From NCBI GenBank assembly GCA_037976565.1, contig CP137682.1, positions 30,178,782 through 30,242,781 on the forward strand: DNA of 64,000 bases, written 5' to 3'. The DNA is from Mesocentrotus franciscanus (Eukaryota; Echinodermata; Echinoidea; Camarodonta; Strongylocentrotidae). Each line of letters opens with the position of its first letter. The first letter of the stretch is position 1. Below are positions 1 through 64,000 of this stretch, piece after piece. The position numbers and the translations under genes were made by a program. The notes under the pieces are model-generated. The model was not told the DNA's origin. It did not search any database and was given only the letters and a program-made list of their open reading frames with translations.

Positions 1-810
1 AACTAGGAGCAGTAATGAACAACTTGGGGCTTATTTTGTCACCTTCGTGGACAGAACCTTCGTCCGAAAATTCATTTCATGTATTGTACATTCCTTCTCT
101 ACCTGTAGATCTAATTTCAATGTTAACAACAAAGTATTTCCAAAGATAAAGGGGGTCATTCTATATGTATTCTAGTAGAGTAGTCATGGCTGTCCTACTC
201 GAAAACGTAACCCTTCTGTACGCCTGGTCTGGCGGCCTGGGATTGACAAGTCTATGGCTGAACTGAGTTGAACTAAGGGCATTAATGAGCAACTTGGGGC
301 TTAATTTGTCACTTTCGTGGACACAACCTTCATCCGAAAATTCATTTCATGTATTGTACATTCCTTCTCTACCTGTATATCAAATTTCAATGTTAACAAC
401 AAAGTATTTCAAAAATAAAGGGGGTCATTCTAAATGTATTCTAGTAGAGTAGTCACAGCTGTCCTACACGTAAACGTAACCCTTCTGTACGCCTGGTCTG
501 GCGGCCTGGGATTGACAAGTCTATGGCTGAAGTGAGTGAAACTAGGGGCAGTAATGAGCAACTTGGGGCTTAATTTGTCACCTTCGTGGACAGAATCTCC
601 TTCCGAAAATTCATTTCATGTATTGTACATTCCTTCTCTACCTGTATATCAACTTTCAATGTTAACAACAAAGTATTTCAAAAAATAAAGGGGGTCATTC
701 TATATGTATTTCTTGTACCACACAACTTCATGGTCAGCTGTCTTCATCGTAAACGTTCCCCTTTTGTACGCCCGGTCTGGTGGCCTGAGAATCACCAGTT
801 TATGGTCAAA
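1..810. repeat. Three tandem copies of a ~270-bp unit
   Basis: Units begin near 1, 271 and 540, each opening with an AACTA(A/G)GRGC motif followed by CAACTTGGGGCTTA. Copies one and two are close to identical. The third diverges after about 710. A 121-codon open frame at 586-951 is an accident of the third copy: the matching parts of copies one and two are not open in the same way. The window starts inside or at the edge of the array, so it may extend leftward. Confidence 0.85.
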
Positions 811-1487
811 GAAAGGAGCCAAGAATGCCTTATTTTGAGGCTTTTAATCAGCTTTTCTTTCTCTGAAACCTTGTCTACTTTCTACTGGTATATTGAACAG
901 TATGCCTTGGCCATACATGTTTCAAAATTACCTCGCCAAACGTGGATTTAATCATGAAACATGCAAAAAACTTGATTATAAATTGGTCATCAAGAGATCA
1001 AAAGACGAAAGTAGGCCATGTAGTTCCGGTTTTGGCCAAGCTAACGGTCTCCCCCACAAACCCACACATCAGTCTGAAACATTTTGAGTTGCTTATTGTC
1101 ATTACTTTACAAATTTGCAGATATTTTTAAAATAAAAACATATTATTGATAATGCAATGAAGAAATTGGTTGCTAACTAAATTAAGACCTCAATTCTTAC
1201 CTAACTAAAGTAAGAAACACGATATATTTGAAGATAAAGGGGTTTAAGTCAGATGAAATACTCCAAAACGACGAGAAATCGGCAATTTTCCGAAAAATAA
1301 ACACTTCATCGTAAAACCTCTCTCATTTCCTCAAAAAACAAAGATATTCCCTAATTTTCTCTTGAATGATAAAATAATAGTCAATAATCATATCCCACCT
1401 GGTAATTACGACTGGCAAGGTCCAATTTTAAAGAAAAAAGACCTCAAACATGACGAAACACCACGAGGTACCCAATTGTAGGTTTTC
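811..1487. other. Stretch with no recognisable feature
   Basis: AT-rich sequence with only short open frames and no repeat, RNA gene or domain signature that I can see. Confidence 0.5.
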
Positions 1488-1750
1488 GGGTACATGGTCA
1501 ATTTTGGGGTACACAAAGTCAATTTTGGGGTACACAAGGTTAATTTTCGGGTACACAGGGTTAATTTTCGGGTACCATAGGTCAATTTTCGGGTACCATA
1601 GGTTAATTTTGGGGTACCATAGGTTAATTTTGGGGTACCCATAGTAGATTTTCAGGTACCGGTCAATTTTCGGGTACATGAAGTTAATTTTCGGGTACAT
1701 GAAGTCAAATTTCAGGTACATGAAGTCAGTTTTCGGGTACACAAAAGTTA
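1488..1750. repeat. 21-bp minisatellite, about 13 units
   Basis: Units follow the pattern GGGTACAYRRRGTYAATTTTS. They begin at 1488 and run to the edge of the telomeric array. Open frames on both strands here are just translations of the repeat. A lone decayed unit with the same GGGGTACG and AATTTT elements is visible near 2122-2160, beyond the telomeric array, so the array may once have spanned that point. Confidence 0.85.
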
Positions 1751-1758
1751 AAAACTAT

Positions 1759-1780
1759 AACCCTAACCCTAACCCTAACC

Positions 1781-1821
<41 letters not shown>

Positions 1822-1957
1822 CCCTAACCCTAACCCCTAACCCTAACCCTAACCCTAACCCTAACCCTAACCCTAACCCTAACCCTAACCCTAACCCTAA
1901 CCCTAACCCTAACCCTAACCCTAACCCTCTAACCCTAACCCTAACCCTAATTAGGGT
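1759..1957. repeat. Interstitial telomeric repeat (CCCTAA)n
   Basis: About 33 nearly perfect CCCTAA units on the + strand (TTAGGG on the - strand), with a few one-base slips. TTAGGG is the deuterostome telomere repeat. The array ends in CCCTAATTAGGG, one inverted unit. Sequence continues for 1.7 kb to the left and 62 kb to the right, so as assembled it is interstitial. The orientation is that of a left chromosome end. Confidence 0.9.
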
Positions 1958-3960
1958 TTTAGAAATGACTTTTTTTTTTGAAATGCTAATAATTTCATTA
2001 TTTTTCAACGGATTTCAAAATAACTAGTTGCAATCTCTTTCTAAATAGTTAAATATTATTGGATAGTAATTATGAGACAAAAAAATTAATATTTCATTTT
2101 TTATAACCATTTTGTCAAAAATGGTACTCAAACGTAGATTTTAATTGGGGTACGCGATGTATGTCCAGGCGGTTGGCTCACTAATTTGTGATTAGATTTT
2201 TTGTTTCTCTACCTTTTTTCTTACTTTTTTTTTTTAATGAAAGATATCGTCATGGTCCATTTCCAAAATGCCGTTCATTGAATTTAATTAATGAAAAGCC
2301 TTTCAAATTCAAAGAACAAGCAAAAAAAGTGACCCTTAGGTACCTTTTCTAGTTCGGAGGGTTCTAGATGTCCTAGAACTCCAAATATCTCGGTAGATTG
2401 CTATTGGCGCCACTAATAATTTAACCCTATGGGTTAATTAGCCTAATTAAGCCCTAAAAAATTAAAAACATCAATTATCCAAAAAAATGCAGTAAACCAA
2501 CTCCTGAGTTTCATTCATCATCTCTTTTGAATTTTATCAAAAACTGAATAAAAAATAAGGCCTCTAAAAATTGTGGGAAAAATTGCAATGTGTTTATCAT
2601 ATCATCGGAAAGGTGTTCTAAAAATATTAGAAGATTTAATTAAGTAGTTGATTAATAATTAGCAATTTACAAAAAAAAGTTTGTGCTCAGATATGTGTCA
2701 AATGACGAAAATCACCTTTTTCCCATTTTTCAGCTTGTCGTATTTTCCTTAATAACAACGATTGGATCGGCGGACTGCCTTAATTATCACATTTTAATTA
2801 CATTTTAATATTCTACAACCTTTTTTCTGCTTCTTTTTTCATTAAAAGTATGGAATATAAGCAATGAAAATGACTCGTTTTTCGCTCCGATTGATCTCTA
2901 ACCCAAAGGTTTGTACAGTATAAGCCTAAAAAAAGGGTGTACGAAAATTGGTCACAAAAACGTTCAATCTCAACCATGAGCTATATGACCCTCAATTCAA
3001 TTGAAAAATAACTGTACAACACTTTTCTGGCGTTGGCTTGATATAAATTGATGTATTTATTTCTTAAAATGCGACCAAACAACTCCATTTTGCATCCGAA
3101 ATTCGGCATTGTCATATCTTCAACGTAGAGAGCGCTTCACACAATAACAACCAATTATTCACACAGGCTGAAGATAGTCGGCCGACAAATCGACCTCCTT
3201 GATATCCGCCCAATATCCCTTCCTTCCATTCATGCTAACATGGGCTTGCGCGAAATTGAGGTCGGATATTATGGTGAGATATCTCGTCGGCTACCTTCAG
3301 TTTTCTTTGATTTTTTGACAGTCGATTCATCCGCCACATGTAATCCGGTTTTTTCGAAATGTGAAAGGGTTTTCAGGACAAATATAACTACGAGGAAGTA
3401 AGTAAATTTGTTTTAAATTGAAATGAATTGTGCATAGATCTGTAGATTAACTTGACTGGTCATCGATTTTCATTTTCAAAGGTAGCTAGTCAATTTTTTC
3501 TCATCGGTCGTGAAATAAGCATTTTAATTGTCTAGATCATCTAGCTAGCTGTATCATATTAGTGGGCGTGTCTGATCCATAGTCTTTACATTATACGATT
3601 CAAACTTGGGCCTTATAGTTAATTCTCGCTACCGCACATAGCAATATACATTCCCATAATGCATTGCGAATCTGATACCTCGGCGATTTATTTATTTTTT
3701 ATTTTTTATTTTTTAGACATACAAACTTCCGGTGATTCTAAAACATGTATTCTGCGCCTTTGTCAAGTTGGCCAACAATACGCGAGCCCACAACAAGCCA
3801 GCCCAATAATCTAGCCAACATTAGCAGGATTAGCTATATCGGATACAGTATTACGCGGGGCTGTAGAAATTGGACTCGCCTGCTTCCACGGCCGCGAATC
3901 GGCCAAGGATTTTCAGGGGTGTCACGATAATTGCTACGGCGACATTTTGTCCGGGGTTTG
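1958..3960. other. AT-rich noncoding stretch
   Basis: No gene or known repeat is recognised. The one piece of structure is an imperfect inverted repeat: CTGAAGATAGTCGGCCGAC near 3168-3186 against GTCGGCTACCTTCAG near 3286-3300, with further loosely matched arms between. This could be a short foldback element. The rest is homopolymer-rich intergenic sequence. Confidence 0.4.
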
Positions 3961-3969
3961 GGGGTGGGG

Positions 3970-5985
3970 GGCTCTTTAAATTTGGACATAATTCAAAACT
4001 TATTTAAAGTTATAAATAGTGAATATTTGATGGCATACTTGCCCCAGAACGACAAATTGTTCCTGGGATCCCTTGGTGGAATAGTGGGAGGACACCTAGT
4101 CTTTCATCCCATGACAGTAAAAGTGGGACCAGTGGTCAAGTTTTACTAGCCCCACTCTTTTAAATTTGGACATAATTCAAAACGGGAGGTATAAATAGTG
4201 AATATTTGATGGCGTACTTGCCCGAAAACGACAGATTGCTCCTGGGAATCCCTTAGTAGAATTGTGGGAGGACACCTAGTCTTTCATCCCATGACAGTAA
4301 AAGTGGGACCAGTGGTCAAGTTTTACTAGCCCCACTCTTTAAATTTGGACATAATTCAAAACGGGAGGTATAAATAGTGAATATTTGATGGCGTACTTGC
4401 CCGAAAACGACAGATTGCTCCTGGGAATCCCTTAGTGGAATTGTGGGAGGACACCTAGTCTTTCATCCCATGACAGTAAAAGTGGGACCAGTGGTCAAGT
4501 TTTACTAGCCCCACTCTTTTAAATTTGGACGTAATTCAAAACGGGAGGTATAAATAGTGAATATTTGATGACGTACTTGCCCGAGAACGACAGATTGCTC
4601 CTGGGAATCCCTTAGTGGAATTGTGGGAGGACACCTAGTCTTTCATCCCATGACAGTAAAAGTGGGACCGGTGGTCAAGTTTTACTAGCCCCACTCTTTA
4701 AATTTGGACGTAATTCAAAACGGGAGGTATAAATAGTGAATATTTGATGACGTACTTGCCCGAGAACGACAGATTGCTCCTGGGAATCCCTTAGTGGAAT
4801 TGTGGGAGGACACCTAGTCTTTCATCCCATGACAGTAAAAGTGGGACCAGTGGTCAAGTTTTACTAGCCCCACTCTTTTAAATTTGGACGTAATTCAAAA
4901 CGGGAGGTATAAATAGTGAATATTTGATGACGTACTTGCCCGAGAACGACAGATTGCTCCTGGGAATCCCTTAGTGGAATTGTGGGAGGACACCTAGTCT
5001 TTCATCCCATGACAGTAAAAGTGGGACCGGTGGTCAAGTTTTACTAGCCCCACTCTTTAAATTTGGACGTAATTCAAAACGGGAGGTATAAATAGTGAAT
5101 ATTTGATGACGTACTTGCCCGAGAACGACAGATTGCTCCTGGGAATCCCTTAGTGGAATTGTGGGAGGACACCTAGTCTTTCATCCCATGACAGTAAAAG
5201 TGGGACCGGTGGTCAAGTTTTACTAGCCCCACTCTTTTAAATTTGGACGTAATTCAAAACGGGAGGTATAAATAGTGAATATTTGATGACGTACTTGCCC
5301 GAGAACGACAGATTGCTCCTGGGAATCCCTTAGTGGAATTGTGGGAGGACACCTAGTCTTTCATCCCATGACAGTAAAAGTGGGACCGGTGGTCAAGTTT
5401 TACTAGCCCCACTCTTTAAATTTGGACGTAATTCAAAACGGGAGGTATAAATAGTGAATATTTGATGACGTACTTGCCCGAGAACGACAGATTGCTCCTG
5501 GGAATCCCTTAGTGGAATTGTGGGAGGACACCTAGTCTTTCATCCCATGACAGTAAAAGTGGGACCGGTGGTCAAGTTTTACTAGCCCCACTCTTTTAAA
5601 TTTGGACGTAATTCAAAACGGGAGGTATAAATAGTGAATATTTGATGACGTACTTGCCCGAGAACGACAGATTGCTCCTGGGAATCCCTTAGTGGAATTG
5701 TGGGAGGACACCTAGTCTTTCATCCCATGACAGTAAAAGTGGGACCAGTGGTCAAGTTTTACTAGCCCCACTCTTTTAAATTTGGACGTAATTCAAAACG
5801 GGAGGTATAAATAGTGAATATTTGATGACGTACTTGCCCGAGAACGACAGATTGCTCCTGGGAATCCCTTAGTGGAATTGTGGGAGGACACCTAGTCTTT
5901 CATCCCATGATAGTAAAAGTGGGACCAGTGGTCAAGTTTTACTAGCCCCACTCTTTTTAATTTGGACATAATTCAAAACCGGAGA
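3970..5985 (+). repeat. Satellite array 1 (~179-bp unit, ~11 copies)
   Basis: Copies follow one another every 179 or 180 bases, counted from TTTTACTAGCCCC at 4141, 4321, 4500, 4680, 4859, 5039, 5218, 5398, 5577, 5757 and 5937. Most adjacent units alternate between CTCTTTTAAA and CTCTTTAAA, which explains the alternating spacing and implies a dimeric higher-order unit of about 359 bp. Each unit contains GGTATAAATAG on the + strand. The first unit (3970-4148) is clearly diverged and matches, inverted, the last unit of the array ending at 52437. The inner end breaks off after AATTCAAAAC near 5980. Confidence 0.95.
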
Positions 5986-5989
5986 GTTG

Positions 5990-7700
5990 AGGTAAAAACA
6001 ATTAAAATAATTTGTTTTTCTTTCAATCACAGCAACATGAAATCCAAGATGGAAGGAGAAAGAGAAAGATGGAGAAGCAAGCAGCAAGCTCCAATACTTA
6101 AGATGCAACTCCTACCATCGACAAGCTAAAGACAATTACCCAAAATACGAGGACGGTGGACAAGATCAGGAACCGTTTTGTCATCACATTACAAGCTATG
6201 GATCAATGGATTTTCCCAAAATCCACAGACAGCTCAATCCATCATATTGATTAACTCTTGGATGCAGATTGAGAATAACAAATCTTGTTTGACTAAAAAC
6301 TGGTGCTTTTTTTGTTTGTATTGATACATAGCTATCAATGCCCCGTTTCCACTTGTTGAGGTTAACCCCAAAAAAAAGCCTCCTTGTTTGAAAAGTTTGG
6401 TAGTGATTCCATACTTTTCATGTTTGTGGTTAACTCATCTCGATGGCCCAGCGTGTTAATATCTGTATTACTATTAGTATTGATCTATTCAGTGGCATAT
6501 CCAGGAGGTCACATGCTTGGGGCCCATCAAGTTTAGGATGATGGTACCAACCTACTTCAACTGAAAATTTGTTAATAAGCCAGGGGCTGCGGAGCCGGGG
6601 GGCACAGTGCCCTATTTTGTTAAAAGAATCCTAAAAGTGCCCCTTTTCTTACCTAAAAAAGCCCTTTTTATATTGACTTTTAAACTTCTTTAAAAAGTCC
6701 CATTGGAAATTTCTGTACTAAAAGGGCAGTTTTAAACTGAAAATTTGAAGAAAAAAGTAAGTAAAAAATGAGCATTTTTACCTGTTGTTGGCGCTCCCTT
6801 TTTGTTTTGTCCACCTAGTTGGCAAGTGGTTATAAGCATGTAAATAATTATTGTTGTCCAGCAAACAGCATCATCTAAATAAAATAACATTATTTTGCAA
6901 TTCTCATAAATCTGGAAGATGTATTATCACTGATTATAGTATCTGTGTCATAAAAAAAATATGCTGAGAAAGAGATAAAGAGGTGTAAAGTTTCAAATAA
7001 GCAAAATGTAAAAAAGGAAAGAAATTGAGAGAGAGAGAGAGAGATAACAATAGTAAAATAAATATACATGTATGTGCAAGAAAAATGATACAGCAAAAGT
7101 GGTGTAAATGTTAAATTTAAAAACTAAGAGAGAGAAAGTGTGTTAAATTCAAAATGTAAGAGAGGTAAAGTGGGAAGAATGGAAGAAGAAGTGTAGTATG
7201 CCAGAAATGTATTCAGAATAATAAAAATTGGTGAGACATAAAAGAATTTTCAAACCATGCAAATCTTTGTTAAATGGTTGGTGGCACAACGCTAAATCAT
7301 TTTGACTTTTTATATTGAAAGAGCCCCCCACCTTTAATCATCAGACAGAAAACCGATCTCAATTTCAAATATTTATAACATAAAATTAAGGATTAGAAGG
7401 GTACTTTTCTGAAAGGAATATTCTTTATACAAAATGAAGAAAATGAGCCAATTGTATTAGAGAAAGGTAAATTAAAGCCATAATAATGAAAACAATTATC
7501 GCTAACCATCGGACTGTAACTTAAGAAAGTTTTCGCGCCATAATTTGACATATTGGGACAGAAAGTGCCCTTTTCGAACCCATCGCAGCTCTACAACCAC
7601 CATTTGGGTATCCGCTATTTTGCGATGGGATTGCTAAGGGTAAACCATTCGTATAGGAGCTTTGTGAAATCCAAACCCAACTCATCGTCCATGGGCGATG
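5990..7700. other. Noncoding stretch with a possible LINE scrap
   Basis: Sequence just inside satellite array 1. At 6090-6270 one + frame reads IDKLK then NRFVITLQAM. This resembles the stretch before the reverse transcriptase in CR1/RTE-type LINEs, but it is too short to be sure. Around 6580-6680 and 7560-7590 there are GC-rich runs with weakly inverted character (GGCTGCGGAGCC; AACCCATCGCAGCTC). A short GA microsatellite is at 7027-7045. No gene is recognised. Confidence 0.35.
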
Positions 7701-7784
7701 GGTTGGGGTGATTTACGATGGGTTCAAGCCTTATACGATGGGTTATGCTACGGTCACAACACCTAAATCAGCCTGCTCGGCGGC

Positions 7785-8170
7785 CGGGCGGCAATTTTTT
7801 TTTTGCCAATATCGCCCGGACACCGAGCAGTGGCTGCCCGGGCACTGCCGTCATTTAGGGTATCGTTCGGTCGCCATGAAGTTTCTTGAAAATCGGGGGG
7901 TGGCCGGTGGGAGATCGTCCAGGAATCCGTTGGGTCATCATTCATTCACTGCCCGGGACCACAATTTCGTCAAGTTTTGACCTAAAATCGACCGGACACC
8001 GACGGAAAATCGTCAGGGCATCGCTCGGGCATCGCCGGGTATCGCCGGGGCATCGCTTGGGCACCGCCGGGGATTTACTACCCGCTCGATTCCCGGAAAT
8101 TGCCGGGCGATCCCTAAATTCCAGCGGCGTCCGAGCGGGCTGCAAATCGGTCGGTCGCCGCTCTCTGCTG
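7785..8170. repeat. GC-rich degenerate short tandem repeat
   Basis: A GC-rich island in AT-rich surroundings, built of loosely repeated CATCGCCGGG / CACCGCCGGGG / ATCGCTCGGG words spaced about 12-16 bases apart, clearest at 8015-8075. Several overlapping open frames on both strands (60-95 codons) come from the lack of AT-rich stop codons and have no domain. Confidence 0.55.
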
Positions 8171-8566
8171 TGACCAAAGCCTTAGTGAAATCGGCCCCAG
8201 GTATGATTAATACGAAGGGAAAACATCATCTGCATAATTATGTTGGGACTTTTCTTTCATCATAAAATGATGGAGATGGGATAATACTCGCCACTCACCA
8301 TTATTCTCTCCCTAGACGCTGGATCATCTATGTTTATGTTTGTTTGTTGTTTTGTTCTTTTTTTTTATACATATTTATATTTTTATTGGAACAATGAAGA
8401 ACACATTTACAAACAAGGTTATAAACACATAGGCCCTATGACATATGCACAAAGGGGGCTGTGAACTTAGTTTGAAAGAAAAAAAAATGAAAATAAGAAA
8501 AACCAAAAACAACGGGGTAAGGTCATTGAAGCAAAACATCTGAATCACAGACAGTACTATGTCCTG

Positions 8567-8623
8567 ACAGTCGCTTTGGCCATTTTTATACGAACGCACC
8601 GTAAGAAAATGGCCAAAACGACT
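8567..8623. repeat. Short perfect-stem hairpin
   Basis: CAGTCGCTTTGGCCATTTTT is followed, after a ~20-base loop, by GAAAATGGCCAAAACGACTG. The stem is about 19 bp with one or two mismatches. It could be a decayed foldback element or a structured RNA. Nothing around it decides. Confidence 0.6.
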
Positions 8624-8639
8624 GTTTTTACGCGCCTAA

Positions 8640-9115
8640 GGGCCCCGGAGTGATATGTGACTAATAGGCTTTAATTATTTATTTCTTTGGTTTTTGTTAC
8701 ACCCAAAAGTCTTTGGAAGGGTGAGAGTTGCACCCGTGTCTTTAATTTTAAGCTCAAAATTTATCCCAAACATTTCCAAACACGATTCACACTTGTACAT
8801 TCAACCATAAAATGTTGAATAGAGCATCATTTAATTGATTGCAAACACGACTGCATAATTCAGTGTCGGACCTTTTAAATTTTATATGCAGAAATTCGTT
8901 AGTGGCTATGTTGTGAGCATATACGTTGCCAATTCATGATTTTTGTTTCATAATGATAAATAATATTTAATGGCCTATTAATGGTCTATCGGCCCTCTAT
9001 CTGGATGACCCCGATCGATAATCTTAAATGAGTTCATTATTAAAAGAATTAAATAGAGAACAGAATAATTGCAGATCAAATTTTGCGATATTATGCAGCG
9101 GTGTATTATGTCTGT
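8640..9115. other. Stretch with no recognisable feature
   Basis: AT-rich intergenic sequence without coding or repeat signatures. Confidence 0.45.
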
Positions 9116-9119
9116 AAGT

Positions 9120-9440
9120 AATTATCCGTCCAAAAATATTTCGCCATGACGACATAGGTCTACTTTTTTGTTAGGTCGACTTGGTAAGATAATTTATGTC
9201 GCTATGACGACATAATTTTTTTGTTAAGTCGACGCGGCAAGATAATTCATGTCACCAGGACGACACAATGTTTTTGTTATTAAAGTCAACTTGACAAGAT
9301 AATCTATTCCGCCATGTCGACTTATAAAAGTTAAGAAGTCAACATGGCAAGTTTAATAGCTCGACATGTCGACATGATATGGTCATTAAGTCGACTTTAC
9401 CGTGAGATAAAATATCTCGGCAAGTCGACAAGTCGAATGG
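9120..9440. repeat. Degenerate ~60-bp repeat rich in GTCGAC
   Basis: The block CGCCATGACGACATA, a T-run, TTAAGTCGAC and GGCAAGATAA recurs at about 9140, 9200, 9252 and 9310. It is then followed by further GTCGAC-containing words up to 9440. CATGTCGACATG and GTCGACATGTCGAC make some segments self-complementary. It looks like an old tandem array or the end of a degraded transposon. Confidence 0.6.
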
Positions 9441-9864
9441 CACTTTAACGCTTCCGTATTCACCCTATAGAAACGTACTTCAAACAATGCCGACGTACTT
9501 TGTGGCTAGAAATTGACTGCGCGCGGAATGGTTGCCTAGTAATTACTCTTCGCTCTCGATGAAAACAAAAACGACAACAATAATACAATATTCTTGTACA
9601 TGGACTGCCGTTACCACATAGCCTGATAAATGTAGCATTTGGCAATTACAAGTCGACTACTCCGAGTCCACCTCTTTCCTTGTAACTGTAAGGTGTTTTG
9701 CTGAGATGATTCATTCGGAATGGATTCTACCTATTCTGAATCGGCTCTGTGCCAGGTTAGTTCTCGAGACCCCATCGGGTTTTTTTTTAAATATCAAATA
9801 AGCACCATACTCCTATTACAATTCTATTTAAACCTGTCGGAATGGTTCTAGACAGGTCCGAGAC

Positions 9865-10570
9865 TAAGACCCCTATTACATTTTTTTCAAACCTTTTTTC
9901 AAAGGGCGTCGTATATAGGCCTAAACATCTATTTTTTTGCGCGCGCTCATGCATGCACGCGTGTACACTCAGTGGCGGATTCAGAACATGAGCCAGAAGG
10001 GGTCGCAAGAGGCGCGCTCCCCTCTTTTATTTGAGAATCACACATTAAACATAATACATGTTAGTATAATTATATCTAAGAAAATTGCCGTATGCGCAAT
10101 ATACCATCGTACATCGCGAGCACACGGAAAGGTGTCTCGGACAAGTCCGAGACAGGTTACCGTTTTCATCAGCAGCAAACCTGTCTCGGACCTGTCGAGA
10201 CTACCTCGCGATGTGAAGCGGTCTCGGGTAGGATTAGCGGGGATTGGAGGGTACATATTATTTTCAAACGTGTCTCTGATCTGTCCGAGGCCTGCCCGGT
10301 AGTAGACGCGGTCTTGGGTACACTCTAAATAATGAAGGGCCAAAATGTCATTCCGGGTCAATTATCGCCATACATCTGGTACGGCCCCAATTGACCTGGA
10401 ATGGCGTATGGCCCCAATGGACCCAGAATGGGGTCATTTTTACCCTTCATTTTTTAGAGTGTAGGATTAGCTAGGATTAGAGCGTTTAGAGCGTTAGAGC
10501 GTCATCTATTTTTAAACGTGTCTCGGACCGGCCCAAGACTGGTTTTGAAATAAATGTAACAGGGGTCTTA
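9865..10570. mobile_element. Non-autonomous TIR element with GTCTCGGAC repeats
   Basis: TAAGACCCCTATTACATT at the left end is matched by the reverse complement of AATGTAACAGGGGTCTTA at the right end, giving ~29-bp inverted termini. Inside are repeated words CTCGGACCTGTC and GTCTCGGAC, including the perfect inverted repeat GTCTCGGACAAGTCCGAGAC near 10136. No transposase is visible. Open frames here (up to 121 codons) show no domain. It hosts the MITE at 10321-10461. Confidence 0.55.
10321..10461. mobile_element. 141-bp MITE with TA target duplication
   Basis: The ends are CACTCTAAATAATGAAGGG and the inverse CCCTTCATTTTTTAGAGTG. TA dinucleotides flank both sides (10319-10320 and 10462-10463). 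TA duplication suggests mobilisation by a Tc1/mariner-type transposase. It sits inside the 9865-10570 element, so it is the younger insertion. The interior has a second palindromic layer (GGCCCCAATTGACC and GGCCCCAATGGACCC). Confidence 0.75.
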
Positions 10571-10579
10571 TAATGAATA

Positions 10580-12060
10580 TGGCATCTATCATTTTGTTCT
10601 AAGTGAAGTGAGGGGTGAATTTGTGGGTGGGGCATATCCCCCTCACACAGCAAGAAGTCGACTTTTTCTAAGAGTTGTATAACAAAGTAGTATTTTCGAG
10701 CATGACAAAATACTTTGCATCTTATTCATTTATTCATTTTTGTTTCATTGTAAACATAATCAAGCATATTATAATGTACAAAGTGTTTACCAAAAAAAAA
10801 GAAGAAAATAGCATAATACAATGTAGGCCTAGATATGTTTTGTATAGATTAACATAAACATAACTATGACCTAGAATTTAACCAGGAAACGGATTCAAGT
10901 CCCTGAAAAATATGTACTTAAAGGAGAATTAACCCTATATAGACAGTTGGCTTACTCTGGATGCAGAAAAATGAAATAAGCACATCAGTGAAAGATTTGG
11001 TAAAAATCGGATAAATAATAAGGAAGTTATGAGTATTTGAAAGTTGAGATCCTAGATGACATGGGAAATCTATTGGCAACGCGGTCACTGTATTTGATGT
11101 CATACAGGGAGAACTCCGCCATATCGTGTGTACAAACACTATTCAAAATGTCACTTTATTCCCATTCTAAAAATAGAAGAGACTTTTTGTCCATGATATG
11201 TGTTTAATATATTTACATGTCATCCCATAAAAAGATTCTCTTTTCTACCTTTAGAATTGAGAAAAGAGATGATTTTAGTCAATGTGTACAATAGAAATAG
11301 GAAAGTTCTCCCCGTATTACCTCACACATCATGGTCGCATTGCTAATTGGAGGATCTCCATATCATGAGTGATCTCAAATTTTACAAATTCATATCTCTC
11401 TTATTGATTGCCTGATTTTTCTGAAACTTTTACCGATATGTTTCTCTGGTTTTCTCCATTCATTAAAGCCAAATTTCTCTGAAGGGTTAATTCCCCTCGA
11501 TCCTGATGTGCATTGGCGGCAGTTACCCCCTAATGGGGCCTAATTAAAACTGCGGGCAAAAGCTTCGCGCTCGAATTGATTTTTGTTTTGTTTTGTTGAG
11601 GGTGGTTATCATCAGTTTTAGAAGGAATTTTAAAAAGTAATAAGAGGCAATGGGCTTAAAGGGATCCGGTAACAATGAATGAGCTGATTGTAATTTATTG
11701 ATTTAGCTCATTCTGCCATCATGATTATAAACATATAGGTTAGACAGGAATTCCTTGAAATCTACAAGCCAATTGCTTGCTTTATTATCAGGTGAGACAA
11801 TTTAAGCTCGCCCTTTGCGCTCGAATGTTATAGGCCTAACTGGGAATTCGTTCATAGTTTTTTTATCCATGTCTGTATAATTATTGACATTATGTGATGA
11901 TGGTTCCCCTCTTAGTCTCTAAATGCAAACGAGTGGAAAAGCACTCAAAAAGGAGTTAAATTCAACTCTATCAAGTAGGCCTAGTTAGACGAGAGAATAC
12001 CCCTTTTTCGAGTGAAAAAAGGAGCGGTCACTGTTACATCGGCTGCTCGAAGAGCTAAAA
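10580..12060. other. Noncoding stretch
   Basis: Mostly AT-rich and featureless. 11540-11640 resembles, by eye, the interior of the TIR element at 28318-29375 (TTCGCGCTCGAATTG, GGTTATCATCA and TTTTAGAAGGAATT words), so it may be a fragment of the same family. Confidence 0.4.
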
Positions 12061-12061
12061 G

Positions 12062-12088
12062 CTGTGTGTGTGTGTGGGGAGGGGGGTG
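12062..12088. repeat. GT/G-rich microsatellite
   Basis: Short run of GT dinucleotides passing into a G-rich run. Confidence 0.8.
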
Positions 12089-12116
12089 GGGTAGTACTAA
12101 AGACAGTGAATTTTAA

Positions 12117-12390
12117 GCACTTTTGAGCTTCATTTGTAACTTCATGAACATGATTATGTATCTCATTTAATAGGCCTAATGCGAGCGCGATGCGCGAGCA
12201 TTTTTGGGGATATATTAACCTGAAGCGGGACATTTTAAGCGCTTTTTGTAATCCTCATGAACAGGATATGTATCTCATTAAACAGATAATGCGAGCGCAA
12301 AGCGCGAGCTGAATTTTTTCGTGATATATTGACCTGAAAACGGGACATTTAAAGCGCTTTTGGAATCCTAACGAACAGGATAGGCCTATA
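12117..12390. repeat. About 2.3 tandem copies of a ~118-bp unit
   Basis: Units begin at GCACTTTTGAGC (12117), GCGCTTTTTGTAATCC (12239) and GCGCTTTTGGAATCC (12354). Each of the first two contains TAATGCGAGCGCRAWGCGCGAGC, then GATATATT, GACCTGAA or AACCTGAA and CGGGACATTT. The GCGAGCGC core is itself palindromic. Confidence 0.75.
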
Positions 12391-12394
12391 AAAC

Positions 12395-14015
12395 AAAAAA
12401 TCTCCCCCTAAGTTTCAGAGTAATTTCGCGCCTCCTAAGTTTCAGATAAATCTTTATTGGTATTGTCGGCCGTACTAATAATCAGAATAATTTATTGTGA
12501 ATTATTAATCACGAAGTGGGCGAGACCCATTGTGGCTATCGCCTTGTTGGAGCATTTGTCGGAAGAGTAAATGTGTACTCGTATCTGGAATATTTAACCC
12601 TATCTGGCCCATTGGGGGTAAATTAGCCCCCCCCCCCATCCTGGCCATTTTTCGCGATAAAGTTTTAACGCAAAAACATGTCGCGCCGGAATTTCATGAC
12701 GGTATTTTTTCACATCTCGCGCAACTTTTGAGACGAAATTCGCGACGCCCTGCGATTTCATGTACAATTTCAATACAAATTGTGTTTTTATCTAAAATTT
12801 ATAAAGGTATGATTACTTTTGCTTTCACAGGTTAAATCTATTGATTTAATGCTATTTATGATCGCAGAAGTTTGGCAACAAAAGTCATAGAAAAAAAAAA
12901 TATTACAAATAAAAGGTCGAAAAACAAAGAAATACATAGGAAATCCAAAAACAACGTAATACATAATAAATTATTTTTGACACTGATTTTTTTAGTATAT
13001 TTGTAAAAATACTACAAAGAGTATTTAGACCAAAAATTTGCATATTTCGAGCTTTATTGAGTGATTTAGAACAAAAAGTCTAATTTCATGCATAAATTAT
13101 AGTTAATCAAAAAAATTCCGGAAAAATTAACATAGAATTTTGGAGATTACTTCGCAGGCGACGTGCATGCCGATTCAGAGTTTTGATAGCTCATTTTCCA
13201 CGATATGAAAGTTAAACACATAATTTGATTTGTAAAGATAAGTAAAAGAAAATAACTTTCCTGCCAGAGTGGGTTAGCTGCAGTTATTGCAAATGTTTAG
13301 CACATGATTTGTTTGCTGTTTTTTTTTTCTCTCTTTTTTCCTTAACGTTTATAGTTTGATTCTTTTTGTAATTGTCGTCCAATCATTCATAATTGTTTGT
13401 ATATATCATGATTCGATCGATTCAATAAAACAAATTAAAAAAATATATAAAAAAAAGTAATTATCCATTACGCTCTTTTGACGGAGAAATACACGACAGT
13501 ATTAATTTATTTGTAAATTGTAAACAAACAAAACTATTTTGGTTAAGATTTAGTGACATTGTACAGATAATCTACAAAGTAATTTTTTTTCAATAATTCT
13601 ATCTTAATTGAATGTTATAATTTAGGGGAAAAATGTTTAGAAGTCTCAATTTTCTCATCTCTTATGCAAAATATGCAATCTATTCAAGCAGAAAATCGTA
13701 AACTAATTTTTCACGAACTATCTATTTTCAGTGTCTTAAAAAAGAAAAGATTTTTAATCGTTGTAAAACTAAAGCGTTGTGTATATTCAATACTTAAGTT
13801 CAAGAAAACATAATTTGTTTCATGTAAAATTGGATGACTTATATAATTTGTCAAAATTTATGTTTTTATCAATAAATTGATTTTAAAAACAAAAACATTC
13901 TTGATCTGATCTTTATTACTAATGCTTCACCACTAGGAATGTGAGACCATTATTGTGTTCTTTGGATACCAAAACGTAAAACTCATCTGCAAAACCAAAT
14001 CAAGAAAAAAAAATA
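12395..14015. other. AT-rich noncoding stretch
   Basis: No recognisable gene. A C-run is at about 12628-12640, and several A/T homopolymers are present. The 101-codon frame at 12530-12835 has no domain signature and lies in low-complexity surroundings. Confidence 0.4.
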
Positions 14016-14019
14016 GTTC

Positions 14020-15260
14020 GTCCATTATCGGACAGTGGTAAACGAGTGTTTGGTAATTGGATAACTCATTTTACTTGGGAAGAAATTAATGATAACAATG
14101 ACCCATCTGTTAATCTTCTAAAGTTTCTAGATACAATTCAACTCCATTTGGATATGTATGTTCCTAGTATTCAAGAAGTTCAGTTACATTCAGCGGCGGA
14201 TCCAGGATTTGAAAAGAGGGGGGCGCAGCCCGAAAATTGGAAATAGGGGCGCCGCCGAAAATTTTATGATATTAACATGTACGTTCAATGAGTGGTTTCC
14301 AAAAAATGGGGCGCACGCCTGTTGCGCCCCTGGATCCGCCACTGACATTGTAGAGATAAACCTTGGATAAATGCAAAAGTGCATGAAAGATCTTATCAAT
14401 CAGAGGCAGTGGGCTTTTGATCACAAGATGAAACCATTATGGCGTTATTTAAGAAATTCGTTTAAAAGACAATTAGTCAGTTACAGCAAGGAAACTCCTT
14501 GGTTACAGAGTTCATATTACAATGAAAGGGTTCGTAACTTAAAAATGATAACCCAGCAGCTTGGAACAAGGCAACTGGAGTTTTAACAAACAGTGTGAAG
14601 AAATTTTCTCCTGTTAGTATACCAGGACTTGATAGTAACACACCTGAGCATTTTAAAGACAGGCCTGGTTAAAGGAGATCGCAGATCATATCAACGATCA
14701 CTTTGCTGCAGTAGCAGCAGACCTCCCACAACTCAATAGGAACAACTTACCTGCTTTCTTGCCAGCCCAATTTAACTGTCCTGTTGTTCAACCGTCACAA
14801 GTGTAAAACTCATAACTGCGTAACTTAAAACCAGCTTAAAGCTGGTACTGTAGGGTATTTACCTGTAAGAATTCTTAGAGAATTTGCCTTTGAATTAAAT
14901 TTACCACTTACTGACCTCTTTTAAATAATCGAATGTACCATATCAGTAGCAACAATCTGAAATAATTCCCATCCCTAAATGTCAACCTGTTACATTACAG
15001 AGCTTAAGACCGATTGCACTTACTAGTTATTTTGCAATAAATAGCTGAACCATTAATTTGCAAATGGTTGTTAACAGATATTACAAAACATAGATGTTAA
15101 TCAATATGGTAACCGTTCAGGTCTTTCTCTTTCACCTTATGTATCCGCCTACTCCACCAAATTGTTCATCCTTATATACGTGTACACTGGTTTTTACAGA
15201 TTTTTCAAAAGCTATATTTGGGAATCTTGGATTTTCACCTCTCTAATGATTCTAATTTCA
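14020..15260 (+). pseudogene. Non-LTR retrotransposon (LINE) reverse transcriptase relic
   Basis: Read across several frames, the + strand gives LINE motifs in order. They are DKPWINAKVH (the stretch before the RT), RPIALTSYFA (RT block 1), then VNQYGNRSG and TLVFTDFSKA (RT block with the first catalytic Asp). Many stops and frameshifts make it a dead copy. It is truncated before the YADD box. It is interrupted at 14191-14344 by a MITE, and removing the MITE restores a coherent reading into DKPWINAK. It is of the CR1/RTE/Jockey type. I cannot place the clade. Confidence 0.75.
14191..14344. mobile_element. 154-bp MITE inserted in a LINE relic
   Basis: Terminal inverted repeats are CAGCGGCGGATCCAGG and CCTGGATCCGCCACTG (15 of 16 paired). 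The flanks carry ACATT on both sides (14186-14190 and 14345-14349), a 5-bp direct repeat consistent with a target-site duplication. A relative of the same terminus, CAGTGGCGGATTCAG, occurs alone at about 9970. The family of mobilising transposase is uncertain. Confidence 0.8.
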
Positions 15261-15264
15261 TTCC

Positions 15265-16335
15265 GCTGTCCTGGACTACTCCTTTAAGTTAGATCTGGGT
15301 TTATGGTTACAGAGTTAGGTATTGTCTAGGGGAAGGGTCACAGTTATATTTGACTGGGGTTCAAAATTGATTTTTATCAAATTTTCATCGATGGAAATTT
15401 CTATCTTCTCAGAAATGTATTGTACAATCTCAGCCAAACATAAATCACAATGAAAATCAAACCATAGTTACCATTTACAACCTTGTCATAAGGGCTAGAA
15501 TAGAATTGGAGCAAAACAAATAGTAATTAAGGGTTTACGGGTGTCTTTGATTTCAGTTTTGTCGTTAACGGTAAACGCAACATAAAATATTCCAGTTTTC
15601 ACCAATCACACTCCTTACTTCAACCCTTCCCTAGACAATATACCTAACCCTGTAACCATAAACCCAAATCTAACTTAAAGAACAATCATAACCTACACTT
15701 CAGACTCCTTTCCTGGAGGTAGGACTGAGGGGGCCTTGGCCCCCGGGTCAACAAAAAAGGGGGCCCCAAAAGAGGCAAAAAGGCAAAAAAAAATGGGTAT
15801 AGAGGGGGTGTTCGAACACTTTTTTTTAAGGTGAGCCAGGAAGGGTCAGGGGAAATGTCTGAGATCGTCAGGACCCCGTGGTATGAAAATTGGGAGAAGC
15901 GCATTGACGAAATAAAGGCCAGAGCAAAAATATTCCACTTTTATGACGAACAGTGTATTTTGGGAATGTGTACTAATATTGTTCCGTTATATATTTATTT
16001 ATTTATTGAAATTTATTTATACAGGATAAAAACATGATCAGTATAAAACTTGTTTACATCATGGTCCTGATAACAGGAATATAAAATGACATAACATTGA
16101 TATTAACATTGATAACATTGCATAACATGAAAATAATTGATAAGAGAATAACATAAAGTGATATATACTTACGCACTTAATAGACATAATTAACAGAACG
16201 AGGTAAAACACTAATAATTGAACGGCTGTAACAAAGTTGGTATATGTGATTAAAAGTAACGAAGCAATTTAAAAGGAGTAAAATTTAAGTCTGAGTGAAA
16301 TGTGGATCAACAATTGAGATTTAAAGTATGTTACC
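15265..16335. other. Noncoding stretch
   Basis: No gene recognised. 15700-15840 is a GC-rich patch (GGGGGCCTTGGCCCCCGGG) like the end of a degraded MITE. TTATTTATTTATTGAAATT near 15995 is low complexity. Open frames of 68-72 codons here have no domain. Confidence 0.4.
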
Positions 16336-16339
16336 TTAA

Positions 16340-16924
16340 GGGGAGACCGGGGTGAAATGGGACATTTTTTCACTTTCAGATATATTACCTTGTAACTCTG
16401 TAAATATTTGGACTAAACAAAATATGTTTGTTTGGTAATAGACTATAGATACTTAAGTAAATATTGCAGCAATAGATTGAATTCCCACAGCTTAAATGTT
16501 CACGTAATCATAAATTTCGCAAACCCTTAGTTTTGGGGTGAAATGGGACTCCCATAGGGATGCACACTTTTGTTTTTTGTTTTGTAATATTCTTTATTGT
16601 ATTCATTCAATACATAATATCAATTCATACAAATTGTAATATATAACATATTGGAACCAAATACAGAGTAAAAAATACAGTAATCTCAATTATATTGAAT
16701 GAATCAATATTGTTATGACCCCTCTATATTTTGTTTTGTAGTACTAGTATTCTCTATTGTATACATTCAATACATTATTATCAAATCATACATCTCTATT
16801 ACATATTATAATATATAACATATTGGATCAAAGTACAGACTACAATCAACTTAGTTATATCGATCACAAAAAACGATACCGATATTGCTCATTGCATTAA
16901 TAATGTCCCATTTCTCCCCCTTGG
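16340..16924. mobile_element. Possible TIR element bounded by GGGGTGAAATGGGAC
   Basis: GGGAGACCGGGGTGAAATGGGACAT-type sequence at 16340-16364 is matched by its approximate reverse complement, ATGTCCCATTTCTCCCCC, at 16903-16920. A second direct copy of GGGGTGAAATGGGACT lies inside at 16535. The interior also carries a direct duplication of ~85-95 bp (16588-16670 and 16748-16845, both with TTCAATACAT and TAATATATAACATATTGGA). No target duplication could be fixed. Confidence 0.45.
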
Positions 16925-17309
16925 TAAAAATTTAAAAAAATGGCGGCTATTATTTCTAACCTGTCTGTTACCAAACAATTTTATTTTCAAAAGTTTGCAC
17001 ACTAATTAGTTTACCAAACATTTTTGGATTGAAAAGGCACCACATTTTTGGTTAAAAGTCACAACAAATCTAATTGTGTCCAACTTGCGGGGTATTTAGT
17101 TTTAAAACAAATTAATTTTAATAATTAATTCTGATTGGTAAAACAATGCCTAATGATTGCTGATAGAGATGCACCTGCTCAAAATGTAAACATAAAAAAT
17201 GACGTTTTGGCCCCAAAGTGCCATGTATGGTCATATTTTGAGAAGTAAATAAGTATTTCCAACAGTTTCTTCGCTCTTGTAGGTTGCACTAACAGTGCCC
17301 ATTAGTTTG

Positions 17310-17940
17310 CTATATCATGTTTTAGATAAAAGCGCATTGAATTTTTTTATGGGGCACAGAAGGCGCTTTTAGGACGATGTACACTGATTTTAAAACAACC
17401 CTCAACGAATCGGCATTTCTTGTGTCAAAACCGTGCCTATCAAAATACATTTCAATTTCATTAGATAATCTTGAAGGAGCAAGCCCATATATGCATTGAT
17501 ATGCCAGAATACAAAGAAAGTAATACATTCTCTTTTCAAATGGTTGCCAAGTTAATTCTTTTAATAAAATAGAGCTGCTGATGGTATAGTCAAATTGGTT
17601 TGTCACAATTCGAGCAGCTCGTCTTTGTAATTTTTTTTCTTCATGAGATTCCTGTTATGTATGTTTTATTTTCCATGTCTTTGATACGCCTTTTTTATTG
17701 TTACAATCGAACTTGATATCATCATTGTAAATTGCACTGAATTCAGAAGTAAGGGTGCCATGTACAAGGTTATATACCATAATAAATAAATGAATAAATA
17801 AATAAAAACATAGCGAACGAAAAAGTTGTGTTTTTCTGTGAACTATGAAAACTGGATTCACCATCTTTTGGAAAGTAATTCTTTTCTGAAAACTATTCCC
17901 GCTTTCTCTATATCTCCTTTTTTTTACACTTACGTACAAT
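17310..17940 (-). pseudogene. LINE 3' end relic (C-terminal region of RT ORF)
   Basis: The - strand reads LQRRAARIVTN, then LLKELTWQPFEKRMYY, CIYGLAPSRLSN and HGFDTRNADSLRV. That order (LQ+RAARI, LxWxPLxxR, GLAPxYLS, TRxxxxLRVP) is the hallmark of the domain after the reverse transcriptase in many animal LINEs. The reading runs through two frames with a break near 17610-17650. Sequence up to 17940 reads less clearly. It lies tail-to-head with the polyprotein gene. Confidence 0.75.
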
Positions 17941-18015
17941 GAACAGTTGAAATGTGTCTCTTTTACATGTCAACAACCGTAGTTTTCACAAAGAATTTGT
18001 GTTTCTTTTAAACAG

Positions 18016-19680
18016 AATGTTACCAGCATTTCTCGACGTCGTTGCCGCCAGAATCGTCTCCCCATTGTCAAGAAAAAGAGAAAACAAGTAGATTATCAGC
18101 AGATGAAGAATGTTTTCGGCAGGTACATTCTGTCATCTACAAATGTTTCGAGTGAAACAGCGTCGTCTGTATGGGGAACGATTTCGAGGGAAATTAATTG
18201 GTTTAATACTGAGTCTAACCGAAAGTATTTAAAATTCATATGGAGAGAAAACAGAGGTGGGGTAAGGGAACATACACAACGAATATGGAATAATTGTAAC
18301 ATTAATGAATACACAGTTAAAGACCATGGGACGACCAGTATGGAAGACAAAGTAGCTGATGAAGTAGAGGCGCAGGCCGAACAGGATTGGAATGTTGGAA
18401 TGTCCATCGAAAATGAACCCACTGATCAAGACCAAATCAAGACCAAGTCAAGACCACTGATCAAGACCCCAAGAACACGCAAAAGTGGGAGAAACTTGAA
18501 ACCCAAGAGGTTTTCAAGGGGTTGGGAAACCAGCAAAATTTGCGTTTGCCAGCGAACTTGGAAAGGCAGTGCTATAAGACCATCGGTAAAATGTGAATTG
18601 TGCCACGAATGGTACCACTTTGACTGTATAGATCTAGCGAGCTACGCTAACATAGACATGGATCAATATTATTTTTATTCTGGCTTCAGGGGGTGCAATG
18701 ATGGGGAGAAAGTGCTTAGAAGAAAGAAGACCCTGTTGCCCGACAATGCTGATGAGCCCCAATGCACCCTTGCAGATCAGGATAACGGGGGCGATCAGGA
18801 CAGTACGAACAATTCAACCTTCCATGAATATATAGATAATGGTCAAGATGAGACTGCTAGGTTCGACGAAGAAGTCCTCGAGAGTGACAGAAGTAAGGAT
18901 GAGGATGAAAGTAGTAAAAGTTCAACCTTTCATGAGGATATAGATGATGGTCAAGATGAAACGACTAGGTTCGACGAAGAAGTCCTCGATGAGAGTGACA
19001 GAAGTGAGGATGAGGATGACAGTAGTGAAAGTTCAACCTTTCATGAGGATATAGATGATGGTCAAGACGAGACGACTAGGTTCGACGAAGAGGTCCTCGA
19101 TGAGAGTGAAAGAAGTAAGGATGAGGATGACAGTAGTAAAAGTTCAACCTTTCATGAGGATGTAGATGATAGTCAAGACGAGACGACTAGGTTCAGCGAA
19201 GAAGTCCTCGATGAGGGTGACAGAAGTGAGGATGAGGATGACAGTAGTGAAAGTTCAACCTTTCATGAGGATATAGATGATGGTCAAGACGAGACGACTA
19301 GGTTCGACGAAGAAGTCCTCGATGAGGGTGACAGAAGTGAGGATGAGGATGACAGTAGTGAAAGTTCAACCTTTCATGAGGATATAGATGATGGTCAAGA
19401 CGAGACGACTAGGTTCGACGAAGAAGTCCTCGATGAGGGTGACAGAAGTGAGGATGAGGATGACAGTAATAAAAGTTCTACTTTCCATGAAGATATAGAT
19501 GATGGTAAATCAGACACATCACTGGGATCATTCCTTAAAAGTGTGCCGATTGACAAAGCCACTATAGGTGCTTGCATTGGAGAAGGGGTAGGTGATAGTG
19601 TAGTAAAAGAGTTTCGCATTCAGAGAAAGGCAACCTTTGCATACGCAAAGAACAGTGGACGAAAATGTGTAAAACTGTAA
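18016..19680 (+). CDS. PHD-finger and acidic-repeat N-terminal part of transposon polyprotein
   Basis: The first Met is at 18103, but the frame stays open upstream to a splice-acceptor-like CTTTTAAACAG ending at 18015 and encodes a basic stretch (RRRCRQNR, KKKRKQ), so an upstream exon is likely. Counting from Met18103, a PHD-type zinc finger occupies about 147-198 (C147, C149, C164, C167, H172, C175, C198). The seventh ligand position is Tyr192, so the finger is degenerate at its last pair. PHD fingers usually bind histone tails; here that role is inferred. Residues ~237-475 are six 37-aa repeats plus a partial seventh, rich in Asp, Glu and Ser, with STFHEDIDDGQDET as the core (DNA period 111 bp, 18815-19506). 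The frame ends in a stop at 19680 that overlaps the next frame. One extra A in the AAAA at 19672-19675 would join the two. Confidence 0.8.
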   Translation, partial: NVTSISRRRCRQNRLPIVKKKRKQVDYQQMKNVFGRYILSSTNVSSETASSVWGTISREINWFNTESNRKYLKFIWRENRGGVREHTQRIWNNCNINEYTVKDHGTTSMEDKVADEVEAQAEQDWNVGMSIENEPTDQDQIKTKSRPLIKTPRTRKSGRNLKPKRFSRGWETSKICVCQRTWKGSAIRPSVKCELCHEWYHFDCIDLASYANIDMDQYYFYSGFRGCNDGEKVLRRKKTLLPDNADEPQCTLADQDNGGDQDSTNNSTFHEYIDNGQDETARFDEEVLESDRSKDEDESSKSSTFHEDIDDGQDETTRFDEEVLDESDRSEDEDDSSESSTFHEDIDDGQDETTRFDEEVLDESERSKDEDDSSKSSTFHEDVDDSQDETTRFSEEVLDEGDRSEDEDDSSESSTFHEDIDDGQDETTRFDEEVLDEGDRSEDEDDSSESSTFHEDIDDGQDETTRFDEEVLDEGDRSEDEDDSNKSSTFHEDIDDGKSDTSLGSFLKSVPIDKATIGACIGEGVGDSVVKEFRIQRKATFAYAKNSGRKCVKL

Positions 19681-21257
19681 GGACGAGGTACTTCAAGAAG
19701 GGACAGTGGCACGAGCCATTCATTAAAGGGATAAAACAATCAAATCCGTATTGTGTCTTAATGATAAGACATCACCATGTGAGCACAGCCAAACAAAGAT
19801 TCCATCGTGGCAAATCAATACTGAATGCAGATCTTTACTGCAAGTTCGAAGATTGCCCCATCACTGCCAAACTGACCATGGACGGGAAGTTTAATGCTAG
19901 AGTTACGTATAGTCACGACGTCGTAATGCACCATTTAGGGGAGCAACGTGCAAGACCTATTCGTGGGACTGAGAGAGAGCATTTGAAAGGAATCTTCAGC
20001 CATGGCCAAAAGCCATTCAATGAATACCTCAGACGACTTGGAAAAAAGGATCCTGCTCACGTAGTCTTGGCTGGAAATTTCGATGGGATTGGGACAACCA
20101 AACAGGTACTCCGTCAAGTGTCGCATGAAGCTGGGACATCAAGAATCCTCGACAAGGATGAGCTCACGAGTCTCCACCTATTGAAGAGTAAGATGGAGAC
20201 TCAGACAAAGAACAAGAAAGTAAAAGGCTTCATACAACTAATAGCGGCATCACCCTCCTTCGTATTTTACTGGAGCGAGGAAGGTGTACGGTTGTGGCAT
20301 GACCTTTGCAAGAAGGATGTGGCCGTAATAGACGCAACCGGCAACGTTGTGCGCTCGGCAGGGAAGAAAAGGTACCTCTACTATGAGGTGTGCATAAGGA
20401 ACACTGTAGAAGGAGAATCCCCCATACCTATCATGGGTATGCTCAGCACAGTCCACACTGCAACCGTCATACGCTTCTGGATAGCTGAATTCAGACGATG
20501 TGAGAAGCTTCTGTTAGAGCATCAAGGGGTTTCTATTCCCCGTCAAATGAATATGGATAGAGCCATGGCTTTCATTGTTGCACTACTGGCCGAATTCAAC
20601 AATGAGTCTGTCAAGGAGTTCCTGGATCGCTGCTGGCGTATCGTGTCTGGCAATGCACTGGATAATGACATAGAGCAAAAGATGATCCCCCATGCCTGTG
20701 CCTTCCATGTGATGAGGGATGCAAAGAAATCATGCAAGAAGTACTATCCAGGAAATATGGAGTACGGATTGTACTCCTTCAGCACTATCCTCAATGCATG
20801 TTCCCTAGATGAAGTTGAAGAAGCCCTATTCGACATGGCTGTGGTATTGCAAGGCAGAAAACTAACACCAGAAGTGATTGAAGCGAGTGAGAGAATGCAT
20901 CAAAGGATCAATGATCTTTCGAAGGAAAGTAAAGACAAACTGAAAGATGATCATGTGTACAAAGCAAGTACAGAGGCCAGTGAAGATGGAATTTCCTCAA
21001 TGAACAAAACTGAAGAAGAGTTTTTTCATCTCGCCGAAGGCTCGCACTTCAGGAGCTGGGCTAAAAGAATCATTGAGCGTGCGAAGCTGAGCATTACACA
21101 GGGTGATAACACAATGGAAGACAACGGAAGATATGGACCCAGATTTCTGGAAGACATACAGAGGCTCCTGTTGCCTACACTCCCGCTCTGGTCTGCCATT
21201 ATGCTTGAGACCTTGGTAGACATGGTAGCTCGGCCCCATATGAGAGACACAAATTAA
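19665..21257 (+). CDS. MULE-like DDE transposase segment
   Basis: This is a 530-codon frame. From its first Met, residues ~57-92 hold C59-x4-C64 and a distal HDVVMHH, arranged like the FLYWCH/WRKY-type zinc fingers that start many Mutator-like transposases. The core has VIDATGNVV (candidate first catalytic Asp, D223), a second Asp in NMDRAMAFIVALL (D298) and the C-x2-H pair in ACAFHVMRDAKK (C345, H348). That is the MULE pattern. The third acidic residue is likely among E383-E386 but is not certain. Expected role: cutting and joining of the element's ends in the nucleus. The downstream end is a frame break: within the CCCC at 21233-21237, the reading in frame 2 (YERHKLTPG, SVQEGRFNQ) continues into the next segment. 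No overlap with a host gene is seen. The superfamily is tentative, but a transposase is much more likely than a host enzyme. Confidence 0.75.
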   Translation: MCKTVRTRYFKKGQWHEPFIKGIKQSNPYCVLMIRHHHVSTAKQRFHRGKSILNADLYCKFEDCPITAKLTMDGKFNARVTYSHDVVMHHLGEQRARPIRGTEREHLKGIFSHGQKPFNEYLRRLGKKDPAHVVLAGNFDGIGTTKQVLRQVSHEAGTSRILDKDELTSLHLLKSKMETQTKNKKVKGFIQLIAASPSFVFYWSEEGVRLWHDLCKKDVAVIDATGNVVRSAGKKRYLYYEVCIRNTVEGESPIPIMGMLSTVHTATVIRFWIAEFRRCEKLLLEHQGVSIPRQMNMDRAMAFIVALLAEFNNESVKEFLDRCWRIVSGNALDNDIEQKMIPHACAFHVMRDAKKSCKKYYPGNMEYGLYSFSTILNACSLDEVEEALFDMAVVLQGRKLTPEVIEASERMHQRINDLSKESKDKLKDDHVYKASTEASEDGISSMNKTEEEFFHLAEGSHFRSWAKRIIERAKLSITQGDNTMEDNGRYGPRFLEDIQRLLLPTLPLWSAIMLETLVDMVARPHMRDTN

Positions 21258-22272
21258 CTCCAGGAATAAGGTCACCATCTAAAACAACCAGTGTGCAGGA
21301 GGGACGTTTCAATCAGCTTAAAACGGTGATTCTCCAGGGAAAATCACGGAATCGTGTCGACGTTTTCTCAGAGAAGTTGAGGGAGACTACAAAGGCGGCT
21401 CAGACTCTCGCTCTCAGAGATGCAGTTAAGAAGAAGACAAAGAGAGCTAGGGGAAAGAAGACACATCTAATCGAAGAATCATGGGACAAAAAGGTTCGCG
21501 AACCTGATCATCTGCGAGACAAAAAACATGGAAAATATCAGCAGACCCCGACTAAGCCCATACCAGTCACCAAACCAGCGAGAACCAAGTCAGGTGCCAG
21601 AAATGATGAGGGGACGAAGTTTAACAAACGAAAAGGTACGCAAATGAGCGAGGGCGACGACACTCCTCCAAAGAGGAAAGAATATGAAAGGAAGGACTAC
21701 GAGCAGCGAAAACGTTCTTCCCATTCAGTACCTGACCTTGACAAAGGAGACGATGCTGACGTTCCAGTCACCAAACCCGCGAGAACCAAGTCAGGTGACA
21801 GAAATGATGAGGGGAAGAAGCATAATAAACGAAGAGGTACCTCAAGGAGCGAGTGCGACGACATCCCCCCAAAGGAGAGGAAAGACTACAAAAGGAAGGA
21901 CTACGAGAAGCGAAAACGTTCTTCCCATTCAGTACCTGACCTTGACAAAGGAGATGATCATGACGTTCCAGTCACCAAACCCGCGAGAACCAAGTCAGGT
22001 GACAGAAATGATGAGGGAAGAAGCATAATAAACGAAGAGGTACCTCAAGGAGCGAGGGCGAAGACATCCCCCCAAAGGAGAGGAAAGACTACAAAAGGAA
22101 GGACTACGAGAAGCGAAAACGTTCTATTCATTCAGTACCTGACCTTGACAAAGGAGATGATCATGACGTACCAGTCACCAAGCCCACGAGAACCAAGTCA
22201 GGTGCCAGAAATGATGAGGGGACGAAGCATAACAAACGAAGAGGTACCTCAAGGAGCGAGGGCGACGACATA
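21242..22272 (+). CDS. Basic repeat linker of the polyprotein
   Basis: Lys/Arg-rich, probably disordered region. After a helical-looking start (FSEKLRETTKAAQTLALRDAV) it has about four copies of a ~67-aa repeat containing PVTKPARTKSGDRNDEG, then RKDYERKDYEKRKRSSHS and VPDLDKGDD. The repeat word CCAGTCACC recurs at 21563, 21764, 21968 and 22171, i.e. spacings 201, 204 and 203. The 203 exposes a one-base loss: GATGAGGGAAG at about 22011 against GATGAGGGGAAG in the earlier copy. A second loss is in the CCCC near 22272. Correcting both leads straight into the protease domain. KRKR-type clusters could serve as nuclear localisation signals and DNA-binding tails (inference). The 334-codon frame at 21293-22297 covers most of this but starts on GTG and ends out of frame. 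Confidence 0.75.
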
Positions 22273-23054
22273 CCCCAAAGAAGAGGAAAGAATGTGAAAG
22301 AAAGGACTACGAGCAGCTAAAACGTTCTTTCCATTCAATACCTGACCTTGACAAGGGAAAATATGATGACATCCAGACACGGAGAAAGAGGCAAACAAGG
22401 ACGAGTCATGGAACACAGCGTTATCGCCCCCTTTCAAATTTCCAAAGCAACTGTTGGCTCAATGCAATTATACAATCACTGATTTCAACAAACGCTGCAG
22501 ATGCTCTCATACATGCACCCGATGAATCGTGGACGAATCGCCAGCACATGGAAATCATCCAATTCCTCCGGAAATACAAGACTAATGACGTCATCCTAGA
22601 GGAGGACATCGAAATGCTTTCGCGAGTACTCTGCCTGCCAGCAACCAGACACAAAGGACTCATTTATGGGCGGCAAAATGACGCACATGAGTTAATATCG
22701 CAGCATGTTGGGCCTATGATGTCAAATATCGGACTTAATACGTTTGAAGTGGAACAGTGTGTAGCATGCACAAATTGCAATGAAAGAACATTAATTAGGA
22801 GACATGAGTTCACAGAAATCATTGTACCGGTACTGCATGACTGGGACAATATCAATTTGCAGTACGAGGTGGACAGAGTTACGAGGTATCCTGATCTCAT
22901 AGAAGGGGGAACACCGTGTGACAAGTGCCATAATATTGGTCTACGGGTAACACAGAAGGAGATGAAGACTGTCCCTCAGTTTCTGATGGTTGTCATGCAG
23001 AGGAATCAGGGACGAGGAAAATGCTGGCACCGGTGGAACCCCCTGATGAGATAG
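22273..23054 (+). CDS. Ubiquitin-specific protease (C19) domain, first part
   Basis: The frame is open from the basic repeats. The Cys box reads NFQSNCWLNAIIQSL, with the catalytic Cys codon at 22452-22454 (USP consensus N-x-C-x-x-N). YGRQNDAHELI (22665-22694) is the QQDAHEF box. CVACTNC and CDKC are the two zinc-ribbon Cys pairs of USP fingers. A Met at 22548 is internal, since the Cys box lies upstream of it. The frame is lost at AAAA (23017-23020). The second copy in this window has AAAAA there and reads straight through into the His box. Expected activity: removal of ubiquitin from Lys-linked substrates. Confidence 0.85.
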
Positions 23055-24121
23055 TCATGACCTATTCTGGAGGAGCTGGTAATACCGAGAAGACGTGCCT
23101 TTTCCAGTTAAAGTCGGTAGTTGTACACAAAGGAGACACGTGTGACCAAGGGCACTATGTAACGATGGTGAGAGAACCCGCAGCAGAGAGTGGGTGGATA
23201 ATTTGTGATGACCATATCATAGAAACAGCACGACCTGAAGACATATCTGCAGTCTATGATCAGTGCTACATGATCATCTACGAACGCATGGCAGTAGTAC
23301 GACCGGACACAGGAGATTCAACCAACCGTCAGATACCAGTTCCAGGTAGTGGAACAGAGTTCTCGACATCAGAACAGCAGTTCTTTCATACCACAACCCC
23401 GACTGAGAGAGCGGATCACAAGAAACGACAGCGACGTAAATGTAAAAAAAGAAAAGAGTCTGCGGTGAGAGATGACGTCATAGAGGCAATCAAATTGAAC
23501 TGCCGAAAGAAACCAAATGCTGTCATGAGGCAAGTAAATAAAATTGCCATAAAGTACAGGGATATGCAGACACTGCTTGGCAGAAACTGGTTGAATGATG
23601 TCATCATAAACGGCTACCTTGAGATGATAGATTTGAAGTCGAGGAATGACGATGGTCAACCAAGAATATACCCTTTCTTCAGCCAATGGTACCAACAAGT
23701 AAATTCGAGAGGCGAGACGTCACTGCGCAGAATGGCAAGGCTCATTGATCTCGCAGAATGCGACTGGTTGCTCTTTCCAGTAAACACAGGTGTCCACTGG
23801 TACCTAATCGCCATTAACCCGAAGGAGAAGATGGTGGTATCGCTTGATTCGCTTCAAGGTGACAATGCCACAGAGATTGTTCTGGCAGTGCAAGTTGTAA
23901 GAAGCCTATGGAAAGAGAAATATGGCTTGTCATTTGACTGTCAAATGATGGTAGTACCGACTCCACGTCAGCACAACTCGGATGACTGTGGGGTGTACCT
24001 GTGTTACTTTGCGTATTACCTGAGTGTGGAAAAGGATGTTCGACGAATGCGGGATATAGATTCGAAGAAGTACAGACATACTATGATCCATAACCTGTAT
24101 AGAGGTTCTTTCACGTGCTAG
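23021..24121 (+). CDS. USP His box fused to Ulp1/SENP (C48) SUMO protease domain
   Basis: The segment opens with the end of the USP domain. GHYVTMVRE (His codon 23153-23155) followed by GWIICDDHIIE is the USP His/Asp box, and the domain closes with YDQCYMIIYER. After a basic linker (KKRQRRKCKKRK) comes a complete C48 peptidase: LLGRNWLNDVIINGYLEMI, GVHWYLIAI (His 23795-23797), VSLDSLQG (Asp 23846-23848), PRQHNSDDCGVYLCYF (Gln 23969-23971, Cys 23987-23989). All catalytic residues of both proteases are present. The stop at 24119-24121 ends the polyprotein. C48 proteases remove SUMO or process its precursor. USP and Ulp1 in one chain is unusual. Ulp1 domains are known in some transposons (plant Kaonashi MULEs). 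Confidence 0.9.
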   Translation: MLAPVEPPDEIVMTYSGGAGNTEKTCLFQLKSVVVHKGDTCDQGHYVTMVREPAAESGWIICDDHIIETARPEDISAVYDQCYMIIYERMAVVRPDTGDSTNRQIPVPGSGTEFSTSEQQFFHTTTPTERADHKKRQRRKCKKRKESAVRDDVIEAIKLNCRKKPNAVMRQVNKIAIKYRDMQTLLGRNWLNDVIINGYLEMIDLKSRNDDGQPRIYPFFSQWYQQVNSRGETSLRRMARLIDLAECDWLLFPVNTGVHWYLIAINPKEKMVVSLDSLQGDNATEIVLAVQVVRSLWKEKYGLSFDCQMMVVPTPRQHNSDDCGVYLCYFAYYLSVEKDVRRMRDIDSKKYRHTMIHNLYRGSFTC

Positions 24122-24559
24122 TTTTTAATAATGGCACCCATAGTCTCGCTTTGCTACACATGCGGGAAAACAACAACCAGTCGTATTCTGCGAAATCAAT
24201 GTTCATTGCAATTCTCAACTACTCAACACTGACGTCTCACCTCTCAAATGTATTTTTTTCTTCTTGTGGGGTGAAAATCTCAATAAGGGAGATAAAATAT
24301 TATTCGCAAAAAATGGGGTACAATCAAGTATGATGAGTAACGTCGTATTGGTGCATATTTATATTTTTTAACAATACATACACGTAGGTTGTACTTATTA
24401 ACCAGATAACAACTGGCAAGAGATTTGGAAGGTTTGGTAAATTATTAATAGGACCAAGGGTAAAAATTCAAATTATTATTTTTATTCTAATTTTTGTCAG
24501 GGTTGGCAAGGCCATTCACCGATAGCATAAAGGTCTTACCCTGAGTAAAACACAATATA
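24122..24559. other. 3' flank of the polyprotein gene
   Basis: No domain is recognised. AT-rich sequence is expected to hold the 3' UTR, but I see no convincing AATAAA close to the stop. Confidence 0.35.
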
Positions 24560-26480
24560 TCAATTTTTCAACATATTTACAGAAAGGTGGTAAAGGCATA
24601 TGTAGAAGACTGTGATGTTCAATATGGCTATCGCACTGATCACTCAGCCATCAGTATCAATATAAATCGCACAGTCAAAAGGAGAGGTCCACTTTTCTGG
24701 AAACTGAACACCTTAATAGCGATGCAAGCACACAATTATTAGTAACTACTCTACAAGAAAATGCGAGTGTGAATGTAGGCCTATGGAGTGTATGGGAATA
24801 TGTCAAGTTAAAAATGAATGAATTAGACTCTGCACCAGATAAAAGAAGCTTTAAATAACAGAAGATTTTTTTCTGATATATATGATATGTTATGATACGA
24901 ACTCGAGAGACTGTCACCGAACAAGAATGTTTAGAAGCGATTCAACCTACGACATGTGACAAATCACCAGGTTTAGACGGCCTGTCCGACATTTTTTTTA
25001 TCGGATTTTCTGGTACGCTATCATAGATATCTTATGCAAGGTCTGTAATGAGTGTTTTTTTAAGAACTTTGCTTCTCCATAGGGCTAATTATGTCCACGA
25101 AAAGATAAATAATAACCCTTCTTCCACCAAAAGATAAAAATCAATTAAATCTAAAGAACTGGTGGTCTATATCTTTATCATTTTAGCGAAAATTCTTGAC
25201 AATAGGCTCAAACATGTTTTGAAATCAATCATAAGTTGTGACCAGACGGGGTTCATAAAAAAGAGAGACACTGGTGAAAATACCAGATTATTCATAGATG
25301 TTATTGAATATTGTAAGAAGAATTGTGTGCCAGGTTTACCCTTCAATCAAATTTGAAAAAAAGCGTTTGATTTATTGCCTGGATGGATTTTATGTCCACA
25401 AATATTTCCAGTTGTGTTTCGAATAATGGCTATTCGTCACAACCATTTCAGATACAAGAGGTGTGAGACAGGGCTGTCGCCCTATCTTTTTTAGATTGAG
25501 GCTGAAGTTGTTAGTTTTATGGTGAAACAAAGTACTTTGATAAGAGTAATTGATATAGACGGGAGTGAAATTAGAGTTGGTCAATACGCATTATATATCT
25601 GTCTGCCGTTGAATTAAATCTTAGGAGAGGCTTCGATATTTTAGCCTTGTTTATAAACATTATTTTTTAGGGTTGAAGGTAAATGCTGAGAAAAAGTAAT
25701 ATTGTCTGATTAGGGCCTTATCAGATTACTTTTACTATCTTGGAATTTATATACCGCTAAGTGAGGATTACAACTTTCATAACTTGTATTTCAAGGCGAA
25801 GGTAAATGAAACAGATAGGTTAAATAAACTAAAAGTTTGGAGCTCGCATTATCTGTCTCTACTCAGTAAGATCACCGTAATACCAATTTTTTAATTATCT
25901 TTTAGCATTATTCAAGATCCATCAAATTTCTTTTTCGAATTACTACAGAAGAAGAGTTTTAAGGAATGGTAAAACTGATTGGATTAAGCGAAGGGTAATG
26001 TATAACATTTATATCGACGGTAGATGAAATATGCTGCATGTAAAAACATTTTTGTTTTTCCTCAAAATTACATGCGTGTAAAGAATTTTTTACAAGACAG
26101 ACATTGTTAGTGGAAAATGCTTGCGAAACATTTATTTGTTTCGAAAAGAATGGTGACACGTTTGTGTTTGACGGTAATTTACGTATGAAGGATGTGACAA
26201 ACATCTCATCTAGTTCTTTTTGGGCAGATGTAGTACTCAAAGCCTGGACACTACAATCCAGTTAAATATAAAGAAATTTTAGCTCAGCCAATTTGGAACT
26301 ACTCGTTCATAAATATAGCAGGAAAATTTGTTTTCTACAAAATATGGTATAACGCTGGTAGTGTAAGTGTTCAAGACTAAAAGAAAAATGAAAATTTCAA
26401 AAGTTTATTTTGAAGTTTGTAAAGACTATAATACAAATGTGTTACGTTCTCTCGATCTTTTTGCCATTGGGCCGTATGCA
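24560..26480 (+). pseudogene. L1/Tx1-like LINE relic (copy A)
   Basis: Read across frames, the + strand has DHSAISINI and GPLFWKLN (end of the endonuclease region), then TKSPGLDGL-like and NRLKHVLKSIISCDQTGFIK with NTRLFIDVIEY (RT). It continues with VRQGC (RT core), KVNAEKSNIV, PIWNYSFINIAGKFVFYKIW and a C-terminal FW-DVVLKAW. PIWNxxxIxIxGKxxFYKxWYxAG is characteristic of Tx1/L1-type elements. Numerous stops and frameshifts show it is dead. It lies between the polyprotein gene and the satellite, in the same orientation. Copy B is at 39192-41110. Confidence 0.75.
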
Positions 26481-26484
26481 TAAA

Positions 26485-28317
26485 AGTAAGTAATTGCTTT
26501 TACTACGATTTTTACTTTTCAAAAACTCAACTGAGATGGCGTAGTCCTAAATATTCATATTTTGAATGATAGCGCCGTAAAAACTAAAAACAACAACTTA
26601 TACATTTTATTTTTCGAACCAGATGTAAAAACTGTGATATATATATTTTACTCAGATTAAATCAGAAATTACATATTTGGTAAAAGTAGAAAACGTTATT
26701 GCTTTTTCTCAAGTCCAGTGCTAGTCCAGTGGGGGATGGTTTTCTCCCCACATTGATTCTTGATACTTCTATTGTAATTACACTAAGCTCATTTATTTAC
26801 TTTCATGCAGATGATGTTGTATCTATTTTCATGAGGTTTTGTAAATTCGTGTTATCAAATGCATAGGGTAAGTGATAAAAAAAACACTATACAACAAACA
26901 AAAAGTATTCAACATATTTACAGAAAGGTGGAAAAGAACATTTATAGATATGAAATAAATACCATCATCACCATGAGCATTTCAACGAGTAAAGTAACTG
27001 TTATAGATGGGTACTTCAGTTTTATTTGGTTATAGTGCATTCAATCAATGGAATATAGAAACTACATTTCAAATAGATCAATAATGGAAGCTGTTTTCAT
27101 CGACCATTCCATCTTGTTCAGTTCAAGTAGGCGTATATATATGATAAACTTTTAGTCTATACTTATATCAATCACTGTGAAATCTGAATACCCCAACCGA
27201 AGTGAATAAAAACATAGGCCTACATCGATGAAAAGCTAAATAGATATATCGAATATGAATAATCACAAATCAAGCTAATTTTCCTTTCAGTTTTCATGAA
27301 AAGGAGATCGAAATTTACCTCCCAAATACTAAAAAAAAGCTGTTAATTTCTTGAAGTCATTCATTGTAGACCTTTTCAGCTCGTGCTTACAGCCAGCCAG
27401 ATTAGCTCGCTCGAAAATGCAACGTCGTGACTTTGATGATAACGAAAGAATATTGTTACTGGCATGTTCAAATATTATGTATACTTTTAAACAAAGGTTG
27501 TTCTTGACAAACTGAGTGCTTGCTAGATATACCAACAAGTAATGTATACAAACTGGATTCAAAGTCTTGTATTTCATTGTTTAATAACAGGTTAATTGAA
27601 TTCCTTGTTACTAAGTCCCCAGGAAGAAACATTCATAAATTTGAATAACATAGTAAACGAACTATTCTTGGCGAATCTAACTTTTCTACATGCAAAGGCA
27701 TGCAAACCAAAGCATGCACACATGCATTATCACCCAGATGATCGGCTTTACTATTTAATATAATATATGTCGTCATCCACCACGCAGCAATTCAGGCCCG
27801 TTTGGAAGGGGATAAAAAAAACATTTCGAAGCTCTCGAGTTCGAGTATTTCGAAAGCAAATACTCTCTCCTGGTATTCAAGGAAAACGCATGCAGTTTGT
27901 ATTGCGGTATTCTGTAGCTTATGGGCTTTTCATTGATGTGTAATTTGTCTATTTCATTTTTCACTTTGGTTGGGATCTTTAAACATCAACTCTATGTTTT
28001 CCTTTTGATGGATATTCCGTCAAAAGGCCAATAAGTTTGTAGAATATTCTCATTTGCACTATCGTTGATATATTTTTCTTTCTTTCAAGACAAAATTATC
28101 AATTAACTATGCCTCTCTGTTAAAAGCAATATGTGAACATTCCATACACTATGATTCTTCTCCCATCAATTGTATTCCTTAGAAGGGACATTGTGTCCAC
28201 ATATGTATACCTGTGTAAATTACATAATAGGCCATAACACCACATTCACACTTTCCTCAATGAAACATTCTAATAAAGTTTGTTCTAACAGTATTCCATT
28301 TGGAATATTTTGTTGTT
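26485..28317. other. AT-rich noncoding stretch (copy A)
   Basis: No domain is recognised. A coding-looking frame (SCLQPARLARSKMQRRDFDDNE) lies at about 27385-27440 and is open for 73 codons only in copy B (41937-42158), where an A-run differs in length. I see no homology, so it is not called a gene. GCATGC words recur at 27695-27725. Confidence 0.35.
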
Positions 28318-29375
28318 AAGGGGGTATCTCAGTGAGCGGCGAATGTTTGCGAACTTTTCCTTTGTCACCAGCGGGAAATGCTTGCGAACGTAGCGAATTT
28401 GGAAGGTTCGTTAGAGTTCATCAGGGTTCGTAAAGAGTTGCAAAAAGTTTTTACTGTCGCAAAGAAACATACGATTTCAGGCCCATAACTAGGCGAGGTT
28501 CTGGGAGGTTCGAACGACCCTCCCTCGCCCCGCTGGCGAGCAGGGTCAGCTTGAAGAAAAAAATAAAGAAAGAAACAAGCTTAAAATACCCTCGCTCGCA
28601 TGTTCTTAATTTTAGGCATGTTATCATTTTCATCTCTACAATTAAATCATATCATTTTACAGAAATTTTTACGCTCCCGCCTCGTGCTCGCCTGTTTGTA
28701 TGCTTTTGTTTTGTTTTTTAAAGCGAGGTTATCATCATTTTTAGAAGGAATTAAAAATGAAGTTAGAAGTCTGAAGGAACCCCCCGCTTGAACAAAAAAA
28801 AACCAAGAAATAAAGACAAACAAATTAAAATACCCTGGTTTCAGGTTCCTAGGTAAATTTTTGCTCGCGCTTCGCACTCGCATGTCCTTATTTTTTAGGC
28901 ATGTTATCATTTTCAGAAGGATTTACAATGAAATCTAATCATTTTACAGGAGTTCTTTACGCTCGCCTGTTTGTTTGCTTTTTAAAATTTTTAAACAATG
29001 TTATCATTTATTTTTAGAAGCAATTGAAAAAAGTTAGCGCGCTCGCATGTTTTAATAGTAGGGGTTGTCATCATTTTCAGAAAGAATAAAAAAATTAAAA
29101 AAATAGAGGCAAAATGTGCTTCAATTGCACTACCTTTATTACAAAAGTCAAACTTTCTGCTCGAGCTTCGCGTTCGCAATGGCCAGTCCCGAAGAAAGGT
29201 CCTCTATTTCGAATGTCGTAACCCCCTCCCCCATAAAACAATTATAGGCACTGGCCTGTGATTGCGACTTTTACGATCTCTAACAAACCCCAAATTCGCT
29301 ACGTTCGCAAGGATTTGCCGCTGATGACAAAGGAAAATTTAGCAAACATTTGCCGCTCGGTAAGATACCACCTTT
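28318..29375. mobile_element. 1.06-kb non-autonomous TIR element (copy A)
   Basis: Imperfect ~95-bp terminal inverted repeats. The left arm starts AAGGGGGTATCTCAGTGAGC and contains CCTTTGTCACCAGCGG and GCGAACGTAGCGAATTTGG. The right arm is the reverse complement with ~15% differences and ends GATACCACCTTT. The interior is a decayed series of ~150-bp repeats with TTACGCTCGCCTGTTTG and TTATCATTTTCAGAAGG words. There is no transposase and no clear target duplication. It is repeated at 42961-44023. Confidence 0.75.
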
Positions 29376-29624
29376 GCTGGCGATGATTATTTGAAGTAAG
29401 ATGTGGTAATAGATGAAAATGGTAGTTAATAAATTTTGTTTTTGTTTTTAAATGATTCTTTTTATTCATGTATTGGTTTGCATATTGAAAATCAGTAAAA
29501 CACTTAAAAGAAAAGAGAATGGAATAAAAGATGAAAAAAACAAAATGATTCTTCCTAATCTGCAGGAAATTTCTCTCTTTTTTGCAGGTACTTCTGTTCA
29601 TTGAGTAGTAAATGAATCGACAGA

Positions 29625-29790
29625 GAGAGAGGGAGAGAGAGAGAGAGAGAAAGAGGGAGAGGGGGAAGTGTGAGAGGGCTGTTGAAGAATGGGGGGGGGG
29701 GTAAGAAATTTGAAATGATAGAAGATTGGCTAAATTATGATAATGCCAAGGAGGGAGAGGGAAAGAGAGAGAGAGAGAGAGAAAGAGAAG
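29625..29790. repeat. GA microsatellites (copy A)
   Basis: Two GA-rich runs (about 29625-29665 and 29752-29790) around a G-run. A - strand frame of 173 codons across this region is an artefact of the run. A CT run follows at 30083-30105, just before the satellite. Confidence 0.85.
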
Positions 29791-30136
29791 GTAGATGGCC
29801 AGTGGGTTCAATAAAGACATGGTAGATGGGAGGTGGTCAGATATGTAGCTAGTTGGTTTTAAAAAAAATGCCTATAACAGTTGTAATTGGAGCCAGTGAG
29901 TATTTTAATAACTTATGATAAAAAAATACAGATCTCTCTTTTTTTAAAAAACTGAGCTAATCTACCTATATGAATTTAAAGGCCAAAGCCACAAGTCTCA
30001 GAAGACCTCTATCCTTCTCCTATAGCTCTAGCTTGATATGATGGCTCTACATGCTTTCAAAATAGCATATTGTCTATATTTCACTCTCTCTCTCTCTCTC
30101 TCTTTTCCTTCACTCTTAATTATTATATATGGATTA

Positions 30137-33100
30137 GGTGTCCTCCCACAATTCCACCAAGGGATTCCAAACGAACAATCGGTAATTTTGGGGCAAGTAC
30201 GCCATCAAATATTCACTATTTATACCTCCCGGTTTGAATTACGTCCAAATTTAAAAGAGTGGGGCTAGTAAAACTTGACCACTGGTCCCACTTTTACTGT
30301 CATGGGATGAAAGACTAGGTGTCCTCCCACAATTCCACTAAGGGATTCCCAGGAGCAATCTGTCGTTCTCGGGCAAGTACGTCATCAAATATTCACTATT
30401 TATACCTCCGTTTTGAATTACGTCCAAATTTAAAAGAGTGGGGCTAGTAAAACTTGACCACCGGTCCCACTTTTACTGTCATGGGATGAAAGACTAGGTG
30501 TCCTCCCACAATTCCACTAAGGGATTCCCAGGAGCAATCTGTCGTTCTCGGGCAAGTACGTCATCAAATATTCACTATTTATACCTCCTGTTTTGAATTA
30601 CGTCCAAATTTAAAAGAGTGGGGCTAGTAAAACTTGACCACCGGTCCCACTTTTACTGTCATGGGATGAAAGACTAGGTGTCCTCCCACAATTCCACTAA
30701 GGGATTCCCAGGAGCAATCTGTCGTTCTCGGGCAAGTACGTCATCAAATATTCACTATTTATACCTCCCGTTTTGAATTACGTCCAAATTTAAAAGAGTG
30801 GGGCTAGTAAAACTTGACCACCGGTCCCACTTTTACTGTCATGGGATGAAAGACTAGGTGTCCTCCCACAATTCCACTAAGGGATTCCCAGGAGCAATCT
30901 GTCGTTCTGGCAAGTACGTCATCAAATATTCACTATTTATACCTCCCTTTTGAATTACGTCCAAATTTAAAAGAGTGGGGCTAGTAAAACTTGACCACTG
31001 GTCCCACTTTTACTGTCATGGGATGAAAGACTAGGTGTCCTCCCACAATTCCACTAAGGGATTCCCAGGAGCAATCTGTCGTTCTCGGGCAAGTACGCAT
31101 CAAATATTCACTATTTATACCTCCCGTTTTGAATTATGTCCAAATTTAAAAGAGTGGGGCTAGTAAAACTTGACCACTGGTCCCACTTTTACTGTCATGG
31201 GATGAAAGACTAGGTGTCCTCCCACAATTCCACTAAGGGATTCCCAGGAGCAATCTGTCGTTCTCGGGCAAGTACGTCATCAAATATTCACTATTTATAC
31301 CTCCCGTTTTGAATTACGTCCAAATTTAAAAGAGTGGGGCTAGTAAAACTTGACCACTGGTCCCACTTTTACTGTCATGGGATGAAAGACTAGGTGTCCT
31401 CCCACAATTCCACTAAGGGATTCCCAGGAGCAATCTGTCGTTCTCGGGCAAGTACGTCATCAAATATTCACTATTTATACCTCCCGTTTTGAATTACGTC
31501 CAAATTTAAAAGAGTGGGGCTAGTAAAACTTGACCACCGGTCCCACTTTTACTGTCATGGGATGAAAGACTAGGTGTCCTCCCACAATTCCACTAAGGGA
31601 TTCCCAGGAGCAATCTGTCGTTCTCGGGCAAGTACGTCATCAAATATTCACTATTTATACCTCCCGTTTTGAATTACGTCCAAATTTAAAAGAGTGGGGC
31701 TAGTAAAACTTGACCACCGGTCCCACTTTTACTGTCATGGGATGAAAGACTAGGTGTCCTCCCACAATTCCACTAAGGGATTCCCAGGAGCAATCTGTCG
31801 TTCTCGGGCAAGTACGCCATCAAATATTCACTATTTATACCTCCCGTTTTGAATTATGTCCAAATTTAAAAGAGGCTAGTAAAACTTGACCACTGGTCCC
31901 ACTTTTACTGTCATGGGATGAAAGACTAGGTGTCCTCCCACAATTCCACTAAGGGATTCCCAGGAGCAATCTGTCGTTCTCGGGCAAGTACGACATCAAA
32001 TATTCACTATTTATACCTCCCGTTTTGAATTACGTCCAAATTTAAAAGAGTGGGGCTAGTAAAACTTGACCACCGGTCCCACTTTTACTGTCATGGGATG
32101 AAAGACTAGGTGTCCTCCCACAATTCCACTAAGGGATTCCCAGGAGCAATCTGTCGTTCTCGGGCAAGTACGTCATCAAATATTCACTATTTATACCTCC
32201 CGTTTTGAATTACGTCCAAATTTAAAAGAGTGGGGCTAGTAAAACTTGACCACCGGTCCCACTTTTACTGTCATGGGATGAAAGACTAGGTGTCCTCCCA
32301 CAATTCCACTAAGGGATTCCCAGGAGCAATCTGTCGTTCTCGGGCAAGTACGCCATCAAATATTCACTATTTATACCTCCGTTTTGAATTACGTCCAAAT
32401 TTAAAAGAGTGGGGCTAGTAAAACTTGACCACTGGTCCCACTTTTACTGTCATGGGATGAAAGACTAGGTGTCCTCCCACAATTCCACTAAGGGATTCCC
32501 AGGAGCAATCTGTCGTTCTCGGGCAAGTACGTCATCAAATATTCACTATTTATACCTCCCGTTTTGAATTACGTCCAAATTTAAAAGAGTGGGGCTAGTA
32601 AAACTTGACCACCGGTCCCACTTTTACTGTCATGGGATGAAAGACTAGGTGTCCTCCCACAATTCCACTAAGGATTCCCAGGAGCAATCTGTCGTTCTCG
32701 GGCAAGTACGCCATCAAATATTCACTATTTATACCTCCCGTTTTGAATTACGTCCAAATTTAAAAGAGGGGGGCTAGTAAAACTTGACCACCGGTCCCAC
32801 TTTTACTGTCATGGGATGAAAGACTAGGTGTCCTCCCACAATTCCACTAAGGGATTCCCAGGAGCAATCTGTCGTTCTCGGGCAAGTACGTCATCAAATA
32901 TTCACTATTTATACCTCCCGTTTTGAATTACGTCCAAATTTAAAAGAGTGGGGCTAGTAAAACTTGACCACCGGTCCCACTTTTACTGTCATGGGATGAA
33001 AGACTAGGTGTCCTCCCACAATTCCACTAAGGGATTCCCAGGAGCAATCTGTCGTTCTCGGGCAAGTACGCCATCAAATATTCACTATTTATACCTCCCG

Positions 33101-36100
33101 TTTTGAATTACGTCCAAATTTAAAAGAGTGGGGCTAGTAAAACTTGACCACTGGTCCCACTTTTACTGTCATGGGATGAAAGACTAGGTGTCCTCCCACA
33201 ATTCCACTAAGGGATTCCCAGGAGCAATCTGTCGTTCTCGGGCAAGTACGCCATCAAATATTCACTATTTATACCTCCCGTTTTGAATTACGTCCAAATT
33301 TAAAAGAGTGGGGCTAGTAAAACTTGACCACTGGTCCCACTTTTACTGTCATGGGATGAAAGACTAGGTGTCCTCCCACAATTCCACTAAGGGATTCCCA
33401 GGAGCAATCTGTCGTTCTCGGGCAAGTACGTCATCAAATATTCACTATTTATACCTCCCGTTTTGAATTACGTCCAAATTTAAAAGAGTGGGGCTAGTAA
33501 AACTTGACCACCGGTCCCACTTTTACTGTCATGGGATGAAAGACTAGGTGTCCTCCCACAATTCCACTAAGGGATTCCCAGGAGCAATCTGTCGCTCGGG
33601 CAAGTACGCCATCAAATATTCACTATTTATACCTCCCGTTTTGAATTACGTCCAAATTTAAAGAGTGGGGCTAGTAAAACTTGACCACTGGTCCCACTTT
33701 TACTGTCATGGGATGAAAGACTAGGTGTCCTCCCACAATTCCACTAAGGGATTCCCAGGAGCAATCTGTCGTTCTCGGGCAAGTACGCCATCAAATATTC
33801 ACTATTTATACCTCCCGTTTTGAATTAAGTCCAAATTTAAAGAGTGGGGCTAGTAAAACTTGACCACTGGTCCCACTTTTACTGTCATGGGATGAAAGAC
33901 TAGGTGTCCTCCCACAATTCCACTAAGGGATTCCCAGGAGCAATCTGTCGTTCTCGGGCAAGTACGCCATCAAATATTCACTATTTATACCTCCCGTTTT
34001 GAATTACGTCCAAATTTAAAAGAGTGGGGCTAGTAAAACTTGACCACTGGTCCCACTTTTACTGTCATGGGATGAAAGACTAGGTGTCCTCCCACAATTC
34101 CACTAAGGGATTCCCAGGAGCAATCTGTCGTTCTCGGGCAAGTACGCCATCAAATATTCACTATTTATACCTCCCGTTTTGAATTACGTCCAAATTTAAA
34201 AGAGTGGGGCTAGTAAAACTTGACCACCGGTCCCACTTTTACTGTCATGGGATGAAAGACTAGGTGTCCTCCCACAATTCCACTAAGGGATTCCCAGGAG
34301 CAATCTGTCGTTCTCGGCAAGTACGCCATCAAATATTCACTATTTATACCTCCCGTTTTGAATTAAGTCCAAATTTAAAAGAGGCTAGTAAAACTTGACC
34401 ACTGGTCCCACTTTTACTGTCATGGGATGAAAGACTAGGTGTCCTCCCACAATTCCACTAAGGGATTCCCAGGAGCAATCTGTCGTTCTCGGGCAAGTAC
34501 GTCATCAAATATTCACTATTTATACCTCCCGTTTTGAATTACGTCCAAATTTAAAAGAGTGGGGCTAGTAAAACTTGACCACCGGTCCCACTTTTACTGT
34601 CATGGGATGAAAGACTAGGTGTCCTCCCACAATTCCACTAAGGGATTCCCAGGAGCAATCTGTCGTTCTCGGCAAGTACGCCATCAAATATTCACTATTT
34701 ATACCTCCCGTTTTGAATTACGTCCAAATTTAAAAGAGTGGGGCTAGTAAAACTTGACCACTGGTCCCACTTTTACTGTCATGGGATGAAAGACTAGGTG
34801 TCCTCCCACAATTCCACTAAGGGATTCCCAGGAGCAATCTGTCGTTCTCGGGCAAGTACGCCATCAAATATTCACTATTTATACCTCCTGTTTTGAATTA
34901 CGTCCAAATTTAAAAGAGTGGGGCTAGTAAAACTTGACCACCGGTCCCACTTTTACTGTCATGGGATGAAAGACTAGGTGTCCTCCCACAATTCCACTAA
35001 GGGATTCCCAGGAGCAATCTGTCGTTCTCGGGCAAGTACGCCATCAAATATTCACTATTTATACCTCCCGTTTTGAATTACGTCCAAATTTAAAAGAGTG
35101 GGGCTAGTAAAACTTGACCACCGGTCCCACTTTTACTGTCATGGGATGAAAGACTAGGTGTCCTCCCACAATTCCACTAAGGGATTCCCAGGAGCAATCT
35201 GTCGTTCTCGGGCAAGTACGCCATCAAATATTCACTATTTATACCTCCCGTTTTGAATTATGTCCAAATTTAAAAGAGTGGGGCTAGTAAAACTTGACCA
35301 CCGGTCCCACTTTTACTGTCATGGGATGAAAGACTAGGTGTCCTCCCACAATTCCACTAAGGGATTCCCAGGAGCAATCTGTCGCTCGGCAAGTACGCCA
35401 TCAAATATTCACTATTTATACCTCCCGTTTTGAATTACGTCCAAATTTAAAAGAGGGGCTAGTAAAACTTGACCACTGGTCCCACTTTTACTGTCATGGG
35501 ATGAAAGACTAGGTGTCCTCCCACAATTCCACTAAGGGATTCCCAGGAGCAATCTGTCGTTTCGGGCAAGTACGCCATCAAATATTCACTATTTATACCT
35601 CCCGTTTTGAATTACGTCCAAATTTAAAAGAGTGGGGCTAGTAAAACTTGACCACTGGTCCCACTTTTACTGTCATGGGATGAAAGACTAGGTGTCCTCC
35701 CACAATTCCACTAAGGGATTCCCAGGAGCAATCTGTCGTTCCGGGCAAGTACGCCATCAAATATTCACTATTTATACCTCCCATTTGAATTACGTCCAAA
35801 TTTAAAAGAGTGGGGCTAGTAAAACTTGACCACTGGTCCCACTTTTACTGTCATGGATGAAAGACTAGGTGTCCTCCCACAATTCCACTAAGGGATTCCC
35901 AGGAGCAATCTGTCGTTCTCGGGCAAGTACGCCATCAAATATTCACTATTTATACCTCCCGTTTTGAATTATGTCCAAATTTAAAAGAGGCTAGTAAAAC
36001 TTGACAACTGGTCCCACTTTTACTGTCATGGGATGAAAGACTAGGTGTCCTCCCACAATTCCACTAAGGATTCCCAGGAGCAATCTGTCGTTCTCGGGCA

Positions 36101-36913
36101 AGTACGCCATCAAATATTCACTATTTATACCTCCCGTTTTGAATTATGTCCAAATTTAAAAGAGGGCTAGTAAAACTTGACCACTGGTCCCACTTTTACT
36201 GTCATGGGATGAAAGACTAGGTGTCCTCCCACAATTCCACTAAGGGATTCCCAGGAGCAATCTGTCGTTCTCGGGCAAGTACGCCATCAAATATTCACTA
36301 TTTATACCTCCCGTTTTGAATTACGTCCAAATTTAAAGAGTGGGGCTAGTAAAACTTGACCACTGGTCCCACTTTTACTGTCATGGGATGAAAGACTAGG
36401 TGTCCTCCCACAATTCCACTAAGGGATTCCCAGGAGCAATCTGTCGCTCGGGCAAGTACGCCATCAAATATTCACTATTTATACCTCCCGTTTTGAATTA
36501 TGTCCAAATTTAAAAGAGTGGGGCTAGTAAAACTTGACCACTGGTCCCACTTTTACTGTCATGGGATGAAAGACTAGGTGTCCTCCCACAATTCCACTAA
36601 GGGATTCCCAGGAGCAATCTGTCGTTCTCGGGCAAGTACGCCATCAAATATTCACTATTTATACCTCCCGTTTTGAATTATGTCCAAATTTAAAAGAGTG
36701 GGGCTAGTAAAACTTGACCACTGGTCCCACTTTTACTGTCATGGGATGAAAGACTAGGTGTCCTCCCACAATTCCACTAAGGGATTCCCAGGAGCAATCT
36801 GTCGCTCAAAGGGCACGCCATCAAATATTCATATTTATACCTCCCGTTTTGAATTACGTCCAAATTTAAAAGAGTGGGGCTAGTAAAACTTGACCACCGG
36901 TCCCACTTTACTG
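30137..36913 (-). repeat. Satellite array 2 (~179-bp unit, ~38 copies)
   Basis: Same satellite as 3970-5985 but inverted, with unit order GTGTCCTCCCACAATTCCAC, GGGCAAGTACG and CTATTTATACCTCC on the + strand. The first unit (30137-30245) is diverged (CCACCAAGGGATTCCAAACG). Internal units differ mainly by single-base indels and by the ACCGGT/ACTGGT and TCATC/CCATC variants. The array ends at a 500-N gap, and its last units have extra errors, as expected at a contig end. Its true length is unknown. Confidence 0.95.
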
Positions 36914-37413
36914 NNNNNNNNNNNNNNNNNNNNNNNNNNNNNNNNNNNNNNNNNNNNNNNNNNNNNNNNNNNNNNNNNNNNNNNNNNNNNNNNNNNNNNN
37001 NNNNNNNNNNNNNNNNNNNNNNNNNNNNNNNNNNNNNNNNNNNNNNNNNNNNNNNNNNNNNNNNNNNNNNNNNNNNNNNNNNNNNNNNNNNNNNNNNNNN
37101 NNNNNNNNNNNNNNNNNNNNNNNNNNNNNNNNNNNNNNNNNNNNNNNNNNNNNNNNNNNNNNNNNNNNNNNNNNNNNNNNNNNNNNNNNNNNNNNNNNNN
37201 NNNNNNNNNNNNNNNNNNNNNNNNNNNNNNNNNNNNNNNNNNNNNNNNNNNNNNNNNNNNNNNNNNNNNNNNNNNNNNNNNNNNNNNNNNNNNNNNNNNN
37301 NNNNNNNNNNNNNNNNNNNNNNNNNNNNNNNNNNNNNNNNNNNNNNNNNNNNNNNNNNNNNNNNNNNNNNNNNNNNNNNNNNNNNNNNNNNNNNNNNNNN
37401 NNNNNNNNNNNNN
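36914..37413. other. Assembly gap of 500 N
   Basis: Exactly 500 N, a placeholder length. Left of it is satellite and right of it is the middle of the USP domain that is already present at 22.8 kb. Translations through the gap are meaningless. Confidence 0.98.
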
Positions 37414-38754
37414 TGAAGAACATTAATTAGGAGACATGAGTTCACAGAAATCATTGTACCGGTACTGCATGACTGGGACAATATCAATTTGCAGTACGAG
37501 GTGGACAGAGTTACGAGGTATCCTGATCTCATAGAAGGGGGAACACCGTGTGACAAGTGCCATAATATTGGTCTACGGGTAACACAGAAGGAGATGAAGA
37601 CTGTCCCTCAGTTTCTGATGGTTGTCATGCAGAGGAATCAGGGACGAGGAAAAATGCTGGCACCGGTGGAACCCCCTGATGAGATAGTCATGACCTATTC
37701 TGGAGGAGCTGGTAATACCGAGAAGACGTGCCTTTTCCAGTTAAAGTCGGTAGTTGTACACAAAGGAGACACGTGTGACCAAGGGCACTATGTAACGATG
37801 GTGAGAGAACCCGCAGCAGAGAGTGGGTGGATAATTTGTGATGACCATATCATAGAAACAGCACGACCTGAAGACATATCTGCAGTCTATGATCAGTGCT
37901 ACATGATCATCTACGAACGCATGGCAGTAGTACGACCGGACACAGGAGATTCAACCAACCGTCAGATACCAGTTCCAGGTAGTGGAACAGAGTTCTCGAC
38001 ATCAGAACAGCAGTTCTTTCATACCACAACCCCGACTGAGAGAGCGGATCACAAGAAACGACAGCGACGTAAATGTAAAAAAAGAAAAGAGTCTGCGGTG
38101 AGAGATGACGTCATAGAGGCAATCAAATTGAACTGCCGAAAGAAACCAAATGCTGTCATGAGGCAAGTAAATAAAATTGCCATAAAGTACAGGGATATGC
38201 AGACACTGCTTGGCAGAAACTGGTTGAATGATGTCATCATAAACGGCTACCTTGAGATGATAGATTTGAAGTCGAGGAATGACGATGGTCAACCAAGAAT
38301 ATACCCTTTCTTCAGCCAATGGTACCAACAAGTAAATTCGAGAGGCGAGACGTCACTGCGCAGAATGGCAAGGCTCATTGATCTCGCAGAATGCGACTGG
38401 TTGCTCTTTCCAGTAAACACAGGTGTCCACTGGTACCTAATCGCCATTAACCCGAAGGAGAAGATGGTGGTATCGCTTGATTCGCTTCAAGGTGACAATG
38501 CCACAGAGATTGTTCTGGCAGTGCAAGTTGTAAGAAGCCTATGGAAAGAGAAATATGGCTTGTCATTTGACTGTCAAATGATGGTAGTACCGACTCCACG
38601 TCAGCACAACTCGGATGACTGTGGGGTGTACCTGTGTTACTTTGCGTATTACCTGAGTGTGGAAAAGGATGTTCGACGAATGCGGGATATAGATTCGAAG
38701 AAGTACAGACATACTATGATCCATAACCTGTATAGAGGTTCTTTCACGTGCTAG
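37414..38754 (+). CDS. USP-Ulp1 fusion, second copy, 5'-truncated by gap
   Basis: Near-identical to 22782-24121 but with the AAAAA run intact at 37651-37655, so USP zinc ribbon, USP His box and Ulp1 domain form one continuous frame (first internal Met 37489, 421 codons). The Cys box and everything upstream fall in the gap. Motifs seen: CDKC, GHYVTMVRE, WIICDDHIIE, LLGRNWLNDVIING, GVHWYLIAI, VSLDSLQG, PRQHNSDDCGVYLC, i.e. all C48 catalytic residues. This is the best evidence that the two protease domains belong to one polypeptide. It is probably the same locus as the first copy, from an overlapping or allelic contig. Confidence 0.88.
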
Positions 38755-39191
38755 TTTTTAATAATGGCACCCATAGTCTCGCTTTGCTACACATGCGGGA
38801 AAACAACAACCAGTCGTATTCTGCGAAATCAATGTTCATTGCAATTCTCAACTACTCAACACTGACGTCTCACCTCTCAAATGTATTTTTTTCTTCTTGT
38901 GGGGTGAAAATCTCAATAAGGGAGATAAAATATTATTCGCAAAAAAATGGGGTACAATCAAGTATGATGAGTAACGTCGTATTGGTGCATATTTATATTT
39001 TTTAACAATACATACACGTAGGTTGTACTTATTAACCAGATAACAACTGGCAAGAGATTTGGAAGGTTTGGTAAATTATTAATAGGACCAAGGGTAAAAA
39101 TTCAAATTATTATTTTTATTCTAATTTTTGTCAGGGTTGGCAAGGCCATTCACCGATAGCATAAAGGTCTTACCCTGAGTAAAACACAATA
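38755..39191. other. 3' flank of the second protease copy
   Basis: Same sequence as 24122-24559 with small homopolymer differences. No feature is recognised. Confidence 0.4.
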
Positions 39192-41110
39192 TATCAATTT
39201 TTCAACATATTTACAGAAAGGTGGTAAAGGCATATGTAGAAGACTGTGATGTTCAATATGGCTATCGCACTGATCACTCAGCCATCAGTATCAATATAAA
39301 TCGCACAGTCAAAAGGAGAGGTCCACTTTTCTGGAAACTGAACACCTTAATAGCGATGCAAGCACACAATTATTAGTAACTACTCTACAAGAAAATGCGA
39401 GTGTGAATGTAGGCCTATGGAGTGTATGGGAATATGTCAAGTTAAAAATGAATGAATTAGACTCTGCACCAGATAAAAGAAGCTTTAAATAACAGAAGAT
39501 TTTTTTTCTGATATATATGATATGTTATGATACGAACTCGAGAGACTGTCACCGAACAAGAATGTTTAGAAGCGATTCAACCTACGACATGTGACAAATC
39601 ACCAGGTTTAGACGGCCTGTCCGACATTTTTTTTATCGGATTTTCTGGTACGCTATCATAGATATCTTATGCAAGGTCTGTAATGAGTGTTTTTTTAAGA
39701 ACTTTGCTTCTCCATAGGGCTAATTATGTCCACGAAAAGATAAATAATAACCCTTCTTCCACCAAAAGATAAAAATCAATTAAATCTAAAGAACTGGTGG
39801 TCTATATCTTTATCATTTTAGCGAAAATTCTTGACAATAGGCTCAAACATGTTTTGAAATCAATCATAAGTTGTGACCAGACGGGGTTCATAAAAGAGAG
39901 ACACTGGTGAAAATACCAGATTATTCATAGATGTTATTGAATATTGTAAGAAGAATTGTGTGCCAGGTTTACCCTTCAATCAAATTTGAAAAAAAGCGTT
40001 TGATTTATTGCCTGGATGGATTTTATGTCCACAAATATTTCCAGTTGTGTTTCGAATAATGGCTATTCGTCACAACCATTTCAGATACAAGAGGTGTGAG
40101 ACAGGGCTGTCGCCCTATCTTTTTTTTAGATTGAGGCTGAAGTTGTTAGTTTTATGGTGAAACAAAGTACTTTGATAAGAGTAATTGATATAGACGGGAG
40201 TGAAATTAGAGTTGGTCAATACGCATTATATATCTGTCTGCCGTTGAATTAAATCTTAGGAGAGGCTTCGATATTTTAGCCTTGTTTATAAACATTATTT
40301 TTTAGGGTTGAAGGTAAATGCTGGGAAAAGTAATATTGTCTGATTAGGGCCTTATCAGATTACTTTTACTATCTTGGAATTTATATACCGCTAAGTGAGG
40401 ATTACAACTTTCATAACTTGTATTTCAAGGCGAAGGTAAATGAAACAGATAGGTTAAATAAACTAAAAGTTTGGAGCTCGCATTATCTGTCTCTACTCAG
40501 TAAGATCACCGTAATACCAATTTTTTAATTATCTTTTAGCATTATTCAAGATCCATCAAATTTCTTTTTCGAATTACTACAGAAGAAGAGTTTTAAGGAA
40601 TGGTAAAACTGATTGGATTAAGCGAAGGGTAATGTATAACATTTATATCGACGGTAGATGAAATATGCTGCATGTAAAAACATTTTTGTTTTTCCTCAAA
40701 ATTACATGCGTGTAAAGAATTTTTGTACAAGACAGACATTGTTAGTGGAAAATGCTTGCGAAACATTTATTTGTTTCGAAAAGAATGGTGACACGTTTGT
40801 GTTTGACGGTAATTTACGTATGAAGGATGTGACAAACATCTCATCTAGTTCTTTTTGGGCAGATGTAGTACTCAAAGCCTGGACACTACAATCCAGTTAA
40901 ATATAAAGAAATTTTAGCTCAGCCAATTTGGAACTACTCGTTCATAAATATAGCAGGAAAATTTGTTTTCTACAAAATATGGTATAACGCTGGTAGTGTA
41001 AGTGTTCAAGACTAAAAGAAAAATGAAAATTTCAAAAAGTTTATTTTGAAGTTTGTAAAGACTATAATACAAATGTGTTACGTTCTCTCGATCTTTTTGC
41101 CATTGGGCCG
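39192..41110 (+). pseudogene. L1/Tx1-like LINE relic (copy B)
   Basis: Duplicate of 24560-26480. Small indels change which pieces are open. For example, an 80-codon frame at 40658-40900 with SSFWADVVLKAW is open here but broken in copy A. Motifs and decay are otherwise the same. Confidence 0.75.
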
Positions 41111-42960
41111 TATGCATAAAAGTAAGTAATTGCTTTTACTACGATTTTTACTTTTCAAAAACTCAACTGAGATGGCGTAGTCCTAAATATTCATATTTTG
41201 AATGATAGCGCCGTAAAAACTAAAAACAACAACTTATACATTTTATTTTTCGAACCAGATGTAAAAACTGTGATATATATATTTTACTCAGATTAAATCA
41301 GAAATTACATATTTGGTAAAAGTAGAAAACGTTATTGCTTTTTCTCAAGTCCAGTGCTAGTCCAGTGGGGGGGGGGATGGTTTTCTCCCCACATTGATTC
41401 TTGATACTTCTATTGTAATTACACTAAGCTCATTTATTTACTTTCATGCAGATGATGTTGTATCTATTTTCATGAGGTTTTGTAAATTCGTGTTATCAAA
41501 TGCATAGGGTAAGTGATAAAAAAACACTATACAACAAACAAAAAAGTATTCAACATATTTACAGAAAGGTGGAAAAGAACATTTATAGATATGAAATAAA
41601 TACCATCATCACCATGAGCATTTCAACGAGTAAAGTAACTGTTATAGATGGGTACTTCAGTTTTATTTGGTTATAGTGCATTCAATCAATGGAATATAGA
41701 AACTACATTTCAAATAGATCAATAATGGAAGCTGTTTTCATCGACCATTCCATCTTGTTCAGTTCAAGTAGGCGTATATATATGATAAACTTTTAGTCTA
41801 TACTTATATCAATCACTGTGAAATCTGAATACCCCAACCGAAGTGAATAAAAACATAGGCCTACATCGATGAAAAGCTAAATAGATATATCGAATATGAA
41901 TAATCACAAATCAAGCTAATTTTCCTTTCAGTTTTCATGAAAAGGAGATCGAAATTTACCTCCCAAATACTAAAAAAAAAAGCTGTTAATTTCTTGAAGT
42001 CATTCATTGTAGACCTTTTCAGCTCGTGCTTACAGCCAGCCAGATTAGCTCGCTCGAAAATGCAACGTCGTGACTTTGATGATAACGAAAGAATATTGTT
42101 ACTGGCATGTTCAAATATTATGTATACTTTTAAACAAAGGTTGTTCTTGACAAACTGAGTGCTTGCTAGATATACCAACAAGTAATGTATACAAACTGGA
42201 TTCAAAGTCTTGTATTTCATTGTTTAATAACAGGTTAATTGAATTCCTTGTTACTAAGTCCCCAGGAAGAAACATTCATAAATTTGAATAACATAGTAAA
42301 CGAACTATTCTTGGCGAATCTAACTTTTCTACATGCAAAGGCATGCAAACCAAAGCATGCACACATGCATTATCACCCAGATGATCGGCTTTACTATTTA
42401 ATATAATATATGTCGTCATCCACCACGCAGCAATTCAGGCCCGTTTGGAAGGGGATAAAAAAAACATTTCGAAGCTCTCGAGTTCGAGTATTTCGAAAGC
42501 AAATACTCTCTCCTGGTATTCAAGGAAAACGCATGCAGTTTGTATTGCGGTATTCTGTAGCTTATGGGCTTTTCATTGATGTGTAATTTGTCTATTTCAT
42601 TTTTCACTTTGGTTGGGATCTTTAAACATCAACTCTATGTTTTCCTTTTGATGGATATTCCGTCAAAAGGCCAATAAGTTTGTAGAATATTCTCATTTGC
42701 ACTATCGTTGATATATTTTTCTTTCTTTCAAGACAAAATTATCAATTAACTATGCCTCTCTGTTAAAAGCAATATGTGAACATTCCATACACTATGATTC
42801 TTCTCCCATCAATTGTATTCCTTAGAAGGGACATTGTGTCCACATATGTATACCTGTGTAAATTACATAATAGGCCATAACACCACATTCACACTTTCCT
42901 CAATGAAACATTCTAATAAAGTTTGTTCTAACAGTATTCCATTTGGAATATTTTGTTGTT
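41111..42960. other. AT-rich noncoding stretch (copy B)
   Basis: Duplicate of 26485-28317. It contains the 73-codon frame 41937-42158 mentioned there and a longer G-run at about 41368. Confidence 0.35.
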
Positions 42961-44023
42961 AAGGGGGTATCTCAGTGAGCGGCGAATGTTTGCGAACTTT
43001 TCCTTTGTCACCAGCGGGAAATGCTTGCGAACGTAGCGAATTTGGAAGGTTCGTTAGAGTTCATCAGGGTTCGTAAAGAGTTGCAAAAAGTTTTTACTGT
43101 CGCAAAGAAACATACGATTTCAGGCCCATAACTAGGCGAGGTTCTGGGAGGTTCGAACGACCCCCCTCCCTCGCCCCGCTGGCGAGCAGGGTCAGCTTGA
43201 AGAAAAAAAATAAAGAAAGAAACAAGCTTAAAATACCCTCGCTCGCATGTTCTTAATTTTAGGCATGTTATCATTTTCATCTCTACAATTAAATCATATC
43301 ATTTTACAGAAATTTTTACGCTCCCGCCTCGTGCTCGCCTGTTTGTATGCTTTTGTTTTGTTTTTTAAAGCGAGGTTATCATCATTTTTAGAAGGAATTA
43401 AAAATGAAGTTAGAAGTCTGAAGGAACCCCCCGCTTGAACAAAAAAAAACCAAGAAATAAAGACAAACAAATTAAAATACCCTGGTTTCAGGTTCCTAGG
43501 TAAATTTTTGCTCGCGCTTCGCACTCGCATGTCCTTATTTTTAGGCATGTTATCATTTTCAGAAGGATTTACAATGAAATCTAATCATTTTACAGGAGTT
43601 CTTTACGCTCGCCTGTTTGTTTGCTTTTTAAAATTTTTAAACAATGTTATCATTTATTTTTAGAAGCAATTGAAAAAAAGTTAGCGCGCTCGCATGTTTT
43701 AATAGTAGGGGTTGTCATCATTTTCAGAAAGAATAAAAAAATTAAAAAATAGAGGCAAAATGTGCTTCAATTGCACTACCTTTATTACAAAAGTCAAACT
43801 TTCTGCTCGAGCTTCGCGTTCGCAATGGCCAGTCCCGAAGAAAGGTCCTCTATTTCGAATGTCGTAACCCCCTCCCCATAAAACAATTATAGGCACTGGC
43901 CTGTGATTGCGACTTTTTACGATCTCTAACAAACCCCCCAAATTCGCTACGTTCGCAAGGATTTGCCGCTGATGACAAAGGAAAATTTAGCAAACATTTG
44001 CCGCTCGGTAAGATACCACCTTT
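42961..44023. mobile_element. Non-autonomous TIR element (copy B)
   Basis: Duplicate of 28318-29375, with the same TIRs starting AAGGGGGTATCTC and ending GATACCACCTTT. Differences are mostly in homopolymer lengths (for example CCCCCC against CCC near 43161). Confidence 0.75.
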
Positions 44024-44267
44024 GCTGGCGATGATTATTTGAAGTAAGATGTGGTAATAGATGAAAATGGTAGTTAATAAATTTTGTTTTTGTTTTTAAA
44101 TGATTCTTTTTATTCATGTATTGGTTTGCATATTGAAAATCAGTAAAACACTTAAAAGAAAAGAGAATGGAATAAAAGATGAAAAAAACAAAATGATTCT
44201 TCCTAATCTGCAGGAAATTTCTCTCTTTTTTGCAGGTACTTCTGTTCATTGAGTAGTAAATGAATCG

Positions 44268-44274
44268 ACAGAGA

Positions 44275-44310
<36 letters not shown>

Positions 44311-44428
44311 GAAGTGTGAGAGGGCTGTTGAAGAATGGGGGGTAAGAAATTTGAAATGATAGAAGATTGGCTAAATTAAGATAATGCCAAGGAGGGAGAG
44401 GGAAAGAGAGAGAGAGAGAGAGAAGAGA
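44268..44428. repeat. GA microsatellites (copy B)
   Basis: Same two GA-rich runs as in copy A, with different repeat numbers. A CT run follows at about 44722-44745. Confidence 0.85.
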
Positions 44429-44777
44429 AGGTAGATGGCCAGTGGGTTCAATAAAGACATGGTAGATGGGAGGTGGTCAGATATGTAGCTAGTTGGTTTT
44501 AAAAAAATGCCTATAACAGTTGTAATTGGAGCCAGTGAGTATTTTAATAACTTATGATAAAAAATACAGATCTCTCTTTTTTTAAAACTGAGCTAATCTA
44601 CCTATATGAATTTAAAGGCCACAGCCCAGCAAAGTCTCAGAAGACCTCTATCCTTCTCCTATAGCTCTAGCTTGATATGATGGCTCTACATGCTTTCAAA
44701 ATAGCATATTCTCTATATCTCACTCTCTCTCTCTCTCTCTCTCTTTTCCTTCACTCTTAATTATTATATATGGATTA

Positions 44778-47700
44778 GGTGTCCTCCCACAATTCCACCA
44801 AGGGATTCCAAACGAACAATCGGTAATTTTGGGGCAAGTACGCCATCAAATATTCACTATTTATACCTCCCGGTTTGAATTACGTCCAAATTTAAAAGAG
44901 TGGGGCTAGTAAAACTTGACCACTGGTCCCACTTTTACTGTCATGGGATGAAAGACTAGGTGTCCTCCCACAATTCCACTAAGGGATTCCCAGGAGCAAT
45001 CTGTCGTTCTCGGGCAAGTACGTCATCAAATATTCACTATTTATACCTCCCGTTTTGAATTACGTCCAAATTTAAAGAGTGGGGCTAGTAAAACTTGACC
45101 ACCGGTCCCACTTTTACTGTCATGGGATGAAAGACTAGGTGTCCTCCCACAATTCCACTAAGGGATTCCCAGGAGCAATCTGTCGTTCTCGGGCAAGTAC
45201 GTCATCAAATATTCACTATTTATACCTCCCGTTTTGAATTACGTCCAAATTTAAAAGAGTGGGGCTAGTAAAACTTGACCACCGGTCCCACTTTTACTGT
45301 CATGGGATGAAAGACTAGGTGTCCTCCCACAATTCCACTAAGGGATTCCCAGGAGCAATCTGTCGTTCTCGGGCAAGTACGTCATCAAATATTCACTATT
45401 TATACCTCCCGTTTTGAATTACGTCCAAATTTAAAAGAGTGGGGCTAGTAAAACTTGACCACTGGTCCCACTTTTACTGTCATGGGATGAAAGACTAGGT
45501 GTCCTCCCACAATTCCACTAAGGGATTCCCAGGAGCAATCTGTCGTTCTCGGGCAAGTACGTCATCAAATATTCACTATTTATACCTCCCGTTTTGAATT
45601 ACGTCCAAATTTAAAAGAGTGGGGCTAGTAAAACTTGACCACCGGTCCCACTTTTACTGTCATGGGATGAAAGACTAGGTGTCCTCCCACAATTCCACTA
45701 AGGGATTCCCAGGAGCAATCTGTCGTTCTCGGGCAAGTACGTCATCAAATATTCACTATTTATACCTCCCGTTTTGAATTACGTCCAAATTTAAAGAGTG
45801 GGGCTAGTAAAACTTGACCACTGGTCCCACTTTTACTGTCATGGGATGAAAGACTAGGTGTCCTCCCACAATTCCACTAAGGGATTCCCAGGAGCAATCT
45901 GTCGTTCTCGGGCAAGTACGTCATCAAATATTCACTATTTATACCTCCCGTTTTGAATTACGTCCAAATTTAAAGAGTGGGGCTAGTAAAACTTGACCAC
46001 TGGTCCCACTTTTACTGTCATGGGATGAAAGACTAGGTGTCCTCCCACAATTCCACTAAGGGATTCCCAGGAGCAATCTGTCGTTCTCGGGCAAGTACGT
46101 CATCAAATATTCACTATTTATACCTCCCGTTTTGAATTACGTCCAAATTTAAAAGAGTGGGGCTAGTAAAACTTGACCACTGGTCCCACTTTTACTGTCA
46201 TGGGATGAAAGACTAGGTGTCCTCCCACAATTCCACTAAGGGATTCCCAGGAGCAATCTGTCGTTCTCGGGCAAGTACGTCATCAAATATTCACTATTTA
46301 TACCTCCCGTTTTGAATTACGTCCAAATTTAAAGAGTGGGGCTAGTAAAACTTGACCACCGGTCCCACTTTTACTGTCATGGGATGAAAGACTAGGTGTC
46401 CTCCCACAATTCCACTAAGGGATTCCCAGGAGCAATCTGTCGTTCTCGGGCAAGTACGCCATCAAATATTCACTATTTATACCTCCCGTTTTGAATTACG
46501 TCCAAATTTAAAAGAGTGGGGCTAGTAAAACTTGACCACTGGTCCCACTTTTACTGTCATGGGATGAAAGACTAGGTGTCCTCCCACAATTCCACTAAGG
46601 GATTCCCAGGAGCAATCTGTCGTTCTCGGGCAAGTACGTCATCAAATATTCACTATTTATACCTCCCGTTTTGAATTACGTCCAAATTTAAAGAGTGGGG
46701 CTAGTAAAACTTGACCACCGGTCCCACTTTTACTGTCATGGGATGAAAGACTAGGTGTCCTCCCACAATTCCACTAAGGGATTCCCAGGAGCAATCTGTC
46801 GTTCTCGGGCAAGTACGTCATCAAATATTCACTATTTATACCTCCCGTTTTGAATTACGTCCAAATTTAAAGAGTGGGGCTAGTAAAACTTGACCACCGG
46901 TCCCACTTTTACTGTCATGGGATGAAAGACTAGGTGTCCTCCCACAATTCCACTAAGGGATTCCCAGGAGCAATCTGTCGTTCTCGGGCAAGTACGTCAT
47001 CAAATATTCACTATTTATACCTCCCGTTTTGAATTACGTCCAAATTTAAAAGAGTGGGGCTAGTAAAACTTGACCACCGGTCCCACTTTTACTGTCATGG
47101 GATGAAAGACTAGGTGTCCTCCCACAATTCCACTAAGGGATTCCCAGGAGCAATCTGTCGTTCTCGGGCAAGTACGTCATCAAATATTCACTATTTATAC
47201 CTCCCGTTTTGAATTACGTCCAAATTTAAAGAGTGGGGCTAGTAAAACTTGACCACCGGTCCCACTTTTACTGTCATGGGATGAAAGACTAGGTGTCCTC
47301 CCACAATTCCACTAAGGGATTCCCAGGAGCAATCTGTCGTTCTCGGGCAAGTACGTCATCAAATATTCACTATTTATACCTCCCGTTTTGAATTACGTCC
47401 AAATTTAAAAGAGTGGGGCTAGTAAAACTTGACCACCGGTCCCACTTTTACTGTCATGGGATGAAAGACTAGGTGTCCTCCCACAATTCCACTAAGGGAT
47501 TCCCAGGAGCAATCTGTCGTTCTCGGGCAAGTACGTCATCAAATATTCACTATTTATACCTCCCGTTTTGAATTACGTCCAAATTTAAAGAGTGGGGCTA
47601 GTAAAACTTGACCACCGGTCCCACTTTTACTGTCATGGGATGAAAGACTAGGTGTCCTCCCACAATTCCACTAAGGGATTCCCAGGAGCAATCTGTCGTT

Positions 47701-50700
47701 CTCGGGCAAGTACGTCATCAAATATTCACTATTTATACCTCCCGTTTTGAATTACGTCCAAATTTAAAGAGTGGGGCTAGTAAAACTTGACCACCGGTCC
47801 CACTTTTACTGTCATGGGATGAAAGACTAGGTGTCCTCCCACAATTCCACTAAGGGATTCCCAGGAGCAATCTGTCGTTCTCGGGCAAGTACGTCATCAA
47901 ATATTCACTATTTATACCTCCCGTTTTGAATTACGTCCAAATTTAAAGAGTGGGGCTAGTAAAACTTGACCACTGGTCCCACTTTTACTGTCATGGGATG
48001 AAAGACTAGGTGTCCTCCCACAATTCCACTAAGGGATTCCCAGGAGCAATCTGTCGTTCTCGGGCAAGTACGTCATCAAATATTCACTATTTATACCTCC
48101 CGTTTTGAATTACGTCCAAATTTAAAGAGTGGGGCTAGTAAAACTTGACCACCGGTCCCACTTTTACTGTCATGGGATGAAAGACTAGGTGTCCTCCCAC
48201 AATTCCACTAAGGGATTCCCAGGAGCAATCTGTCGTTCTCGGGCAAGTACGTCATCAAATATTCACTATTTATACCTCCCGTTTTGAATTACGTCCAAAT
48301 TTAAAGAGTGGGGCTAGTAAAACTTGACCACTGGTCCCACTTTTACTGTCATGGGATGAAAGACTAGGTGTCCTCCCACAATTCCACTAAGGGATTCCCA
48401 GGAGCAATCTGTCGTTCTCGGGCAAGTACGTCATCAAATATTCACTATTTATACCTCCCGTTTTGAATTACGTCCAAATTTAAAGAGTGGGGCTAGTAAA
48501 ACTTGACCACTGGTCCCACTTTTACTGTCATGGGATGAAAGACTAGGTGTCCTCCCACAATTCCACTAAGGGATTCCCAGGAGCAATCTGTCGTTCTCGG
48601 GCAAGTACGCCATCAAATATTCACTATTTATACCTCCCGTTTTGAATTATGTCCAAATTTAAAGAGTGGGGCTAGTAAAACTTGACCACTGGTCCCACTT
48701 TTACTGTCATGGGATGAAAGACTAGGTGTCCTCCCACAATTCCACTAAGGGATTCCCAGGAGCAATCTGTCGTTCTCGGGCAAGTACGCCATCAAATATT
48801 CACTATTTATACCTCCCGTTTTGAATTACGTCCAAATTTAAAGAGTGGGGCTAGTAAAACTTGACCACCGGTCCCACTTTTACTGTCATGGGATGAAAGA
48901 CTAGGTGTCCTCCCACAATTCCACTAAGGGATTCCCAGGAGCAATCTGTCGTTCTCGGGCAAGTACGCCATCAAATATTCACTATTTATACCTCCCGTTT
49001 TGAATTACGTCCAAATTTAAAGAGTGGGGCTAGTAAAACTTGACCACTGGTCCCACTTTTACTGTCATGGGATGAAAGACTAGGTGTCCTCCCACAATTC
49101 CACTAAGGGATTCCCAGGAGCAATCTGTCGTTCTCGGGCAAGTACGCCATCAAATATTCACTATTTATACCTCCCGTTTTGAATTACGTCCAAATTTAAA
49201 AGAGTGGGGCTAGTAAAACTTGACCACCGGTCCCACTTTTACTGTCATGGGATGAAAGACTAGGTGTCCTCCCACAATTCCACTAAGGGATTCCCAGGAG
49301 CAATCTGTCGTTCTCGGGCAAGTACGACATCAAATATTCACTATTTATACCTCCCGTTTTGAATTACGTCCAAATTTAAAAGAGTGGGGCTAGTAAAACT
49401 TGACCACCGGTCCCACTTTTACTGTCATGGGATGAAAGACTAGGTGTCCTCCCACAATTCCACTAAGGGATTCCCAGGAGCAATCTGTCGTTCTCGGGCA
49501 AGTACGTCATCAAATATTCACTATTTATACCTCCCGTTTTGAATTACGTCCAAATTTAAAAGAGTGGGGCTAGTAAAACTTGACCACCGGTCCCACTTTT
49601 ACTGTCATGGGATGAAAGACTAGGTGTCCTCCCACAATTCCACTAAGGGATTCCCAGGAGCAATCTGTCGTTCTCGGGCAAGTACGTCATCAAATATTCA
49701 CTATTTATACCTCCCGTTTTGAATTACGTCCAAATTTAAAAGAGTGGGGCTAGTAAAACTTGACCACCGGTCCCACTTTTACTGTCATGGGATGAAAGAC
49801 TAGGTGTCCTCCCACAATTCCACTAAGGGATTCCCAGGAGCAATCTGTCGTTCTCGGGCAAGTACGCCATCAAATATTCACTATTTATACCTCCCGTTTT
49901 GAATTATGTCCAAATTTAAAAGAGTGTGGCTAGTAAAACTTGACCACCGGTCCCACTTTTACTGTCATGGGATGAAAGACTAGGTGTCCTCCCACAATTC
50001 CACTAAGGGATTCCCAGGAGCAATCTGTCGTTCTCGGGCAAGTACGACATCAAATATTCACTATTTATACCTCCCGTTTTGAATTACGTCCAAATTTAAA
50101 AGAGTGGGGCTAGTAAAACTTGACCACCGGTCCCACTTTAACTGTCATTGGATGAAAGACTAGGTGTCCTCCCACAATTCCACTAAGGGATTCCCAGGAG
50201 CAATCTGTCGTTCTCGGGCAAGTACGTCATCAAATATTCACTATTTATACCTCCCGTTTTGAATTACGTCCAAATTTAAAAGAGTAAGGCTAGTAAAACT
50301 TGACCACCGGTCCCACTTTTACTGTCATGGGATGAAAGACTAGGTGTCCTCCCACTATTCCACTGAGGGATTCCCAGGAGCAATCTGTCGTTCTCGGGCA
50401 AGTACGTCATCAAATATTCACTATTTATACCTTTCTATTTGAATTACGTCCAAATTTAAAAGAGTGGGGCTAGTAAAACTTGACCACCGGTCCCACTTCT
50501 ACTGTCATGGGATGAAAGACTAGGTGTCCTCCCACAATTCCACTAAGGGATTCCCAGGAGCAATCTATCGTTCTCAGGCAAGTACGTCATCAAATATTCA
50601 CTATTTATACCTCCCGTTTTGAATTACGTCCAAATTTAAAAGAGTGGGGCTAGTAAAACTTGACCACTGGTCCCACTTTTACTGTCATGGGATGAAAGAC

Positions 50701-52437
50701 TAGGTGTCCTCCCACAATTCCACTAAGGGATTCCCAGGAGCAATCTGTCGTTCTCGGGCAAGTACGTCATCAAATATTCACTATTTATACCTCCCGTTTT
50801 GAATTACGTCCAAATTTAAAGAGTGGGGCTAGTAAAACTTGACCACCGGTCCCACTTTTACTGTCATGGGATGAAAGACTAGGTGTCCTCCCACAATTCC
50901 ACTAAGGGATTCCCAGGAGCAATCTGTCGTTCTCGGGCAAGTACGTCATCAAATATTCACTATTTATACCTCCCGTTTTGAATTACGTCCAAATTTAAAG
51001 AGTGGGGCTAGTAAAACTTGACCACTGGTCCCACTTTTACTGTCATGGGATGAAAGACTAGGTGTCCTCCCACAATTCCACTAAGGGATTCCCAGGAGCA
51101 ATCTGTCGTTCTCGGGCAAGTACGTCATCAAATATTCACTATTTATACCTCCCGTTTTGAATTACGTCCAAATTTGAAAGAGTGGGGCTAGTAAAACTTG
51201 ACCACTGGTCCCACTTTTACTGTCATGGGATGAAAGACTAGGTGTCCTCCCACAATTCCACTAAGGGATTCCCAGGAGCAATCTGTCGTTCTCGGGCAAG
51301 TACGCCATCAAATATTCACTATTTATACCTCCCGTTTTGAATTATGTCAAAATTTAAAAGAGTGGGGCTAGTAAAACTTGACCACTGGTCCCACTTTTAC
51401 TGTCATGGTATGAAAGACTAGGTGTCCTCCCACAATTCTACTAAGGGATTCCCAGGAGCAATATGTCGTTTTCGGGCAAGTACGCCATCAAATATTCACT
51501 ATTTATACCTCCCGTTTTGAATTACGTCCAAATTTAAAAGAGTGGGGCTAGTAAAACTTGACCACCGGTCCCACTTTTACTGTCATGGGATGAAAGACTA
51601 GGTGTCCTCCCACAATTCCACTAAGGGATTCCCAGGAGCAATCTGTCGTTCTCGGGCAAGTACGCCATCAAATATTCACTATTTATACCTCCCGTTTTGA
51701 ATTATGTCCAAATTTAAAAGAGTGGGGCTAGTAAAACTTGACCACTGGTCCCACTTTTACTGTCATGGGATGAAAGACTAGGTGTCCTCCCACAATTCTA
51801 CTAAGGGATTCCCAGGAGCAATCTGTCGTTTCGGGCAAGTACGCCATCAAATATTCACTATTTATACCTCCCGTTTTGAATTATGTCCAAATTTAAAAGA
51901 GTGGGGCTAGTAAAACTTGACCACTGGTCCCACTTTTACTGTCATGGGATGAAAGACTAGGTGTCCTCCCACAATTCTACTAAGGGATTCCCAGGAGCAA
52001 TCTGTCGTTTTCGGGCAAGTACGCCATCAAATATTCACTATTTATACCTCCCGTTTTGAATTATGTCCAAATTTAAAGAGTGGGGCTAGTAAAACTTGAC
52101 CACTGGTCCCACTTTTACTGTCATGGGATGAAAGACTAGGTGTCCCCCCACAAATCCACTTAGGGATTCCTAGGAACAATCTGTCGTTTTCGGGCAAGTA
52201 CGCCTTCAAATATTCACTATTTATACCTCCCGTTTTGAATTATGTTCAAATTTAAAGAGTGGGGCTAGTAAAACTTGACCACTGGTCCCACTTTTACTAT
52301 CATGGGATGAATGACTAGGTGTCCTCCCACTATTCCACCAAGGGATCCCAGGAACAATTTGTCGTTTTGGGGCAAGTATGCCATCAAATATTCACTATTT
52401 ATAACTTTAAATAAGTTTTGAATTATGTCCAAATTTA
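44778..52437 (-). repeat. Satellite array 3 (~179-bp unit, ~43 copies), with outer end
   Basis: Same orientation and same diverged inner unit as array 2, then a long homogeneous run. Units become more diverged over the last ~300 bp. The terminal unit (about 52310-52437) has CTATTCCACCAAGGGATCCC, TTTGGGGCAAGTATGCC and the insertion TTATAACTTTAAATAAG. That unit equals the reverse complement of the first unit of array 1 with one mismatch noted over ~115 bp. Sequence right of it is unique. Each unit has CTATTTATACC, i.e. TATAAATAG on the - strand. Confidence 0.95.
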
Positions 52438-52439
52438 AA

Positions 52440-52890
52440 TACAAAGACAGTATTTCAAAGTCAGGTTTTGGTCAAGGACTCTAACCCAAACCCTAAAATA
52501 AAACAGCAAATGTTGATTTAACAGGCATTACAATTTCAAGTACGGTACAAATCGAGTGGGATTTTTTAATGCAATAATTTCAACATTTTTCAATAAAAAC
52601 ATAACATTTTCATTAGATACAATGTATCAGATATAAAAGACCACGATTCCTTACTTCTTGACCAACTCCATATTAAGATCCAGCACATATTGCACAAATT
52701 AACAAAATACTGGAAACTTCTTTTTTTGTAGTCTATACAATTTTGTACACAAATTCAGCAGGAGTTGATGGCGAATTTGCCACTAGCGCAAAGGGTCTCT
52801 ATACCAAATTCTAACCCTGACCCCTAAATCAGTAAACTTGATAGTGTCTTTATACAGTTTGCCATAGATATTCCACAAATATGACCATTA
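52440..52890. other. Unique flank right of the satellite
   Basis: First unique sequence outside array 3. It contains short CTAACCC-type words (TCTAACCCAAACCCTAAAA near 52480) but no array. No gene is recognised. Confidence 0.4.
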
Positions 52891-52892
52891 GA

Positions 52893-53413
52893 CAGATGAC
52901 ATTTAACCTTTTGAGTAGTTCTATGACACATGATCTGGATGACATTTAACCTTTTGAGTAGTTCTATAACACATGATCTGGATGACATTTAACCTTTTGA
53001 GTAGTTCTATAACACATGATCTGGATGACATTTAACCTTTTGAGTAGTTCTATAACACATGATCTGGATGACATTTAACCTTTTGAGTAGTTCTATAACA
53101 CATTATCTGGATGACATTTAACTTTTTGAGTAGTTCTATAACACATGATCTGGATGACATTTAACCTTTTGAGTAGTTCTATAACACATGATCTGGATGA
53201 CATTTAACCTTTTGAGTAGTTCTATAACACATGATCTGGATGACATTTAACCTTTTGAGTAGTTCTATAACACATGATCTGGATGACATTTAACCTTTTG
53301 AGTAGTTCTATAACACATGATCTGGATGACATTTAACCTTTTGAGTAGTTCTATAACACATTATCTAGATGACATTTAACCTTTTGAGTAGTTCTATAAC
53401 ACATTATCTGGAA
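52893..53413. repeat. 43-bp minisatellite, about 12 copies
   Basis: Head-to-tail units of GATGACATTTAACCTTTTGA then GTAGTTCTATAACACATGATCTG. Variants are CATTATC for CATGATC in three units and a single AACTTT. There are no spacers, so this is a plain tandem repeat, not a CRISPR array. Confidence 0.95.
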
Positions 53414-54481
53414 ACAATTGCTCACCAGCCATGTAATTTCACCCTGAACCAAACACTTCATAACCCTAATACTGATTCAATATCTTTCAGGACTTAATAA
53501 TGCCTGGGGAAAAGGTCATCGACACACATGTTGGGTCACCTCTGGAACATACGATTTTAATCACTTCCTTCTTCTTGTCTTACAAAAAAGTTATTAGTCA
53601 AAAGTGATTGCAGTATTACAAAATGAAGGAAAGATGGACAGACCATGTCCATCACTACTAGAGTTGGAGGCATACAATATATGTGTATGAGAAGAAGAAA
53701 ACAGAGCACTGAATCATTAATTCCTTTGTATAAATTGGATGCCTATTAACATTGTTTAAAAATGTTGCCTTTAGAGAGAGGTTAAGTTCTGGGAAGAGGT
53801 GAAAATTAATTTGTGAGAATTATCATTGTACATGTATTATGCAAGTGTGGAAGAACATTAGTTTAAAAATGTTCCCTGAAAAGCATGGCTCTTCAAATGC
53901 CTTATTATTCTAAATATGGCATGTAACATCATAAAAATCGGACAGATTTTTATGCCACATGTTCGTGTAGCCCCATATACATATACATATACCTTGCTGG
54001 AGAGTAAACGAAGGGAAAAAACCCTATGGAAAAAAAGGCTAAATAATAAGGATTGACGATTCACTAAATACGAGCTGCCTTTAGTTTGGGCCGCTACCCC
54101 AGGCTTAAACGAATGAGATCGGAAAGGAAATTGCTTTAGGCTGTAGGGGGTATACTTTTCCACACAGAGAAGAAATTTCCACGTCAAGAGGATACTTCCC
54201 TGGAGAATAAACAGATGCCAAAAGGGGAGGGTGAGGGGGTGATGCTGAAAAAAGCTTAAAAATCAGGGTTGATGATTTACTACGGCCTCGGGCTCCCATA
54301 TACATCTTTCTGTGTACAGTGCTTGTAACTTTAGCAAGACTGGGCCAAATTTCTTATCATTTTGATGATTCCAGAACCTTGCAGTACACACCAATACTTA
54401 TATGCTAGATGATCAACTTTTTCTGATCCATTCCACAACGTTTCTGTCACAATGCAATCGCATGACCATGCAGAACTCAAC
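53414..54481. other. Intergenic stretch with a decayed ~120-bp duplication
   Basis: 53990-54080 and 54195-54290 share GCTGGAGA-TAAAC, AAAAAGGCTAAATAATAAGG and GATTGACGATTCACTAAATA-type words at perhaps 70% identity, so an old duplication or repeat fragment. Open frames here (109 and 66 codons) follow this repeat and lack domains. Otherwise empty. Confidence 0.4.
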
Positions 54482-54487
54482 TTTATT
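54482..54487 (-). promoter_or_regulatory. Candidate poly(A) signal of the DUF455-family gene
   Basis: AATAAA on the - strand, about 296 bases beyond the stop codon of the host gene. It is the nearest canonical signal I see downstream. Confidence 0.35.
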
Positions 54488-54782
54488 TTTAAAGGTAAAA
54501 AGTAGCATGTGTTTACATGATCTTAAATAGATGACAAAACACAAAATAAACATACAGGTAAATTTTTATATTAATGTCAATATGAAAATGACCAAAGTGG
54601 TAAAGTGATATAGCATTAAAGTCTGATGTAAATGTGACAAGACATCAGAAAACAAGAAAACCAGAGTATTGATGGCAATTAAACTTCAAATTTTAGTGTT
54701 TACGGTCATGTCCAAAATGTTTCCTTTACATTGTAAATGTTCATAGACATGATGAACTCTGCTCCAATGATTTGAAAATAGG

Positions 54783-54809
54783 TTATGACTTCACCAGCGG
54801 CAAGTACCA
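54783..54809 (-). CDS. Last coding exon of DUF455-family gene
   Basis: The acceptor TTTTCTTTATAG precedes codons for WYLPLVKS and a TAA stop (27 nt). The preceding exon ends in ...GMSKE, giving SKEWYLPL in phase 0. DUF455 proteins end their conserved region with an aromatic-rich motif after KPPFN...AG, so this fits as the C terminus. Short, but supported by acceptor, phase and family match together. Confidence 0.75.
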   Translation of the reverse strand, partial: WYLPLVKS

Positions 54810-55154
54810 CTATAAAGAAAATAAAACAAAACAAAAAAACATAATCAAAGTATTACAAGGTTAGGGCACTCAAAAAACAGATAAAGAGATGTAATGATTG
54901 ATTGATAAAATTAATCAGATTTCACTCAATCAAATCAATATAATCAATGTGAACTATAAAAAAGAACACATGCACACATATTACACATATTACCGATAAC
55001 AAAAATTTGAAGAGTTATGCTAGTAACATGCCACTCATGAGACCTTCCCATTATTTTTCTGTGTTACGATTGATAAATCTTCTTTGTATTATTCCTACAG
55101 TATTGGACTACATTATTATTGCTTCAATTTTAGTTTTCACTTTCCTTGAATATC
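54810..55154. other. Intron sequence
   Basis: Between the last two exons of the DUF455-family gene. No internal feature is recognised apart from A-rich runs. Confidence 0.55.
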
Positions 55155-55424
55155 GGTAGATAATAATAATAATATACCGTGATATAACATCTCTATGCAC
55201 TTCCAAAGGACTTTGAATATTATTACCCCTGCTTTAGCTCTAACAACAGTAGCACTCAATGCACTCATGGAATAAATCCAGCCAGGTACCCACTTACTAC
55301 ACTTGGGTGAATGTAGATTAGTGTCTTGCTGAAGGATGTTAGAGCTGAGGTGGGGGATTCAAACCCCATACCTTGTGTTTCACAGTCCTGAAACTTATCC
55401 ACTAGACCACAACACCTCTACAAC
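55155..55424 (-). repeat. tRNA-derived SINE in an intron
   Basis: The - strand starts with a tRNA-like head: A box TGGTCTAGTGG (55399-55409) and B box GGTTTGAATCC (55355-55365, one change from GGTTCGAATCC), spaced as in a tRNA promoter. A body with GCAAGACACTAATC and AAGTGGGTACCTGGCTGG follows, resembling widespread deuterostome SINE bodies. It ends in a (TTA)n tail at about 55160-55175. It does not fold as a complete tRNA, so it is not called as a gene. Confidence 0.75.
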
Positions 55425-55603
55425 GCATCTAGATGTGACAATTCATTTTGTCAAATTGTGTAAAATGCAATCCTGATATTTAAAGATCCTAGCTAAAGAA
55501 AAGCATACCACAATCCCTTAGGCAATAATTGCAAATATAAGAGGCATAATGTATACAGGAATCTTGGAGTTTATTTAATGAATCAAGAATATTGAGACCT
55601 CAC

Positions 55604-55664
55604 CTCTTTAGACATGCCAGCAGTTTCTCGACCAACTTCGTTGAATGGAGGCTTTAGATGGCCC
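55604..55664 (-). CDS. Penultimate exon of DUF455-family gene
   Basis: 61 nt with acceptor TTTAATCAG and donor GAG/GTGAGG. The first base completes the Arg codon begun in the previous exon. It then reads GHLKPPFNEVGRETAGMSKE. The FRG-x-KPPFN-xx-R-xx-AG motif is the signature C-terminal block of DUF455 (PF04305, HI_0077-type) proteins. Phase fits on both sides. Confidence 0.85.
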
Positions 55665-56655
55665 CTGATTAAAGAAGGAAAATTTAATTTAATTTTTGTA
55701 GAAAAATTTGAAGAGGATCTTGATCCTATTTTTTTCTGGTATGAAGACAAGTGTAAAATTCAGAAATTCCATCCAGCTTGATGATAGCTTCAGTGGTCGA
55801 AACAATACAAGACTGACAGGCATTAAAGTGACTCAGTAACATTGCCTCAGATTCTGAAACAAAATCCTGGATTTAGCTAATGCTGCAATCATAATTATAA
55901 ACCTTTAGGTCAGTCAGGAATCCCATGAATTTTACAAGTCGATTGCCGGTCTGATTATCAAGATATTTATGATTGGAAATTGAAATTTCATTTTTCGTTT
56001 TCCTAACGGTTTTTTATAACACTACAGTCTATTGGGGAAAATGAGTATGGTAAAACCGGTCACTCAAAGATTTTTATTTTTTTGAGGCACTTCATGATCA
56101 TTTTGAAGCACAATTTTTTTAGGGCTTCAATATTACACCATATCACAGATACTAGTGATAACACGTAGGGCCATGCATCTCAGATGTAACATTGTTAAAC
56201 AATGCCTTTAAAGGCCCAACCCCCTTGTGTGATTATTATGCAGCATGCTTTTAAGACCCTTTTCTTTCGAAGTTTTGCATATCTTTCGACACCCAGTTAA
56301 TGAAAATCAGGCTTAAGGTTGCAAAGTTACATGATGTTGGTGTACCTCATTTCAACCAGATTTGAGAGAAAAATAAAGTAAATCTACGTAAATCAATTAT
56401 CATTTTCCAATTCATTGTTATTTGAAATTGTTTTATCTCTATACTAATCCTCATGAAAGCTCCAAATTCTAAAATTTAATAAATAAATAAATAAACAATA
56501 CTTCATAACAATGAAAACGTCAGAATAACAGAATTAGATATTTTTGGGGGGTAATTGGTTAATTATTAGGAAGTCGAGTCAAAGACATTTAACGTTAAAA
56601 TTCAATCTAAATAAGCTTTCTTAGTTCAATTATTAACAAAAATGTATGAATAATA
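55665..56655. other. Intron sequence
   Basis: AT-rich intron of the DUF455-family gene. No internal element is recognised with confidence. Confidence 0.5.
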
Positions 56656-57080
56656 AATAATAATTACATTAATTTATATAGCGACATCGACGTTATTAAT
56701 ATACTCTACTGGGCTGTGATAAAAAACAAACTCATAACCATGCTACTACGGACACACAACCCAAAAATAAGAAGTGTGTCTTCTTCAAAACTTTGAAGAC
56801 GGCAACAGATGCGGCTTTCCTTATGTCTAGTGGTAGCTTATTCCAAAGCTTTTTGAGCAGCACAACTGAAATGTAATCTCAAAAGAGTTACTTTTGTTTT
56901 TGTGTGAGGAAGGTTTAGAAGCAGCTTGCCTGTGTTTTTGCCCTGTACTTCGTTATTTACGTGAATATGGATGTGATTCAACAGATAATACTTCAGACAA
57001 ATAATTTGGGGATTGACCATTCAAAGCTTTGTAAAGAAGCATAAGTACATTAATTGCAATTCTATGCCTTATTGGCAACC
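56655..57080 (+). repeat. Probable dispersed repeat within an intron
   Basis: Starts with TTTATATAGCGAC, then has GTGTCTTCTTCAAAACTTTGAAG, TCTAGTGGTAGCTTATTCCA and TTATTGGCAACCAATTCAT. This order (TATATAGCGCC, short-chain readout, LPxGxxxFxx, IGNQ-like end) is met repeatedly in deuterostome intergenic repeats. I recognise the style but cannot name a family. Confidence 0.35.
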
Positions 57081-57353
57081 AATTCATATACATATGAATA
57101 TAATTAGCAAATGTACTTAATCACTCCGCAGGGGGGATATCTTCGTGTGAATTTCAGTTGTAATGGATAAACATGGAGTAATATATTTCATTTTGTATGC
57201 TTTTGTGAATCTTAATCTACGTAATATTATCTTTTACATTTCTTTTTCAACAATACGTTTCTTTTCAACAATACCTTTTGTTTCAGTGTACTTAAATAAA
57301 GCTGATGTCTCTAAAAAAAAAAAAGTTCATAGCACCAAATGTAGTTTAAATAC

Positions 57354-57557
57354 CTGAAATGAGCTCGGACCAATTCATGGAACTTTGGGATGCAATCAAT
57401 AGGAGGAGAATTGTGTCTACATACATATGTAAACCATTTAAGACCAGCAGCCACATGTGTAATTTCATCCTTGTAGATAATGTCTAAGAGCTCAACAGAC
57501 TCAGCATCACTCTGTCGTCTAAATCGCTCCTGAGTTTTTGGATGGACATCCAAACCA
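57354..57557 (-). CDS. Exon of DUF455-family gene with ExxH metal motif
   Basis: 204 nt bounded by acceptor TTTCTCGTAG and donor TTCAG/GTATTT. It reads GLDVHPKTQERFRRQSDAES, then VELLDIIYKDEITHVAAGLK, WFTYVC and FHELVRAHFR. DUF455 proteins are ferritin-like. EARGLDVxPKT and DEixHVxxGxxWFxxLC are their conserved blocks, and the E-x-x-H in DEITHV is a typical di-iron ligand pair. Biochemical function is unknown; relatedness to MiaE-type hydroxylases is structural only. The first base completes an Arg codon left by the exon found at 61985-62063. The exon ends with AG, completed by the next exon. Sequence 57311-57353 and 57558-57622 also happens to be open but is intron. Confidence 0.88.
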
Positions 57558-58320
57558 CTACGAGAAATTTCAAAATGAGAGAAGATCATACAAAAATTAT
57601 AACAAACGTAGGTAGCAGGCAAATATTTTTATAAACAAGAAATTGTATGTATATATGGGTAGATAAAAGTAAAAGGTAAAAATATTAATAGGTTTAACAT
57701 TTTTATCATTATTATTATTTATTCAACAAAGATTAAATCAAGAAAACAGTGAATACAAAACAACAGTAAGTCTTGAAGTGAATCACATGGATCTGGAAGG
57801 GAAAATATTAACTAAATAACTATAAACCGAACTTCTTCTTTTTCAATCCATGTGACTTTACGTAAATAAATAGTACAAAATAGCAAGCTTAATAAAACCA
57901 AGAGGTCCACGGACCTTACACACACCTGAGCCAATGAAAGTAGGGGCCTCGCAATAAGGGACATATTAAACTCCCACCCCCTTTGAACATAGGATTTAGT
58001 GGAACAGTCAGGGCAATTTAGGGGTGTTGCTCCCAAGTCCCCTGCAGGAGCAGGTATCCCATTCAAACAAATTAAGAGTCCTACAATGTTTACCGGTAGC
58101 CAGAATCCATACCAACATTTTGGTATGAAATAATATCTACAGTTCATGAGTTATCAGAATATGAAGAAAAAAAAATAAGGGTACCCATGCATTTTGAAGA
58201 GATACAATAATTCAACTGGGTCAATTTTAAAACCATTTTTAGACAGTTTTCAAGATTCGTGCATGCATGCATTTTAATGTTTGCCGTGCTAGTATTGCTG
58301 TTTAGATGGTTGATATTGAA
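57558..58320. other. Intron or intergenic stretch
   Basis: Part of the long intron upstream of the 57354-57557 exon. Open frames of 60-111 codons lack domains. No repeat family is recognised. Confidence 0.4.
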
Positions 58321-58324
58321 GGCT

Positions 58325-58984
58325 GTCTCCAAGCCCCCTTGGGGGCATATACCTATACCATGTGAACAACTTTAGATCTCCCTTTCCTGCAGGTGGTTCC
58401 TACAAAATTGGGTTAGAATCAAGACATGGGTTTTCAGGAAGAAGAACAAAATGCCCAATCACTGCCACTGAGGAAATTTGGGGGGCTGCCCCCAGGCCCC
58501 TTGGGGATATGTACCCCATTTGAAAAAATTTAGATTTCCCTTGGCTAAGGATGATTTCTATCAAGTTTGGTAAAAATCTGGCCATGCATTTTTTAGAAGA
58601 AGTCATAAATGTAAACCAGAAGGAATTTTTCCCTCCTTTTTTTGCTGGGGTGCTACTCTCAGACCCCCTCTCGCTGAAGGGGTCAGTAGCCTTTCAGAAC
58701 AATTTCATATCCCCCTGCCTGAGGAATGCTTCCCATCAGTTAAGTCAAAATCTATACATGCATTTTAAAGAATAATTATTTTTTTGAAAGTCTAATTTTT
58801 ACCATAGGGGCACTTTGGGGGATGCTGCCTTTGAGCCCCCTTAGGAGGCGTATACCACATTTGAATAACTTTAGTTCCCCTTTTCCTGCAAGTGATTCCT
58901 AAAATTTTTGATCAGAATCCAGCCATGTGAAATTACTGCCACTCAGGAACTTTGGGGGCACTACCAACAGAACCCCCTGGGGGT
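58325..58984. repeat. Degenerate ~165-bp tandem repeat, about four copies
   Basis: Blocks of (C/G)AGCCCCCTTGGGGGC-type sequence recur near 58333, 58494, 58662, 58833 and 58969. Each is followed by CATATACC, ATTTGAA-AA-TTTAG, TCCCC, CTGCAGG-TGATTCCTA and AATCTG-CATGCATTTT. Identity between units is modest. It resembles long-lived invertebrate interspersed repeats. Confidence 0.65.
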
Positions 58985-59253
58985 ACGTACGTATGTATCT
59001 TCAGGACCATGTATGACACAATAGACTAGGGTGTCATCAGCACATAATACTTAGGTAGTAGCATACATACATGACCTTGGTACCAATAGCATTAATGAGC
59101 AAATCAAACAAGAGAGGGCTGGCCAATTACACTCCCCTGCGGTATTCAAGATGTCACCAGGTACCATGTTAAATATGTATCCTTATACACAACCTGCTGC
59201 TGACGTTCTTTCAAAAAGGATTGTAGCCTGGAACTTCCAAACTTTGCCACATA
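58985..59253 (-). pseudogene. LINE reverse transcriptase relic, catalytic half
   Basis: The - strand reads SRLQSFLKERQQ, then IPQGSVIG (RT block with QGS) and MCADDTLVYCVIHGPED (YADD box as CADD, codons about 59032-59043). It continues the RT relic at 60259-60673, from which it is split by the MITE 59256-60256. It carries frameshifts and stops. Confidence 0.8.
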
Positions 59254-59255
59254 TA

Positions 59256-60256
59256 CAGAGTGAGTCAGAAAAAATGTCCCACTTTTTAAAAGTTGTATTG
59301 TTTGAAGTATGAATATTTAATCACAGGTTTCATGATATGTCTTGATAGAGTTATCCTCCAACTCGGCTCCAAGTACATTTAGGTACCATTTTCATTTGAA
59401 TCTCTGCATGCATGACTGAACAACAGACAATCTTTACAAGACTGCCAGATCTCAATTGCGCCAAGTTACTGGGTGAGGAATAAAACCGTGCATTGAACAA
59501 AGACAGTCAGACAGACACACACATGCACAGACACACACACACCCGCACACACTCACACACAAACGCACACACGCACACGCACACACACACACACAACACA
59601 TAGCACACGGTAAAAATTGTTTCATAATTTTCTCTTTTCTGATTAAGCATTGATTTTTATCAAGATCGCTGAATGTTTAAGTGGCATTTCCCTGACAATC
59701 TTTCCCTTTAGTACACATTCACTAACACCATCATATCATCATCATTGTCATCATCTTAATCTTCATCATCATCATCATCATCATCATCATGAAGCTCAAC
59801 AAGCACAACATCCGCCAATACGCACCAAGAGGACAGCGGCCACTCAACTTTTCGTTCGAGAAGAAGAATTCCCGACAAAAAGTAACAATGTGGGTGGGCC
59901 TTGTCGGGAATGGAACGCTCATTTGTGTGCGTGTGCCTGTTCGTGTGCGTATGTGTGTGTTTGTGCGTGTATGTGTGTGTGCGTGCGTGCATGTGTCTGT
60001 GTTTTTGTCTGTCTGGCTGTCTTTGTTCAAAACACTATTTTATTCCTCACCCAGCAACTTGGCGCAAGTGAGATCTGGCAGTCTTGTAAAGATTGTCTGA
60101 TGTTCAGTCATGCATGCAGAGATTCAAATGAAAATGGTACCTAAATGTACTTGGAGGATAACTCTATCAAGACATATCATGAAACCCGTGATTAAATATT
60201 CATACTTCAAACAATACAACTTTTAAAAAGTGGGACATTTTTTCTGACTCACTCTG
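59256..60256. mobile_element. 1,001-bp foldback MITE with TA target duplication
   Basis: Termini are CAGAGTGAGTCAGAAAAAAT and its reverse complement. The inverted arms run about 250 bp each, to the GTCTGTCTG microsatellite edge, with small differences such as an extra CTCGGCT near 59361. TA flanks both ends (59254-59255 and 60257-60258), as for Tc1/mariner-type insertion. The interior holds CA, CAT and TG microsatellites plus a short unique part. The frames of 99-164 codons inside are translations of these repeats and are not genes. Confidence 0.88.
59505..59603. repeat. CA microsatellite in the MITE
   Basis: (CA)n with GC and CACG variants. It is paired with the TG run at 59920-60020 and the (CAT)n run at 59745-59792 in the same element. 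Confidence 0.9.
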
Positions 60257-60258
60257 TA

Positions 60259-60673
60259 GTGTAGGGCCTAGCCAATTTTTTCGCAGGAACAAATCATTAG
60301 GCATAACATCATACGCCTTGGCAAATTTCAAGTATACAGCATCAATTTTTGGGGGGCCAAGGTTTGTCTAGAACATTCAACCATGTATTGGTCACATTCA
60401 TCAATAGTGTTACACATGAACAACCTTTCATGAAGCCATGCTCATTAGGATTCACCAAGCAAAAGTTTGCTAAATGAGATCTGATAGAATTTGCCATGAG
60501 AGCTTCCATCACTTCACAAACTATAGATGTTAAACAATAGGTCTGTAGTTTCCCATCTCACCAGTTTTGCGAACTGGCGTGACATTAGCTCATATCCAAG
60601 CAACATGAAGCTTTCTTTTTTCTAGGATTTGATTGAACACTTTGAGCAGAATAGGTGAGATGACTTTATACCG
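60259..60673 (-). pseudogene. LINE reverse transcriptase relic, N-terminal half
   Basis: The - strand gives VFNQILEKRKLH, ANVTPVRKTGE with NYRPI (RT block 1), NPNEHGF and the region around KFAKAYDVM (RT block A with the catalytic Asp region). Stops interrupt it. It is the same sequence, inverted, as 62411-62825. It runs off the left edge of the N gap. Confidence 0.8.
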
Positions 60674-61173
60674 NNNNNNNNNNNNNNNNNNNNNNNNNNN
60701 NNNNNNNNNNNNNNNNNNNNNNNNNNNNNNNNNNNNNNNNNNNNNNNNNNNNNNNNNNNNNNNNNNNNNNNNNNNNNNNNNNNNNNNNNNNNNNNNNNNN
60801 NNNNNNNNNNNNNNNNNNNNNNNNNNNNNNNNNNNNNNNNNNNNNNNNNNNNNNNNNNNNNNNNNNNNNNNNNNNNNNNNNNNNNNNNNNNNNNNNNNNN
60901 NNNNNNNNNNNNNNNNNNNNNNNNNNNNNNNNNNNNNNNNNNNNNNNNNNNNNNNNNNNNNNNNNNNNNNNNNNNNNNNNNNNNNNNNNNNNNNNNNNNN
61001 NNNNNNNNNNNNNNNNNNNNNNNNNNNNNNNNNNNNNNNNNNNNNNNNNNNNNNNNNNNNNNNNNNNNNNNNNNNNNNNNNNNNNNNNNNNNNNNNNNNN
61101 NNNNNNNNNNNNNNNNNNNNNNNNNNNNNNNNNNNNNNNNNNNNNNNNNNNNNNNNNNNNNNNNNNNNNNNNN
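60674..61173. other. Assembly gap of 500 N
   Basis: Exactly 500 N. The sequence on the left (59083-60673) recurs inverted at 62411-64000 on the right, so the join is suspect. Confidence 0.98.
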
Positions 61174-61325
61174 AAAACTAATACATCTGCTGATTGAATG
61201 CAGGTTCATTCATGGATGCATAAACGATGCTAGGTTATGGACGATTACATTATTGGTTGAATGTACAGTCACTGTACACACAAACATGAATATAGTAGAA
61301 TGACACACGACAGTATCAATACTTA
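61174..61325. other. Contig start right of the gap
   Basis: No feature recognised. Confidence 0.4.
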
Positions 61326-61329
61326 GACA

Positions 61330-61900
61330 ACAACATAGTTTTAACCGCCTTCTTAATAGAATACAATGTCCGAAGGTTTCTTATTACAATGGGCAGAGAG
61401 TTCCAGATGTCTGGGCGGTGTGTCTAATGGATTTGAGAGCCAATGAGGTTTTTGGAATACTTAAATGGAATTTTTCAGTTTGCCTTGTAGGATAAGAGTG
61501 GATGGTTTTATTCAAATTAAACAATGGGGGAAAGTATGAAGGTATTATACCAATTTGTTAAAGCGAAACATGAAAAGTGCAATTTGTAGAATATTTATAT
61601 CATCAGCTTTTAGAGTTTTTAGTTTTGAAAACAAGGGATTGGTGTGGTCACGACAGGAAGAATCAGTACATAACAGTAAAATGGCGTCAACATTGCTTTT
61701 TGAATTTGCCCATATAATGTTACAATATGAAATATAAGGCAATGCATGTGTCCGTTGTTACATTGTTAGAGATGAAGTACCCAAGGTATGTCATGTGATC
61801 AACTGGCTTGCAAATAGTTCCATCAATACTAATGTGTGGAGGCCTGCATGTAGATTTCATTGGATGGTTTCTGATGCAGCTGTACAGTTTTCATAAGGCT
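61330..61900 (-). pseudogene. LINE 3' end relic (after the RT core)
   Basis: The - strand reads ISIDGTICKPVDHMTYLGYF (end of RT domain), PYISYCNIIWANSKSN, DHTNPLFSKLKTLKADDINI, LQIALFMFRFNKL and lastly WNSLPIVIRNLRTLYSIKKA. This is the standard order for CR1/Jockey/RTE-type elements. One frame of 65 codons (61545-61742) is still open; the rest is shifted. It is opposite in orientation to the RT relic at 62340-62825, so it is a separate insertion. Confidence 0.85.
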
Positions 61901-61984
61901 GTTAGTAGGCCAAAGGTAGCTTGAAGTTATGCATACATTATGGACATTGTGTGAATTTAAAATGATTTCTTGTTGATTTCACAG

Positions 61985-62063
61985 GTTTGTGGCAGTCTGC
62001 TGAGGAAACAAATGACAGCTTGCTTGGGAGGCTAGCTGTTGTGCATATGGTCCATGAAGCTCG
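61985..62063 (+). CDS. DUF455-family gene exon on inverted contig
   Basis: 79 nt with acceptor GATTTCACAG and donor GCTCG/GTGAGT. In phase it reads (G)LWQSAEETNDSLLGRLAVVH then MVHEA, with CG left over. DUF455 proteins have GLW, then RLAxxPxxxEARGLDV. The CG completes to CGT (Arg) with the first base of the exon at 57354-57557, giving HEARGLDVHPKT exactly. That exon is on the - strand, so the two can only be joined if this contig is flipped. Upstream exons are not found in the window. Confidence 0.85.
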
Positions 62064-62339
62064 GTGAGTATATTTCTCAATGTCTGATGGCTCTTTTTAG
62101 AGCCTCAAGTTTATATAGTTTGACTCTATGAAGTGATAATAATTAAATTTTCCAAAATGAGCAAGATATAATGTATTTAACTCTGTTCTTAAGTATAAGT
62201 AAAGTACAGTATAAACCTATTGTAAATATCTCAATTATTATTTGGTCAATACTTTGCCTCTGTTCACAGTGTTGCTAGTCGTCTCCCTGATGAGTCTCAA
62301 CAGTGTGAATTTGCAATTCCTCATCAATCTTTCTATTAA

Positions 62340-62825
62340 ACAGAATGTGACATTACCAAATAATAAGTCTCCTGGGCCAGATTACAGAACACAATGCCTC
62401 TTAAAATCACCGGTATAAAGTCATCTCACCTATTCTGCTCAAAGTGTTCAATCAAATCCTAGAAAAAAGAAAGCTTCATGTTGCTTGGATATGAGCTAAT
62501 GTCACGCCAGTTCGCAAAACTGGTGAGATGGGAAACTACAGACCTATTGTTTAACATCTATAGTTTGTGAAGTGATGGAAGCTCTCATGGCAAATTCTAT
62601 CAGATCTCATTTAGCAAACTTTTGCTTGGTGAATCCTAATGAGCATGGCTTCATGAAAGGTTGTTCATGTGTAACACTATTGATGAATGTGACCAATACA
62701 TGGTTGAATGTTCTAGACAAACCTTGGCCCCCCAAAAATTGATGCTGTATACTTGAAATTTGCCAAGGCGTATGATGTTATGCCTAATGATTTGTTCCTG
62801 CGAAAAAATTGGCTAGGCCCTACAC
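62340..62825 (+). pseudogene. LINE reverse transcriptase relic, N-terminal half (inverted copy)
   Basis: Reads NNKSPGPDYRTQCLLKSP, then the same blocks as 60259-60673 on the opposite strand. It extends 70 bp further upstream than the left copy, which is cut by the gap. Dead copy. Confidence 0.8.
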
Positions 62826-62827
62826 TA

Positions 62828-63828
62828 CAGAGTGAGTCAGAAAAAATGTCCCACTTTTTAAAAGTTGTATTGTTTGAAGTATGAATATTTAATCACGGGT
62901 TTCATGATATGTCTTGATAGAGTTATCCTCCAAGTACATTTAGGTACCATTTTCATTTGAATCTCTGCATGCATGACTGAACATCAGACAATCTTTACAA
63001 GACTGCCAGATCTCACTTGCGCCAAGTTGCTGGGTGAGGAATAAAATAGTGTTTTGAACAAAGACAGCCAGACAGACAAAAACACAGACACATGCACGCA
63101 CGCACACACACATACACGCACAAACACACACATACGCACACGAACAGGCACACGCACACAAATGAGCGTTCCATTCCCGACAAGGCCCACCCACATTGTT
63201 ACTTTTTGTCGGGAATTCTTCTTCTCGAGCGAAAAGTTGAGTGGCCGCTGTCCTCTTGGTGCGTATTGGCGGATGTTGTGCTTGTTGAGCTTCATGATGA
63301 TGATGATGATGATGATGATGAAGATTAAGATGATGACAATGATGATGATATGATGGTGTTAGTGAATGTGTACTAAAGGGAAAGATTGTCAGGGAAATGC
63401 CACTTAAACATTCAGCGATCTTGATAAAAATCAATGCTTAATCAGAAAAGAGAAAATTATGAAACAATTTTTACCGTGTGCTATGTGTTGTGTGTGTGTG
63501 TGTGCGTGTGCGTGTGTGCGTTTGTGTGTGAGTGTGTGCGTGTGTGTGTGTGTCTGTGCATGTGTGTGTCTGTCTGACTGTCTTTGTTCAATGCACGGTT
63601 TTATTCCTCACCCAGTAACTTGGCGCAATTGAGATCTGGCAGTCTTGTAAAGATTGTCTGTTGTTCAGTCATGCATGCAGAGATTCAAATGAAAATGGTA
63701 CCTAAATGTACTTGGAGCCGAGTTGGAGGATAACTCTATCAAGACATATCATGAAACCTGTGATTAAATATTCATACTTCAAACAATACAACTTTTAAAA
63801 AGTGGGACATTTTTTCTGACTCACTCTG
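62828..63828. mobile_element. 1,001-bp foldback MITE (inverted copy)
   Basis: Same length and termini as 59256-60256, flanked by TA at 62826-62827 and 63829-63830. Microsatellite content is the same and reversed. Confidence 0.88.
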
Positions 63829-63830
63829 TA

Positions 63831-64000
63831 TATGTGGCAAAGTTTGGAAGTTCCAGGCTACAATCCTTTTTGAAAGAACGTCAGCAGCAGGTTGTGTATA
63901 AGGATACATATTTAACATGGTACCTGGTGACATCTTGAATACCGCGGGGAGTGTAATTGGCCAGCCCTCTCTTGTTTGATTTGCTCATTAATGCTATTGG
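63831..64000 (+). pseudogene. LINE reverse transcriptase relic, catalytic half (inverted copy)
   Basis: Reads SRLQSFLKERQQQ and IPxGSVIG-like sequence after the MITE. The window ends before the CADD box that the left copy contains. Confidence 0.75.

Follow-up and report, generated by a model that had tools for sequence, protein, structure and literature searches.

Plant Kaonashi Mutator-like elements (MULEs) carry an Ulp1 domain. Such fusions are not confined to plants: in its passages on them, PMC2836005 records Ulp1 in Mutator elements of hydra, lancelet, Arabidopsis, maize, rice and melon, tabulates a Ginger1 element with Ulp1 plus a PHD finger (Ginger1-9_HM), and reports a Trichomonas vaginalis protein, XP_001314237.1, that joins transposase_11 to Peptidase C19. 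Rehavkus elements, as outlined in PMC6446971, have a PHD finger, 9-bp target-site duplications (TSDs), terminal inverted repeats of 26-400 bp, one open reading frame (ORF) and a minisatellite; the account of Rehavkus-1_TC in PMC10218199 gives its inverted termini as 164-bp satellite units. Foldback ends with 220-bp repeats are described in the relevant part of PMC4079207, which cites the internal repeats of Galileo as extra transposase-binding sites. Transposons that carry a single protease of the ubiquitin or SUMO type have long been on record, without a tested role for it.

Here we describe an element of the red sea urchin Mesocentrotus franciscanus in which two different erasers, a deubiquitinase (USP, C19) and a SUMO-type protease (Ulp1, C48), are fused together with a PHD finger to a transposase. 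The window analysed is a 64,000-nucleotide stretch of contig CP137682.1 (GCA_037976565.1, positions 30,178,782 to 30,242,781). The bindin profile PF02084 matches this genome (773 Mb, 21 contigs) at E 1.3e-71 and none of 14 control genomes; bindin is a marker of sea urchins and their near relatives. The features of the window are collected in Table 1.

Table 1. Features of the element and its gene in the window.
Feature	Position	Strand	Evidence or remark
Left terminal inverted repeat, outer tip 5'-GCCTTTGTCAAGTTGGCC...	3756..3975	+	homologous, outward-ending, to both C3 ends
Left satellite arm, 180-bp units, about 11 copies	3976..5984	+	outermost unit a special variant
Open frame 1, 565 aa: N-terminal region, PHD, acidic 111-bp repeats	17983..19680	+
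PHD finger PF00628	about 18541-18651	+	Pfam E 1.6e-4, 22.1 bits, just below cut-off 24
Acidic repeats, 111 bp x 6.4	18799-19506	+	tandem repeats
Open frame 2, 552 aa: zinc domain (WRKY-like in model) and DDE transposase core	19599..21257	+
Transposase first D	20331-20333	+	conserved with relatives
Transposase second D	20556-20558	+	conserved with relatives
Transposase CxxH	20697-20708	+	conserved with relatives
Open frame 3, 362 aa: transposase end, then basic repeats	21209..22297	+
Transposase third acidic residue, E	21299-21301	+	in open frame 3
Basic repeats, 203 bp x 3.9	21563-22358	+	tandem repeats
Open frame 3b, 101 aa: basic repeats carried on in a different frame	22015..22320	+
Open frame 4, 273 aa: N-terminal two thirds of USP (C19), QNDAHE box, CxxC	22233..23054	+
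USP catalytic Cys	22452-22454	+	in open frame 4
USP PF00443, N-part	about 22431-23033	+	E 2.5e-8, 34.3 bits; cut-off 23.9
USP PF00443, C-part	about 23015-23281	+	E 1.2e-9, 38.6 bits; cut-off 23.9
Open frame 5, 395 aa: C-terminal third of USP (GHY His box, Asp) and Ulp1/C48	22934..24121	+
Ulp1/C48 PF02902	about 23585-24082	+	E 1.1e-18, 68.4 bits; cut-off 20.7
Right satellite arm to end of contig 1	30135..36913	+
N gap	36914-37413
Contig 2: second assembly of 22784-36913, 98.8% identical	37416..51582	+
Contig 2 frame, 445 aa	37417-38754		USP C-part and Ulp1 unbroken
Right satellite arm on contig 2	44776..52438	+	ends in inverted terminal variant 52395-52438

Six-frame reading and Pfam bear out the order of domains given in the preliminary description: on the + strand, between 17983 and 24121, lie a PHD finger, acidic repeats, a DDE transposase, basic repeats, a USP domain and an Ulp1 domain, the PHD finger scoring just under its Pfam cut-off. 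Both proteases score above theirs in this profile search. The USP boxes reported there (Cys, QNDAHE, zinc ribbon and His) are indeed intact, here as Cys, QNDAHE, CxxC, GHY and D, and so is the H-D-Q-C set of Ulp1. The nearest sequence match of the window Ulp1 is SENP1 (E 1.7e-22; SENP1/2). A USP profile built from four relatives, with the window left out, lies nearest to USP8 (E 1.1e-20), followed by USP2 and USP12/46. A Pfam scan of 10 other open frames of the window revealed no further element gene; the sole strong match among those frames was DUF455 at 57314-57628, outside the element. The one recognisable gene of the element encodes a chain of about 2000 residues.

The transposase is assigned on its residues and its insertion footprint. 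The MULE/IS256 signature, in the sections of PMC5225508 and PMC7780238 that define it, is a DDE core with CxxH (and W) between the second D and E; the fold expected of a MULE is a WRKY/FLYWCH-type zinc domain plus an IS256-like RNase H core with a helical insertion, and its TSDs are of 8-11 bp, mostly 9 bp. The element has a 9-bp TSD and a DDE core with both CxxH and W in that interval. An AlphaFold model of the transposase part, of low confidence (mean pLDDT 61.7), has as its first match a transposase of the IS256 family, followed by zinc domains of the WRKY type. No Pfam family matched the transposase region, in the window at E up to 1 or in seven relatives at E up to 10, and a transposase profile compared with the PDB by sequence gave 0 matches. 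The MULE-like core proposed earlier stands on its invariant D, D, CxxH, W and E, but lacks a Pfam transposase match. KDZ and CxC families were absent among the Pfam matches of the window and its relatives, a scan that weak members can escape.

The window does not hold the chain as one open frame but spreads it over several that overlap. Every junction, however, lies within an open frame of the window or of another genomic copy. The PHD finger and the acidic repeats share a single frame in the window itself. Acidic repeats run into the transposase in one frame in copy C11 (361 aa) and in database protein P0002; C17b (337 aa) and C11 (210 aa) carry the transposase on into the basic repeats; C11 also has a frame (413 aa) that leads from those repeats into USP; and USP is joined to Ulp1 by a 531-aa frame of C3 and a 445-aa frame of the window's second contig. 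Some frame breaks are common to several copies. In seven of the eight copies compared, the coding stretch has more gap openings than substitutions (C3, 19 versus 4; C1a, 18 versus 2; C17b, 5 versus 2; C1b, 5 versus 1; C1c, 5 versus 2; C20, 2 versus 1; second contig, 1 versus 0), which points to uncorrected assembly indels as the probable source of many window frame breaks. The exception is C11, where one piece, repeats included, has 60 substitutions and 15 gap openings, and the other 19 and 5.

Full-length uninterrupted relatives, the check proposed in the preliminary description, do exist. In the same genome, C1:38506509-38500354 holds an open frame of 2051 aa. Scanned as a whole protein, it scores above cut-off for PHD (26.5 bits) and C48 (25.3 bits); scanned in segments, it also shows UCH, the USP profile, at 96.5 bits. 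Database protein P0006 (1937 aa) has PHD (26.0 bits), UCH (89.3 bits) and C48 (49.5 bits), each above its Pfam cut-off. These two natural frames confirm the predicted fusion of PHD, transposase, USP and Ulp1: transposase and proteases are not always separate genes, and the claim of one chain holds for the relatives if not for the window as assembled. The 2051-aa frame may be a domesticated single gene.

Other relatives are less complete. The 1846-aa frame of C4:23475667-23481207 has PHD (26.9 bits) and UCH (77.5 bits) in the first 1517 residues scanned, and its Ulp1 is split by frame breaks. A profile search of database proteins, which scored the 8000 candidates sharing most words, gave P0006 together with P0007 (1402 aa; UCH 70.2, C48 45.2 bits), P0008 (351 aa, a transposase part) and P0009, a protein of the cnidarian Clytia hemisphaerica (1866 aa) that holds transposase, USP and Ulp1 together. 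In segment scans of P0009, UCH (64.8 bits) and C48 (21.6 bits) lie above cut-off and a C-terminal PHD (18.2 bits) below; the whole-protein Pfam scan found 0 families. Whole-protein scans thus missed domains that segment scans recovered (UCH of C1; UCH and C48 of P0009). Other database searches gave P0001-P0003 and P0004 (1288 aa), which has PHD (33.1 bits, above cut-off) and transposase without USP; its C-terminal Ulp1-like piece was seen by eye, Pfam giving only Peptidase_C5 at E 0.065. At their C-terminal ends, P0007 and C4 likewise show an F-box by eye, without Pfam support. A relative on C12 is mostly N.

The catalytic residues have been kept over very long distances. Transposase residues D24, D109, C156, H159, W328 and E378 are invariant in all six aligned sequences (P0007, incomplete, was left out), as are the Cys, DA.E, CxxC, His (GHY) and Asp of USP in six of six, an alignment without P0004, which has no USP. 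Ulp1 residues H95, D112, Q177 and C183 are invariant in five of five, the frame-broken C4 being omitted. The window row in these alignments is the joined chain with X. Pairwise identity between families is only 23-37% for the transposase, 18-41% for USP and 18-30% for Ulp1, and invariance at such distances is taken as a sign of purifying selection on all three enzymes.

The element is far larger than its gene. The interval 18016..24121 of the preliminary description spans the gene, but the element starts at 3756 and reaches at least 52438, its right arm being traced to that point on the second, overlapping contig. Arrays of the 180-bp satellite stand in inverted orientation, and a special terminal variant of the unit occurs twice in the window, exactly at the outer edges (+ 3976-4019 and - 52395-52438). 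This terminal unit occurs 17 times in the genome, mostly as inward-facing pairs. Fourteen of the 17 carry a further 220-bp tip ending in GCCTGTGTC or a close variant, most other ends reading GCCTGTGTC... instead of the window's GCCTTTGTCAAGTTGGCC...; two are tip-less (the right end of the window, where the outer 220 bp are missing, and its haplotig), and one is an inner unit. The satellite edge, tried as the element end, gave no TSD because it is not the end; the tip extends 220 bp further out.

The 14 resolved ends have nine distinct flanks. A perfect 9-bp TSD was found in all four testable insertions, against 0.0007 matches expected by chance over 91 pairs: C3, C11 and C20, with both ends on one contig, and one on C1, joined from two halves scaffolded apart. 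The element is mobile. Very similar copies, differing by a handful of substitutions, stand at different sites, and in sequence terms the element is young. Spans are 15,439 bp (C3), 26,650 bp (C20) and 49,579 bp (C11, which may include assembly redundancy). Internal-deletion forms lack, in window coordinates, 6257 to 19313 (C3), 7220 to 20015 (C1a) and 8516 to 21820 (C20/C1b), and still hold the USP-Ulp1 end. The C20/C1b form occupies two sites whose TSDs differ, so the deleted form moved or was copied with its ends; such forms without transposase only show that the moved DNA need not encode it. Nine near-identical Ulp1 matches do not represent nine insertions but reduce to six (C1a, C1b/c, C3, C11, C20 and the window-area locus, which was seen three times). 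Shared 'flanks' had suggested a segmental duplication, but the terminal pattern places those flanks inside the large element.

Among described systems, Rehavkus comes closest. As characterized in the sources cited above, it shares with our element a PHD finger in the transposase protein (above cut-off in P0006, C1, C4 and P0004, just below in the window), a 9-bp TSD, one ORF, satellite units at inverted ends and a DDE core. By contrast, USP and Ulp1 go unmentioned in those descriptions, the hosts they list are arthropods and annelids, and Rehavkus-1_TC measures 9.5 kb whereas the copies here measure 15-50 kb. The match is one of published element features. Ulp1-bearing MULEs are likewise MULE-type transposons encoding an Ulp1/C48 domain, but the passages of PMC2836005 on them mention no USP. 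The same passages give Ginger1 a transposase with a C-terminal Ulp1 (in Ginger1-9_HM also PHD) or OTU protease; it differs in its Gypsy-integrase-like transposase, its size (2.6-7.1 kb) and its other protease, OTU instead of USP. XP_001314237.1 resembles the element in fusing C19 (USP) to a transposase, but as listed there the transposase is of IS4 type (transposase_11), the host is a protist, and neither Ulp1 nor PHD is mentioned. Zisupton/KDZ elements are also large, and their protein can carry extras related to ubiquitin, such as the F-box of one platyfish isoform, but they have a CxC7 cysteine cluster, and USP, Ulp1 and PHD are absent from the text of PMC12062965 on them. Tetris and other foldback elements share inverted ends, internal tandem repeats of ~220 bp and TSDs of 8-10 bp; Tetris is non-autonomous and its transposase is unknown, according to the account in PMC4079207. 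A full-text search of the literature outside subscription papers and Repbase found no transposase with USP, Ulp1 and PHD together. Since Ulp1 in MULEs and USP on a protist transposase are already published in the fusions listed in PMC2836005, the earlier statement that no such element was known holds, within that search, for the combination, and the novelty is limited to it.

Ubiquitin governs protein turnover and repair. In animals, SUMO promotes Argonaute- and piRNA-directed silencing, according to parts of PMC8131101 and PMC7272611. A transposase with its own erasers would therefore gain by shielding itself and its ends, and protection from silencing or degradation, the function suggested in the preliminary description, is plausible for these predicted enzymes. 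We lean, by a small measure, towards a young Mutator (MULE)/Rehavkus-type cut-and-paste transposon whose erasers act in cis. The zinc domain and the transposase would bind the element ends, where the satellite units may serve as repeated binding sites, and the PHD finger would tie the complex to nucleosomes. USP and Ulp1, fixed to the transposase, would strip ubiquitin and SUMO in cis both from the transposase itself and from factors for silencing or repair that sit at the ends. The element would thereby stay expressed and the transpososome stable.

The main rival, which overlaps this explanation in part, is that the erasers serve the DNA transaction, stripping repair or checkpoint factors or the post-transposition complex and so steering repair of the donor gap and the 9-bp target gap. 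Interrupted gap repair after excision leaves internal deletions, and four copies (C3, C1a, C20 and C1b) have them; such deletions are, however, also common in elements without protease domains. A repair role was proposed for the Ulp1 and OTU domains of Ginger1 transposases in the portion of PMC2836005 devoted to them; for the present element we regard this role as unlikely, if worth keeping in view. The very long chain, with its low-complexity linkers between domains, might instead be a polyprotein that the Ulp1-like protease, USP or both cut into transposase and other proteins. C48-fold proteases do process polyproteins in some viruses; but the resemblance of the window Ulp1 to SUMO proteases, and of the USP profile to cellular ubiquitin proteases, makes this quite improbable.

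MULEs capture pieces of host genes, as the overview in PMC6446971 states, and the proteases might be inert passengers acquired in that way, of no use to the element. Passengers would decay, whereas several families 18-41% identical, and Clytia as well, preserve one domain order and share invariant catalytic residues, so we consider this very improbable. Finally, there might be no element at all: the locus could be a gene of the host, or a chimera produced by the assembly, embedded in duplicated satellite DNA. Assembly of the window is redundant, with a 14-kb overlap beside the N gap, a second, inverted copy of the locus has the same flank, and copies share long sequence with satellites. But the distinct flanks, the perfect TSDs and the unbroken relatives from other records leave this scarcely credible.

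Beyond the cis-acting transposon that we favour lies a broader and more tentative reading, to which we would give somewhat less than even weight: an animal-wide Rehavkus-related lineage that joins a histone-reader-type PHD finger, a transposase and a self-contained dual eraser in one chain, attacking the SUMO-dependent silencing and ubiquitin-dependent turnover with which hosts counter transposases. On that reading its age would be at least that of the cnidarian-echinoderm split, unless the lineage spread sideways. If true, it would be the animal counterpart, at the level of protein, of the anti-silencing factors of plant transposons. Conserved erasers in young copies offer a practical system for asking whether a transposon uses enzymes to erase the host's marks for silencing or degradation. 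The element also ties satellite DNA to mobile-element ends. Such transposon proteins, moreover, are taken into databases under the names of host enzymes, as with the one from Clytia, called 'ubiquitinyl hydrolase 1'.

Two further copies of the transposon in the host genome, one on contig C20 and the other at C1:1717243-1735242, are internal-deletion forms. Both have lost the PHD finger and the transposase and retain the satellite ends, basic linker, USP and Ulp1. The internal deletion is identical at the two insertion sites.

A second family with transposase, USP and Ulp1 is present as several dispersed copies (contigs C10, C15 and C7, and further Ulp1 places). Other tandem repeats adjoin these copies, such as the 223-bp units upstream of the C15 copy. 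The ends of this family were not found.

Some relatives may carry additional domains. Inspection by eye suggests a further USP-like stretch, degenerate and devoid of catalytic boxes, between the USP and Ulp1 domains of several families (table), and an F-box-like motif after Ulp1 in two families; at neither of its places (table) does this motif have Pfam support. For Zisupton, an F-box isoform is described (PMC12062965).

In the database protein P0003 (391 residues), the C-terminal part of the transposase precedes the N-terminal part; this protein is a tandem or rearranged copy. A Clytia protein (UniRef A0A7M5UQC9) contains the transposase core and is named 'ubiquitinyl hydrolase 1'; transposon proteins of the USP/Ulp1-transposase kind reach databases labelled as host enzymes.

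Positions of features in the window and in related sequences
Feature	Sequence	Position	Strand	Evidence
TAACCC array	window	1758-1950		31 repeats
Block before 500-N gap	window	22784-36913		98.8% identity
Block after 500-N gap	window	37416-51582		98.8% identity
DUF455 exon (PF04305)	window	57314-57628	-	E 7.1e-22
Frame before second N gap	window	59647-60144		near-identical
Second N gap	window	60674-61173		
Frame after second N gap	window	62940-63437		near-identical
Degenerate USP-like stretch	P0006 (database protein)	about 1500-1700		by eye
Degenerate USP-like stretch	P0007 (database protein), C4, C10 (extracted sequences L052/L035)			by eye
F-box-like motif	P0007	C-terminus		by eye
F-box-like motif	L043 (extracted relative)	1070-1885		by eye

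The two blocks flanking the 500-N gap are overlapping contigs of one locus, set in series, and therefore part of the element is counted twice in the window. The locus makes a further appearance, inverted, at C17:30250486-30281281, where it shares its left flank with the window copy. The opposite-strand frames around the second N gap probably reflect a contig end put in the wrong orientation. The DUF455 exon probably belongs to a host gene outside the element. The telomere-type TAACCC array, located 1.8 kb outside the element end and about 0.5 Mb inside contig C17, is either an internal telomere repeat or a scaffolding seam.
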